Below, piece by piece: positions 1-64,000 of a stretch of 64,000 bases of DNA. A model generated the notes under the pieces. That model had not been told where the DNA came from. It searched no databases and worked only from the letters and a program-made list of their open reading frames with translations. The position numbers were made by a program, and so were the translations under genes. Origin of the DNA: Astropecten irregularis (Eukaryota > Echinodermata > Asteroidea > Paxillosida > Astropectinidae); the NCBI GenBank assembly GCA_963971285.1, contig OZ020250.1, positions 17,264,783-17,328,782 of the forward strand. Reading direction: 5' to 3'. The first letter of the stretch is position 1. Every line of letters begins with the position of its first letter.

Positions 1-180
1 GCATCGAAATTTCAGGCTCTCCTTACTAAGGCTAAAACTTAAAAGCCATTGAGAAAGACCCTGTAAGCATCAAAACATCACAGGCCCTCCTAACTCCAGA
101 CATTTTGTATAGGACTATTTTATTTCCCGTCATTATTTTGGCTGGTGAGCAGTTTGCAGCAGTTTATCACTTGCAAAGGA
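1..180. mobile_element. Family E foldback element, copy 1 (partial)
   Basis: Contains TTGAGAAAGACCCTGTAAGC, CCTCCTAACTCCAGAC and GCTGGTGAGCAGTTTGCAGC, blocks shared with the copies at 37000, 44395 and 48585. The left end lies at the window edge. Confidence 0.6.
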
Positions 181-294
181 TGATAAATAGATGGTGTGAG
201 TTCACTGATGCAATAGGGACACCGTGAAAACTCATGAACCAACTAAGTGGAATGACCCATCAGTAATGTCTTCCTGTTTTTCCCCGTTTGGTAG

Positions 295-3200
295 GAATCA
301 AGCAGCAAGTATGGCATTAGCGCCATGCCCACCTTCGTCTTCTTTCGCAGCCGGGCAAAGATCGACGACTTCCGGGGAGCTAAGATGCCAGATCTCAAGT
401 TGAAAGTTGAGAAGTGGTTGAAGACGGAGGACAGCGGTGACAAGGAAGACGACAAGACCAGTAAAAACTACGTAAGGCTCAGGGGGAGAGAGAGAGAGAG
501 CAAATAAGAGTGAAGTTGTCATGATCATGAATGGTTGACTTATCGTGTCCACATACATCAGGGGCCAATTTCTTACAGCTGCTTAACCACCAAGTTTTGC
601 TTAAGCACCAAAAAACCTTGGTGAATGAAAACAGGCTGCCAACCAAAACTCCTTGTGAATGTTATGCTCAGCAAACAATGGCCGAATACAAGTCACTAAA
701 AGCAGTAAACATCACATGGAAGTTTGGTTGGTAATTCTGTTTGATCAAGGAAGACATTTCATGCTTTTTAAACACATTTTGTGCTTAAGCAGCTCATGAA
801 ATTGGCCCCAGATGTTGTGTTTCAGCCAAAGCTGGACACAGCTCCTAGCAATATCATTGTACATTGCAAGGTCCTCAGCTTTGCATTTATGCTCCAGTAA
901 GGGACACGTCATCAAGAGGTGCTCCATAGTTTGTGGCTCAGTGCCACATATTACAGGTCACATCATCAGTGTATTGGAAGCCTCACTTCTTGAGAGACAC
1001 CCTGCATTGGCCAGTTCCAGTTCTCAGTCTGTTGAGGCATTTCCACTCAGTCCAGGTAGAGTCAGCACCAGGGGGGAGCTCTTCGGAACCACTAAGAGCC
1101 ATACATGTTCTTGGTGGAAAGATTGCTAGCTTCTTTGCCCACAAAGTGGTTCTAGAACTCTCAGTAATCTCACAAGGGTTGATTTCGTTGAGGAAGCTTC
1201 TCCTGGAATTGTTGGCTGTATCAGACTATGTACATGAACATTAGAAGATTTTGTGTATTGGTTGCCCTTTTTTAAATATTTCCCTTCGATCCCAAACCTG
1301 GCAAATTCTCTCCTAAATTGTTTTTCTCTAGATGGACTTGTCGTCGATGATTGACAAGCGGTCTATGGAGTGCTTGAACCAGAACAACCAGCACGACTTG
1401 GAAGCCTGTCTGACGAATGATGACAGATACCTGGAGTCTGACTGCGATGAACAGGTAATGGATTACATCTTGATTCCATTAATTGTCACATTTTTGTAAT
1501 GTACTAATTTTCAGACAGTTGTAAAATGCTTTCTTCCAACTTGTCCAATAGTCTATGCGAGTGAGCTGTCACATGGGTGCAGATTTCTTGATTGATTATG
1601 CAAACCAACCCAGCGCTGACCTCTCTAAGCTTTGACCAATCAGGGGGCATCTACTATCATACCGTTCGGCGAGCGCGTCTATCACAAAGATGCGCGAAAT
1701 TGACAAAGAAAGATTCTCAGTATTTGTTCTTGTAACTCAGGAACGGTACTTCGCATCACCTTTTGAGTTCAAAGTCTGTGCAAAGTGCAAAACATTTCCC
1801 TACACCACAGCATGGGGGATGTTTTCTTTCATAAACAGGCATTTTCATGAATTGTGTTGTACTCATCTTTGGCACTGGTCCAAGAGTGTAATAGGCCTCT
1901 ATCCTTTATGGTTGATCTATGTTTGCACTTTGCAGTGGTCCAACTGATAGTCATCTATCTTATGGTCGATGAATGTTGGCAAGTATCCAGCAATGCAATA
2001 GACATCTATGTTATGGTTGATCAATGTTGGCACTCATCCAGAAGTGTAATGGATTTCCTTTCCTTCATTCAGTGCAGTAGTGTAGACACGTCCTCAGACC
2101 TGGGGGGGTTGATCGTGTAGCTGGGTCGTTCTTCCATATTATATACGTTTGTGCACAAAATATTTTTTTATATATATAAAAAGTGAAAACCTGGGGTGGT
2201 TGCAACCCCCCTAGCCCCCCCCCCCCCGGGATCTACGCCCATGATTCAGTGCATGTTGGGTCACTGCAACCACAAAATGGTTGCAACTGGTGATCATGAC
2301 AAGTGATGATGACTGATGAGGTTTTAATATTGTTCATCTTCTAGCTGATCATAAACATAGGTTTCCTGCAGAACGTCAAACTACATGCCTTGAAGATCGC
2401 CGGGCCAGAGGCCCTGGCCCCCAAGACAGTCAAGATCTTCATCAATGAAATCAAGACCATTGACTTTGACACGGCCGAGAGGAGCCCGGCGGTGCAGGAA
2501 TTGATGTAAGCACATGGAAGACTTGAAAGAATGAAGGGATCATAACGTGGGTGTAGGGAGAGCTGTAGTTGCTGTTCATTGACTCATGTAATAAATGGTT
2601 TGCAGTGTGTGCCATAGGGGCCCAGTTTCATACAGCTGCTTATTATAAGCCAAAAATCTGCTTTTAAAGGGTAATATCATACCGTACTTTGGTTTTTGTC
2701 AAAGAAGTACAGATTCATGGGCAAAAATATCAAGGACGACACACAAATAGTCATCTGTGAAAATTTCTGTCCCATACGGTACCCACTTTTTGAGAAAACA
2801 GCGAAAAACAGCCACAGTATTTCTTAAGTCTTTTCTCTTTTATTTTTTTATCTTTTAAAAGATCAAAAATATTTTCGGTCGTTGTTTTACTAATTTCTGG
2901 ATAAATTCACCATTTCAGACGGAAAAATTGTAACAGTATGTTTCTACCATCACCATTTTTATACCCTGAAAGTTATACGTAAATCTATGAACATTTCTGT
3001 TTTGGTTTCTTACCAAAGTATGATACTACCTTTAAGCAAATTAAGCTCTATGAAATTGGCCCATGATCTGCAATGTGATTGGCCTGTCAATCAAACTGTG
3101 CACATTGACCAGTTGGAGTCGTTGTCGTCCATTACCTCGGTCAAATTCGGTCAAATGCGGTATGTAAAACACGTGCCGGAACGGTCCGTTGAGCCTGACT

Positions 3201-4657
3201 GAAAAAACCATAACTTCTCATCTGTATAAATGAGACTAATAGTAGGACTTTTTCACCAGGTTATGTATTTTCTGTTTTCATTTTCAACATTTGTTGCAGA
3301 TTGACGAAGGATGACATTGCTGATGACGTGGTCATACCTCTACGGTTTGTCAAGTTCCAGAATGTGTCATCTGTAACGGTGAGTTCTGTAACACAGAAGC
3401 ACCTAATGTTATTCCTAAACTACCATAGACGGTCTTGATTTCATAGAGCAACCTTTACTTGGGGCATGGTTTAATTAGCAAGTGTGTTTATACATGTAGG
3501 CACTTGGCTCTCACCAATGTGGCCCGGGTTCGAACCCAGCTTGGGTCATATGTGAGTAGAGTTGTGCGTTGGTTCTCTCCTTTGCTACAAGGGTTTTTCT
3601 CCGCATTCTCCGGTTTTCCTTGCTCCACAAAAATTCAATTTTCAATCTCAGGGTGTGCATATATGGGTTAATGTGGCTGGCAGCCAAGGGTGCCCATAAA
3701 TGCTGGCAACTCAATCACGTGGCGTATTCATCAATTGCATATTTTGCAATGTTGGCCAAAATGAACCAAACCAAACCAAATGTGAGAATTTCCTCAAAAT
3801 ACCAGCATGTGATCTGTGCTATATCCTGATATTTTCAAAGTCCTGCTGCACTAGGGATTGTCTTTGAGCAGATTTAGGCATTTTTGTACACCTTCTCCAT
3901 CTTCCCTAATTCTCTTGCAATTTAATACCTTGTTAAACCCAGTCCCCCTCCCAGCCCCATTCCTTTCCATGCTTTTGTTATTGTCCACCTTTGATCTTGC
4001 CTGCCCCCCTTTCCCTGACCACATATGCCTACCCCCACCCTCCCCAACCCCACCCCCTTTTGTCTTGATCCTCTCATCCATTTATGTGTATCTTCACTTC
4101 AGTGTTCTTGTCCTCCTGTCATTAAGCCTTCGATAAAGATCCTGCTAGGATCAAAACACATCAGGCCATCCCTAACTCCAAGCAGATTTAGGAAAGTTAG
4201 AACCAGAGACACAACAACATTTGCCATTGATGTGTGGACTGTGGATCCTTATTTCACTCCTGCGTTGATATTACGATTTTAGCACGAAGGTCCTGTTCTC
4301 TTCTCTTGCAGTTATATGTAAAAGACAATCAAGGAGGAGAAGACGTGACCCAGATTCGGCAACTAGCCTTCATTGGACTCCCCGTCAACACCACTAACAT
4401 GGGAGAGTTTAAGAGGGTAGGTTTATCTCCCCCTCCCCTGGTAATTGCCTTGGCCCATTGCCCCATGGTCACCAAGTAGTTGCCTTGGTGCCGCATGTTA
4501 CAGCCTTGGTACTCCTGGTCATTGCCTTGAGGGTCCCTGGTTATTGCCTTGGTGCTCCTGGTCATTGCCTCTTTGGCCATGGCATATAAAACATCATTAT
4601 ATAAATTTTTGATCTTTTTATTTTCAGATCTCTGGAAAGAAAGGAGAGAGCCACTGA
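295..4657 (+). CDS. TXNL1: Thioredoxin-like protein 1, 3' part (end of thioredoxin fold plus PITH domain)
   Basis: Six exons are seen: 295-471, 1332-1454, 2345-2505, 3300-3378, 4312-4416 and 4628-4657 (TGA at 4655-4657). All have GT-AG borders, and phases join to one frame of 224 residues. The first exon begins in phase 0 with the last third of a thioredoxin fold (ISAMPTFVFF, with the cis-proline). Then come a short acidic linker and a PITH domain (LESDCDEQ, VKIFINEIKTIDFD, PLRFVKFQNVSSVT, QLAFIGLPVNTTNMGEFKR) ending in the family's terminal GKKGESH. Vertebrate TXNL1 is about 289 residues, so roughly 65 N-terminal residues, including the CxxC active site, are upstream of the window. The known role of the family is a cytosolic redox protein that binds the 26S proteasome lid through the PITH domain. 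The identification is by conserved sequence; the function is inferred from the family. The gene is convergent with GTF2E2. Confidence 0.95.
561..809. mobile_element. Family B palindromic MITE, copy 1
   Basis: The ends are GGGGCCAATTTCTTACAGCT and the inverted AGCTCATGAAATTGGCCCC, with GCTTAAGC-rich subterminal blocks and no coding capacity. It lies in a TXNL1 intron. Confidence 0.75.
812..1130 (-). pseudogene. Decayed C-terminal end of a non-LTR retrotransposon reverse transcriptase
   Basis: Read on the minus strand, from about 1100 down to 815, the pieces PPGADSTWTEWKCLNRLRTG, GTGQCRVSLKK and, after small frameshifts and a stop, CGTEPQTMEHLLMTCPLLE appear in order. This is the usual tail of jockey/CR1-like polymerases: a W-x2-LNRLRTG block followed by a C-x-CG-x2-QT-x2-H-x6-C zinc-knuckle motif. 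At least one in-frame stop (TGA near 1010) and a one-base shift near 950 break it. It lies within the first TXNL1 intron of the window, next to a family B element. It is a 5'-truncated dead copy. Confidence 0.65.
1870..2060 (+). repeat. Degenerate tandem repeat, ~70-bp unit, about 3 copies
   Basis: 'ATCTATCTTATGGTCGATGA' and 'ATCTATGTTATGGTTGATCA' mark successive units, each followed by a TGTTGGCA-like block. It lies in a TXNL1 intron. Confidence 0.55.
2664..3035. mobile_element. TTAA-bounded MITE (family A), copy 1
   Basis: The element starts TTAAAGGGTAATATCAT and ends with the inverted form ATGATACTACCTTTAA. TTAA is present at both ends, the target duplication of piggyBac-type transposons. 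It is in a TXNL1 intron, inserted into a family B relic whose two pieces flank it (2617-2663 and 3036-3063). There is no coding capacity. Confidence 0.75.
3459..3765 (+). mobile_element. tRNA-headed SINE-2, copy 1
   Basis: A box-B-like GGGTTCGAACCC and a conserved body (GAGTAGAGTTGTGCGTTGGT, CTCCGGTTTTCC, TGGCAGCCAAGGG) are shared with the other two copies. It lies in a TXNL1 intron. Confidence 0.7.
4122..4192. mobile_element. Family E core fragment
   Basis: 'AAAGATCCTGCTAGGATCAA' followed by 'CCATCCCTAACTCC'. A similar fragment lies at 42092-42145. Confidence 0.5.
4440..4575 (+). repeat. Short tandem repeat, about 25-bp unit
   Basis: About five degenerate units of 'TTGCCTTGGTGCTCCTGGTC' type, in the last TXNL1 intron. 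Confidence 0.7.
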
Positions 4658-5040
4658 GAATCGTCCAATCACAAGCCTCATTGAGGTCTTGTTGCTCAGA
4701 TAATGTTCAAACAGGAGCGCATCATGTTCCATCATCTTTATGTGAGCATGTCCACTTTGATCCTTGACAAAATATCAACCGCTAGAAACCGTCTCTCTCT
4801 AGCTTGGAACCTTCACGAATTGGCCAAAGTCCACCACTCTGGAGTCCAGCTTTGGCATTTTGTCAAGGAAGTCTTGTTGAATCCACCCCACTTGAACCCT
4901 TCACAGTCCATCGATAAACGGAGATTCGATCACAAAGTAATGATCTCATATCATGCGTGATAGTGATGATCAAAGTACAACTTTAGTGAAATTGGCCCCA
5001 GAAATGCTTTTCTGGTCACGACCGCCAAAATGCGCCCCAT

Positions 5041-5403
5041 TTAAAGTTAGTATCATACTTTGGTAGCACACCGAAACCAAAATCTTCACAGATTTACCTT
5101 TAACTTACAGGGTATAAAGATGGTGAATGGTAGAAACATACCGTTAACATTTTTCTGCCTGAAAAACTGTATTTATCTAGAAAAGAGTAAAACCAGTGAC
5201 CAGAATTATTTTTGTTTTTTAAAGATCAAAAATAAACGAGAAAAGACTTACGAAAATACTGTGGTCCTTTTTCACTGTTTTCTCAAAAAGTGGGCACCGT
5301 ATGGGACTGAAATTTTCACAGATGACTGTTGTATCTGTCTTGATAATTTTGCCCATGAATCTGTATTTCTTTGATAAAATCCAAAGTATGATACTACCTT
5401 TAA
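5041..5403. mobile_element. TTAA-bounded MITE (family A), copy 2
   Basis: Full-length, inverted relative to copy 1, with TTAA at both ends and internal blocks shared with the other copies. It sits about 380 bases after the TXNL1 stop codon, so probably in or near the 3' UTR. Confidence 0.75.
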
Positions 5404-6140
5404 GTTTGATATGTCTGAATTTGAACACCCCTTTTAAGAAATCAAATTTAAGTATTAATTACAATCCACTTGTAGGAGGCTTACACCATTCATATGCACT
5501 GTAGCTTTCAGCATGCTATTTAATAACAATATGTACACATATGTACATGCCTATAACAATGTAGCTCGATATGGTGTCATCACCATAGTTGGTTATGGGG
5601 AATTCGTTGTTAATTATTTTTTTTCCATTTTTGTATTCCATTTTTTCATGATGTTGTCAGACATGCATATGCTCTTCCCCCCCCAAAAAAAAAAAAATTA
5701 AAAATGGGAGAGTCCATTTGGGTCGAAGGGGAGTATTTCATCTGAATAAATAATATCTAAGAAACACAGTTGAGAGTTTTGAGAGTCCTTTCCTTGTTTA
5801 TTTAGAGACTTTTAACAAATTAAGATTTTAACTTTTCCTGATGTTCATCAGCATAGCATTCTCGGCTAAAACGTTTCCCTTCTACTTTGCATGTAGGTAT
5901 CAGACTCTGGAAAACCAGCTAGCACGAAAACTCGCTAAGCACAGAAATGTTCCGCTCAGCACGCACGGGTTACCAGGCAGAATGCCATGTAGCCTCTGCT
6001 GCATGTTCACCGGTACTCTGCTAAATTTGCTTAGACAGCTAATGATACATGCTATCCTTTTTGAATGTGGATCATCTACACCCAGAACACCGTGTGATGA
6101 ACATCTTCCTTCCAAAAGCATGCCGAGTGCAGTGCCTATA

Positions 6141-6441
6141 GGCCCCTATGTATCCAAACTCATCGTAACTTACTATCAATCGTAGGACCTTTGATGCATT
6201 TCAATCCTACGTAGGATAGACGCCCTACAATGGGTTATCCTTTGTAACTCGAGTTATGATCGATCGTAAGGCTTCGTTAAATCGACCCCAGGGATCGCTT
6301 TCACCAAACTCATCGTAACAAGTTTACTATCAATCATAGGACTTATGATACATGTACATTGCAGTCCTACGTAGGATACAATGGGTTATCCTTCGTAACT
6401 CGAGTTATGATCGATCATAGGGCTTCTTGAAACCAACCCCA
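6141..6441. mobile_element. Family C palindromic MITE, two adjacent copies
   Basis: Two ~150 bp copies in the same orientation meet at about 6290. Each runs from CCAAACTCATCGTAAC to the inverted CGATTTC end and carries TACGTAGGAT in the middle. The direct juxtaposition suggests a tandem duplication or insertion at the end of an existing copy. Confidence 0.7.
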
Positions 6442-6804
6442 GGGCAGGGAATAATTACCGACAATACTATCATTGTCTCATCACCGATTTCACTGAAACG
6501 AATAATATTCGTTCCAGAAACTTCAGTTGTCAGATAAGTCATTATTTCAGTCATGACATCTGCCAAACTTCTTGACATTAGTTTCCAAAATGAATATACA
6601 CTAGAGCAAAAGTGAATCATACATAAACAACAGTATTTTTTACAAAGAGACAACATTCAATGAAATTCATTATAATCAAGCAACAATTAATCATTCAGCA
6701 GAAATATAAAATAATTTTTATTACAAAGAAAATGTTATCATCAAATAACCACAAGGTAAACTGACTGGTACTTAAAATTAACCAGTCAGCCTTGTGATTA
6801 TTTG

Positions 6805-7112
6805 ATGAGTATATTGATTAAAAAGCTGTATCCTCTTTGAGTGATCCCCCATGTGCTGTTTCTCTGGTTGCAGCATTGCTGATGCTGCACATATCTTAAA
6901 TGATCCTTGGGATATAGTGGTATGTGAGTGGTTCTATGGCTTCTGACTTCCAAACGAACAAAGATACCACCAACATAGGGCTGGATAGGTCAGTTAAGGT
7001 AAGGTAAGAGTGCCAGTACTGTATTCCAGCTCCAGTCAATTTTCTTTGTTCACTTTTCAATGACTTGAACTTCAGTCAGTTTCCTTGTGGTTATTTGATG
7101 ATGAAAATGAAA
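6805..7112 (+). mobile_element. tRNA-derived SINE-1, copy 1
   Basis: The tRNA-like head at about 6981-7050 is decayed (GGGCTGGATAGGTCAGTTAAGG). It has the shared 5' part 'GCTGTATCCTCTTTGAGTGA' and ends with CTTGTGGTTATTTGATGATG. That end sequence recurs, once in each orientation, just upstream at 6732-6807. Confidence 0.65.
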
Positions 7113-7189
7113 CCTATTATTACAGATAAGAAAAAAAAGACAAAAATTACAAACAAATATTAACATTTTCTGTGATGTGGTGGAACAGG

Positions 7190-7471
7190 GTTGCGTTCCA
7201 CTCCAGCTAACTACGCGCACGGCGCACAATGTGCGCCACCGTTTTCAAACCGGAACGCGCTGTTCCCCAAACACGCACACAACGTTGGCCATCAAAGCTA
7301 ACGGTGTAGAGGATGTGTTTGCTGAAGTTGGCTAACTACATTTAATGAAAGGACGCAACACATGTTCGCCATTTGTTGCGTGTACGTACGTTCCACTACA
7401 AAATCCAAGCGTAACGCAAACGGCGCGAACATGTTCGCGTATGTTCGCGCAAGCGGAACGCACCCCTGATT
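7190..7471. mobile_element. Family J element, copy 1
   Basis: The ends are CAGGGTTGCGTTCCAC and the inverted GCGGAACGCACCCCTG, with interior blocks GCTAACTACGCGCACGGCGC and GGTGTAGAGGATGTGTTTGC. The CAG/CTG termini look hAT-like, but I see no clear target duplication. Confidence 0.65.
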
Positions 7472-7813
7472 TCTATGTGAAAACATTGACAGTCAGTGTG
7501 TACTGTAATGGATATGATACATAGCAAAGAAGGACAGTATAAGATGACTTCTATAAACAGCTTAACTATCAAACTGGTCTGGTACCCAAGCCATCTTCTG
7601 TCCACATTGGTATCAATTCAGTCTGGAGCCCAGCCTACATGCATTTCCTTCATGATGTCAGCTTTGTACAAAACCCAAACCAGGTCTCTCTTGAGATATA
7701 TAACCATACCAACATATGAACGCCAATCAGGAACATGTTGGTCTTTACCAATTCCTGGTTCCCGCTTCTTAGTGGTTGGTAACCAGCTCAATTGGGTGTG
7801 TATGGTGCTTCAA

Positions 7814-8340
7814 CCAGTATGAAGCCTCTGTATGGTTGGTCTTTCACATTGGGTTGTGTGTTGGGTTGAGCATGCCCGGTTGGCTTCACCCAGTATGAAG
7901 CCTCTGTACATGTATGGTTGGTCTTTGAAATTGTGTTTTGTGTTGGGTTGTATATGCTGGTTTTTGCTTCAACCCGTATGAAGCCTTTGTATGGTTGGTC
8001 TTTCTCATTGGGTTGTGTGTTGGGTTGTGTGTGCCCAGTTAGTGCTCCAACATGTATGAAGGCTCTGTATGGTTGGTCTTTCACATTGGGTTGTGTTGGG
8101 TTGTGTGTGCTGGTTGGTGCTTCAACCTATATGAAGCATATGTATGGTTGGTCTTTCACATTGGGTTGTGTGTTGGGTTGTGCATGCTTGTTGGTGCTAC
8201 AACCCATATGTAGCCTCTGTATGGTTGGTCTTTCACATTGGGTTGGGTGTTGGGTTGTGTGTGCCCAGTTAGTGCTCCAACCAGTATGAAGCCTCTTTAT
8301 GGTTGGCCTTTCACATTAGGTTGTTTGTGCACGTTTTATG
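7814..8340 (+). repeat. Tandem array, ~77-bp unit, 7 copies
   Basis: Units start near 7814, 7889, 7973, 8050, 8128, 8203 and 8280, each with a form of TATGAAGCCTCTGTATGGTT and TTGGGTTGTGTGTTGGGTTG. It is 3' of GTF2E2. Confidence 0.9.
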
Positions 8341-8473
8341 CCCGGTTGATGTTGTGGTTGATCTTGTGGTTGCCCGGTTGGTGTGCAACTTCTTGAAAAG
8401 GTTAGCTCCTCTCTTGGATTTGTAAAAAAAAATGACTATAATCTTCGGCCCGCAGTATTGGTTTGGCACGGCT

Positions 8474-11400
8474 TCAGCTTGGTTTGGAGCTGTCCTGGGA
8501 ATAATCTTGGAGGATTCCTGACAAATGGTCGTTGTGCGTTTTGAACTTCCTTGGTCCTTTTCTACCACCCCGCTTCTTGCGTTGAGGTACCTACGAACAG
8601 AAAAACAAAGAATGAGAGTCAGATTTGTAAACTACCAAAGATTTTACCTTGGGTCCTTTGCGATGTTTGGGTGTTGCCACTTGGCTTAAAGTGATCCTAC
8701 TGCTTACCTTTTTTCCCTGTTGATATTGAAACCCTTGTCAACACCCAGATCCAGTGACTGAAGCCCTATAGGTTATTCACCGACATCATAAAATCACGTG
8801 ATTGGCCGTCAAGCTTTTCTATGTTGTCCATGGTTACCCGTAGGACACTGTACATTGGATGTGCACTGAAGCGTATTGTTTCGCATGTGCAATCATTGTG
8901 CTTGACGGCCAATGACATCACATGAATAACCTCTACATCACTCATTAACCCTATCCGTCCGCATGTAGCACAAAATACATGAGCTGCTTACCACACACTA
9001 CCACCGTCTCCACAGAGGGAACTGGGTCATATTAAGGCACCCATTACCACACAACTTGGCCCCTGGGTCGATTTCACGAAGCCCAACAATCGATTATAAC
9101 TCAACTGAGTTACGAAGGATAACCCAGGACATAGTATCCTATGCATACATAGCTATGTGGCGCTACAATCATGGCAATGTATCATAAGTACTACGATTGA
9201 TAGTAAGTTACGATGAGTTTGGTGAAATCGACCACTTGCATTGAATATACTGTTCAATGACTGTTGTGTGAGTTACTGCCAATGTGCAGTCATTATTTAA
9301 TAGTACTATGAACATCCACTCCTTCTGTAAGTGATTATTCCTCGAGCTGAATACTCACATGCTTCAAGCTGAGGTCCTCCATGGAAGAGATACCTTGCCT
9401 CCTGAGATGTTCCTCGATCTTACCCTCATCAATGGAGTCCACAGAGGTGGTATTCCACATCTCCTTCAACTCTGCATATTAAGAAAAAGACAATCATGTC
9501 TTATGGAGTTGCTACGTACAGAATTAAAAATTGCTATTAAAACGTGAAACATGTTACGACATGTGATTTCTCATGCTTAATGAATGCAATCTTAGTGAAG
9601 GCCACAATTTCTTTTTGAAAAGCAGCATCCTCTTTGAGTGAACTCCCGTGTACCGTTTCTCAGGTCGCAGCATTGCTAATGCTGCGCATATCTTCAATGA
9701 TCTTTGGGATATAGCGGTATGCGAGTGGTTTCATGGCTTCTGACTGCCAAACGAACAAAGATAATTGACCATTAGGGTCACTGCCAACATAGGGCTGGAT
9801 GGCTCAGTTGGTAAGAGCGCCGGTACGGTATTCCAGAGGTCACTGGTTCGAATCCAGCTCCAGCCACTTTTTCTTTATCCACTTTTCAATAACTACTTTT
9901 AACCTATTTAACTAGACCTTTGCTGTTGTGCCTTAATTCATTTAGTCTTATAGCCACTCAGCCAGACCCGTTCCACCCAACAAACTTAAGCAACCTTTAA
10001 CTGAACCGTCATCTTTTTACCTTCATCGATGGTGAGCTGGCTTGACTTATCATTGAAGAAGACGACTTTCCTCTTGTCAGGTCTAGTAATGATGATGACA
10101 AGATCCCCCAGGGCCTGTGGCAAAGAGAAGAGAGTACTTGTATAATTATCAATTGCATTCTGACGGAACCTTCTCAAGTATGCTGAACAGTGTTGTATCC
10201 GAGTCCACAACCTCCGAGGCCAAGGCCGAGTCCGAGTCATGGGTCTCCGAGGCCAAGGCCGAGGCCGAGGCCGAATTTCTCACTAGCAGCCGAGGCCAAG
10301 GCCGAATCCGAGTCATGGATCTCCGAGGCCGAGGCCAAGGCCGAGTCACACACAAGCATATCATTTCACTCTGCGATAGACTGTTTGCTATTCTAGACGC
10401 GGTACCCAAACTTTCCATTAAAATAATGCAGTTTATAACCAAACTAGCACAATTCACCATGCTCTCAAGTCATTACATTCGATGAATTACACACTAACTT
10501 TCTTTCTGTAAGTGTTTATTTAATGAAAAATTTTAAAATCTACCCTCTAAAATGTTGGGAAACACGTTTCAGTTTTAAATAATTTTTTTCCCGGCCTCGG
10601 GCCGAGTCATCATTCAAAATTCTTCGAGGCCGAGGCCAAGGCCGAGTCATGGACCCACGAGGCCGAGTCCGAGGCCGAGGCAGCAAATTTTCGGCCTCGA
10701 GGCCAAGGCCGGCCTCGAGTCATACAACACTGATGCTGAACATACATTACATTTATTTCAAGGCAACTCCATACTCTGGATTTTGGCAAAGAAATACAGA
10801 TTCATGGGCAAAAGTATAAAAAAAGGTAAAGTAACAGTCATCTGTGAAATTTCCAGTCCCATACAGTGCACACTTCTTGAAAAAAAACAGTGAAAAATGC
10901 TCACAGTAGTTTTGAATCTATTCACAGGAGTTTTGATCTTGCCGAGATCCTGAGATATTCTCTGAATTTTTAAATTCTCAAACAAAATTTTTATACAAAA
11001 AAAGGTTTGGAGCCCAAAACCGTTTCCTATTTTCAAATATGTTTTGAATTGCTGGAGAATTGGGAAGACGCTTCAAAAATGTCCCTTCATTTTGTCTGCC
11101 TAATGGCACAACTGTAGAGAATATTAGTGATTATAAGTCAGTACCTCGATACATTTCTCGTAGTTGGGTAAGCTCTCTTGTATTTCGTCCATCATGATCC
11201 CACCCAGTCCTTGCTGGTCATACTTCATCAGTAGACGCTGGAGCCCTTTGCGATTGCGCAGGCTGAAGGTAGCCTTGTAGAAGTACCTGTTATCCTCCAT
11301 TCCCATTTTGGGATTGTTGGGGAGGGCCTGTGCAAAGTAAGTTTGGTAGAAGACATAAGCAGAAGCCAGTTAGCTAAGCGCAAATTGAAAATTGCTTAGT

Positions 11401-13842
11401 GAAATGTCTAGCTTACGGAAAATAGACTGCCAAGTCCGTATTCTATCTGATGTCAGTGACCACTTTAATGGAATTTTATCGCTTAGCATGAAAATCACAA
11501 AATTGCTTAGTGTAAATGTCTAGCTTACAGAAAATAGACCGCCAAGACTGAATAGCAACTGCCAGTAAACTACTTCCATGGAATTTTAAAGCTTAGCGTG
11601 AAAATCACAAAATTGCTCAGCATAAAAGTCAAGGTATTCAGAAAATACATGTAGTTTGCAACTTAAGTCCAAATGTGATTACTACCGTAAAGTTTTAATG
11701 TTTAGCATGAAGATGATAATGACATTTCATACTTGGTATTTTCTGTGCTGAAGCTGTTAACAACATTCTGAAAATGACCTGATGAGATTGTTTCAATGGC
11801 TAGACTCGAACCCATAACCAGTAGATTGACTACAAGATCTTAAGTACGTCACACCCAGCCACTAAGGCCAGAGCTCTACACAACTTATGTCAACTTCGTG
11901 GTCGTGGTATTACCTCGTTTATCAGCCACATTTTTTGCTTGGGCCCGACATCCAGTTGGTTGGTTTCATCCAAGATTTCTTCGATGCTCAGAGGGAATGT
12001 ATCTCCTTGTTGATGGCGTTGCTGCATCAGGGAAGAAATAACAACAAGATATATCTTTATTCAATCACATCGACCCCCAAAACAAGAGAATCCAGCAGTG
12101 GAATGTTATGGCATTCCAAGCCGCTCAAAAAGGGGATCCTTGGGCGCATTTGATGCCAGCGAACTACGCGCACGGCGCATTATGTACAATGTACACCACC
12201 GTTTCCAAACCGTAACACACTGTTAGCCAAACAGAAACGCAACATTTGCAAAAAACATAGCTAACGGTGTAGAGGAGGTGTTTGCTGAAGTTGGCTAACT
12301 ACATTGCATGAAAGAAGGCCATAATACGCAACATATGTTCGTCGTTTGTCGTGTGTGCGTTCCACTTCAAAATCCAAGCGTAAGGCATACCTCATGAACA
12401 TGTTCTCCAGCAGCCGATTTCACAAAACTTCAAATGTTGCGTAATTTACGCAACATTTTCCTGCCTTGTTTGCACAAGTTATGGCTGTTTCACACATATT
12501 ATGCAACATTTGTACGTTGTATATTAAGTTACGAAACATTTCATGAAATCGGCTGCAGACCCCCCTGTGGAGACTGTGGTAATGTGTGGTAAACAGCTTT
12601 TGTCTTGTGTGGTAAGTGCTGAGGGCATGGCTTAATCAACATGTATTTTGTATACATTATATTTTTGTCATTTGAAAATAAACATTCCTTCATTTTGTGA
12701 GTTGGGTGGAGGAGAGGGAGGGATATCATTACCTTCATGTGGTCAACGATTCTAGCCAGGACACCAAACTTGTACTTAGAGCTGCCTTGCATCATCTTGT
12801 AGTTGAACCCACTGGTGCCCGGTCCACTTCCATGGCTGTTGCCTAGATAGGGAAACAATCAATGAAATCACAGCTTATAAACCCACTCATCTTGTGTACA
12901 AGCAAGTAGGCCCTACTTGTTTAGCAAAGCCAGCACGAGCCTAATTTAATAGTCGAAAATGTCTTTTACTGTTTATTCAAAATGACATGACCAGCTAGCT
13001 GTTTTGCAAACCTGCCAACATTTCAAGATTTCTTACTCAATGGATTGCAACAATCTTATTTTACATGCAAAATGAAAGCAAAAATCTTACTTTCACACTC
13101 AAAACTTCAGTAAATACATATAAAATGCTTGCGAGCAGAGTCAATGGTGGGAAACACATCACACGTATTCAAGATGGCGGAAAGGTAAGTGCTCAAGCGT
13201 TTGATTAGCCCAGCTGTGGTGGCTGATCCGGGTGACGTGACCCGCATTGACCGAGGGACAAACGGGTACCCGGGTACATTTTCCCAGTTAGGTTAATCAA
13301 AAAGTATCTTTTTAATGGTCTCTTCTTTTTTAAACATAGACACTTGTAGAGTTCATAAAGAAAAAAACCATCAAGTTAGGGCAAATTACCACAATCTTTT
13401 GTAAATTGGACCAGCAGGCTTTAATATGCAAAGCAAAGGCCACACATTTTGCTATGTCTACCACTGCCAAATGTTGTGACAAAAGAATGTTGTCAACCAA
13501 GTTCCTAAAAGACCCAAACTTACTATTTCTTTGTTTTTCTTTGTTTTCTTTGTTTTACGGGTAATCATAACCGTAACCGAAAAACAGATGGGTAACCGGT
13601 TACAAAATTATTCTTAAACTTACAGCCCTAGAAGCTACCTATAATGAGATATTTGGACAAGATTTTGAGTAAGGTCCCGAGAGTTGTGAGGCCTCACCCT
13701 TAGGTTTGGCATTTGTAGTCCTTCTCCTCTTAGCCTGCTGTGAGGAGGAGCTTGACGATGGCTTGGGTTTCTTCTCAACGACAGGCTGGGCCAAGGCCCG
13801 TTTGCGAAACGCTTCCCTCTCCCTGAGCAGAGCTGCATCCAT
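8474..13842 (-). CDS. GTF2E2: Transcription initiation factor IIE subunit beta, complete
   Basis: Seven coding exons on the minus strand, in transcript order: 13842-13698, 12842-12733, 12021-11914, 11327-11145, 10114-10021, 9471-9359 and 8590-8474 (stop TGA at 8476-8474). Every border is GT-AG and the phases agree, giving 289 residues, as in vertebrates (about 291). The start is the ATG at 13842, because MDAALLREREAFRKRAL matches the family's N terminus; an in-frame upstream ATG at 13881 is less likely. Then follow a serine- and lysine-rich linker, the first winged helix (YKFGVLARIVDHMK to MWLINE), the second (FYKATFSLRNRKGLQRLL, QQGLGGIMMDEIQESLPN), a conserved RPDKRKVVFFNDKS strand, and a basic C-terminal tail (KFKTHNDHLSGILQDYS). 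TFIIE beta pairs with TFIIE alpha in the RNA polymerase II preinitiation complex in the nucleus and helps recruit TFIIH. Introns are filled with mobile elements. Confidence 0.95.
9064..9233. mobile_element. Family C palindromic MITE
   Basis: The ends are GGGTCGATTTCACGAAGCCC and the inverted TTTGGTGAAATCGACC. It lies in the last GTF2E2 intron. Confidence 0.7.
9610..9905 (+). mobile_element. tRNA-derived SINE-1, copy 2, best tRNA head
   Basis: The tRNA-like part is at about 9792-9867. Box A is TGGCTCAGTTGGTAAGAGC and box B is GGTTCGAATCC. The acceptor arms GGCTGG and CCAGCC can pair. The anticodon arm lacks U33 and is mispaired, so it is not a working tRNA. It lies in a GTF2E2 intron. Confidence 0.75.
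10188..10732. mobile_element. hAT-type MITE with perfect 8-bp target duplication
   Basis: The element starts CAGTGTTGTAT and ends ATACAACACTG. It is flanked on both sides by ATGCTGAA (10180-10187 and 10733-10740). CAG...CTG termini with an 8-bp duplication define the hAT superfamily. The interior is GC-rich and made of repeats of GAGGCCAAGGCC / CCGAGGCCGAG on both arms around an AT-rich core. There is no transposase. It lies in a GTF2E2 intron, 74 bases from an exon. Confidence 0.88.
10755..10935. mobile_element. TTAA family A relic, copy 3
   Basis: Only the left half is recognisable (AAGGCAACTCCATACTCTGG, then ACAGATTCATGGGCAAAA). It lies just right of the hAT MITE in a GTF2E2 intron. Confidence 0.55.
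12150..12405. mobile_element. Family J element, copy 2 (diverged)
   Basis: It shares GAACTACGCGCACGGCGCAT and GGTGTAGAGGAGGTGTTTGC with copy 1. The ends are degraded. It lies in a GTF2E2 intron, next to the element 12410-12556. Confidence 0.65.
12410..12556. mobile_element. Palindromic MITE with GCAGCCGATTTCA ends
   Basis: Left GCAGCCGATTTCACAAAAC, right inverted TTTCATGAAATCGGCTGC, with inner ATGTTGCGTAA / TTACGCAACAT blocks. 147 bp in a GTF2E2 intron. Confidence 0.65.
13255..13629. mobile_element. Family N element, copy 1
   Basis: It shares ACGGGTAATCATAACCGTAA, GGTAACCGGTTACAAAA and the end 'CTTAAACTTACAGCCCT' with the copy at 57632. The TAGGGCTGTAAG-like end suggests hAT. It ends 69 bases from the first GTF2E2 exon. 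Confidence 0.55.
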
Positions 13843-14166
13843 GATGACGAGGGCAGGGCTGGTGGGAGGCAGGTGTCTCAATGCACTGCACCGCTAGAGT
13901 GCTGTTGAGTACAATCGAAATGGTTTATTAAAAATGCTTTTTTTTTCACATTCATCATTCAAAATTTCATGCAGATTTGACCAAAATTTGAGATTGGAAT
14001 ATCTGTACTACTTAAGTTGTTTGTAAAGTTTTTTGATGATAGTTTTTTTTGTTCCAAAGTGACATTCATACAATTTTACAATCATTCCTCAAACTGTCAC
14101 AATTCTCTCATTTTAAGACATTTTGACTTTAATTCAGTGCAAAATAATAGTGTTAGTTATTCCGTA

Positions 14167-14350
14167 GTCGCAAATACCAACCGCAAAGGATTGTTCTAAT
14201 AGGGTGATATGGTGCCATCACAGGGCCATGGAAAAAGTCCATCACAAAAAGAAGTCCTTTTGTTTTTAAGGACTTTTTCCATGGCCCTGTGAAGGCACCA
14301 TAGCACCCTTTTTTAATCCTACAATCCTTTGTGGTTGGAATTTGCGATAT
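14167..14350. repeat. Large foldback 1
   Basis: The left arm (GTCGCAAATACCAACCGCAA ... GGTGCCATCACAGGGCCATG) is the imperfect inverse of the right arm (CATGGCCCTGTGAAGGCACC ... GGTTGGAATTTGCGAT). The centre is an AAAAGAAGTCCTTTTG loop. Confidence 0.85.
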
Positions 14351-14380
14351 GGTCAATGGTTAGTCCCACTTACTGGACCG

Positions 14381-14440
14381 TAACAATTTTTTGACTTCAT
14401 CAGAACTTTTTACGCGACTGATGAAGTCAAAAATCGTTAA
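14381..14440. repeat. Foldback 2
   Basis: TAACAATTTTTTGACTTCAT pairs with ATGAAGTCAAAAATCGTTA. A weaker outer pair, GGTTAGTCCC and GGGACTAGTC, encloses it. Confidence 0.8.
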
Positions 14441-14494
14441 AAAGGAGCTCTAAGCCTAATGGCCCAGGGACTAGTCTATGGTCATCAGTCAAAT

Positions 14495-14564
14495 TAGTTG
14501 CGATGATCGTAACCCTAGGTCAGACAGTCCCAATGTCAGACCTAGGGTTACGATCATCGCAACT
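14495..14564. repeat. Foldback 3
   Basis: AGTTGCGATGATCGTAACCC pairs perfectly with GGGTTACGATCATCGCAACT, extending inward through TAGGTC/GACCTA. Confidence 0.9.
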
Positions 14565-15849
14565 ACAGTCAAATCAATCATCATTTGTTTCCCCTAGAAT
14601 CACAAAAATCATTCATAGAATGCGACACGTCCAAATTTTTATTTCAACAACCGCCAACAATTCTTCGTGCATGCTTTAAAACACAAGAATCATTGTTTAA
14701 AGTAACTAGTAACTAAACACTAAAACAAAACCAGCTTTCACTCCACTCAATAATGACGAGTTGATGATAGTGCGCCCTCACTCAGACCGGTAGGAGTAGG
14801 ACAGACAGTTGTGAAATGTGTGTGAGGAATTTTAAGTGAGATCGGCGAACGTTTTTTGTCTGATTTTCACAGCTCAAGCAAATTATCTTGGTATCATTCA
14901 ATTCCACAAGCACTAACAATTATTCCTAAAACGGATAAAGTACATTTGTCTCACCGAGTCGTCCCGATTTTCTGAAAGATTTTGCTGTTGTACTTTTCCG
15001 CTACAGATTCTGGACGTCGATTCTATAAAAATGTTGTTTACAAGTCTCTTGGTGGCGCTGTTTTATTTCCAAACTTCATGAATTTGTTACAAATTTGAGT
15101 TCGGAGCTGAGTTACATTTGCTGTCGAACAAAAATCTGCAAGCTGCAAGTCAAAAATGGTAAGATTATCTTTCTTAGTTCGGATGATGCTTTTGTTGTTT
15201 GAGAACAGGTTTCCTTTATTCGCATTTAGGCCCTTCTTTGCAGAGACTCGCCGCGACTGAGCAGGGAGCTCGAGCTCAAATTTACTCTCTACTGAACTGC
15301 GTTGCATCCATTTCGGGAAGAAGGCCGAATGATTAAAAATAAAAGAATACCGGTAATCATCAAATTACCACACGGGAAACTGACTGAATTTAGAGGCACT
15401 GGACAAGTCGACCGTGGGACAACTCAACTCGAGACAATTGGACTGCAAAGACAGCTCGACTCCGAGGCCGAGCAGCTCGACCGCAAAGTAAACTAAAGAC
15501 AACTTGACTCCGAGACAAGTCCACTCAACTATGGCCACTCACTGGTGTGCGCTGTGTGCATAAAAGTGTATCAGAATATTTGTAGTAAAGGCTACATCTG
15601 ACATAAAAGGCGGGATTCGATAATAATGACCCCCCCCCCCCCCACCCCCCCCACCAGATCCACCCTTGTGTCAGTGTGTAACTATTAAGGGATTGACAAA
15701 AGCCTGGAACTGTGGAAGAATTCCACTAATTGCCATTACGGAAAAAGCATCATAATAGGGCCTAAAATGCTTTTAAGTTCAAGAATAATCATTGCAGGTG
15801 AAAAACACCTCTTTTATTAAGAATCGCCTTATTTTTTTTACATTTGGAC

Positions 15850-15952
15850 TAGACCAAGTAATTTTTTAATTTTGGGGTTGACGGTCGGTCTAGCTAGACC
15901 ATCCGTCAACCCCAGAATTAAAAAAGGAGTTCAGCACCAAAGTTACTTGGTC
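15850..15952. mobile_element. Palindromic element with 11-bp flanking direct repeat
   Basis: A 103-bp foldback (GACCAAGTAA ... GGGGTTGACGGTCGGTCTAG / CTAGACCATCCGTCAACCCC ... TTACTTGGTC). TACATTTGGAC occurs directly before (15839-15849) and after (15953-15963). A 9-11 bp target duplication would fit Mutator-like elements. Confidence 0.7.
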
Positions 15953-16275
15953 TACATTTGGACATGGTCTGGCGAAATGTTAAACAAGGCAATTTTTAGG
16001 GTCCTGGTTAATCGGACTGGCAATGACTGACTGGTATAAAGTTAACTTCTTTTATTAAGAGTTAAGCTGTGTAAAACATTCTGAAAAGTGAGTTTTACGA
16101 GATGTTTTTCAGCCATTTTTTTTTTTTTTCTTTCAAAATCTCTTTCATTTCCTGAGGGTTTGTACAGCAAATTATGGCTGTCACTGAAATTCTTTCCGCA
16201 ATTGTTAAATTGTTGGTGTTTTTTTTTAAGCTTTTTCTGCGCCACCGGGTTGCATTAGCGGCTACCATTTGAATG

Positions 16276-19200
16276 ATGTCTGAAGTCATGGAGAAGACGT
16301 TCTCCTCAGTGTCTGGGTTCATCATGAATAGCCTCGGCTCAAGGAACATGGACGTGAGTCCTGGATTTCACAATCTCATACGTAGCATCAGGAGAGCACG
16401 ATCCAAGACTGTAAGTTGAACAAAGCTGAAGACCTGGGCCAAATTTTGTGGAATCCGTTACGGCCTATTTTTGTGCTTACGGGCACTGCTTTGTGTGAAA
16501 TCTATTTCAGATTGCTATCTTGGACGTTGCTATGGTGGACGTGGCCTACTGGATCGGTGTATTATGGCAAAGTGTCTTCCTTAGCCACACCGAGCATCAC
16601 AGTCCCTGTGGCTGGGCTTGAACCCATACTCGTACTTCTAATGAGTTCATACCGCCTGGCCTTGACTTGTTGATATTCAGCTTAGTGCTCCTTCCATTTC
16701 ATTTCATATATCTCCTAATTGTTAATTTGTCCCTCTTGCAATGTATAGGAAGAGGAGAAAGTTATCCGTAAAGAGTTGGACCTCTTGAAACTCAAACTTC
16801 AACAGCCTGACACAAGCGTGGTAAGTTCATTCTTTTATTCCAGTCATTAAAAAGTGAACAAAGACAAAGTTACTGGAGCGGGATTCGAACCAGCGACTAC
16901 CTGAATACCATATCAGCACTCTAAAAACTGAGCTATCTATATCTAGCCCTACATGTATGTTGATGGTGTCCCTATTAGTCAATTATCTTTCAGAAGCCAT
17001 GCAACCACTCACATACCACTATATCCCAAGGATCATTGAAGATACAGGCAGCATTAGCAATGCTGCAACCTGAGAAACAGTATATTGGAGATCACTCAAA
17101 GAGGGCACAGGTTTTTCACTGTTTTCAATCATAATCATCAAATAACCACAAGGGAAACTGAGTGGTTAACTTTAAGTCTTTCTTTTCTATTCTTTTTGAA
17201 AAACTTGGACACCGATTTAAAGGTAGTATCATAAGAAATTCTGTGGCTGTTTTTCACTGTTTTCTCAAAAAGTGGGCAACGTATGGGACTGAAATGTTCA
17301 CAGATGACTGTTACTGTATCTGTCTTTTTAATTTTGCCCATAAATCTGTATTTCTTTGATAAAACCATGATGAGTATGATATTACCTTTAAACAAAATGT
17401 TCACAGGTTATTGTAATGATACATGCATCTTGAAAACTAGAAGATTCAAATGTTTACCGGTAAGTGTCTGTTCTCATCAGGCAAAAATCAAGGAATACCT
17501 GGTACGGATCATGTACTGTGAGGTGCTGGGCCACTCAGCCGGGTTTAGCTACATTCACGCCATCAAGCTTGCCCAGCAGGGATCACTGGCTACCAAGAGA
17601 GTCGGTAAGAGTTCTAGGACCTTTCTCAAAGCTTGGCTCCAGCTCAGGCTCCGGCTTCGTCTCAGTAATCCATCTAGGCTGAAAATATAGGTTGTGGTTT
17701 TTCATTGAAGCTGAAGCTCTGTTTTCCTTTTCAAACCAGAGAATCTACTTCAGAACCGCAGCCAAAAGCTTCTATTTTAATACTCGTTATTTTAGAATGG
17801 ATTCACAAAATGGTGCCAGAGCCTGAACCTGAGCCTCCATTTCGAAAAGGACCAAAGTATGCACCATGAATTGATTTTAGGGGTGTACCAGACAAAGGGG
17901 CATAGGTGGCGAAGTGCGTTAGGCACTCACCTCTCACTAATGTGGCCCGGGTTCAATCCCGGCTTGGGTCATATGTGAGTAGAGTTGTGAATTGGTTCTC
18001 TCCTATGCTACGAGGGTTTTTCTTCGGGTTCCGGTTTTCCTCCCTCCACAAATATCAAACTCAGGCGATCTCAGGCTGTGCTCCTTGATCATGGGTTGAA
18101 GTGTGCTGGCAGCCAAAGGCGCCGCTCTCAACTCGATCACGTTGTAGCCGCATCCTTCGCAATTCAGCACTGGACATATTGTAATTGCTGGGCACCTGGA
18201 AAACAGTGTCTCGTTGAGAGGTTACCCCATGGTAAACAAGAAATGATTATATGAAAACAAAATGTTTACTCTACCAGAGCATGAACATAAATGAACTGGC
18301 AACCTCATACTCTAGCACTCCTTCTGTCTGTAACCGTGTAGTCAACCATGGTTTCCAAATTCCATGACGTCATTGTCTCCTAGGTTACCTGGCAATCTCC
18401 CTGTTCCTCCATGAAAACCACGAGCTGATCCTTCTCCTGGTCAACACCATCCAGCGTGACCTGAGCAGCTCCAACATGCTGCACAACTGCATGGCGCTGG
18501 CTGCCGTATGCAAGCTGATTGGCTCAGAGATGGTACCTGCCGTCCTGCCATTGGTCGAAGATAAACTCAAACATTCAAAGTAAGATTTATGTAAAGCATT
18601 TCTGCATCACTTTACTTCCATTACTCTGGACGTTTTTTCGGCATGTTTTCACAGGAGAGGAATTATCCACGGAGTTACATTGTTCACAGTAGAAAATGGC
18701 ACAAAAGATCATGCCAAAGGCAGGGTTATCATGCAATGGCTTGGCCCAACTTATGTGATAAAACTGCATTGTAATTTTAGTCAGGAACATTGATATGCAC
18801 TTGCAATGAAACTATTAAGTTTGTGTACTAGACATTCATATGGGCTTTAAACTGGGATTAGGGTTAGGGTTCGGTGAGCCAAACGTTTGCCTTAAACTGT
18901 CCCATGTGGAATGAATAAAGAATTTTTTAGTTGACTTTGAATTGAATTGAATTGAATTGAATTGATATGACATCTTCGCTAAGTTGCTCAATGTTTTTGA
19001 CAATCAACAGGGCTCTAGTCAGGAAGAAGGCAGTCCTAGCCTTGCGCTCCTTGTACTCCAAGGCACCTCACATGTTACAGAATCCAGACGCTCTTTTCAA
19101 GCAAGCGCTGTGCGATCGGGATGAGGCTGTGACCAATGCTGCTCTCCATATCCACAGCGACCTCATTAAGGTAACCTTTGTGACCTTACCACTAAGTTCC

Positions 19201-22200
19201 AAGGACTTACGTTGGTATATCCTTAAAGATTCAAGACCTTGAAAAGTGTAATCCAGTTTTAAAATGAGTTGTGTGTGCTGTCACTTGAACCTTGTCAATT
19301 GGAGGGCAGTTCTTTAGCAAACAGTGTAATCGTGAAGTGCATCTAGACTCCCTGCTGCATAAGGTAACCTACTTTTAGTAGAAGAAGGGTACTGATTCAG
19401 CAATTAGTCTGACCCTACAATATCTTATAAACTCTGACAGCATAAGGACAGCTTCCAAGTGGTAGGGCAGTTATTTAGCTAGCAGTCTGACCCTACAATT
19501 GCTTACAGCCTCCATGCTGCATAAGGTAACCCTCCTAGTGGCAGGGCAGATATTGAGCAAGCAGTTTGACCCTACAATGCCTTACAGATATAAGGTAACC
19601 CTCCTTGTGGCAGGGCAGTTATTGGGCAAGCAGTCCGACCCTACAATACCTTACAGACACCCTGCTGCATAAGGTAACCCTCCTAGTGGCATGGCAGTTT
19701 TTGAGCAACCCTACAATGCCTTACAGACTCCCTGCTGCATATAAAGGTAACCCTCCTAGTGGCATGGCAGTTATTGAGCAACCCTACAATGCCTTACAGA
19801 CACCTTGCTGCATAAGGTAACCCTCCTAGTGGCAGGGCAGTTATTGAGCAACCCTACAATGCCTTACAGACTCCCTGCTGCATAAGGTAACCCTCCTAGT
19901 GATAGGGCAGTTATTGAGCAAGCAGTCTGACCCTACAATACCTTACAGACTCCCTGCTGCATAAGGTAACCATCCTAGTGGCAGGGCAGTTATTGAGCAA
20001 GCAGTCTGACCCTACAATACCTTACAGACTCCCTTCTGCTTTTAGAGGTAACCCTTCCAGCATTTTTAAGAATTTGTAATAGCTGTACCCTCATTATGAA
20101 CCTTTTGTGAGTACAGGACACCATCTTGTCCCTTTTCTTTGCTCAGGAGAACCCCGCTGCACACAAGCAGTTGGTGCGCCCTCTTGTGGCTGTTCTCAGA
20201 CAGGTCGTGGGGCACAAGCTGTCATCGGACTTTGAGTACCATGGCATCTCAGCTCCCTGGACGCAAATCCGCATTCTCAAGATGCTGGCCAGACTAGGAG
20301 CTGGGGACGAGTAGTAAGTACAGAGTCATTGTGATGTTTATTGTGGTTTTAGTTTTGTGAATTTCCAGGTCTTTGATTGTGTGTTTTTGTGTGTGAAAAT
20401 TTGACCCTTTACTGTTTCACTGAGAGGGACTGTTTTACATAAGTTGCACTATTTATAGTGAGCATATAGCATCTTTGCAACGAGGGTGTTGCTCAGCTGG
20501 GATATGGTGACTGCTTATCTTTGCTCGTCAGAAGCCACCAAACCATTCATGTACAAAATATTGATTTTTATGCCGATTCACCCGGTTGTCAGATTATGGC
20601 TAGCCACAGGGAAGTTTTCTGGTATCAAGAGTTGTAATCTGGGCAAGTCGTGATCTGTTGCAGAGTGTGCGCCCAAATTCCTGTTTTCTTCTAATCGCAA
20701 AGAAGTTTCAGAATTTTAAAAAGACAATTGTAGCATTTCACGTCAGCCTCACAGATTACCAAGTGTTCTATGGATGTCAAATGGTTGCCACTGAGGTGCC
20801 ATATAAACTGTGTCCCTGCCAGAGTGTTCTGATGACACTTGCTCTTCCCTTCTCTTTACCAGCTATAGTAGTTTAATGTACGACCTCTTGGATGACATCA
20901 TCCAGCAAACATCGGCTCTGAGCCACAACATCGCCTACGGTGAGTCCTGATAACAAACCAAGTTTGTCAAGAAGACATTAGACATGATTTAGCCAATGCC
21001 TGCTCGGTCATTATGAACATATCCCCTCTAGGCCACTCTATCCAACATGACAGTCCTTAGCTCCTACTACTACTACTACTACTACTATGTCAAGAAGACA
21101 TTAGGCATGATTTAGCCAATGCCTGCTCGATCATCATGAACATATCCCCTCCAGGCCACTCTATCCAACATGGCAGTCCTTAGCTCCTACTACTACTACT
21201 ACTACTACTATGTCAAGAAGACATTAGGCATGATTTAGCCAATGCCTGCTCGATCATCATGAACATATCCCCTCCAGGCCACTCTATCCAACATGGCAGT
21301 CCTTAGCTCCTCCTCCTACTACTACTACTACTATGTCAAGAAGACATTAGGCATGATTTAGCCAATGCCTGCTCGATCATCATGAACATATCCCCTCCAG
21401 GCCACTCTATCCAACATGGCAGTCCTTAGCTCCTACTACTACTACTACTACTACTATGTCAAGAAGACATTAGGCATGATTTAGCCAATGCCTGCTCGAT
21501 CATCATGAACATATCCCCTCCAGGCCACTCTATCCAACATGACAGTCCTTAGCTCCTCGATACTGTCTATACCAGTGTCCCTCTTCCAGGGCTGGAAATA
21601 AGGTTTGGTGAGGGCAAGGCCAATTTTCCATTGCAAGGGGCACTTACATTGGAAATCATAATGTCTATGGAAACATTTGCAGGGGGCACGAAGGCCAAGA
21701 ACCAGGGCAACAAAGGCCATGGCCTCCGTGGGCTCTGTTTATTCCCACGCTTGCTCTTCCGTATTGCTAATGTAGTTTGTTTGATTTCGACCACGTTTTC
21801 TTGTTCCGTGGCATGGTTCCTAGAGAATTACTTTACTTGCTAAGTTGCTAGTAGTTCTGAGTGAATGTTGTGTCCTTCTAATGTCAGCCTTCTAGCTCAT
21901 AGCTTATTGACAGAGTTTGGGCAATCCTACATACCAAACGGGTCTCTTTCTTCTCTAATCCTTATTCTCTCAGCTGTGCAATATGAATGCCTGATCACTA
22001 TTGCCACCATCCACCCACAAGAGCAGCTCCTGACGAAAGCTGCCCAGTGCATCAGCAAGTTCCTCAAATCCTCCAATTACAACCTGAAATACATGGGTGA
22101 GTATCGGTGCCACACTGTTCTTGTCTGATCTACGACCTCTGACTTACGTAGTGGTGTTAAATGGTTTCCCCTATTCATTGTCAAAGGCTTACACTTGTAT

Positions 22201-25200
22201 ATTGTCTGAGTAGGAGCTTTGCTTTGACAGATGGCGCTCAGATGAGAGAAGCTGAAATCAAAACAGTACTTGAACATTTGAAGGAGCACCAGGGTAGGGC
22301 AATGACTAGGGGGCCACAGAGGCCATGGCCAGGGGGCACTAAAGCATTGATCAGGGACACCGAAGCACTAGACAATTTCTAGCTTGCTTCTTTCAAAGAA
22401 GTATGAAATGAAATAAGAAGCAGGAAACAGAAACACTAGCTAGCTGGTACATCTGCACAATGTTGCTTGTTAATTCATTCATTTGGCACGTGTAGGAGTC
22501 TGGGTTTAAGACTGCTCTAACACCAACTCAAGTTGGCACATTTCCACCAACAGAGGGCGTCAAAAGAATACTTCTGCCATCAATAGCTATACACCGATCC
22601 GACGGCGCGACCATGGAGGTAGAAAGCAGGCGGGGACACTGCAGTAATGGCGGACAGTATATCATGCCGTCGGATCGGTCTATACCAGAATCCCTCCTCT
22701 AAAAAAAGCTTGTTCCATTGTCGCTTGTTCGTCTTTGGATCTTTTCAGGAATCTGTGCACTGAGTGCAGTACTGAAGGTGTTTCCAAGCTGTGCTGATGA
22801 GCATCAGTTAACAGTCATAGACTGCCTGGACGATGCAGATGATACCATCAGATTCAAAGTAAGTTCAGCGAGATAGAACATCTGACAGACCTCCTACTTA
22901 AAGGCAACTTCATACTTTGGTTTTTGCCAAAGCAATACAGATTCATGGGCAAAAATATCAAGAAAGATACAGTAACAGTGAAATTTCCAGTCACATTCAG
23001 CGAAAAAAACAAGTGAAAAACGCTCACAGTATTTTCAAATCTATTCACAGGAGTTATGATCTCAACCCGAGATCAAAACTGTTTTTGGTCATTGGTTTTA
23101 CTCTTTCCTGGATAAATACAGCATTTCAGGCTGACAAATTTTAACTGAATGTTTGCTACCATCACCATCTTTATACCCAGTAAGTTATAGGCTGTCGTGA
23201 CGAATGCACCCACTGATTTGGTGGCTTGACTGTATGTAGCCAGTGTTTTCCTCAACTAAAGATTCCTGAGAATGAATGAATCCATGTGCCATTCCTCCTT
23301 TCTATACAGACCCTGGACCTCCTGTTCCAGATGACGTCCAGCGTCAACGTCCAAGCCATCTGTGACCGTCTCCTGACCCACCTTGAAGGAACCAGGGATG
23401 CATTCATCAGGCGGGATCTACTGACCAAGATCATCCGACTGGCCGAAGAATATCCTTCCATAAACTCAATGATTGCTTAGCTTGTGTGACAACATGGCAC
23501 ATTTACAATGGCCTAGATAGGGGGGGCATAGGTGGCAAGTGCATTAGGCACTCGCCTCTCACCAATGTAGCCCGGGTTCAATTCTGGCCTGGGTCATATC
23601 TGAGTAGAGTTGTGCGTTGGTTCTCTCCTATGCTTTGAGGGTTTTTCTCCGGGTACTCCGGTTTTCCTCTCTCCACAAAAATCAAACTCTTTGGATCTCA
23701 GGCTGTACTCCGTGATCATATATGGGTTGATGTGGCTAGCAGCCATGGGCGCCCATGAAATCCTGCTACTCGATCACATTGAAGTCGCATCCTTTGCAAT
23801 TCAGCACCCCAGCTGCGAGTACGGATGATTAGCCTCCCAAATTATTAGATAGGCGCTCAGACCTGGGGGATGATCCCCTACTTTCATATATGAATATGCA
23901 TATTTATCTCCCAGCCCGTGCTTTGGAAGGGGGTGGTTAAGCAACACATGGAGTTTTGTAAAACCTGTAATCTTATTAATGTATCTCCATTGCAAATACA
24001 AAATAAACGGAAAGGTGTGGTGAAACTCTGAAAAACGATTCCTTGAATGTTTGACAATGCAAGATAGTTGTAGTAGACGATTTAACCTCACAAGTTGTAA
24101 CTGCATAGTCCAAACCTCATCATGTATCTTACTGTTGTTTGTTGTAATAGCACTCCTCACTTGCGCAAAAAATAGCACACCGGATCTCAGACAAACATTG
24201 CAACCATGCAAACATGTGGTGGGTGCGCTTGTATGTGCATGCATGTGCATGAAGTTTGTCTGACATGCATCCGGGGATTTTGTACATGCGCGCACTGGCC
24301 AAATCACTTGTGTGACGTCATTAGTGCGGAGCACTATTATTACTACTGTTACTGTTGATTTCTTTAACTGGCATGTATTGCGGCATCATTGCTACAGTTT
24401 CACTTTTTCCTCATGTTTGTATAAACTATCGCCCCCCCACCTAGAAATTTTTTTGGGGGGATGCATCTACACCCCTGCACACACCCTGAACACACTGTGT
24501 GGTCTTTTAAACCTTAGACACATAATCCTTTTCTTCTGTAGTTAGGAAGTTCATAAACAGTGCCAATTTACAGTTGTAGAGATTGTATGTCCTTAATTTG
24601 TTTTTCCCCTACGCATCGACCATCGATTCATTGGTACCTGGATACAATGACACAAGTTCTTCTCATCGGTGGCAGTCTGGTTCCTTCAAGTGTGGTCAAC
24701 CAGATCATCAGTGCAATACGTAAAGGTATGTAGGATTCACTGGCTAGGTCATTGACCTCTAAAGGTCACAAGGTCGCAAGGTCAAAGTCTATCCATGGTA
24801 ACAAGGTCAAATCTACGTCGTAAAACAAATTCAGCTCCTAAGCTTAAACGAGGTTCACCCAGTAAAAACGGTTTACCAGCTAAAAGTAGTTGTTGCTTGT
24901 GACCAGTATCCAGCCCATAATGTTTGTTTTAATAGCGTGAAAATTTGCTAAGCATTATTTTTCTGCTTAGTGTGTCTGTTAAGTCGGTCAATCTAACGAT
25001 TAGCATGACATACCCACCACCCTGTCTTTAAGTATGAGAGCGAGATTCTCTTTCCTTTGGAGGACTTTAAACGCTAAATAGCGTTTGAAGAACGAGGCAT
25101 AAACCTTCTTCTGATCTGGCCGTCTTCAGTCTAAATGTAGTCTTGTGCCTGCCGATGGGAAGCCAAATTATTCCTTCCGATTATTTCAGAACTCAGATCC

Positions 25201-28200
25201 CAAGGAGAGTTACTCTCACAGTGCACCCCAAACCGCTACTCCTTGCAGAGCGCCAAGTGTTTTATACAGTGGAACACCGCTATAACAAACATGGAGGGAT
25301 GCACAGATTTTGTCTGTTATAGTGATTGTCCGTTATAGTGATTTAAAAAACCATATTCAGTATGTATTTTGCACAAACATTGCAAGCCAAGGATGATGGT
25401 CAGTATAGCCAAATGTTCAGTATAGCGGTGTTCGTTATAGTGGCGTTCCACTGTATAAAGGTATGGTACACCGTTTAACTCTTTCTTGTCATTCTGCTGA
25501 TGACCTCTTAGACTCTCTGAGTGGGGGCGATGTCGCACAGCACGCCCTGGGCCTCTATCTGCCTCACATCAGCGAGACAAAGGCCACATCCAACCAACTC
25601 ATCCAGATCAGTGCCTGGGTAAGAAACAGTTGTGTCCCTCAGAACTCTGCACAGGGGCTTTTCACGGAATGTACTCCAGAGCAAAGATTATGTAGCGCTA
25701 CGCGCAAGATGGATAACTGATCATAGGGCGCGTGGTAATCGGTATGGAGATCGCCATTCTCCATACAGATTATACACGATCCGCCATTTTGGGGTGTAAA
25801 AAGCGAGTAGTTTGTACACGGGACATATGGGAGCTGGGAGATTTATCAAAGAAAGGAGAGTGTTAGGCAAGATTTTGGCCCGGATTCGATTAAAACTTAT
25901 TGTTTATTGTAAACAGAAATATTTGACATTGATGTGAAGCAGCTGAATATGAAAACGGCGATTTTTGGTGGATTTCTTGACCTACTTTTGCAAGTATCGC
26001 ACACATCGATCATATCATCTCCGTACGTGGAGCGGGCGCCCATGGCGATTACGCGTTTCAGGGAGAGTTCCCCATCTTGCGCGTAGCGCTATATAATCTT
26101 TGCTCCAGAGTGAGGTCTTTTGCTTTTGTTCCATGCCTGTCACTCTTTCTCTTCTAATTCTCAAAACTCACACTTGTCCCATACCCAGTGGCATTTCTAT
26201 GAGGGCACATGCCTGGGGTGCCACTTTTTACGGGATGCAAAAAATGCAAAAGGCAAAAAAGAAGCCAAAAAAGGTAGATTTATTGTTGAAAGTTATTGGA
26301 AATTTAATCCAATGAACTAAGAAAGATTCTAATTTCAAATTTGTCTGATTTTTTCATTGGCATCAGAAGTTGGAATTTTGGGCACAATTTTAGCGCTTGC
26401 CTCGGGCACCATTTTCCCTTCATATGCCACTGCCTATACCCATACTGCAAGAAAGATGTTTTTGATATAACTTGCTGAGTGCGTTATAAAAAAAAGCATC
26501 CTATAAAGTGCCCTCTTTTGTTGAAAAGTGTGGCGCAATTGAGACTGCCTTTGATATTTTTTTTTATCAGGGGCCTTTCTCAAAGCTCGGTTCCAGCTCA
26601 GGCTCCGGCTCCGGCTCCATTTCGTGAATCCATTCTAAAAGTACGGGTATCAAAATAGAGACTTTTGGCTGCGGTTCGGAAGTAGATTCTTTGGTTTGAA
26701 AAAGAAAACAGAGAGGCTCTTCAGCTTCAAGGAAAAACCACAACCTATATTTTCAGCTTATAAATTACCAGTACAGAGACGAAGCCAGAGCCTGAGCCGG
26801 AGCCGAGCTTTGAGAAAGGCCCCTGATCATAGCCTTGTCCCCATTTTGCCTATAACCAGGTGCTTGGTGAGTTTGCCCATTCGTCCTGTGCACCTCCAGC
26901 TTCTGAACTCCTCATCAGTCTCTGCTCTCTGCTTAAGAAGAGACTAGACGAGGACACGAGGGTGTGGGTGATGGCCGCCCTGACCAAAGTGGTGGCCAGT
27001 TGCAGTGTGGTCAGTGACGATGTCCTGAAGGCCGTAGAGGCTGGTAAGAGGGGATCTTCAGCAGAGCTAAGGCAGGTGAGACAGGACTGCATTGCAGTCC
27101 CTTCAAACTTCTTGCATATCACAATATAAAGCGACATCAAAAAGTGTGATGAACATGTACATGTACATAAAATAATAAACCTGTGAAAATTTGAGAACAA
27201 TCAGACATCTTAGTCACGAGAAATTAGCAGAAACCCAACTCAATTTTTCTTATAAAACATGAAGAATGGTTTTGATCTTACCCCGAGATCAAAACTGCTT
27301 TCAGTCTTTGTTTGACTAATTTCTGGTTACATACACCATTTCACCATTTTACATACTACCAGCACCATCTTCATATTCTGAAAGTTGTACGTAAATCTGT
27401 GATCATTTCTGTTTTGGTATGTTACCAATCCTGTACTGTACCTTTAAAGAGGCCATTAAACTCAATTGTTTTTACTGATTACACTCTTACTATGTAGAGA
27501 GCATGTGAACTGGAGCTGCTGTGTACAGACATGGAGTTGATGAAAGATGTATACACAAGGCCCAGTTCTTTCCAAGATCTGCAGGTAAAAGGATTTACAA
27601 GCTACCCCCTTGGACACAAAACTATTTGGTGTGCCTTCTTTGGGCAATGACCAAACAAAGTGATTTTAAGGCTTCTGACTGCCAAACGGACAAAAATAAT
27701 TGACTATTAGGGACACCACCAACGTAGGGCTGGATAACTCTTCTTATATAGAGCGCCTGTACGATGTTGCGGAGGTCGCTGGTTTGACTTCCGTTTTTAT
27801 GTGCCAGTCTTGCTGTTTATTAGGTACGAAATGTATTTATTAAATACTTGTATGAAATAAAATGTTATAAGAATAGGCACAAATTCACGAAACTATTAGA
27901 AATCATCAGGTTTGACATATCAGACCACAGAGCCCAGTTTAATACCCGACTCCCCGTAGACCTAGACTAAGGCCATGTCTCAAATCTCTGGCTGCTGCCG
28001 CTGACTATGGCTGTGGCTGCTACTGCATCCTTGAACTGGATTCAGCCAGTAGAATTGGCTTTGGCTAGAGTTCCTGTATACGAACAGCTGAGGTCAGTAC
28101 GGCCACTCCTTTCTTTGTGGCTTGATATTCGTGATGTTGCAGCCGCAGCCGCAGCCAGACATTTGGGACACAGCCTTCATCCCTGACAGATCAGAAAACT

Positions 28201-31200
28201 TTACAACAATTTTCAGTTGTGAACCTGCGTTTGCATGTGTGTCGATTTGTTTTGAGCAGTTTGACTGGACCCTGTCCTTCTTGGATGAATATGTATCAGA
28301 TGCCTTGGCCCAGGGAGCGGTACCCTACAAGCCCAAACAGCAACGCCACGCTGAGAGACAACAAGAAACTCATGGTAGGAACTTTGACCTTTAAGGCTGT
28401 TTGAGTGTCCTTTATATTAAATTGGCCAGCCAAACCAGCCCGAACCTTAACAAGTCCAAGACCATCCAAGAATTTGTGCTATTACTTCTCTATTACTTCC
28501 TCAGTCATTTTTTTAAGTCGGTTGTCCATACACCATGTTTTTCATTCTACTCTGCAATGTGGTTAATGTTTATTTCATGTACAGTATCTCTTATTTTGTT
28601 TTGAATATTGTGGGGATTGGATGCCAGATGCACTCAGCGGCATTCGGTCAGCACATTATTTTTGACTGGCCAACTGAGTTACAATTTTGAGAATTTTTTA
28701 AAAAAAGTTTTGCTGCTGTTCTAACTGGCGTTTAGCCAGTTATCTGATGTTTATAGCCAAATACACTGTACATGGAGACATAAATATCCTCCCTTGATAA
28801 GAATCATTGTAAAAAGACATACATGGACATTATGTTTGGCTGGAGTGAGTACTGTATGTGTCATGCTTGGTTTTAAAGGTAACATCATACTTTGGTTTTT
28901 ATCAAAGAAATACAGATTCGTGGGCAAAAATACCAAGACAGATACAGTAACAGTCATCTGTGAAAATTTCAGTCCCATACGTTGCCCACTTTTTGAGAAA
29001 ACAGTGAAAAATAGCCACAGTATTTCTTAAGTCTTTTTTCTTTGATTTTTTATCTTTTAACAGATCAAAAAGATTTTTGGTTGTTGTTTTACTAATTTCT
29101 GGATGAATACACAATTTCAGGCGAAAAATTTTAACAGTATGTTTCTACCACTACCATCTTCATACCCTGTAAGTTATACGTAAATCTGTGAACATTTCTG
29201 TTTTGATTTCTTACCAAAGTATGATTCTACCTTTATGTGCGGTTAGAAAATGATAAGACAACTTCTCAAGGAATACTCATCTTTTATGGTTACCTCGTTC
29301 TTTCCAGACATCAAGCCGTTGCTCTCGGGGCTCAACTTCGTACCGTACCAGAGCCCCACCCCATCGCTGTCCAGCCACTTGACCGGAGCTACGTCCATCT
29401 CCACCCCAGAGGGTCCACTACCGGTCAAGTCGTCTTCTTCCCCCACCCCCTCACTCAGCTCCGGGGCCTCAGGAAAGAGCTCCGAACCAAAGACATCAGA
29501 AAGGTTTCTGTCCCTCAAACATTCACTTGCCATTGTATCTTCAAAGTTTGTTTAAAGGTAGTATCATACTTTGGTTAGAAACCAAAACAAAAATGTTCAC
29601 AGATTTACGTATAACTTTCAGGGTATGAAGATGGTGCTGGTAGAAACCTACCGTTAAAATTTTCCACCTGAAATGTCGTATTTATCCAGAAATTAGTAAA
29701 ACAACGACCGAAAATCTTTTTGATCTTTTAAAAGATCAAAAATCAAAGAGAAAAGAAATACTGTGGCTATTTTTCACTGTTTTTTCAAAATGTGGGCACC
29801 GTATGGGACTGAAATTGTCACAGATGACTGTTACTGTATCTGTCTTGATATTTTTGCCCATGAATCCGTATTTCTTTGATAAAAACCAAAGTATGATACT
29901 ACCTTTAACCCAAGGAATAGTTTTACCCCATTTGCGTAAAGAAATAGACGCTGCAACATTGAAGGACATCTGAGTCCTCCACAATGTCCAATGTCTCATT
30001 GAGATCCAATATAGAAATTTTTTGTCCCAAAATGACAATTTTTTTGCTTTTTATAAGAATCAAAAATGAATAAAATCACTTCAAAAGTAGCATCACACTT
30101 TCGTAGCTTACCAAAAAAGATATCTTCACAGATTTACCTATAACTTACAGGGTATAAAGACGGTGATGTTAGAAGCATACCGTGAAAAATGTCCTTCCTG
30201 AAATGCTGTATTTATCCAGAAGAGAGTAAAACCAAACACCAAAAACAGGTTTGATCTTAGGGCGATCATTACTCCTGTGAATAGATTTGAAAATACTGTG
30301 AACGTGAAAGTTAGCACCATATGGGACAGACAATTTCTCAGAATACTGTTGCTGTATTTTTCTTGATATTTTGCCCATGAATCTGCATTTCTTTGGCAAA
30401 AACCAGAGTTTTAACCAAAACCAAAGGTTTAAAGTCTTTTGAGAAAAATTTAATTTGTAGCAAAATTTCTCTGAATAAATTTTGAAGTATGTCAAGCATA
30501 TCCCCACCTTAGGCTTAACCACCAAAAATATAAGAATAGACAGGAGTTATTCATCTGTTACCTAAAGAAAAGACATCTGTTCATTTCAAAGAATCCGGGG
30601 AATTCAAGATAAAAAAATAAAAACCAATTTTTATTTATTTTTTTTTTTTTTTGCCACGTAGTTCAACCGGCTTGAAACTTGATGGAGTGAAGAGAGTGTG
30701 GGGTCAGAAGGGATACAGCAAGATGACGCCAACTACGAGGTGCAATTCACAGCCACAAGCAGTGGATAGTCGGGTGCCTGACTCGCCTACCATCACTCCT
30801 AGTAGTCCTGCCAGAGGACCCCAGCCCAGTGTGCAGGTACATTGCAATTTGCTGTTCAAACTTCACAGAGAGTATCCAAGAATAAAGATTGTAGACTAAA
30901 TCAGCTTTTCAGGCAGCAAGTGCAGAAAATGCATGAAGCTTTCCAATTATAATTTATTGAAAAGTGAACAAAGAAAAATTGACTGGAGCGGGATTTGAAC
31001 CGGCGACTTCCTGAATACCGTACAGGCGCTCTACCAACTGAGCCATCCAGCCCTACGTTGGTGGTGACCCCAATAGTCAATTGTCTTTGTTCGTTTGGCA
31101 GTCAGAAACCATGAAACCATGCATACACCACCATGCTCCAGGGATCGTTTCAATGATACACGCAGCAAGCTGCAACCTGGGAACGGTACATTATTATAAA

Positions 31201-34200
31201 ATTTTTAGTTAGTTATAATTGTTATAGTTTAGTTAGTTATGGAGGAAATAAGCACCATTGTGTTTTATCACCAACAGTTTTGTTTAGTTGTTAATTCATC
31301 AATGGTTCATGTTAGAAAATGTCTATGGCAACTAAAAAATTAATATTTTAATTTAATTTTAATCGATAATTGTACACGATTTGAATTGAGACATCTTGTT
31401 GAGAATTGATCCCAGTTCATCAGCATTTACAGCGAATCGTGAGAAAATTGTTATGAATAAATTTATAAAGTAATGATTTCTTAAGTTTATGCCAGCATTC
31501 CCATCTCTACCAGCAACCTCTAACTTGGTGTTTCGGAAATATTCAGTAAATTGGGAACATTGTCAATTGGCCGGGATGCCGTGGCCTAGTGGTCTTGCGT
31601 GTCGTACTCAAGATCTTGTGATCAATGTACAGATTGGGGTTCGAATCCAGCCATGGGTTAGTGATGCTTGTGTTCTTGGGCAAGACGCTTTATCACATAT
31701 TGCGTCTCTTCACCCAGGAGTAAATGGGTACCTATGAGGGTAGAGATGGCTTTGTGTGCTTGATTAGCCCTTGTGCTCCCCAGGGAGTTGAGATGGTTTC
31801 AGAAATGTTAATGTTGCCCAATGACCAGGGATAATGATAATGGGCAGTAGAAAATTTGCCATGCATACAACTTTTCCTCGGATCAGCTGATTTCCTCGTT
31901 TTTCTTATCACACTCATGCCATTGTAAATAGAAAAACGCTGCACAGAATCTTGGAAAGATTTTTTGTTAAGTCTGAGTTGCATGTCTGATATGCACAAAT
32001 CATATTACTCTAATATTATTATTAATTATTTTTTGGTCCTCAGCTGAGCACTGCCACAGCTGTGGGAAGGACAACGACCTCTCATGACCCCTCTCCAGAC
32101 TTCCCCACGAAAGAGGAATGCAAGAAGAAAGAGCTGGCCAAGGCACTGTTTGGTGGACTGCATAAGACCATGACCACCAGTAGTAAGGTCAGTTCAGGGC
32201 ATCGTATGTTGTGGCCTTCAGGGGCGGATCTAGCTTTTTGCTAAGGGGGGGGGGGGGTTTACCCGGAGCGAAATTTTGTAGCCAGGCACTGGGCCCGAGG
32301 GGGGGAAGGTGTGGACATTAATCAATTTGTTGAATCTTTGTCTATTCAGAAACCAGTGGATAGGAAGCATGTGGTCAATACCAAATCATCAGTAACATCA
32401 CCCTCAACAGGTCAGCTTGAAGACGAGAAATCACGATCTACCTCGGCTGATCTGCTGTTATTGTCTGACTTGGGAGGTCAGTTATCAAACTCAAGCTCAC
32501 TGGGAGTGCAATTTGAGGAGAAGGTTCTCGATGCACAACTCCCAGAGGAGACAGGAGGTCAGAATCTGAACAGGCATCTTGCATCAGGAGAGGATAGGAA
32601 AGTGAAGAGCCACGGCAAGACGGAGCAACTTCTAGAAGCTGACATCATCGATGAGGCCGGTGGAGGGCAGAGACAAGAAGATGATACCTGGACATCGGAT
32701 CCAGGCAGACCAAAAGTTGACCCCTCTGGTAAACCCCACAGCAGCCAGCCACGAAGCATGTACGACGAGTTCAAGGAAACCGCTCCCGAGGGGCAGTCTT
32801 CCCAGACAAGAACTGATTTGACGGGATCAGAGTCTCATATTGATCAGACGCTGGCAAAACAAGATTCTCCTAAGAGACATGGCCACGATGTAATCGACAA
32901 GGACCAAACTCCAGTGGAAGCTGAACAAAACCACCTCCTAGACCTTCAAGACAGCTCTGCCCTCTCTGATAACTCCAGTCAAAAGCTGGAGGAAGGCTCA
33001 CCAGAGTTAGCAGCCACTCATCCAGAAGAGACAAGAACAAGCGGCACTCAAGTTGATCCAACATCCACAACAGTGTCACCCTTTGCCAACTCCACGACAG
33101 AGGTCCACATCTTAGACTCATCCCCATACGACGTCCCTCCCCGAAACCAGAATCTGGTCCCCGAAGGCTGGCAGAGTTTTGCCCGATGTACGAATGACAT
33201 CAACCTCTGTAGTGACGCATTCATCGGTGCCACTGTTACCAGAGTCTGGAAACCAGATGCCTTGGGCCTGGTGTTTCACATCACAAACAACAGTCCAAAA
33301 GATGCAGTGACCGAACTTCTAATGAAGCTTAGCATCTCCTCAAACTTGAAGGTAGGGCATTCAAAATGTAACACTCATGCACCGCCACAACCCAGTTGCT
33401 CTTTGGTCGTTTAGTTGTTTATCTTTGGTCAGCTGTGGAACTATATTGAGGCAACAAGATGTTAACTTGAAAAGCTTGTCCAGTATGCTGGCTTAATTTC
33501 ATCCGACAAGAACATCCAGAGTTTTTCGGAACTAGAGATAGGTGCTATGTGTTGCGTCTGGCCAGATAAAAGGGGCTACCTGTACATTTTAAAGATGTTG
33601 TGTTCGCATCCTGGAAGGGGGGGGGGGGTTGTTGGAAGCATGATGGGTATAGGCATGTGCAAATCCTATTATGCGTGGATATCTCAACAATAATGAACAT
33701 TCTAAATAACTTCCTAGGGCCCTTGTTTTTTTTGTACGTGTTGGAATTGTGCTTAAAACAAACGTATACATGGTGTTCTTGAGGTGAAGGATACGCAGGA
33801 TGGTAAGACTGTGGATAAGATATCCCTCCCCGCCAGTGACCAATAAAAGACAATGACACCATGGACCGTGTGTTGAGTGGCCTGACATAAGAGTAACGTT
33901 TATGAGAAAAGTCTGTTGACATCCGAAGTATATACAGTATTTAAGATAATTATTTTTTTTTATCAATGAGGGTCCAAACGTGAAGCATTTGTGGAGGAGT
34001 ACATGTATGATCCAGCAGGAAGTATACTCCCCTCGCAATGGCGATTGCTTCATTGACATAATTATGTATGTCATCACTCACAAGTGAAGCAAGTATGGGA
34101 GCAAGGGAACAACCTCTCGAGAGGAGTATAGGGGGAAGTGTCGTGGCAGTATTTGGATGCCCTTATAGGTACACTCCCCTGGAGAGTGTACCTATAAGGG

Positions 34201-37200
34201 CAATTTGAACATCAGAATTCTGCACCAGATGCATGCGTATTTACTGTACGGTGTAAATTAATGACCCGAAATTTCCCGATATTTGAGTATACTTTGGCGT
34301 TATAATTCAACATTTTCTCTAAGCATGACAGGCTGCTGAATTTCGTACGAGATGAACACGTAGGGTAAATGTGCCAATTTTGGATTATTTTGACCTTCTT
34401 AATGTTTGTTTCTCTGAACTATTTTCACTTATGAACAACAAAGTGTAGTTATTATATCCAGGTTGATATTTTATGAAAGTTTTTTGTGTCCTTGAAATGA
34501 AATTGACTTGAAAAATAACCTTAATTTTTGCCATGATTCGGACACCATGTCCATGATTCGGAAACACATGAAAAAATGCTGAAAAAAACATGCCTTGCAA
34601 AATAAAATAATACCTCATCAATGCAGTGGGCAAATTCTTAAGTTGCAACCATTTATTTTCCCAAAAAAGTGTCATTTGACTGCTCAGAACTCAAAAAAAA
34701 ATTGGTGCATGGACACATCCAGGACTTATTTTCAGAGTTTTTGAAGGCAATGCCCTGATAAAAACGGGCCATTTCGGCCATATCGTGAAATTGAACTCCA
34801 TTCCGTCCGTGCGCTCCCGTGCGCACCACTCTAGTGTGTACAAAGTCAATGGCGGAGATATTAGACTCCAGCCATTGACGAATTGAACGGCAGTCAATGG
34901 AGTGGAGTGTAAATTCGGGAGATGCCGGCATTTCTTCTAAAATGGAACATACACAAGCCACAAAATTATTTTGGCATATTTTTTAGCGACTCTGGGGGCC
35001 TGGGTAGCATAAATCAATGGAGTGTCAGAAATCATGGCACATATACCTTGGCTTCTGGACAAGGAAATTTATGCAAGTTCAAATTGGCAACGCAGCTCTC
35101 CATAATTTGGACCTTGATGGTATATTGATGAACAGAATATACCAGTTTCATATACAAAAATCCTGTTAAATTTAATTAATTTTCTGTGTTTTTAAATAAT
35201 GCATTTTCTCACAACCCTATTTTTAACAGGGCTCTTAAGTTAAGGATCACACTTTTTTTTTTACTTGAGGCTGCACCCCAATTTCCTATCAGAAAATGTG
35301 ACATTTTATAATAGGAATTGGATCATGTAAAGTATGTGGCACCGTGGTTTAGTCTAATAGGCCCTAGTGCACCTATCGGAAAGAATTCCACTGATGACCA
35401 TAATTTGTGCACAACTCTATAGAACCAACACTGAGAGGGCGTTTTGAGCAAACTGGCTTTGTACAGTTTGTAGGTAAAAGAACCCTGTAAAACTCACTTT
35501 TCAGATATTCTACGCAAGTTTTCCACACCTGAAATTGAGGTTTATCATAATTTGTATCCAATAAGTTAACTCTTGGAGGATATAATCCTTTTTCCGTAAT
35601 GGTGATCAGTGGAATTCTTTCTCATTTGCATTTGCACATTTCCGAGCATCCGAATGCTTCCGAAAACGTTGCTTCCGAAGACCTGCCGAAGATGACGTTC
35701 GTTGTGACGTCACAGGTCATTTAAATAAAGTAATAAAATCCACTTTTTGGCTGAGGTATATACTGTTTCGTATGTTTTTCAGCGTTTCCAACCCTCTTGA
35801 AACCATTCTAAGGCGTTCCATGAGATACAATGTCAAAATGTTGGCTACAACATACATATCTGGGGCATTTTTTATCATTACCAGATTTTTTTCTACGAAA
35901 GTAATTAAGAGTGTTCCGATAAAGCCCTAGTCGTGTGCAGCGCCACCTACCGGTGGTTCCGGGAACATTGCGTCTAGCATAAATTTGAATGACCCAAATC
36001 AAATTCACTTGCTCCATCAACTTGCAATACTCTGTTGCTCTTCAGTCAGATCTGGTTTGGAAATGATCGGGGGTCAATTTCACGAAGCCCTATGCTCAAT
36101 CGTAACTCAAGTTACGATGGATAACCTATCATATCCTGCGTAGAGCTCTAAAGGCTGCAGTGCATCATAAGTCCTACAATTGACAGTAAGCTACAATGAG
36201 TTTGGTGAAATCATCCCCCTGGTGCCTTTATGCCACTCTCACCCGGTTCAAGCAATAATTCATTGTATCAATGTGTCACATTACAACTTTGAAAAATTGA
36301 CTGGAGCGGGTTTCGAACTGGCGACCTCCAGAGCCAACTGAGCCATCCAGTCTTACGTTGGTGGTGAATGTAGGGCATGATGGCTGTACGGTGTTCAGGA
36401 GCTCGCCAGTTCGAATCCCGCTCTAGTCAATTTTTCTTTGTTCACTTTTCAATAACTTTACATGTATATTCAGTCAGTTTCCCTTTAAATTGTTTAAATT
36501 ACAACTTTGGCATAATGTTTGATCAGTTTTGCAAAAGATATCCACTCCTTTTCATGATTGCAATTTTCCGCTCTCCTCTCCGATCCAGGTATCAGACAAT
36601 CCTGGAAGCTCCTGTCTGTCTGTGGACAGCATAGACCCCAACGCCACTCAGATTCTCTGGGCAGAAGTCAGTTGTACATCACCTGCCCCAAGCATGAGCT
36701 TAGGTGGTGAGATAGTGTACAGGGATCCTACGAAGACCACCAAGAGACTGTTCTTCAATTCTCCTCTTCATATCAGCGATTTATTAAGGTAGGTGAAGCT
36801 GTGGCATAGCTAGGGTAACATTTAGCCATCTCTACCCTCACAGGTACCCATTAACTCCCGGGTGAAGAGGAGCAATGTGTCAAAGCGCCTTGCCCAAGGA
36901 CACAAGCACCACAAACCCTTAGTTGGACTCAACCCCTCAATCTGTAATCTGACCACATGTTCAAACAATAAATATGTGATTGACTACAAGATCAAAACGA
37001 ATAAATGCTTGTACTTTGGAGGGCCTGACGTTTCTATCCTAGCAGGATCTTTCTCAAAGGCTTTTAGCTTTTAATAGCCTTTTAGCCTGTGAGAAACATC
37101 CTGCTAGGATCGAAACGCCTCTCCCTCCTAACTCCTAACAAGAATTTTATATATTTTAGGTTACTATTTTGGTCCTTATTTTGGCTGATGAGCAGTTTGC

Positions 37201-39120
37201 AGCAGTTTGTTACTTGTAATGAGAAAATCTGTATGTGGATCGGTTTGCGGAAACACGGTGTAAGAATTGTTCGTACCTTTGCACTTCTAAACCGATCCAC
37301 ATACCAACTGTCACCATGCAAAGCCTCAAATCTTTCGAGAAAAATCTGGTTTAGTTATCCTTTGTTTATCAAGGGAAAACTATTCATGTGTAACAAAGCA
37401 TTGCATGCCAATCAGAGCTATGAAAATTACTTCTGGAGCCAATTTCATAGAGCTGCTTAAGCACATAATTTGCTTAAGCATGAAAAATCTTCCTTGATCA
37501 AACAGGATTGTCAACCAAATTTTCATATGTGATGTTAACTGCTTTTGACTTGTATTCAGCCATTGTTTGCTGAGCATAACATTCACAAGGAGCTGGCATA
37601 CTGATTTTATTTACCAAGATTTTTGGTGCTTAAGCAAATGTTGGTGCTTAAGCAGCTCTATGAAATTGGCCCCTAGTGCAAATATCTTATCCTCCTTGAA
37701 CTGTGTACACTTTGCGTACTTCCAAATCCTGTAGACCGCTGGAGTTACAGACAGCAGCATTTGGTGAGCTGTGGCCCAAGCACACCAGTGACTGCATCCA
37801 GTCCCTTGAGGTCGATGACCCTGTCTCCATGTCAAAGGTCATGACCCTCTTGACCCAGGAGTTGAACCTACACCTTGTCGAAATTATTGGTAAGAGACTA
37901 AGAGACTTAAGTAGATTGGTGTATTTTGTAATCAGTGTACAGTGTACAGTGAAAAGCCACTATAATGATCACCGCTATAGCAAACATATGGCATTTGACT
38001 AGATACCGAACATCATCCTTGGCTCCCATTTTCTGCGTACAATACGTACAATGGTTCTTTAAATCACTATAACGAACGACCACTATGTTCGTTATAGTGG
38101 CATTCCACTGTATTTATTATTTATTTGTTGTTGGTTGTTGAAGGTAACTTCATCCTTTGGTATTTGGCAAAGAAATGCAGATTCATGGGCAAAAATATCA
38201 AGAAAGATACAGTAACAGTCATCTGTGAATTTCCCAGTCCAGTCCCTGTTAAAAAACAGTGAAAACAGTCTATGGTATTTTCAAATCTATTCACTGTAGC
38301 TTTTATCTTCCGAAGATCAAAATTGTTTTTGGTCACTGGTTTTACTCTTTTCTGGATAAATACAACATTTCAGGCAAAAACAGTATGTTTCTACCATCAC
38401 CATCTTTATACCCTGTAAGTTATTGGTAAATTTGTGAACATTTCTGTTTCAGTATGCTCAAAATGTTTAGTTGACTTGACTTTCACATTCTCCTGGATAA
38501 CCCTGGTTTTATTCTTATTATTATATTATCAAGTAATTCTAAAACATTGAAACAGTGTTCCACAAGTTCTTGACAAACAACCATAGAGTTTTCTAATGCA
38601 AATTGATTTTGTTGCTGTTTTTGATTATGCATTATTTTATCTTCAGAAAAAAAAGTGTCAACAAGTTTCAATTTTTTTATAAAACATAAAGAATGGTTTT
38701 GATCTTATCCCGAGATCAAAACTGTTTTTGGTCTTTCTTTGACTAATTTCTGGATAAATACACCATTTCAGGCAGAAATATGTTAACAGTATGTTTCTAC
38801 TAGCACCATTTTCACATCCTGAAAGTTATACGTAAATCTGTGAACATTCATTTTGGGTATATGTTACCAATCCTGTACTGTACCTTTAAATTAGATTGTT
38901 GGTCTCCGCAACAACGATTTGACAAACTAATTGTCTTGAATTTGACCGGGCAGGTAATGAGGGCATAGCCTGTGGGAGTCTGCTCAGTGGACCAACCTGC
39001 CTCCTTCACATCAAGGTCCCTGACAAGAAATCCCTGGAGATATGGGTCCGATCCTCCAGTCAGCTCCTGTCGGACACCGTCGCCAAGCAATGCAGAGACG
39101 ACATCCTAAAGAGGTTATGA
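16276..39120 (+). CDS. AP4E1: AP-4 complex subunit epsilon-1, complete
   Basis: Twenty-two coding exons: 16276-16410, 16749-16820, 17481-17604, 18384-18579, 19011-19170, 20147-20313, 20863-20939, 21974-22096, 22749-22858, 23310-23449, 24613-24725, 25512-25618, 26860-27075, 27498-27584, 28260-28374, 29308-29503, 30662-30836, 32044-32187, 32350-33351, 36589-36788, 37735-37889 and 38954-39120 (TGA). Phases agree throughout, giving about 1326 residues; human AP4E1 is about 1137. Residues ~50-610 are the alpha-solenoid adaptin N domain (GFSYIHAIKLAQQG, GYLAISLFLHENHELILLL, KALCDRD-like QALCDRDEAV, APWTQIRILKMLARLG). A hinge of ~450 polar residues follows, mostly exon 19. The ear domain (from ~1105) ends with the conserved IIGNEGIACGSL block. 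An ATG at 16273 is an alternative start. AP-4 sorts cargo such as ATG9 at the trans-Golgi network. The intron after exon 10 is AT-AC. The donor of exon 16 (GTTTCT) is weak but keeps the frame. Confidence 0.95.
16843..17160 (-). mobile_element. tRNA-derived SINE-1, copy 3
   Basis: The head is on the minus strand (box B as GGGATTCGAACC on plus), followed by the shared body and ending CATCAAATAACCACAAGGG. It starts about 20 bases after AP4E1 exon 2. Confidence 0.7.
17217..17391. mobile_element. TTAA family A, internally deleted copy 4
   Basis: Both ends are kept (TTAAAGGTAGTATCATA and ATGATATTACCTTTAA) with TTAA flanks, but half of the interior is missing (175 bp). It lies in AP4E1 intron 2, upstream of exon 3. 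Confidence 0.7.
17611..17860. mobile_element. Family F palindromic MITE, copy 1
   Basis: It starts TCTAGGACCTTTCTCAAAGC, with GGCTCCGGCT-type arms and 'CTTTTCAAACCAGAGAATCT' inside. It begins 7 bases after AP4E1 exon 3. Confidence 0.7.
17896..18195 (+). mobile_element. tRNA-headed SINE-2, copy 2
   Basis: Starts GGGGCATAGGTGGCGAAGTG, with box-B-like GGGTTCAATCCC and the shared body through 'CATCCTTCGCAATTCAGCAC'. It lies in AP4E1 intron 3. Confidence 0.7.
18938..18962 (+). repeat. (GAATT)5 microsatellite
   Basis: Five GAATT units, about 50 bases before AP4E1 exon 5. Confidence 0.9.
19340..20060 (+). repeat. Tandem array, ~75-80 bp unit, about 9 copies, in AP4E1 intron 5
   Basis: Units contain CTTACAGACTCCCTGCTGC then ATAAGGTAACCCTCCTAG. 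The AAGGTAACC piece copies the true donor of exon 5 (ATTAAG|GTAACC at 19165-19176), so the array carries about nine donor-like sites. Confidence 0.9.
20966..21560 (+). repeat. Tandem array, ~122-bp unit, 5 copies, in AP4E1 intron 7
   Basis: Each unit starts GTCAAGAAGACATTAG, and the units are separated by a (CTA)n run of 5-8 triplets. Units are nearly identical, so the array is young. It begins 27 bases after exon 7. Confidence 0.92.
22588..22684. mobile_element. Short MITE with TATA(G/C)ACCGATCCGACGGC ends
   Basis: 97 bp; the left end TATACACCGATCCGACGGC is the inverse of the right end GCCGTCGGATCGGTCTATA with one mismatch. It ends about 65 bases before AP4E1 exon 9. Confidence 0.7.
22898..23185. 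mobile_element. TTAA family A, copy 5, right end lost
   Basis: It starts TTAAAGGCAACTTCATAC and keeps the typical interior up to the 'TATACCCAGTAAGTTAT' block. The right terminal repeat is absent. It belongs to the 'GGCAACTTC' subfamily with copies 3 and 10. It lies in AP4E1 intron 9. Confidence 0.65.
23450..24612 (+). other. AP4E1: AT-AC (U12-type) intron of AP4E1
   Basis: Exon 10 ends in phase 2 at 23449 (...CTGGCCGAAGA). The next bases are ATATCCTTCC, the consensus 5' site of U12-type AT-AC introns. Exon 11 starts at 24613 after CCCTAC, and a branch-site-like TCCTTAAT lies at 24590-24597, about 16 bases before the acceptor. Joining 23449 to 24613 restores one frame through LAEE-HRPSIHWYLDTM, which aligns with AP4E1 of other animals (LAEKYAPDNAWFIQTM in human). 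Reading through instead hits a stop within nine codons, and I see no GT-AG choice that keeps the alignment. The intron also holds a SINE-2 copy. Confidence 0.85.
23520..23815 (+). mobile_element. tRNA-headed SINE-2, copy 3
   Basis: Starts GGGGGGCATAGGTGGCAAGT, with the same body and the same CATCCTTTGCAATTCAGCAC end. It sits inside the AT-AC intron of AP4E1, 70 bases after its 5' splice site. Confidence 0.7.
25267..25453. mobile_element. pogo/Tigger-like MITE, copy 1
   Basis: The ends are CAGTGGAACACCGCTATAAC and the inverted GTTATAGTGGCGTTCCACTG, flanked by TA on both sides. TA duplication and CAGTGGAAC ends fit the Tc1/mariner pogo group. It is 187 bp and lies in AP4E1 intron 11, 58 bases before exon 12. 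Confidence 0.75.
25672..26112. mobile_element. MITE with long inverted ends abutting AP4E1 exon 12
   Basis: ACTCCAGAGCAAAGATTATG-TAGCGCTACGCGCAAGATGG at the left is repeated in inverted form at 26072-26112. The element is ~440 bp and begins 54 bases after the exon 12 donor. Confidence 0.7.
26568..26825. mobile_element. Family F palindromic MITE, copy 2
   Basis: The ends are CAGGGGCCTTTCTCAAAGC and the inverted GCTTTGAGAAAGGCCCCTG. The arms carry GGCTCC/GGCTCA hexamers. Its right end is only 34 bases before AP4E1 exon 13, so it abuts the acceptor region. Confidence 0.75.
27140..27447. mobile_element. TTAA family A, 'GGTACAGTACAGG' subfamily, copy 6
   Basis: The right end reads ACCAATCCTGTACTGTACCTTTAA, and the interior has the shared 'GATCTTACCCCGAGATC' hairpin. 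The left end is degraded. It lies in AP4E1 intron 13, ending 50 bases before exon 14. Confidence 0.6.
27660..27805 (+). mobile_element. tRNA-derived SINE-1, partial copy
   Basis: 'GGCTTCTGACTGCCAAACGG' body followed by the head (AGGGCTGGATAACTC, GAGCGCCTGTACG). It starts 76 bases after AP4E1 exon 14. Confidence 0.65.
27967..28176. mobile_element. Family I palindromic MITE
   Basis: The ends are CTAAGGCCATGTCTCAAATC and the inverted TTTGGGACACAGCCTT, with GCTGCGGCTG-type blocks inside. It lies in AP4E1 intron 14, about 85 bases before exon 15. Confidence 0.7.
28873..29235. mobile_element. TTAA family A, copy 7
   Basis: Nearly full-length: left TTAAAGGTAACATCATAC, right ATGATTCTACCTTTA. The internal 'AACAGATCAAAAAG' blocks are shared with copy 1. 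It ends about 70 bases before AP4E1 exon 16. Confidence 0.7.
29552..29908. mobile_element. TTAA family A, copy 8 (inverted)
   Basis: Perfect TTAA at both ends and matching terminal repeats. It starts 48 bases after the donor of AP4E1 exon 16, so one exon is bracketed by two copies of the same element (28873-29235 and this one) in opposite orientation. Confidence 0.75.
30077..30432. mobile_element. TTAA family A, diverged copy 9 (inverted)
   Basis: It begins 'CAAAAGTAGCATCACACTTT' and shares the 'CAGGGTATAAAGACGGTGAT' and 'GCCCATGAATCTGCATTTC' blocks. The ends are degraded. It lies in AP4E1 intron 16. Confidence 0.6.
30945..31197 (-). mobile_element. tRNA-derived SINE-1, copy 5
   Basis: A well-kept head on the minus strand (plus-strand ACTGGAGCGGGATTTGAACC ... 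CAACTGAGCCATCCAGCCC) with the shared body after it. It lies in AP4E1 intron 17. Confidence 0.75.
31570..31845 (+). mobile_element. tRNA-headed SINE-3
   Basis: Head CCGTGGCCTAGTGGTCTTGC with GGGGTTCGAATCCAGCC (box B), then 'TTCTTGGGCAAGACGCTTTA' and 'TGCTCCCCAGGGAG'. It lies in AP4E1 intron 17. Confidence 0.7.
34158..34202. repeat. Perfect short hairpin
   Basis: TGCCCTTATAGGTACACTC and GAGTGTACCTATAAGGGCA are perfect 19-base inverse arms with a 7-base loop. It lies in AP4E1 intron 19. Confidence 0.85.
35380..35620. mobile_element. MITE with AAAGAATTCCACTGAT ends
   Basis: Perfect 16-bp terminal inverted repeat (AAAGAATTCCACTGAT / ATCAGTGGAATTCTTT), 241 bp, in AP4E1 intron 19. A related end (AGAATTCCACTAATTGCCAT) lies at about 15718. 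Confidence 0.7.
36069..36219. mobile_element. Family C palindromic MITE
   Basis: The ends are GGGGTCAATTTCACGAAGCC and TTTGGTGAAATCATCCCC. It lies in AP4E1 intron 19. Confidence 0.7.
36282..36480. mobile_element. SINE-1 inverted dimer (head-to-head), 1
   Basis: A minus-strand head (ACTGGAGCGGGTTTCGAACT to GAGCCATCCAGTC) is followed within about 50 bases by a plus-strand head fragment (TTCGAATCCCGCTCTAGTCA ... TTTGTTCACTTTTCAATAAC). The two halves form a foldback. It lies in AP4E1 intron 19. Confidence 0.7.
36812..36985 (-). mobile_element. tRNA-headed SINE-3, partial
   Basis: The minus-strand copy shows 'CGCCTTGCCCAAGGACACAA' and 'GGTACCCATTAACTCCCGGG' on plus, the complement of the SINE-3 body. 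It starts just after AP4E1 exon 20. Confidence 0.6.
37000..37215. mobile_element. Family E foldback element, copy 2 (complete)
   Basis: Two inverted cores (ATCCTAGCAGGATCTTTCTC and GAAACATCCTGCTAGGATCG) face each other around 37070. Outer blocks end in TGAGCAGTTTGCAGCAGTTT. It lies in AP4E1 intron 20. Confidence 0.65.
37435..37673. mobile_element. Family B palindromic MITE, copy 2
   Basis: The ends are GGAGCCAATTTCATAGAGCT and GCTCTATGAAATTGGCCCC. It lies in AP4E1 intron 20, ending about 60 bases before exon 21. Confidence 0.75.
37947..38110. mobile_element. pogo/Tigger-like MITE, copy 2
   Basis: It starts TA-CAGTGAAAAGCCACTATAA and ends GTTATAGTGGCATTCCACTG-TA. It is a diverged relative of the element at 25267. 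It starts 57 bases after AP4E1 exon 21. Confidence 0.7.
38137..38470. mobile_element. TTAA family A, copy 10
   Basis: The left end 'GAAGGTAACTTCATCCTTTG' and interior match copy 5. The right end is degraded near 38470. It lies in AP4E1 intron 21, directly after a pogo-like MITE. Confidence 0.6.
38665..38889. mobile_element. TTAA family A, copy 11, left-truncated
   Basis: The right end ACCAATCCTGTACTGTACCT then TTTAA and the 'ATCCCGAGATCAAAACTG' interior match copies 6 and 17. It ends 64 bases before the last AP4E1 exon. Confidence 0.6.
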
Positions 39121-40114
39121 TGAAGACGATCAAGTCAGTGGGATGAATCTTCTGAAAGAAGACGAAAAAAACAATGCACAATCTTGCCCCAAGAGAATGT
39201 CATCCCAGGAATTAAGTCGTTACGAAGGTAGAATGCACTGAATTGCGAAGCGAAGCTATACAGTCATCCGAATGCAAGTCTTTGAATGGCGCCCTCTTTT
39301 GATTAAAACAAGAAACTGCGGTGGTGTTTATCGATCTAAATGAACTATACAACTCCGGCTTTGTACGTGAAAGGAACACGGAGTTAGAAGGATATTCGGC
39401 ATTGACAATAATATGTCCCGCATTTCCCCATCAGTCTTTTGCTCATGATTAGCTTTCCAGCTTCCGTATTTCATTAAAAGATGATTGGAGGTGTACAAAA
39501 TGATATACGCAGTTTTTCTTTTTAATCAAAAGAGGGCGCCCTTCAAAAAACGTACTGTATAGCAGACTCAAACCAAAGCACTATCAACACAGGTGTCCTT
39601 AAAAACCTGTGTAAGAAAATGTTGTAGAACGCCAAGTACTTATCCCTCTAAGAAGGACTCTATATATTTGGGGGGTCTTGAGCCCCCCAAAAATGTTGTC
39701 TAGCCCCCCCAAAAAATGCAAATGAAAACAAAAATTTGTGAAAATTCTGGATTTGTTCAGTTATTAAGCGCCAATTACATAAAATACGCATTGTGTAGGC
39801 TATATGTGCATGTTTTTTCGACCCTTAATAAGACATAGCAGAAGCGAGTGTCAGAAGAACGCAAAATATTGGGTCTTCTAGCCCCCCCCCCCCCCCCCCC
39901 AAAAAAAATAAAGGCTCTTCTAGCTCCCCAAAAAATTTGGCTCTAGAACGGCGCTTGGTATCAAGTTGATGATGGTAGAAACATACTGTTAGAATTGTTT
40001 CTGCCTGAAATGCTGTAATTCCCAGTACATCCTATTTGTAAGATGCAGATTCTTGGTGGTAGTAGGAGATGCTGTGTTTAGGCATTGGTCTTTTTTCAAA
40101 AGCTCTGTTGGGGC

Positions 40115-40490
40115 TTAAAGGGACGGTACAGAATTGGAAAGACAAAATACACTTCAAGATCACAGATTCACATAAAACGTACACAGTATAATGGTGATGA
40201 TAGGAGAAAACATCCCATGAAATGTTTTTGTCTAAAATGCCATATTCGTTGAGAAATGAATGAAACTATTTTCCGATTGGAATAAATCGTTTTTTTAAGT
40301 GTTTTATTATGAACGCATAATATTGTTGAAATGTGTAAACGGGTTTTCACTATTTTCTCGTGACCCAGATGGCTGATTGACCTCAAACTTCTACAGGTTT
40401 GCCAGTTAAGGTATATGATGGATTACATAATGTGCTTTCACTGTCAGCAACGGTTTTGTCGCAAAAACCAGTTCTGTACCATCCATTTAA
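40115..40490. mobile_element. TTAA family A, diverged full-length copy 12
   Basis: It starts TTAAAGGGACGGTACAGAAT and ends with the inverted form ATTCTGTACC-like CTGTACCATCCATTTAA. TTAA is at both ends and the length is 376 bp. It is about 1 kb after the AP4E1 stop. Confidence 0.6.
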
Positions 40491-40648
40491 TAGGCTCAAG
40501 CGTTGTCATTTTCCTTCTTCCCGAACAGCATGCCAACTTCCAGACTGTAGGCTAATCCCAAAGCCTGTATTTGTATGCTTCTCACTTTACACATCTATAC
40601 ATGTGCAGTTATTGCTGGATTAGAACCTTAACCAAGGCCATGTACTTT

Positions 40649-40893
40649 GGCCTATTTTATAGAGATGCTTAGCACACACAAAAATTGCTTAGCACAAGAA
40701 TGGCTTGCCCAATAAAACAAACCACCTCTGATAATTCGATTTGATATTCATGGTCAGCTAACAACAGGCAAAGAACAATTATTGCAAGTGATACACAACA
40801 CATGGAAATTTGGTTGTTAATCCTGTTATTATTAAGACAGAAATGTCATGCTTAGCGATTTATGGTGCTAAGCAGCTCTATGAAATTGGCCCC
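40649..40893. mobile_element. Family B palindromic MITE, copy 3
   Basis: Degraded left end (GGCCTATTTTATAGAGATGC) and intact right end (GCTCTATGAAATTGGCCCC). It belongs to a 'GCTTAGCAC' variant. Confidence 0.7.
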
Positions 40894-41212
40894 TGCAGTG
40901 ATTCTTCATAGTTTCCATCAATTGTCATGGCATCACTTTCATTGTCATCTCTCCAGCTTCACCCGTGATTTAAAAAAATTATTCTTCCTTTCTGAACAAA
41001 AAGGCCAGTTAATTTATGCAAGAAAGTCTAAAGCAATCATTCCAATTTACTTAGTAAATTGTTTTCAATTATTTTTTTTATGATAAAGTAAGTTTCCTTT
41101 TAAAGAGTTACTGCTTACTTAATTTTGTCAGCGGCTGAATAACTGATGTTCAAAATAAAATTATTTATTAGCCTAAATGCAATGTAGGTCTACTGATTGT
41201 GTGGTTTTTAGG

Positions 41213-41849
41213 ACTGAAGTTACGGCTGCGTCCCAAATCTCTGGCTGCGGCTGCAAATTACACACGCACCTATGGCAGCCACTAGCCAGTGACTGCGCTG
41301 AGCCGTTCCCATAGACTTGTGTGTTATATTGAGGCCGCAGCTAGAGATTTGGGTGTGCACCCAAGTAAATAGGGCCAAAATCCGTCCGCCGAGCTCATGA
41401 ATAAAAGTTAAGCACTCAATATATTTTAAATAAGAGAGTTGTGAGAGCTATGAAAATGAAGGATTGAAGAAATATGGTACTGGACCTCCTGCCTGGACTC
41501 TGGGCTTCCATTTGTGACCATTTTTGATGCAATTGGGTGAGATAGTGGGTCTATTTCAACCGCTTTGCAGAGGGATGTTTTTTTGAAAATGGCTTCTTTG
41601 ACTGGAGTGATCCATACCTTGTTTTAGGGGTGGTCAGCTGAGAATGAGTATAACTCAAAAATTCAATGGTCACCCTACCATAAAATGAAAAGAAAATGAA
41701 AGGTTACATGTTCATCATCATTTTTCTGTGCAACTTGAACAGCTGTGAGAGTTCTGTATATTTTTTAATGATGTTTGAAGTTTGAGGATTTATCACTGTT
41801 GTCTATGGGAGTTTATTTACTTGGGTGCAACCTTGGGACACGGCCTAAG
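41213..41849. mobile_element. Family I palindromic MITE interrupted by family H
   Basis: The left part (GCGTCCCAAATCTCTGGCTG to CTAGAGATTTGGG, 41219-41355) and the right part (TTGGGACACGGCC, 41832-41845) are the two pieces of one family I copy. Intact copies at 56284 and 60650 read straight through from TTGGG to ACACGG. Confidence 0.75.
41356..41829. mobile_element. Family H MITE, copy 1
   Basis: The ends are TGCACCCAAGTAAATAGGGC and the inverted TTTACTTGGGTGCA. The shared interior includes AGCTCATGAATAAAAGTTAA. A TTGGG repeat on both sides may be the target duplication. Confidence 0.7.
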
Positions 41850-42167
41850 TTGAGCAGGTTTATAGTTGCCTTGACTTTTGAACTCCCGTTCCAGTCTCCC
41901 GATAATATAATCCAATAATAATTCATTTGGGTAGAATTACAACATGACCAGGGGGCAATTTCAGAGAGCTGTGGCTTAACTCCTCCACTTGCTAAATAGA
42001 ATCAGGAGGCTAGCTACACACAAATCCCACTTGAATGTTGTGGAACACAAGCAGAACAGAATCAGAATAACATTAGCAAATGGGAATTTTAGCCTTTTAG
42101 AAAGATCCTGTAAGGATCGAAATGTCAGTCCCTCCTAACTCTATTAAAGTCAATGGGAATTTGGTTG

Positions 42168-42528
42168 TTAAAGGTAGTATCATATACTTTTGTAAGAAAC
42201 CAAAACTGAAATGTTCACAGATTTACGTATAAGAGTATGAAGATGGTGCTGGTAGAAACCTACCGTTAAAATGTTTCCGCCTGAAATGCTGTATTTATCG
42301 AGAAATTAGTAAAACAACGACCGAAAATCTTTTTGATCTTTTAAAAGATCAAAAATAAATGAGAAAAGACTTCAGAAATACTGTGGCCGTTTTTCACGAT
42401 TTTCTCAAAAAGTGGGCACCGTATGGGACTGAAATTTTCACAGATGACTGTGACTGTATCTTCCTTGATATTATTTGCCCATGAATCTATACTTCTTTGA
42501 CAAAAACCAAAGTATGATACTACCTTCA
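42168..42528. mobile_element. TTAA family A, copy 13 (inverted)
   Basis: It starts TTAAAGGTAGTATCATA and ends ATGATACTACCTTCAAG, with the second TTAA mutated to TTCAA. The interior matches copies 8 and 2. Confidence 0.7.
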
Positions 42529-42782
42529 AGAACCCAGTCTTGAGGCCCACAAAACGAAATGGGATTCGGCCATGCACAATGACGAAGCCGAAGAAAGGCT
42601 CTAGCTTTGCCATATGTATCTCAAGCCCTTCATTTAATTTTGGAAACAAAATGGCAGTAGCAAAATTAATCCCAAGCCTAGGCCTCAAGCTTCATTTTGT
42701 AAAGACCCATAGTTAATATAATGCCGAGAACATGAAAAATAACATCCAGCAATCGCCTTTCCAAAAAAAATGTAATCATGAG

Positions 42783-43456
42783 GGTGCAGACCAGTAAATA
42801 GGCCCAAATCAGTCCGCGGAGCTCATTAATTTTCTGTATACCCCCAAATTCTTGTCTCTTAAAGCCAGTGGCGTCACCAGACTTTTGAGTCTGGGGGGGC
42901 ACAAGGGGGGCACTAGCAATTGTTGGGGGGGCACTACAATAATATATATTATATTTTTTTTCGCCAACCCAAATCTCAAATGGGGGGGCACGAGGGGGGG
43001 CACAAGGTTTTCCAGGGGGGGCACGTGCCCCCCCCTGGCCCCCCCTTGGCGACGCCACTGCTTAAAGCGTCTGGTAAGCCCTACGTTGAAAGTCTTGTAG
43101 ACAAAATGGATGGAACCCGATCACCAGAGTTTGGACTTTCACCTTTGAACCGTTTGGATGAAATCAGGCCATAAATGCGCTCTATTTTTGCCCTGTAGTG
43201 GAGGGGTACTATTTTTGGTCTGGCACCAGTCAATTCTGCCGTTTTAGGGGTTATTTTTCTTTGAATGTATTTTTCGGCAAAAAATCATTGGTTAACCTAT
43301 AGAAAATTGAAAAGAAAATGAAAATTTAAGTTTTCACCTTCATTTTGTCGTATAGGTCGATTTCCTCAGAAAGTTCTGAGTATTTTTAATTATTTTTTTT
43401 AATTGGCCATTTTGTGGGGTCGGAGCCTATGGGAATTTATTTAGTCGTCTGCACCC
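42783..43456. mobile_element. Family H MITE, copy 2, interrupted by a hAT MITE
   Basis: The ends are GGTGCAGACCAGTAAATAGG and the inverted TTTATTTAGTCGTCTGCACC. The copy is split by the element 42866-43060. Its right part is diverged from copy 1. Confidence 0.65.
42866..43060. mobile_element. hAT-type MITE, nested, with perfect 8-bp target duplication
   Basis: It starts CAGTGGCGTC and ends GACGCCACTG. CTTAAAGC occurs at 42858-42865 and again at 43061-43068. The interior has runs of GGGGGGGCAC and the complementary GTGCCCCCCC. It is 195 bp, without coding capacity, inserted inside a family H element (42783-43456). Confidence 0.88.
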
Positions 43457-44157
43457 ATGAATTACAGACCTTATGACGTCATATGAGTTGGGCGCCCTCT
43501 ATCTGTCATAGATCCAAGAAGGTGAATTTGTCATCTGTCGGCCTCAAAAATGGCGGTTTGATGCAGCTCTTGATCTCTTGATGGCTTTTATATAGCATGG
43601 TAAGACGGCATCCAAATTTGTCTAGATATTCGCTGATTTGGACTAATATCTGCTCAAGAAAAATATTTTCCCCGGTTGTAAATTAAGCCCCAATTTTTTT
43701 TTGTGTTGGTGTGTGAAATTGTAAGATGGTGCATGATTAAGTGTTGTAGTCCAGCACGAAATTACGAGTACGGTCCGAGTACCTGGCATGATTATATACT
43801 GTATTAAAACAAAAAAACACATTTTTTTCTGAAAATGGCAGCACGAGTAACGAAGGAATTATCTTTTTTGGCTTTCGTCTCTTCCTAGTTGGGTATTATA
43901 TTGCAGTCGCTTGAAGCTCCTGAAGCGTTAATATGAAGGGGTTCAATTTCAAGGAATTATTTGATGCGTGGAGCAGGAGGTTGTGTTTGATATCAATAAA
44001 AGGGGAATCAAGCGGAATCATTAGCCTATGCAATGAATTACTAATGATGTGTAAATAATTCTGCTGAATAATCTATGCGCACATGACGTACGCGCCTCAT
44101 ATAAAATGCACGATATGGGTACAATAATTGTGACTTAAACATTTTCATTTCAAACGG

Positions 44158-44340
44158 AGAGTCAGGTTGGCGTAGCGGTTCTTTCCTTGCCTTTCATCTC
44201 TGGCGGCCCGGGTTCGAGTCCGGCTCGGTCCACTGAAATGGATTGGGTTTTCGGTCGGCGTACCTGACCCCATGAGTATTACCCAGGTTGTTACACTAGA
44301 ATTATGATTATAATAAGTATCTTCATTTGGTTTCTTCAGG
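44158..44340 (+). mobile_element. tRNA-headed SINE-4
   Basis: Head GTTGGCGTAGCGGTTCTTTC and box B GGGTTCGAGTCC, followed by an unrelated body. Only one copy is seen here, so the family is inferred from the tRNA-like promoter boxes. A bare tRNA pseudogene is the alternative. Confidence 0.55.
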
Positions 44341-44394
44341 CTTTCGAGCCAATGGCTGTTGATGAGGAATCCTTAGTGGGAGTTTAATGACCAA

Positions 44395-44565
44395 AAATTG
44401 ATAAATACAATAAAGAAAATTGCTATAAACTGCTGTTCGTCAGCCAAAATACGGACCTGAAATTGATAAATGCTTGGAGTAGGGCCTGACGCGTTTCGAT
44501 GCTAGCAGGATTTTCATCGAATTAGCCTGAAACGCACCAGGCCCCGCCCTAACTCTGAAATTAAT
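44395..44565. mobile_element. Family E foldback element, copy 3
   Basis: Starts at the 'AAACTGCTGTTCGTCAGCC' block and contains GGCCTGACGCGTTTCGATGC and the inverted GAAACGCACCAGGCCC. Confidence 0.6.
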
Positions 44566-45399
44566 CAGTTATCATAATGCTGCAGGACACCAGAAATCAG
44601 CATACGAACGAAGGCTTTAGAACGTATATCAGGCTCATGCTACACAGGCCCAGTGTATAATATCTATGTTCGGTGCTCTCATTCATTAGTACTGTTTCAT
44701 TGGCACATTTTTAATGGCAGCGACACGTACTTAGGCTACGTTCAAAGCTAATATTGAACATATGGACAGCTGGAATTTTTTTTTTTAACTATTCAGTCAC
44801 ATTATTTGCTTTTACACGCGGTGCTGCAGCTTTTATGGTTAACATATTAAGTATTATTATAATTGTTGCTTTTCTTTGTGGCGGAAGGTTGGATATTACT
44901 GACGCACCGTTGTCATGGCAGTGTCAATCAGAACTATGATGACTCGACGCGAGTAGGCCTACCGGTAAAATATTTCCTCACTGGGCCGTGAAATTTGCCA
45001 AATAAAAGGAGTGAGGCAGAAATAACATGGAAATAATGGCTTCAATGCCAAGTCACGCGAACAATTATATGCAGCTTTCATTATAATTTTTTTTTTCAAG
45101 ATAGCGGCTGCAGATGTCTCTAGCACGAGTGAATTGATTCACATTGGTATACTACCTGTTGAGAGAGCTGGCAAATTACCCAGTGTGGAGTGGTGCCGGT
45201 AAACACACCACAGTGCCGTTCCAAGAGCCTATACCCAATTAGACAAGGAGCATAGACCATGAAAAAAATAGAGTTCTCAACCCCGACTACATCATTACTG
45301 ACTTAAGAAATTGATGGAACAGACCTCAGGGAACATTTCTAGGTATATATGTGGCCTCAAATTGTGGTAGCACTTTTGTGTAATATCCCAAAAGTTATA

Positions 45400-45825
45400 T
45401 ACGTATGAAGCCCGTGTGTGATTGATGGTATAGATATTATGAAGCCTGTGTGTGATTGACTGGTAGCTATACGTATGAAGCCTGTTTGTGATTGATGGTA
45501 GCTATACGTATGAAGCCTGTGTGGGATCAAGCTATAGGCCTATACATTATGAAGCCTGTGTATGATTGAAGTTATACGTATGAAGCCTGTGTGAGATTGA
45601 TAGCTATACGCATGAAGCCTGTGTATGATCGATAGCTATGAAACCTGTGTGTGATTGATGGTAGCTATGCGTATGAAGCCTGTGTATGATTGATAGCTAT
45701 GAAGCCTGGATGTGATTGATGGTAGCGTATGAGCCTGCGTGTGTGGTTGATGGTAATGCTATGAAGCCCATGTGTGATTGATGGTAGCTATACGTATGAA
45801 GCCGTGCAGTGTGTGGTTGAGTGGT
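45400..45825 (+). repeat. Degenerate tandem array, ~30-40 bp unit
   Basis: About a dozen units of the type 'TATGAAGCCTGTGTGTGATT' plus 'GATGGTAGCTATACG'. Confidence 0.85.
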
Positions 45826-46544
45826 AGCGCGCCCAGGCCTCAGAATGTACATGTATAGCTACCTTCATCCATCCTTCTTACCCTATACTCTACCCTACCC
45901 AATTGAATCCAAATAGCATCATGCCCCCCAAAAAAAGATAGAAATCATTTCTGTCAAACCAAAACCGAGTCTTCATATCCTCCGGACCTCCAACGTAGCA
46001 GTTTCAACCAATTAGACTTGTCTCATTTATAACGAACATATTAATCTTAATCTCCATGAAATCGTCTTTGAAAGGGTTGGATAAACACTGCCGTGGTCAT
46101 GGTCATGGTCACCGATCAGGTCTCAGAGGATCGTCTCACCGCTCTAACCCTGGCTTGGACCCGATAGGAGGGGAGTGCTCACTGATCAGGCTCATCAGTC
46201 TCCAGCGGTGACTCGCATTAATTGTCTACTGTCCGCAGCTTGCCACTGGCTGCCATCCACGACCAGCGGGAGAGGATTTTCTTTTAGGTACATGCATATT
46301 GAAAGACTATAGACAACATCAAGGCTAATGGATGTCGACTCTGAATAAACATCGTGGGGAGAAATTGATAAAATGATATTGAATGGAAAATATGCCCCAC
46401 TTGTAGAAGTCATTAATGTCATCAGCATGGGATAGAGACTGTCTGATGTGGTGGAAGGACATAGACCACATTGCCTGTGCATATGTATTTTGTTACTAGG
46501 AACTACTACCATACATGGGTTATTATTGCAATCATACAGCAGAC

Positions 46545-47115
46545 CGACCAACCAACCAAGGAAAATAACCAACGAACTAACCAGTCACAAACCAACTTTG
46601 CTAACCAACCAAACAGCCAAACAATCATTGGACCAAACTAACTAACCAATCAACCAACCGACAAACCAACCAATCCGACAAACCAATAAACTAACCAACC
46701 GACAATCTATCAACTAACCAACCAACTAACTAACCAACCAACTAATCAACTAACCAATCAGACTAACCAATCAACTAATCAACCAAATTACCAACCAACC
46801 AATCAACTAACCAACCGACTAACCAACCAACTAATCAACTAACCAGATCAACCAACCAACCAACTAATCAACTAACCAATCAACTAACCAACCAACTAAC
46901 CAACCAACTAATCAACTAACCAACCGACTAACCAACCAACTAACCACCCAACTAACCAATGAACTATAACCGACAAACAAACCAATCAATTACCGACAAA
47001 CCAACCAATCAATCAACCGACAAACCAGCCCTTTAACTAAACAATCAACAGGTTGAACGAACAAATAACAATCAACCAATCCATTAAGCGAACAACCAAT
47101 CAACCAAATAAACAA
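46545..47115 (+). repeat. Degenerate (AACC/AACT)n tetranucleotide array
   Basis: About 570 bases of CCAACCAACTAACCAATCAA-type sequence, pure in C on one strand with almost no G. The register is kept over long stretches. Confidence 0.9.
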
Positions 47116-48297
47116 ATAATCACCAATTCCACTGCCTCCGATTAATAGAGATATGAATTCAAACATATTTTATTATATGCTACATATACAGGCTCCTGTA
47201 AATAACCAAATTTCAGCTAAGCTATAGGCATCATCAATTTCAGAAGTTGTCATAATTGTTGTCTACCATTACCAAAAAGAGGCGGCTTTTCAAAAATAGA
47301 TGCATTTCTTGTAAGAATTTCTCGTGAAAAATACATTTTGTAACTCGCATTTGACCAACAATAGGCAAAGGCACCTGTTGACTTTGATTTAAACCTCAAC
47401 AAATAATACACCATTATACGAAATGTAAAATTAAAGCTTGTGAAACGCCATTTTCCCTTTAAGACGACAAAAATAAGAGCAAAACAAACGAAAAGAAATG
47501 CCCAATCACCCTGCTTCCAAACAACGGCTTAAGATTACCTATCTTTCCAAATTGTTATGAAATAGTGATATTATACATAATTTTATACAAGACGTCATTA
47601 AATTTGACAACGCTATCTTTACCTTACATCAAAAATCAATACAGAGATTACAGAAAGCAAAGTTTGCATTGAGAAAAGAGAAAATACAAACATTATCGTT
47701 ACATTATATCAATTAAAAAAAGAGCAGACATATACTTTTATTTCTATATTTTTAGAGGAACATCATAAAGGCAATATACTTAAACCAATACCTATAAGTG
47801 CACAAGAAAAAATATATTTTATCTATTAACTACTGTTTCACGGCAAATTTCTAATAGTTAATATTTCAAAAGAATAACATAAAGGTTATAAAATTGTCAA
47901 AATATTTGTTACAATACAAAATAGTAACTACTATAACTACGAATAAATTCTTAAAACTCAATAAATCCGTCGATAGTAAAGAATATTTTGTACAGAAAAT
48001 ACTAAACTGCAGCAAAATAGTAAATGAGCTTATTTATAAAACCCTGTTGTTTTCAATCCTGCATGAACCTCAAAATAGGCCTATGGGTATTTATAAAATA
48101 CTCTAAATACTTGCTTTATACATTAATAATAGCCAAGATAGTAATAAAAAATAAGGGGTTTTGTTTTTATTCCTTCAAAACTTAACGCAGAGGTAGTATA
48201 CACTAACTAATCCAATATTTTGACATTTTATGTACACTGGGAGCTTGCATGTACTAAAACAATACACATAGCTAGGACCAATTAATGTAACTTGCAA

Positions 48298-48770
48298 TAC
48301 TTCATTGGAAAGTGAACAAAGAAAAATTGCCTGGAGCGGTATTCGAACCGGCGACCTCCTGAATACCGTAGAGGCGTTATACCAACTGAGCCATCCAGCC
48401 CTACGTTGGTGGTCTTTGTTCGTTTGGCAGTCAGAAGCTTCAGACTGACTATTGGGGTCACCACCAACATAGGGATGGATAGCTCAGTTGGTGGAACGCC
48501 TCAGGTACTTCAGGAGATCGCTGGTTCGAATCCCGCTCCAGTCAACTTCTCTTTGTTCACTTTTCAATGACTCAATACAAGTAATAAACTGCTGCAAACT
48601 GCTCATTAGCCAAAATGACCTGAACAATTTGTATCAAATGCTTGAAGTGAGGAGGGCCTGACGCGTTCGTCATGTTTAGCCTTTGAGAAAGATCCTGCAA
48701 CTCGTCAGACCCTCCTAACTTCAAACTTGAAGACTTAGTCAGTTTCCCTTGTGGTTGGTTGATGATTGCA
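48298..48770. mobile_element. SINE-1 inverted dimer (head-to-head), 2, with family E tail
   Basis: A minus-strand head (48330-48405) and a plus-strand head (48470-48545) share the same ends (TTTCTTTGTTCACTTTTCAA). The dimer is followed by a family E foldback (48585-48730) and then by the SINE terminal piece GTTTCCCTTGTGGTTGGTTG. The E element therefore seems to have entered the end of the SINE. Confidence 0.65.
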
Positions 48771-49146
48771 ATATTTCAGTTTTTTTGAAATCCCCAATTT
48801 TCACATTTTTGCCGAAGAACCGAAATCAAATCATAAATGTGTACACATGTAGGTTTTTTTTTCAATCGCTGTATAATGTCACCGACAAACAAATGGCAAT
48901 TGCACAGATTGTGCTCAAACTTATACCAAAATAACAAATATCCCTGCAAAACCAACAACAAAAAACATCACCAAAAACAAAAGGGTTTCCTGATGAAGAA
49001 CGGGAATTCCATGGAATGTATCAAATATTATATTCAGATATAAAAATCAATCGTATTCCAAAAGAATTATACGTTCAAGTGTTACTTTTAAGACTGAGGT
49101 TAGTACAATGGTTACATGGTCTCCTTCGAGAGTGAAATAACTCTAG

Positions 49147-49383
49147 GGCCTTTCTCAAAGCTTGGCTCCGGTTCAGGCTCAGGCTCAGGCTCTATTTCGT
49201 GAATCCATTCTAAAAATGATTGGTATCAAAATAGAGGCTTTGGGCTGAGGTTCGGAAGTAGATTCTCTGGTTTGAAAAGGAAAACAGAGCTTCAGCTTCA
49301 ATGCAAATCCACAACCTATATTTTCAGCATAACAGAGATGAAGCCGTAGCCTGAGCCGGAGCCGAGCTTTAAGAAATGCCCAC
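49147..49383. mobile_element. Family F palindromic MITE, copy 3
   Basis: The ends are GGGCCTTTCTCAAAGCTTGG and the inverted GAGCTTTAAGAAATGCCC. The interior is shared with copies 1 and 2. Confidence 0.7.
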
Positions 49384-50791
49384 AGATACCCTGTATCAAC
49401 AGTACTTCGCATAAAACTGCTGAAGGGTCCAACATTCTAAATCTAAACCCTTCAACATATCAATAATGTGCTTGATGTAGGCGTGTTGTGCGACACAAAT
49501 AAACATTTAGCAGTAATATTACATGACTTTTATTGTACAAAATATGCATCCTTCCTCGTTAAAAGATTCATGAACTTTTTGCTATGACTTTTGTTATGTG
49601 TAGTTATTACAATGATTTGTGAAAAATTAATATAAACCCAAGTATGGTATATATTAGGCTTATTCTCGAGTCTACATTAAACAAGCATTCAACGTTAACA
49701 GGATAGTGTTCAAACAATTTGTAGTACTTCTTAATTGCAATGTACTTTTTTGCATTTGATGTGCATAACAAGTTACATGTTATTCCGTGCCACTCGCTTA
49801 AAGGCAGCGTACATGATTGTAAGGCCTCCAAAAAATATTGAGTTTGAGACAGAAAATCGACTCAATAGTTCGTAAACAGTGCAAACAGTCACCATGGGAA
49901 ATCTTGGTTCATCAGATGCTGGGTTTTTCAAGGAAATCAAGATTTAGTGTCTTTTAAAAAGATCGTTCGTCTGAACGATCTTTTCAGCATTTCGAAAGCG
50001 TGGTGTAACCGTGAAGGATTCGAAGGAGGGGGGCATGATTATTTCGGACGTATTTCTGCTATCCAGATGAACAAAGCAGTGAAAAGGTACATGAAACAAC
50101 GTCTGTGATTAAGTTTAAGACCTTCACTTCTGTTTCAGTACCAAATTCAGCCAAAACGCACATCTTTGCAAATCTAACATGCTCCTTTTAACGACCGGAA
50201 TTTACACTCAGCGAGAATCTCACTGTTAGGCCTGAGTCGCGAAGTTGCCGGTAATTTCTTCTGCCTTACTATCACCCGCTGCTGGCAGACAATTCAATTA
50301 CGGATCCAGCTGTTCCAACTCTGTGGTGTCCAATTCATACATACCTGGACAGAAATGTCTGTAACCTTGATGTGGTTATTTTTCTTTTATGGGGGGAGAG
50401 GGAACGAGACATTCGTGATCTTAAGGGGACACCGTAGTGAAGTGCCTGAGACCCCGCTGCGCAGTCTCACAATGGAGACAGCGCTCATAACGCAGGTCAG
50501 GGGTCATGTCTTGGCATCAAAAACCGAATCAAAATCACGTGATGTTTTCCTTTGAGCGAGCAGACTTTAAAAGTTCATTGAACTTCAAGTCAACGTCACT
50601 TCCCCTCCATTACAACCAATTCCGGCCATTCAATTCAAGGGATTTTATTTTGAAATTTTTTGTCGGTGATAGGAATTTCATATTGACAATGCGACGTATT
50701 TTTGAACGCAAGAGGGCGCTGTTAGGTACAACTTTATTTACTTTCTGGGGGTATGGTCCGATTAATTGTCAATTGAGCAGAGGTCATTTAC

Positions 50792-50888
50792 GGACAATTT
50801 TGTCTTTTGGGATACGATAGAAGTGTATATTTTTACTACGACATGTACGAGTTGTATTCTGACACAGCGGTACACAACAACAACGCAT
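50792..50888 (-). pseudogene. Orphan THAP-type zinc-finger exon or relic
   Basis: On the minus strand an ATG at 50888-50886 opens MRCCCVPLCQNTTRTCRSKN followed by IHFYRIPKDKIV. This matches the first half of a THAP domain: N-terminal Met, the first two Cys ligands, then the F-H-x-[FI]-P-K-D block. The frame meets a stop soon after, but a possible donor (GTAAAT) starts at 50791, so this may be a first exon. I looked on the same strand below 50790 for the second half (Trp, then C-x2-H as in 'CS.HF') and did not find it. It may be a true gene exon with a distant partner, or a relic of a P-element-like or THAP-carrying transposon. Family knowledge: THAP is a sequence-specific DNA-binding zinc finger. 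Confidence 0.5.
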
Positions 50889-51394
50889 TGTCAAATGACC
50901 CCCGGAAGTTATTCGAAGCGCCCTCACTCGTTCAAAAATACCGCGCATTGCGCAAGCCATGTTGCTACGGATTAAGCTAGGGCCTGTGCTTGCACGAAAC
51001 AAAACTGTAAAGCGACTGATAAAACATTTGCTAAGTGAATAATGACAGCAAATACTGGGGATGCTTCCGTATTCTTAGTGTTTATATAGGCCTACTGCTG
51101 GCAGTATTTAACGCAAAATAATGCTGAATATAACTTTGTATAGCCTATTCAATCAAATCATTCTGGGTTAACTGAGAAAGGGTTAACTTCACCCAACGGT
51201 TCGGCCTAATTTGACAAACTAAGAAGTTCCCAAAATCTGAGAAACGTAATGACTAAAAAAAAGATGTCAGCTGCAAAAATAGGGTGGTGCGAACTTGGCA
51301 TGTGCAATCTGAAAATAAAGCGGGCGTGTACCAGACCAGACCTGAAACCAGACGATCACGTGGTACATGACGTCATTTGAGCAGAGTCATTTTG

Positions 51395-51719
51395 TATAGA
51401 CCTTTCTTTTTGTTTACAAACATATATTCGCTCGTGGTTGCCATGGGCGGCCAAATGTTGCAAATCATTTCGTCTTCTCGACAGACGGCGTGACCAACTT
51501 CAACAAATTTTGCAAACTTTCCATGGCTGTACAAAATACATACCATCATTGCTTGTGTTGTTTCCATTACATTCAGCAATTATCTGTCAATGTTTATGAA
51601 ACGGCGTGCACCAAATTGTGGTTATTTTTTATGCCCGGCTTTGATGGCTCTCCATAGTTTCCGCCATCTTGGTTGGCAAAAACTCGGGCTGCAGTGACGT
51701 TGCAAAAGAAAGGTCTATA
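51395..51719. mobile_element. MITE with TATAGACCTTTC ends
   Basis: TATAGACCTTTCTTTT at the left and AAAAGAAAGGTCTATA at the right, 325 bp. The first eight bases match the right end of the element at 22588. It lies just downstream of the SLC22 stop codon. Confidence 0.65.
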
Positions 51720-51955
51720 ACAATCGCTTGAAATCGAGTAGACAGAAACCAGTGTCCCAGGTCAGCCTATGGCCATCAACTGCATCTGAACCGTACAAGC
51801 TAGACTACAACACTCTTTAGAAAGCTCTAAATTTTCAAACCAGGCTTCCACGTATTAAGCCTTCTACATATTTTTGGCATGTCTTTCTTTTCCAACATCC
51901 TGTTTTTCTAAATACAAAAAAAAAACTCAAATCAAGCCTGTTGGTCACGCCCTCA

Positions 51956-54900
51956 TTAAAGCGCTTCCTTCGTCTGACCATCGGCCTTGTCTTGATTGGA
52001 CACGCCCCCATCTTCGACGTCACGGTCACCCATGTTGTCATTGGTGTCCACCTCTTTGTAGTCGACATCTAGGTTAGCTGGTACCCCGGGCGTATGATGC
52101 CATCCTCTCCAGTGGGGAAATCGGAATGGTATCCCAGCTGAATAATACAAATTACAGTCCAGTAGGAATTATTAACTGTACAATGGTATATCACTACATG
52201 TACTAACAACTTCACCCAAGCGTATGAACTATCTTTGGTACCGTAATTTTCGGAATATTAGCCGCGGCTTATACATTGATTTTCATCCTGAAAAATTTCC
52301 ATGCGGCTTATGTGGCAACATCTCAAGAAAAAACTTTAGGGTATTCATAGATTAGTTTAACCAACAAAAGAACCAACAAGAAGTAAGGCAACTGTTAAAA
52401 TGTAATTCATACTTTGATTTTTGCCAAAGAAATGCAGATTCTTGGGCCAAAATATCAAGAAGGATGCAGTAACAGTCATCTGTGAAATTTCCAGTCCCAT
52501 ACGGTGCCCAACGTTTGGAGAAAACAGTGAAAACCGCTAACGGTATTTTCAAATCTATTCAAAGGAGGTTTGATCTTCCCGAGATCAAAACTGCTTTTGG
52601 TATTTGGCTTTACTCTTTTCTGGATAAACGCAGCATTTTAAGCAGAAACATTTCAACAGTATGTTTCTACCATCACCGTCTTTATACCCTGTAAGGTGTA
52701 AGTAAATCTATGACGATTTATGTTTTGGCATGCTACCAAAGTGATGATGTTTATGTTACCTATATTGGTAGACCAATTTATTTGACAGATGCTATTTTGT
52801 TGTCCAATTTCTTTTCTCGAAGTTACCGGTAGTATCAAGCCAACAATCAAATAAACAACATGATTTCTTGATATGTTTGGGAAAGAAAAACGATTAAAGG
52901 AATTATTGAGGATTCTTAAAGGTAATATCATACTTTGGTTTTTGTCAAGGAAATACAGATTCATGGGCAAAAATATCAAGATAGATACAGTAACAGTCAT
53001 CTGTGAAAATTTCAGTCCCATACGGTGCCCACTTTTTGAGAAAACAGTGAAAAACAGCCACATTATTTCTTAAGTCTTTTCTCTTTTATTGTTGATCTTT
53101 TAAAAGATCAAAAAGATTTTCGGTCGTTGTTTTACTAACTTCTAGATAAATACACCATTTCAGGTGGAACATTTTTAACGGTATGTTTCTACCACCACCA
53201 TCTTCATACCCTGAAAGTTATACGTAAATCTGTGAAAATTTCTGTTTTGGTTTCTAACCAAAGTATGATACTACCTTTAAACAAATGGAAGTCTGATTTT
53301 ATTTTCCAAGGAATCCGTTTCTTACCTCCCATTACTTCCCCTTCTTGGATGGTCTCCGGCATGTTCAGTCCCAATGTCTCCGGGAGCAGCAGGGAGCACA
53401 GGCCGGCAGCCACGGCCAAGAGTCCGAAGACGAACAACGGGAATGGCTTCCACACTTCCCTCAACACCAGCAGGGGCGGGGTGATGATACCTCCTAGACG
53501 GGCACATGTGGAGGAAATGCCCAGGCCGATGGACCTATACAAGAAGAGGAAAGGATACTTACAGGTAATATCATACTTTGGTTTTTATCAAAGAAATACA
53601 GATTCATGGGCAAAAATATCAAGGCAGATACAGCAACAGTCATCTGTGAAAATGTCAGTCCCATATGGAAAGTGTCCACTTTTTGAGAAAACAGTGAAAA
53701 ACAGCCACAGTATTTGTTAAATCTTTTCTATTTTATTTTTGATCTTTTAAAAGATCGAAAAGATTTTCGGTCGTTGTTTTACTAATTTCTGGTTAAATAC
53801 ACCATTTCAGGCGGAAAAACTTTAACGGCATGTTTCTACCACCACCATCTTCAAACCCTGTAAGTTATACGTACATCTGTGCACATTTCTAATTTGGTCT
53901 CGTACCAAAGTATGATAGTACCTTAAAACTTAAACCGGGTACGTTTTATCTTTAAATCGCATCAACTTGCTAGAAGGGTCCAGTGAAGATATTATTGAGC
54001 TTTCAACTCAGGCGCATCAGAAGTACACTACTGAATCGCTATACTAAGAAACACACACATTTTGATATTTTGGCTTAAGGGTATAATACATGATTGGTAA
54101 AGGTCACAGAACAGCACTCATACTTTGTCTAATCCAGCATGTACATGAAATGATAAACCTGTGAAAATTTGAGCTCAATCAGACATCTGAGTCACGAGAA
54201 AATAGCGAAAACCCGACTCAAATGTTCTTATAAAACAAAAAGAATGGTTTTGATCTTACCCCGAGATCAAAACTGTTTTCGGTCTATCCTTACTGATTTC
54301 AGGATAAATACCCCCTTTCAGGTGGAAATATTTTAACGGTAGGTTTCTACCAGCACCATCTTCATACCCTGAAAGTTATACGTACATCTGTGAACATTTC
54401 TGTTTAGGTATGTTACCAATCATGTACTAAGGGTAACCAGACGACCATTCTTGTACAGCCTAGGTTTTCTATAAATTTTGGCATTTTGTCAGTTTTGGGC
54501 ACTAATCGAACATCGTGTCGAGGCCGAATTGTGTCTACGGCTTCGTCTCTGCGAAAGCGTCTGGAATCGCTCCCATTGCCTCGTGTGTATAATTATAAGC
54601 CGAAACCACATATTTTGGACACAGCCTTAATCCCGAAATGGGTGCATTCGTTTAGCTAACACGGGTCAGCCCTTACCGGGACTAGTGGTCGTGTTTTACT
54701 ACACAAAAAAGCGAGAGAATGGGGACGAGGTTGACTGGTGTCGACCCGGGGGAGCTAAACGAATGCATCCATAAAAAGGACAAATGGTCTGATACCTGAC
54801 TGGTGTTGGGAAGATCTCTGCTGAATATATGTAGATCAGACAGAATGAAGCCGATATACCAAACTTCCCGAGCATCGCTACGGCAGTCCTTCCCGCCCCA

Positions 54901-57900
54901 GGTGCTACAAAAAAAATATTATTGACATCTTTTAAGTTGAAACAATATACCTGTTTGACTCTTTTAAAGGCAGTAAACAATTGTTGACGGAACGACTCTG
55001 TTGTTCTTAAACGAACATGGGTCATGGGTTTCCATATACCGTGATACTTTAGCAAGAAAATACTGATACTTATTAATTTTCTCGGCAATACAATGTATGT
55101 ACGCCACTCAATGGCATGCAAATAGCAAAATAGGGCATATACACTTATAGACTGTATTTGGTAAAGGGGGTCAACAAGGAGGATTGACCGGAGTGGGATT
55201 CGAACCTGCGACCTCTGGAACACCGCACATACGCTTTGCAAACGGAGGCATTCAGCCCTATGTCGACAGTGCCCCCAAATACTTGTCAGTTATTTTTGTT
55301 CGTTTGCCAGTCAGAAGCCATGAAACCACACACATAACTGCAATATCATAGTACACTTCGTTTAGTCGTTTATCCCTCGTACACAGTCCACTTTATTGAC
55401 CTCAGTGCCCAACCCTCAGGCCTAATACTTTCCATTTCTTTGAAAAAACGCAACATGATAAGCAACAAAACAGTACAGCAAAATAATGTATCTATAATTA
55501 TGTTAATTGTGATCATAATATAACCACAAGGGAAACTGACTGAATTTTTAAGTCATTGAAAAGTGAACAAAGAAAAATTGACTGCAGCGGTTCTTTGTTC
55601 ACCTTGCAGTGACTTATAAATAATGTTTAAGTTAGAATGTCAGTTCCAATACTATGCAATGCAAAGGGGGCACCTGTGTTAGAAACAGCAGCCCCGCTTT
55701 TCACACAGCGTAACTATACTGATTTGTGATTTGTGTAGTGCATTTAAAAACAATTAAAATGAAGTGAATCATTATGCCGGATTGAAATAGTGTACACAAT
55801 TATAAATGGGGTTTTAGAGAGACACGTTAGCGTCTAAAATTGGACATTAGGGAGACATCGGGACTAAGGGAGACTTTTCGATGTCTCCCTAAGGTACCAG
55901 CTACCTTTCAAAGACATATTTTGACTGTCAATATTTTAATAGAAGACAGAGAATGCTCTCAATATGAACATATGTCAATTTCAAGTTCATTGGTTTGGAG
56001 GGTGTTTAGAAATAGGTAAGTCAAGATTGTGCACGACCCTATGGGAAAGTCTCCATATAAGGTCCCATCCTCGGTCATTATAATCATCTTTGTGATTTTT
56101 TTGTTTAGCTCAATAACTATCAAACAAAGGCTGGAGTGATTTCGGGTGATTTCGCAAAATAGTGAAAATACCAATTTATAACTGCGAACCGTATAGCATA
56201 GAACAAAAAAAGGTATCAACTTTTCATCCCCTGCAGGCGGTAAGAGAATGAGGCTTTTCTGTATCCCCCATATCTATGGAAACTTAGACCGTGTCCCAAT
56301 TCTCTGGCTGCGACAGCAAATAACACACAAGTCTGTGGAAACGGCTACAGTCACTGGCTAGTGACTGTACATGCGTATTTCGCAGCCGCAGCCAGAGAAT
56401 TGGGACACGGCCTAAATCTGACACTTTTGTCCTGTTGTCAGAATCGCCAAGGTCCGCTCAGAGTCACCACCGTCTCCCCCTAGTCTTTCAAGTCCAACTT
56501 GGGTCGATTGCACGGTACATGGCTCGACCGATATATAATAATGTGGGGTCATTTTAAAGCTGGGTCATCCAGATGTCAACATCTGTGTTTCGCATTGACC
56601 CTTAACAATTGGCACGACAATATTCTTGATCAATTTGATTGTCGTGCTGGCTGGCTGGCTGTAGGCGTCACACGGGCAGGCAGCATCATTCACAGCCATA
56701 ATATCATAGGCCTAATCCTTCACTATACGCCGCAGAATAATAATAGACCAAGGCGCACATTGTATACAATATTGTATTATCAATATCATATTACAATGTA
56801 ATAAAACTCACACAACCAGGCCAATACTCGGTCACCCTCGATATACAATACAAATTGACTGGAGTCTGCAATACAGGTGTTGAGGGCTACTAAAACTGAA
56901 AACGGGTCGGGCAATCTCTTTCACATCGCAAGTCAAATTTCATCTGATCCCAAAAACCGACTATACATATATACTCTGCACCGGAGGTTGCACACAAATA
57001 AACTCCCATGGACAACAGTGATAACTCCTAATACTTCAAAAATCATTTTAAAATACTCCGAACTCTCACAGGTGTTCAGGTTGCACAGAAAAATGATGAT
57101 GAATATGTCACCTTTCATTTTCTTTTCATTTTATGGTAGGGTGACCATTGATTTATTGAGATATCCGCCTACACTCATTCTCAGCTGAGCACGGCCTAAA
57201 ACAAGGTATGGTTCACTCCAGTTAAAGAAGCCATTAAAAAAAAACATCCATCTGCAAAGCTGCTTAAATAGACTCACTTTCTCACCCAATTGCACCAAAA
57301 ATGGAAGCCCACGGTTCAGGCAGGAGGTCTAGTGCCCCAGTGTCGTATTTCTTCAATCCCTTATTTTCATGGCTCTCAGAACTCTCTCATTTATAATATA
57401 ATTATTGAGTGCTTAACTTTTATTAATGAGCTCGGCGGACGGATTTTGGGACTATTTACTTGGGTGCAACCCCGGAATCGCAACGGGAAACATTGGATAG
57501 GCCTATTTCTAAGGCAACTGAGAAAACGAGAAACTTGGTCTCCTGATGATGACTAGAGCAGGCTAGTCGAAACGTTGAGACCTAACGAGAAATGCGACAA
57601 AAAAAGGAGTGCGAAAGTACGAACGAATATTACCGGTTATAAAACCGTTCAAGCGGTTACCCGGTCGCAATTTCCCGTTTCGGACAACCGCAATGGTTCT
57701 TTTGAGCGTCTTTTCTTTTTCAAACATCCATTATTGATGTAGGACCGACATTTTTTGTTTTGTATATCATCTAAATTCACAACGTGCGAATGTTTCTTTG
57801 TTATACGGGTAACCGTAACCGTAACCGAATTACAGACGATTAATCGGTTACAAATTTTATTCGTAAACTTACAGCCCAAATATTAAATGGTGTTACCACA

Positions 57901-60900
57901 AACCGATCCATAAAACAATGGTAAACTCACCGATGAGAATAGTTGCAAGACAGGAGAGCCCACCGACCAGGAGGTAGAAGCAGAGCATGACACGTCTGCC
58001 GTACCTATCGATAGTGAAGAACAGGGAGAAGCATGCCGGTATCTCCACGAACCCTCCAATGAAGAAGGCCAAGTAATCATCAGAGCCCAGGCTGGACGTG
58101 CTCAGAGATAGGCCGTAGTACACCGCACTGTTCACGAACCTGAACACGGGGGTCGAAATTGTCCAAAAAGGTTCAGGGATGCTCAGCGAAACTTGCGAAA
58201 ATGCTTCGGTTAAAGGGTTCCTGTAGTGCCTTTTTCAGTCAGGTTATTTTATGGCATTCATACAGAGAATATATGGCAAGTCTTATTTTGGTTTCAAACC
58301 AGCATTTAGTTTTCCTTTGAATGGGTTTGCAAAATGGGCGATTTTCATGCATGCTCATGTGGGGAACCAACAGCAAAAATATAATGAAAAAAACATAAAC
58401 AATGATGAGGCAAACTTGACCCACAGAAAATGGTTTGGCAAAAAAATTACACCAGTTGAGTGAAAGGAACATTATTCGGCACAATAAAACCCATTGAGGA
58501 GGGATGTCTGTCAGGAAATCTATAAAAACAACCCCAACTTGTTGTGCACATATCAATTGGGTTACTGCTCTCGGTAATACCAAGGTGACATCACCGTTTT
58601 GCTCATGAATATGGAAATTATAAGTAGCATACAAACCAAAGAAAACCTGTTGTTATCCCTGAAACAGTGTGCGAAAGTGGGTAAAATCACAGGCCTCATA
58701 AATCAGTTGCTTTTTGGCACATGTTTAAGCCATAATATTCCTATTGCAGAGACCCTTTAAACAGTGAAAACGACCGAACGACGGGCCCAACATCTGGTAA
58801 AGCATTGCTTGAGAGCTTTCTCCCTACTTTGCCAAACAAACACTGTGTTGGGGTGTAAACTTATCTCGTGTGTTGTACATGCACAATGTTCCCGCGGGAA
58901 TTAAAGGAATGAGCAACTTGAGACATTTTTGTCATGAAAAAGTGTACTTGAAATTTACCCCGAAATGAATGCAACTTCATTTCGGGCTTTTCAACTCAAT
59001 GCCCAATTCATGGGCCAACAATGGTATGTGTGTGTTTGTGGGTTTGTTTCGGTGAGCAGTACGAGGTTGGATGAGAAAATTTCATTTAAAAGTCTTCAAG
59101 TTATTGTGAGAAATAAATTAATATTTAAGGTTGTGCAGGTTCCTCGCTAATATAGAGGCATGTACCCACATACGGTTTGAACTCGCCCAAATGGATATAT
59201 CACAAATATTCACGTCGGAAAACATATCTTTTACTTTTATATCGAAACGTAGGGTAACATGGAGAGTGAGGGGCGGGGATTAGGGGAATAGGAAGGGTGG
59301 ATATAATCTCACCAGTTGAACATAATATTCAGAGTCCTCTTCCTCAGGTTGGGCGTCCGGAAGAGGTCAATAAATGACGTCCTTCCTTGTTCCTAGGCAA
59401 CGAAACGAAACAACCAATCAGTGAGAAGCTTATATTTCAAACGAGCAATTCGAACACGTGCGTTGGGACACAAAACTAAAATTAGTTTTAACATGCCTGT
59501 TCTATGGCTTGGTTAATACTAATTTTAGTCGAATGTGTTTGAAACTGTGAATGATAAATAATATAAATGAATACTGAAAATTTCCCTTCTCAATTTTCGA
59601 TTTCAAAGACTTTTCAATACGAGTATAGGCTAAGAATCAAATTGAAAATCACTGCAGATTTTGACCTAAAATGTGGAGGAAGTTGTGGAAAAAAATCAGT
59701 CCGGTCGAAAATTCAATCTCGGTCTATTCGAAAATGACATTTCTGCCTTCATAAAACAGGATTAACAACACAATGTTCATGTGTTGTGTAACACTTGCAA
59801 TTGTTCTTTGGCTGTTGTTCGCTGACCATGAATATCAAATCAAATCTTCAATGGTGGTTTGTTTTATTGGGAAAACAATTTTTGTGCTAAGCATTTTTTT
59901 TGTGCTAAGCATCTCTATGAAATTGGCCCCAGAGCTGTAATGAGTTTTTTGTGTTGATTTTTCAAACAAAACGGGAGTCAGTCTGTGTAGCTGCACCTGT
60001 ATGTGATCATCGGCGCTGAAGAGCTGGTCCGGTAACTTGGCCTTGTTGACTCGGGCAATCTTCCGGATGATAACCTCAGCTTCCTTCAGCTTACCCTGGG
60101 TGATCAGCCAGCGAGCCGACTCCGGTACAACCCTGCCCGGTTTACCACGGCCGGCGCCCGGATGAAATTGAGGGGAGACGGCGGAGTTCGGAGTATATGC
60201 AAAAACAACAAGACCAGGGATGTTGAGAAAAGGCATGCGGCATACGAACCATCTGAACTATTATTAAAGGTACAGTACAGGATTGGTAACATATACCCAA
60301 ACAGAAATGTTCACAGATTCAGGTATAACTTTCAGGATATGAAGATGATACAGGTAGATACACATCGTTAAAATATTTCCGTCTGAAATATGTACTTATC
60401 CCGATATTCGTAAAACAACGACCGAAAACAGATTTTTATCTCGGGGTATTAAGATTAATGTTTTCTTAGAAAACAAGAGTAAGATTTTCGCCATTTTTTC
60501 CTGACTCAGATGTCCGATTGAGCTCAAATTTTCACAGGTTTATCATTTAATGTACATGTTGGATTAGACAAAGTGTGAACGTCATTCTGTGACCTTTACC
60601 AATCGTGTATCGTACCTTTAACAATAGTGAGAATAAACGAATAATAATGGGACCGTGTCCCAAATCTCTGGCTGCGGCTGCAAATTACACACGCCCATGA
60701 CAGCCACTAGCCAGTGACTGCAGCCGTTTCCATAGACTTTTTGTATCATATTGCAGTCGCAGCCAAACATTTGGCTCACGAACAGGGCCGGATATGCACT
60801 CCATCTGTGGCACTAAAACCTTGCCAACTTTCAACTTTGCCATCATTATTTCTCTAATCCGACGCCATATTTTTCGAAGGATACACTGGTTTTATTTCCA

Positions 60901-63484
60901 CTGTGGGGTTCAATTGTATTATATTCGTCTCCCATGACTGTATCGATAGGTGCTACCATAGGTGTCAAGAATGGTGCTATAAATGGTGTGAAAAATCCGT
61001 AGTGGGCGTGGCCATAAAACAACGCCATTCACATTTTTATTTACCCGCCAAAAAGAAATCAATAATCAGTTGAATAACAAACGTATGCCAACACTTCAAT
61101 TCTAGCCTATACAGTCTGCAATTTCAAAGGATTTTCAACATGCAAGTCTATTTTGTGCATAATGTGAGGTATAAACTTGATACATTTTTTCCTTTATCTC
61201 GTCACATCTGGACGACATCTGTTTGAAAACATAACAGCTGGCGGAAACTCATTGCTTTTATTCTTGGGATGTTCGTGACACATTTTGAACAAAGCCCTGT
61301 GATTATCTGTTTTTTTGCTTGGCAAAGAGGGATTTCACATAGCGTTGTCTGCGCATATCGGTATATATCCGCATCGAAGCCGAGGCTCTCTGCCGAGGCC
61401 TGCGATTATTGTAAAGGCTGCACGAACATCACATTCTCAGCTCAGGGTCCAATTTCATAGAGCTGCTTAAGCACAAAATTAATTGCTAAGGCATGAAAAT
61501 TCTTCCTTGATCAAACAGAATTACCAACCAAATGTTCATCTGACGTTCACTCATTTTTGACTTGTATTCGGTCATTGTTTGCTGAGCATAACATTCACAA
61601 GGAGTTTAGGCTGGCATCCTGATTTTACTTACCAAGGTTTTTGGTGCTTGAGCAAATTTGGTGTTTAAGCAGCTCTACCGTGAAAGTACACTGGTGTATA
61701 GTACACGCACCTTGCGTGTTTGAGAAGCGAGCACAGAGAGCCTCGTTTTCAAACGCGGCAGTGCGCGCGCAGGGCCCAATTTCATGGAATCCGTCACGAC
61801 CTATTTTACTTTGTGCTTACGGGCACTGCTATCGCGTGAAATCTATTTCATGAAATCCGTATAAAGCAGGACCTCTCGGTTAGCGAAGAATTAGCAAACC
61901 GTGATTATTTTCTGCTAACTCGCTGTCATATCATGTATTCTGCATAAAGTTTTTGCTTAGCCTAGCGAGCAATACAATTCTCCCGTGAAATACGTCGACC
62001 GTAAGCAAACAATTCTGCTATCGTAAGCTGAGAAACTTTGCTTACGGTATTTAACGAAGGCCATGAAATTGGGCTCAGATCGATTAGGCCTTAGTCATGG
62101 CACATCCATCTTGTCACCTTCCTTGTATACCCGTTGGAAAAGGTAACACCAATTCTAAAAAGAAAACGGGTAGCAGACTATTTTAAATCCAAGCCTCGGT
62201 TTGATTGCATTGCTTCGAATGCAGGATAGATGCACCGTGTCTAAGGTCTACTGCTGTACCCATTGCTTTAGTTAGCTAAACCACGGGCTGTATCGAGACG
62301 ATTCAAAAATGCAAACGAATTGTGGAAGTTAAGACCTACCGAATAAGGAGGAAAAAGAAAATGATAGGCACAGCTCCCACGATCTGCAGAGTCCTCCAAT
62401 CCCGGATGAAGTAGGCCACTACGGCTAGGAGCATGTAGCCCATGGCGAATGAACACTCCGCGACCACGCCGATGAAGTTCCGCCAACTGGGACCCACAAA
62501 CTCCGTTCCTGGACAATTCAATACCGGACAAGGTAGACAAAAGTGCATTTGTGCAAAAAAGGGGGAAATTATATGCAATTGTCCCCCCCATCTCATAATG
62601 CTATGGTGCGTTTTCTTATCACTTTGGAAAGGCCCTCGCTTATGTATGTAAGCATTGATTGCCAATCGAAAGATATCTGAATCAAACAATTGAACTCAAT
62701 CTTTGTTTTGTGTGTTTCTAACATCCCATTGGGCCAGGGGTCGATTTCACCAAGCCTATCGTAACTTACTATCAATCGTAGGACTTATGATGCATAGCAG
62801 CCCTATTATGATACAATGGGTATTCTTGAGTTACGATCGATCGTAGGGCTTCATGAAATCGACCCCCTGGGATGGTTTACTATAAAGCGACATGGGCACA
62901 ACAAACGACTCTTTCGGCGGTCACAACTTCTCATCTGACGAGCAGTTTAAATTTCATCGGAACACTCTTCTCTTTTTCTTCAAAATACTGCTGGTGGTTG
63001 CCTTAATAATTACAAATGGGGTATTATGGAACATGTTAGCATCTAAAAGTGGACAGTCATTGGGGAGACATCGGGGCTTAGGGAGACTTTTCGATGTCTC
63101 CCTTAAGGAACCAGCTACATGATATATTTTTATTGTCCATATTTTGACGGAAGACAGAGAATGCTCTCAATATGAACAATTTCAAGTTCATTGGTTGGGA
63201 GGATAATATTAAAAATAGGTAAGTAAAGATTGTTCACGACCCTATGGGAAAGTCTCCCTAAGGTTCCATCCTCGGTTATTATGATAACAGTAATAGTAAT
63301 AGATTGTTCTTGATAACTCTTAATCATACCGATTACAAAGGCCAAGAGGTAGACGCCCATGTTGGCCACAGCGAGGAAGAAACGCAGGGCCATGAAGGCC
63401 GACATGGTCGGTGCGAAGGCGGTAGCCAGGCTGAAGATGAACTGGAATCCTAGGCATAAAAACAAGGTCCGCTTGCGTCCAATC
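51956..63484 (-). CDS. SLC22-family (organic ion transporter-like) MFS membrane protein, 5' end outside window
   Basis: Eight exons on the minus strand, in transcript order: 63484-63330, 62508-62340, 60132-59997, 59392-59313, 58139-57931, 54904-54796, 53534-53326 and 52137-51956 (TAA at 51958-51956). All borders are GT-AG and phases agree, giving about 416 residues. It begins at the family's IGRKRT loop after TM2, so TM1, the large first extracellular loop and TM2 lie beyond the window. Visible marks are FALRFFLA-like TM4 ([23 protein letters not shown]), AYFIRDWR, the [24 protein letters not shown] loop motif of SLC22 carriers, [30 protein letters not shown] and [12 protein letters not shown]. 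The last exon adds an acidic tail of about 60 residues that I cannot match to a known member. Such carriers move organic cations, anions or carnitine across the plasma membrane; the substrate cannot be told from this sequence. The protein resembles the OCT/OCTN branch in general, but I do not assign an orthologue. Confidence 0.88.
52395..52750. mobile_element. TTAA family A, copy 14
   Basis: The left end TTAAAATGTAATTCATAC and full interior are recognisable. The right end is diverged ('GCTACCAAAGTGATGATG'). It lies in the last SLC22 intron. Confidence 0.6.
52916..53280. mobile_element. TTAA family A, copy 15, best preserved
   Basis: TTAA at both ends, left TTAAAGGTAATATCATAC, right GTATGATACTACCTTTAA, 365 bp. 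An internal palindrome GATCTTTTAAAAGATC sits near the middle (53095-53110). It ends 45 bases from the SLC22 exon at 53326. Confidence 0.8.
53557..53926. mobile_element. TTAA family A, copy 16
   Basis: Left TTACAGGTAATATCATAC, right ATGATAGTACCTTAA. It lies 23 bases outside the SLC22 exon 53326-53534, so that exon is sandwiched between copies 15 and 16 in the same orientation. Recombination between them could delete the exon. Confidence 0.7.
54075..54430. mobile_element. TTAA family A, 'ACAGGATTGG' subfamily, copy 17
   Basis: It begins TTAAGGGTATAATACATGAT and has the 'GATCTTACCCCGAGATC' hairpin. The right end is partly lost near 54430. It lies in an SLC22 intron, about 150 bases from copy 16. 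Confidence 0.6.
55185..55345 (-). mobile_element. tRNA-derived SINE-1, diverged copy
   Basis: The head on the minus strand (GGGATTCGAACCTGCGACC on plus) and the start of the body (GTTCGTTTGCCAGTCAGAAG). It lies in an SLC22 intron. Confidence 0.65.
55505..55615. mobile_element. SINE-1 foldback relic without tRNA core
   Basis: Terminal piece ATAACCACAAGGGAAACTGA, then AAGTGAACAAAGAAAAATTG, then the inverted TTCTTTGTTCACCTTGCAG. The tRNA-like middle is deleted, leaving the two outer arms. Confidence 0.55.
55797..56096. repeat. Family M dispersed repeat, copy 1
   Basis: About 300 bp shared with 63010-63295, including GAAGACAGAGAATGCTCTCA and CACGACCCTATGGGAAAGTC. An inner hairpin GGGAGACATCG / CGATGTCTCCC is present. 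It lies in an SLC22 intron. Confidence 0.75.
56284..56416. mobile_element. Family I palindromic MITE, intact
   Basis: Starts TTAGACCGTGTCCCAATTCT and ends AGAATTGGGACACGGCCTA; 133 bp with nearly perfect arms. It lies in an SLC22 intron. Confidence 0.75.
56985..57467. mobile_element. Family H MITE, copy 3 (inverted)
   Basis: The interior is clearly the inverse of copy 1 (GTAGGGTGACCATTGATTTA, CTCAGCTGAGCACGGCC, TGAGCTCGGCGGACGG) and it ends TATTTACTTGGGTGCAACC. It lies in an SLC22 intron. Confidence 0.7.
57537..57582 (+). ncRNA. Hammerhead-ribozyme-like motif
   Basis: In order: GGTCTC (arm I), CTGATGA (57543-57549), one extra T, GACTAG-loop-CTAGTC (stem II), GAAA (57569-57572), CGTT, and GAGACC (57577-57582), which pairs with the first arm. 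This is the order of a hammerhead core with a minimal stem III (AC/GT) and a GTT cleavage triplet, the form reported from Penelope-like retroelements. The extra T between CTGATGA and stem II departs from the canonical core and could abolish cleavage. Confidence 0.5.
57632..57878. mobile_element. Family N element, copy 2
   Basis: Blocks ACCGGTTATAAAACCGTTC, ACGGGTAACCGTAACCGTAA and CGTAAACTTACAGCCC. It ends about 50 bases from the SLC22 exon 57931-58139. Confidence 0.55.
59745..59933. mobile_element. Family B relic, 'GCTTAGCAC' variant
   Basis: The right end GCATCTCTATGAAATTGGCCC is clear and the interior matches copy 3 in inverted order. The left end is missing. It ends about 60 bases from the SLC22 exon 59997-60132. 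Confidence 0.6.
60264..60621. mobile_element. TTAA family A, 'ACAGGATTGG' subfamily, full-length copy 18
   Basis: TTAAAGGTACAGTACAGGAT at the left and CGTGTATCGTACCTTTAA at the right, each with TTAA; 358 bp. It lies in an SLC22 intron, 130 bases from the exon 59997-60132. Confidence 0.75.
60650..60785. mobile_element. Family I palindromic MITE
   Basis: Starts GGACCGTGTCCCAAATCTCT. The right arm is partly degraded (AGCCAAACATTTGGCTCACG). It lies just after the TTAA copy 18. Confidence 0.7.
61446..61680. mobile_element. Family B palindromic MITE, copy 4
   Basis: Left end GGTCCAATTTCATAGAGCTG. The interior is near that of copies 1 and 2 and the right end breaks off after AAGCAGCTCTA. It lies in an SLC22 intron. 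Confidence 0.7.
61770..62080. mobile_element. Palindromic element related to family B ends
   Basis: It starts GGGCCCAATTTCATGGAATC and ends CATGAAATTGGGCTCAG, with 'GTAAGC' and 'TTAGC' blocks inside. A related 5' piece (GGGCCAAATTTTGTGGAATC) lies at 16438-16510 in AP4E1 intron 1. It lies in an SLC22 intron. Confidence 0.55.
62737..62866. mobile_element. Family C palindromic MITE, short copy
   Basis: The ends are GGGGTCGATTTCACCAAGCC and TTCATGAAATCGACCCC. It lies in an SLC22 intron. Confidence 0.7.
63010..63295. repeat. Family M dispersed repeat, copy 2
   Basis: Same orientation and same hairpin as the copy at 55797, in another intron of the same gene. It ends about 35 bases from the exon 63330-63484. 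Confidence 0.75.
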
Positions 63485-63564
63485 CTTCACAGAGAGATAG
63501 AGAGAACAACAGTTAAAGCATCGAGAGCTGCAAAGAGCTGCATCAACAACCCAAGATCTGGGGC

Positions 63565-63990
<426 letters not shown>

Positions 63991-64000
63991 ATTACAGACG

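What the first reader, a model, noticed from the sequence alone, without database searches (positions are those of the whole stretch)
23450..24612. AT-AC minor-spliceosome intron in AP4E1
The 5' site ATATCCTT, a TCCTTAAT branch-like site 16 bases before the end and a terminal AC all fit the U12 class. The join is needed to keep the AP4E1 frame and its alignment. AT-AC introns are rare in animal genomes, and this one has also taken a SINE insertion 70 bases from its 5' site.
Basis: partly seen in the sequence, partly recalled or inferred. Interest (0 to 1): 0.7.

Follow-up and report, generated by a model that had tools for sequence, protein, structure and literature searches.

The report
Ancient minor-spliceosome intron in AP4E1
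A trafficking gene of what looks like an echinoderm carries one intron of the rare AT-AC kind that is cut out by the cell's second, minor splicing machine; this is a sound but ordinary example, very likely inherited from early eukaryotes.

Summary
At window 23450-24612 (+) an intron ATATCCTT...TCCTTAAT...CCCCTAC interrupts AP4E1 at codon 435, phase 2. Fifteen exons (16276-28374) splice into one open 647-aa frame whose best PDB match is AP-4 epsilon, with no gap at the junction. The other 13 modelled introns are GT-AG. In the stretch scanned no GT-AG or GC-AG pair keeps the frame. The genome holds U11, U12, U4atac and U6atac genes and a CENATAC (CCDC84) homologue. AP-1 gamma of the same genome has an ordinary GT-AG intron at the same codon and phase. 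This agrees with a 2022 paper on pre-LECA introns, whose adaptin figure legend says that a shared intron in AP4 epsilon was classified as U12-type. Splicing itself is not shown: no transcripts were available. Interest is low; the useful addition is the AP4E (U12) / AP1G (U2) contrast at one site.

The parts
23450..24612 (+). AT-AC U12-type intron of AP4E1 (intron 10 of the model, phase 2, codon 435)
23450..23457 (+). U12-type 5' splice site ATATCCTT
   Evidence: consensus RTATCCTT from PMC2846911 (passages)
24589..24597 (+). branch site GTCCTTAAT, 7 of 9 to TTCCTTAAC; last A at 24596 is 16 nt from the intron end
24611..24612 (+). 3' terminal AC
23310..23449 (+). AP4E1 exon 10 of the model
24613..24725 (+). 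AP4E1 exon 11 of the model
16276..28374 (+). AP4E1, 15 modelled exons (Adaptin_N trunk), one open frame when spliced
37700..37999 (+). open frame holding an AP4E1 C-terminal exon, AP4E_app_platf domain (residues 13-65 of this frame)
   Evidence: 33 bits, cut-off 27
23521..23847 (+). SINE copy inside the intron
   Evidence: (41 matches listed including itself; 40 of 2622 first-look candidates scored)
23514..23521 (+). 5' target-site duplication TAGATAGG (overlaps the first base of the SINE match)
23846..23853 (+). 3' target-site duplication TAGATAGG (overlaps the last two bases of the SINE match)
24146..24338 (+). MITE-like repeat with inverted ends AATAGCACTCC / GGAGCACTATT
   Evidence: (40 matches listed including itself; 40 of 1613 first-look candidates scored)

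Best explanation
It is a U12-type (minor) spliceosomal intron of the AT-AC subtype in AP4E1. By the established mechanism, U11 pairs with the donor and U12 with TCCTTAA, leaving a branch adenosine at 24595/24596; U6atac then replaces U11 at the donor, and the intron is removed at 23449/24613. Shown here: the sequence signals, the frame and alignment, and the presence of the snRNA genes and of a CENATAC homologue. Inferred: that splicing happens, and at this pair. Its position is most likely ancient: the AP-1 gamma paralogue has a GT-AG intron at the same codon and phase, so an intron probably stood there before the AP1G/AP4E duplication, and the two copies now differ in type, most simply by conversion of the gamma copy from U12 to U2. 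The SINE and the MITE-like element are later, passive insertions (inferred).
For: Spliced 15-exon frame open, junction phase 2 at codon 435. Ungapped alignment to AP-4 epsilon across it, LAEEHRPSIHWYLDTM against LAEKYAPDNAWFIQTM. No frame-keeping GT-AG or GC-AG alternative in the stretch scanned. U12 132 bits, U6atac 139, U11 101, U4atac 87, each above its gathering score. CCDC84/CENATAC: 5 matched stretches on one contig, best 72.9 bits; [quoted passage not shown] AP1G: 1 of 11 modelled introns falls exactly on the AP4E1 position, GTGAGTACTG...CCCTAG. PMC9120149 (section 9): shared intron in AP4 epsilon classified as U12-type.
Against: No RNA evidence. Branch A to end is 16 nt, longer than the 11-13 nt optimum (PMC3584512, passage). 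A pyrimidine run TTTTTCCCC precedes the end, whereas U12 introns usually lack such a tract (same passage). The branch site departs at two of nine places. U11 pairs still better with the AP1G donor (-8.2), so U11 energy does not discriminate. An attempted control, finding a known AT-AC intron (PHB2) in this genome, failed. For antiquity: only 1 of 11 AP1G introns coincides (about 0.7% chance for this one intron, about 9% for any of the 14; my estimate from 555 aligned columns); AP2A has no intron there and AP3D none at that codon; I could not see the position of the published AP4 epsilon intron.
Confidence: 0.95

Rival explanations
1. A U2-type intron with AT-AC ends, removed by the major spliceosome as in some sodium-channel genes.
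For: AT-AC ends occur in U2-type introns too (PMC2831892, passages); a pyrimidine run precedes the 3' end.
Against: The AT-AC U2-type introns of sodium channel genes have G at +5 (PMC2831892, passage); here +5 is C and the whole octamer is the U12 consensus. The donor does not pair with the recalled U1 5' end (+1.4).
Confidence: 0.02
2. The true junction is a GT-AG pair elsewhere and the AT-AC match is chance.
For: A matching donor/branch/acceptor pair arises somewhere in 42 of 200 simulated windows, so the motifs alone prove little.
Against: No GT lies at 23400-23483, and the one at 23484 is past the in-frame TAG at 23478. No GT-AG or GC-AG pair with intron start 23426-23480 and end 24579-24658 keeps the frame. 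Joins from donors further upstream were not scanned; they would remove conserved residues of exon 10. The AT-AC pair gives an ungapped alignment.
Confidence: 0.02
3. The intron is U12-type, but its shared position with AP1G is a coincidence of two separate insertions rather than one pre-duplication intron.
For: Only 1 of 11 AP1G introns coincides with one of the 14 modelled AP4E1 introns; two others lie 4 and 8 nt away without coinciding.
Against: The coinciding AP4E1 intron is the only U12-type one of the 14, and an independent survey reports a shared U12-type intron in AP4 epsilon reconstructed for LECA (PMC9120149).
Confidence: 0.2

Closest known systems
U12-type AT-AC introns (minor spliceosome), e.g. 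those of PHB2, STX6 and KCMF1 in a table of PMC2831892 (passage)
   Same: U12 donor consensus, TCCTTAAY branch site close to the end, AT-AC ends, a single minor intron among many major ones
   Different: Branch-to-end distance beyond the optimum and a short pyrimidine run; two transposable elements inside
Shared LECA intron in AP4 epsilon classified as U12-type (PMC9120149, Fig. 3 legend)
   Same: Same gene family, U12-type, at a position shared with a paralogue
   Different: I could read the legend only; codon and phase of the published intron were not visible, so identity of position is inferred
AP-1 gamma (AP1G) intron of the same genome, contig C9
   Same: Same aligned codon and phase 2
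   Different: U2-type GT-AG (GTGAGTACTG...TTGCTTCCCTAG), 594 nt, no U12 signals seen by eye

Membership tests
U12-type intron | 5' splice site RTATCCTT | tested here: met
   ATATCCTT at 23450-23457
U12-type intron | branch site close to TTCCTTAAC near the 3' end | tested here: met
   GTCCTTAAT, 7 of 9
U12-type intron | short branch-to-end distance (optimum 11-13 nt) | tested here: inconclusive
   16 nt from A24596; optimum from PMC3584512, passage
U12-type intron | no distinct polypyrimidine tract | tested here: inconclusive
   TTTTTCCCC before TAC
U12-type intron | host has U11, U12, U4atac and U6atac | tested here: met
   one match of each above the gathering score; only the best 39-49 candidates per family were scored, so counts are lower bounds
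U12-type intron | excised by the minor spliceosome in the cell | not testable with these tools
   no RNA data
AT-AC (A-type) subtype | AT...AC ends | tested here: met
AT-AC (A-type) subtype | splicing promoted by CENATAC | not testable with these tools
   a CENATAC homologue exists; dependence itself needs RNA
AP4E1 | Adaptin_N trunk closest to AP-4 epsilon, and AP4E appendage | tested here: met
LECA U12 intron of AP4 epsilon | position shared with a paralogue | tested here: met
   AP1G, same codon and phase
LECA U12 intron of AP4 epsilon | same codon and phase as the published one | not testable with these tools
   figure not held, supplement look-ups capped at 0
SINE | high copy number, target-site duplication | tested here: met
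SINE | tRNA-derived head with Pol III boxes | not tested
   A- and B-box-like stretches seen by eye only, motifs recalled

The most novel reading that the evidence does not exclude
AP4E1 and AP1G of this genome hold one intron inherited from before their pre-LECA duplication, kept as U12 AT-AC in one copy and as U2 GT-AG in the other: a type conversion at a single ancient site still readable in one animal genome.
Probability: 0.7. Interest if true: 0.35.

Novelty: new member of a known kind. Interest (0 to 1): 0.2.

Why it matters
A gene predictor that allows only GT-AG would break AP4E1 here. The contrast with AP1G at the same codon gives one testable example of how an ancient intron may have changed spliceosome. 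Neither point changes current views of minor introns.

Tried and rejected
A U12 reading of intron 5 (19171-20146): its donor GTAACCTTTG matches the U12 consensus at 8 of 9 positions, but its best branch-like match is 6 of 9 and 5 nt from the end, and it has a pyrimidine-rich 3' end and ends in CAG; I take it as U2-type with a poor donor. A second ATATCCTT at 19217 inside that intron has no partner acceptor by the rule.

A positive control for AT-AC introns in this genome through PHB2 failed. Of 14 Band_7 matches I fetched seven loci covering 9. I translated the matches of six loci; they looked stomatin-, flotillin- or SLP-2-like (named by eye), and I recognised no prohibitin. Donor motifs turned up in six of the seven loci, none that I could tie to an exon end.

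Human orthology by HGVS numbering (c.1316/c.1317) gave two papers, neither with AP4E1. AP4E1 with U12-type, AP4E1 with minor intron and amphioxus with U12-type introns gave 0 papers. A looser search listed 40 of 179 papers, AP4E1 occurring in one, an epilepsy review. Adaptin with several U12 terms listed 15 of 207, none holding adaptin; adaptin with U12-type gave 13, 10 listed, and led to PMC9120149. My first guess at the organism, amphioxus, was dropped after reading the mitochondrial code.

Full report
The place. The window lies at G000:C14:17264783-17328782 of a 476-Mb assembly in 168 contigs. A mitochondrial COX1 on contig C168 reads AAA at positions that I recall as conserved asparagines (three of its four AAA codons), AGA as serine, TGA as tryptophan and ATA as isoleucine. 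That is the echinoderm/flatworm code; I take the genome for an echinoderm, which the code alone does not prove.

The gene. I modelled 15 exons at 16276-28374 (+). Spliced, they give one open 647-aa frame. It matches Adaptin_N at 273 bits. Of 38 distinct PDB sequences matched, AP-4 epsilon is best by far at 492 bits, followed by AP-1 gamma at 213. The AP4E-specific appendage domain PF14807 lies downstream in 37700-37999. The exons between 28374 and there were not modelled, so the count of 14 introns covers the trunk only.

The intron. Of the 14 modelled introns 13 are GT-AG. The exception runs from 23450 to 24612, ATATCCTTCC...GTCCTTAATTTGTTTTTCCCCTAC, and splits codon 435 after its second base. 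Across the junction the protein aligns without a gap to AP-4 epsilon. A scan of frame-keeping joins with intron starts 23426-23480 and ends 24579-24658 listed 12 pairs among five allowed kinds of ends; none was GT-AG or GC-AG, and only 23450/24612 kept the length exactly. No GT occurs at 23400-23483, and the frame meets TAG at 23478 before the next one.

Chance. RTATCCTT occurs 6 times in the window against 4.45 expected and TCCTTAAY 2 against 5.5, so neither is enriched. Requiring a donor, a branch site and a fitting end within 5 kb leaves exactly one pair in the window, this one, but 42 of 200 simulated windows also have at least one. The weight comes from position: the pair falls on the two bases that the reading frame and the alignment demand.

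Machinery. The genome has an above-threshold match for each of U12 (132 bits), U6atac (139), U11 (101) and U4atac (87), and five stretches matching CCDC84/CENATAC on contig C25. [quoted passage not shown] By duplex energies the donor pairs with the U11 5' end at -6.2 and with U6atac at -6.4 kcal/mol, the branch site with U12 at -6.5, and the donor with the recalled U1 5' end at +1.4. The U6atac duplex that the program chose uses GAAGG rather than the AAGGA stretch that I recall as the natural partner, so this energy is only a rough guide. U11 also pairs with the AP1G donor (-8.2), so U11 energy alone does not tell the two types apart. U1 does: -12.1 for the AP1G donor and -5.6 for AP4E1 intron 9, the two other donors compared.

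Points against. The last A of the branch site is 16 nt from the end; the optimum is 11-13 (PMC3584512, passage). A pyrimidine run lies between them. Both leave the U12 reading intact but make this a somewhat atypical 3' end. A control through PHB2 failed (see Tried and rejected).

Age. In the same genome AP1G on contig C9 (an exon of it matches AP-1 gamma best) has 11 modelled introns, all GT-AG where GC-AG and AT-AC were also allowed; its tail beyond residue 532 of the query was not modelled. One intron, GTGAGTACTG...TTGCTTCCCTAG, splits the aligned codon after its second base: GAA AG|A CAT in AP1G, GAA GA|G CAT in AP4E1. Mapped on an alignment of the two proteins, this one has offset 0; the other 10 do not coincide, two of them lying 4 and 8 nt away. 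AP2A (named by its PDB match) has no intron there. AP3D has none at that codon; its nearest one downstream splits a tryptophan codon some 7 to 11 codons on, depending on the alignment. By my estimate a given AP4E1 intron would hit one of 11 AP1G positions by chance in about 0.7% of cases, any of 14 in about 9%. Alone this is suggestive. PMC9120149 (passages; section 9) reconstructs adaptin introns in LECA and says in the legend of Fig. 3 that a shared intron in AP4 epsilon was classified as U12-type. That fits this intron, but I could see neither the figure nor the supplement.

Rarity. AT-AC introns are about 26% of human minor introns (PMC10639083, passages) or 24% (PMC8280824, passages). [quoted passage not shown] One AT-AC intron in an echinoderm gene is therefore expected.

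Repeats. The SINE at 23521-23847 is flanked by TAGATAGG on both sides. Of 40 other matches listed 39 are 92-93% identical to it and one, partial, 90%; only 40 of 2622 first-look candidates were scored. Two more copies lie in the window, at 17897-18170 and 3497-3718, 84% and 80% identical. The MITE-like element at 24146-24338 has inverted ends AATAGCACTCC/GGAGCACTATT, with similar ends in the other full copies inspected, and 39 other listed matches, 40 of 1613 candidates having been scored. Together the two make up 520 of the 1163 nt.

Verdict. Observation confirmed; interpretation supported; ordinary in kind. The most interesting residue is the U12/U2 contrast between AP4E1 and AP1G at one site.

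Noticed in passing
19171-20146: AP4E1 intron 5 has a donor GTAACCTTTG that is 8 of 9 like the U12 donor but a U2-like 3' end, and holds a 79-bp minisatellite (19345-20039, 9.2 copies) whose unit contains AAGGTAACC, resembling the donor context.
   Followed up: partly
   Followed up: yes
20965-21557: 123-bp tandem repeat, 4.8 copies, 97% matches, inside AP4E1 intron 7.
   Followed up: no
11127-11369 (-): Open frame with a match just under the cut-off (25.2 of 26 bits) to TFA2_Winged_2, suggesting a TFIIE beta gene.
   Followed up: no
57896-63486 (-): Three open frames with weak matches to Sugar_tr or MFS_1, all below the curated cut-offs, suggesting a transporter gene on the minus strand.
   Followed up: no
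L039 (G000:C131:32162-33484): A COX1 match in a 552-codon frame without internal stops, unlike the mitochondrial one; the contig may be bacterial (contaminant or symbiont) in this assembly.
   Followed up: no
L041 (G000:C25:9951047-9952018): A partial COX1 with 7 TGA on contig C25, a large contig, possibly a nuclear copy of mitochondrial DNA.
   Followed up: no
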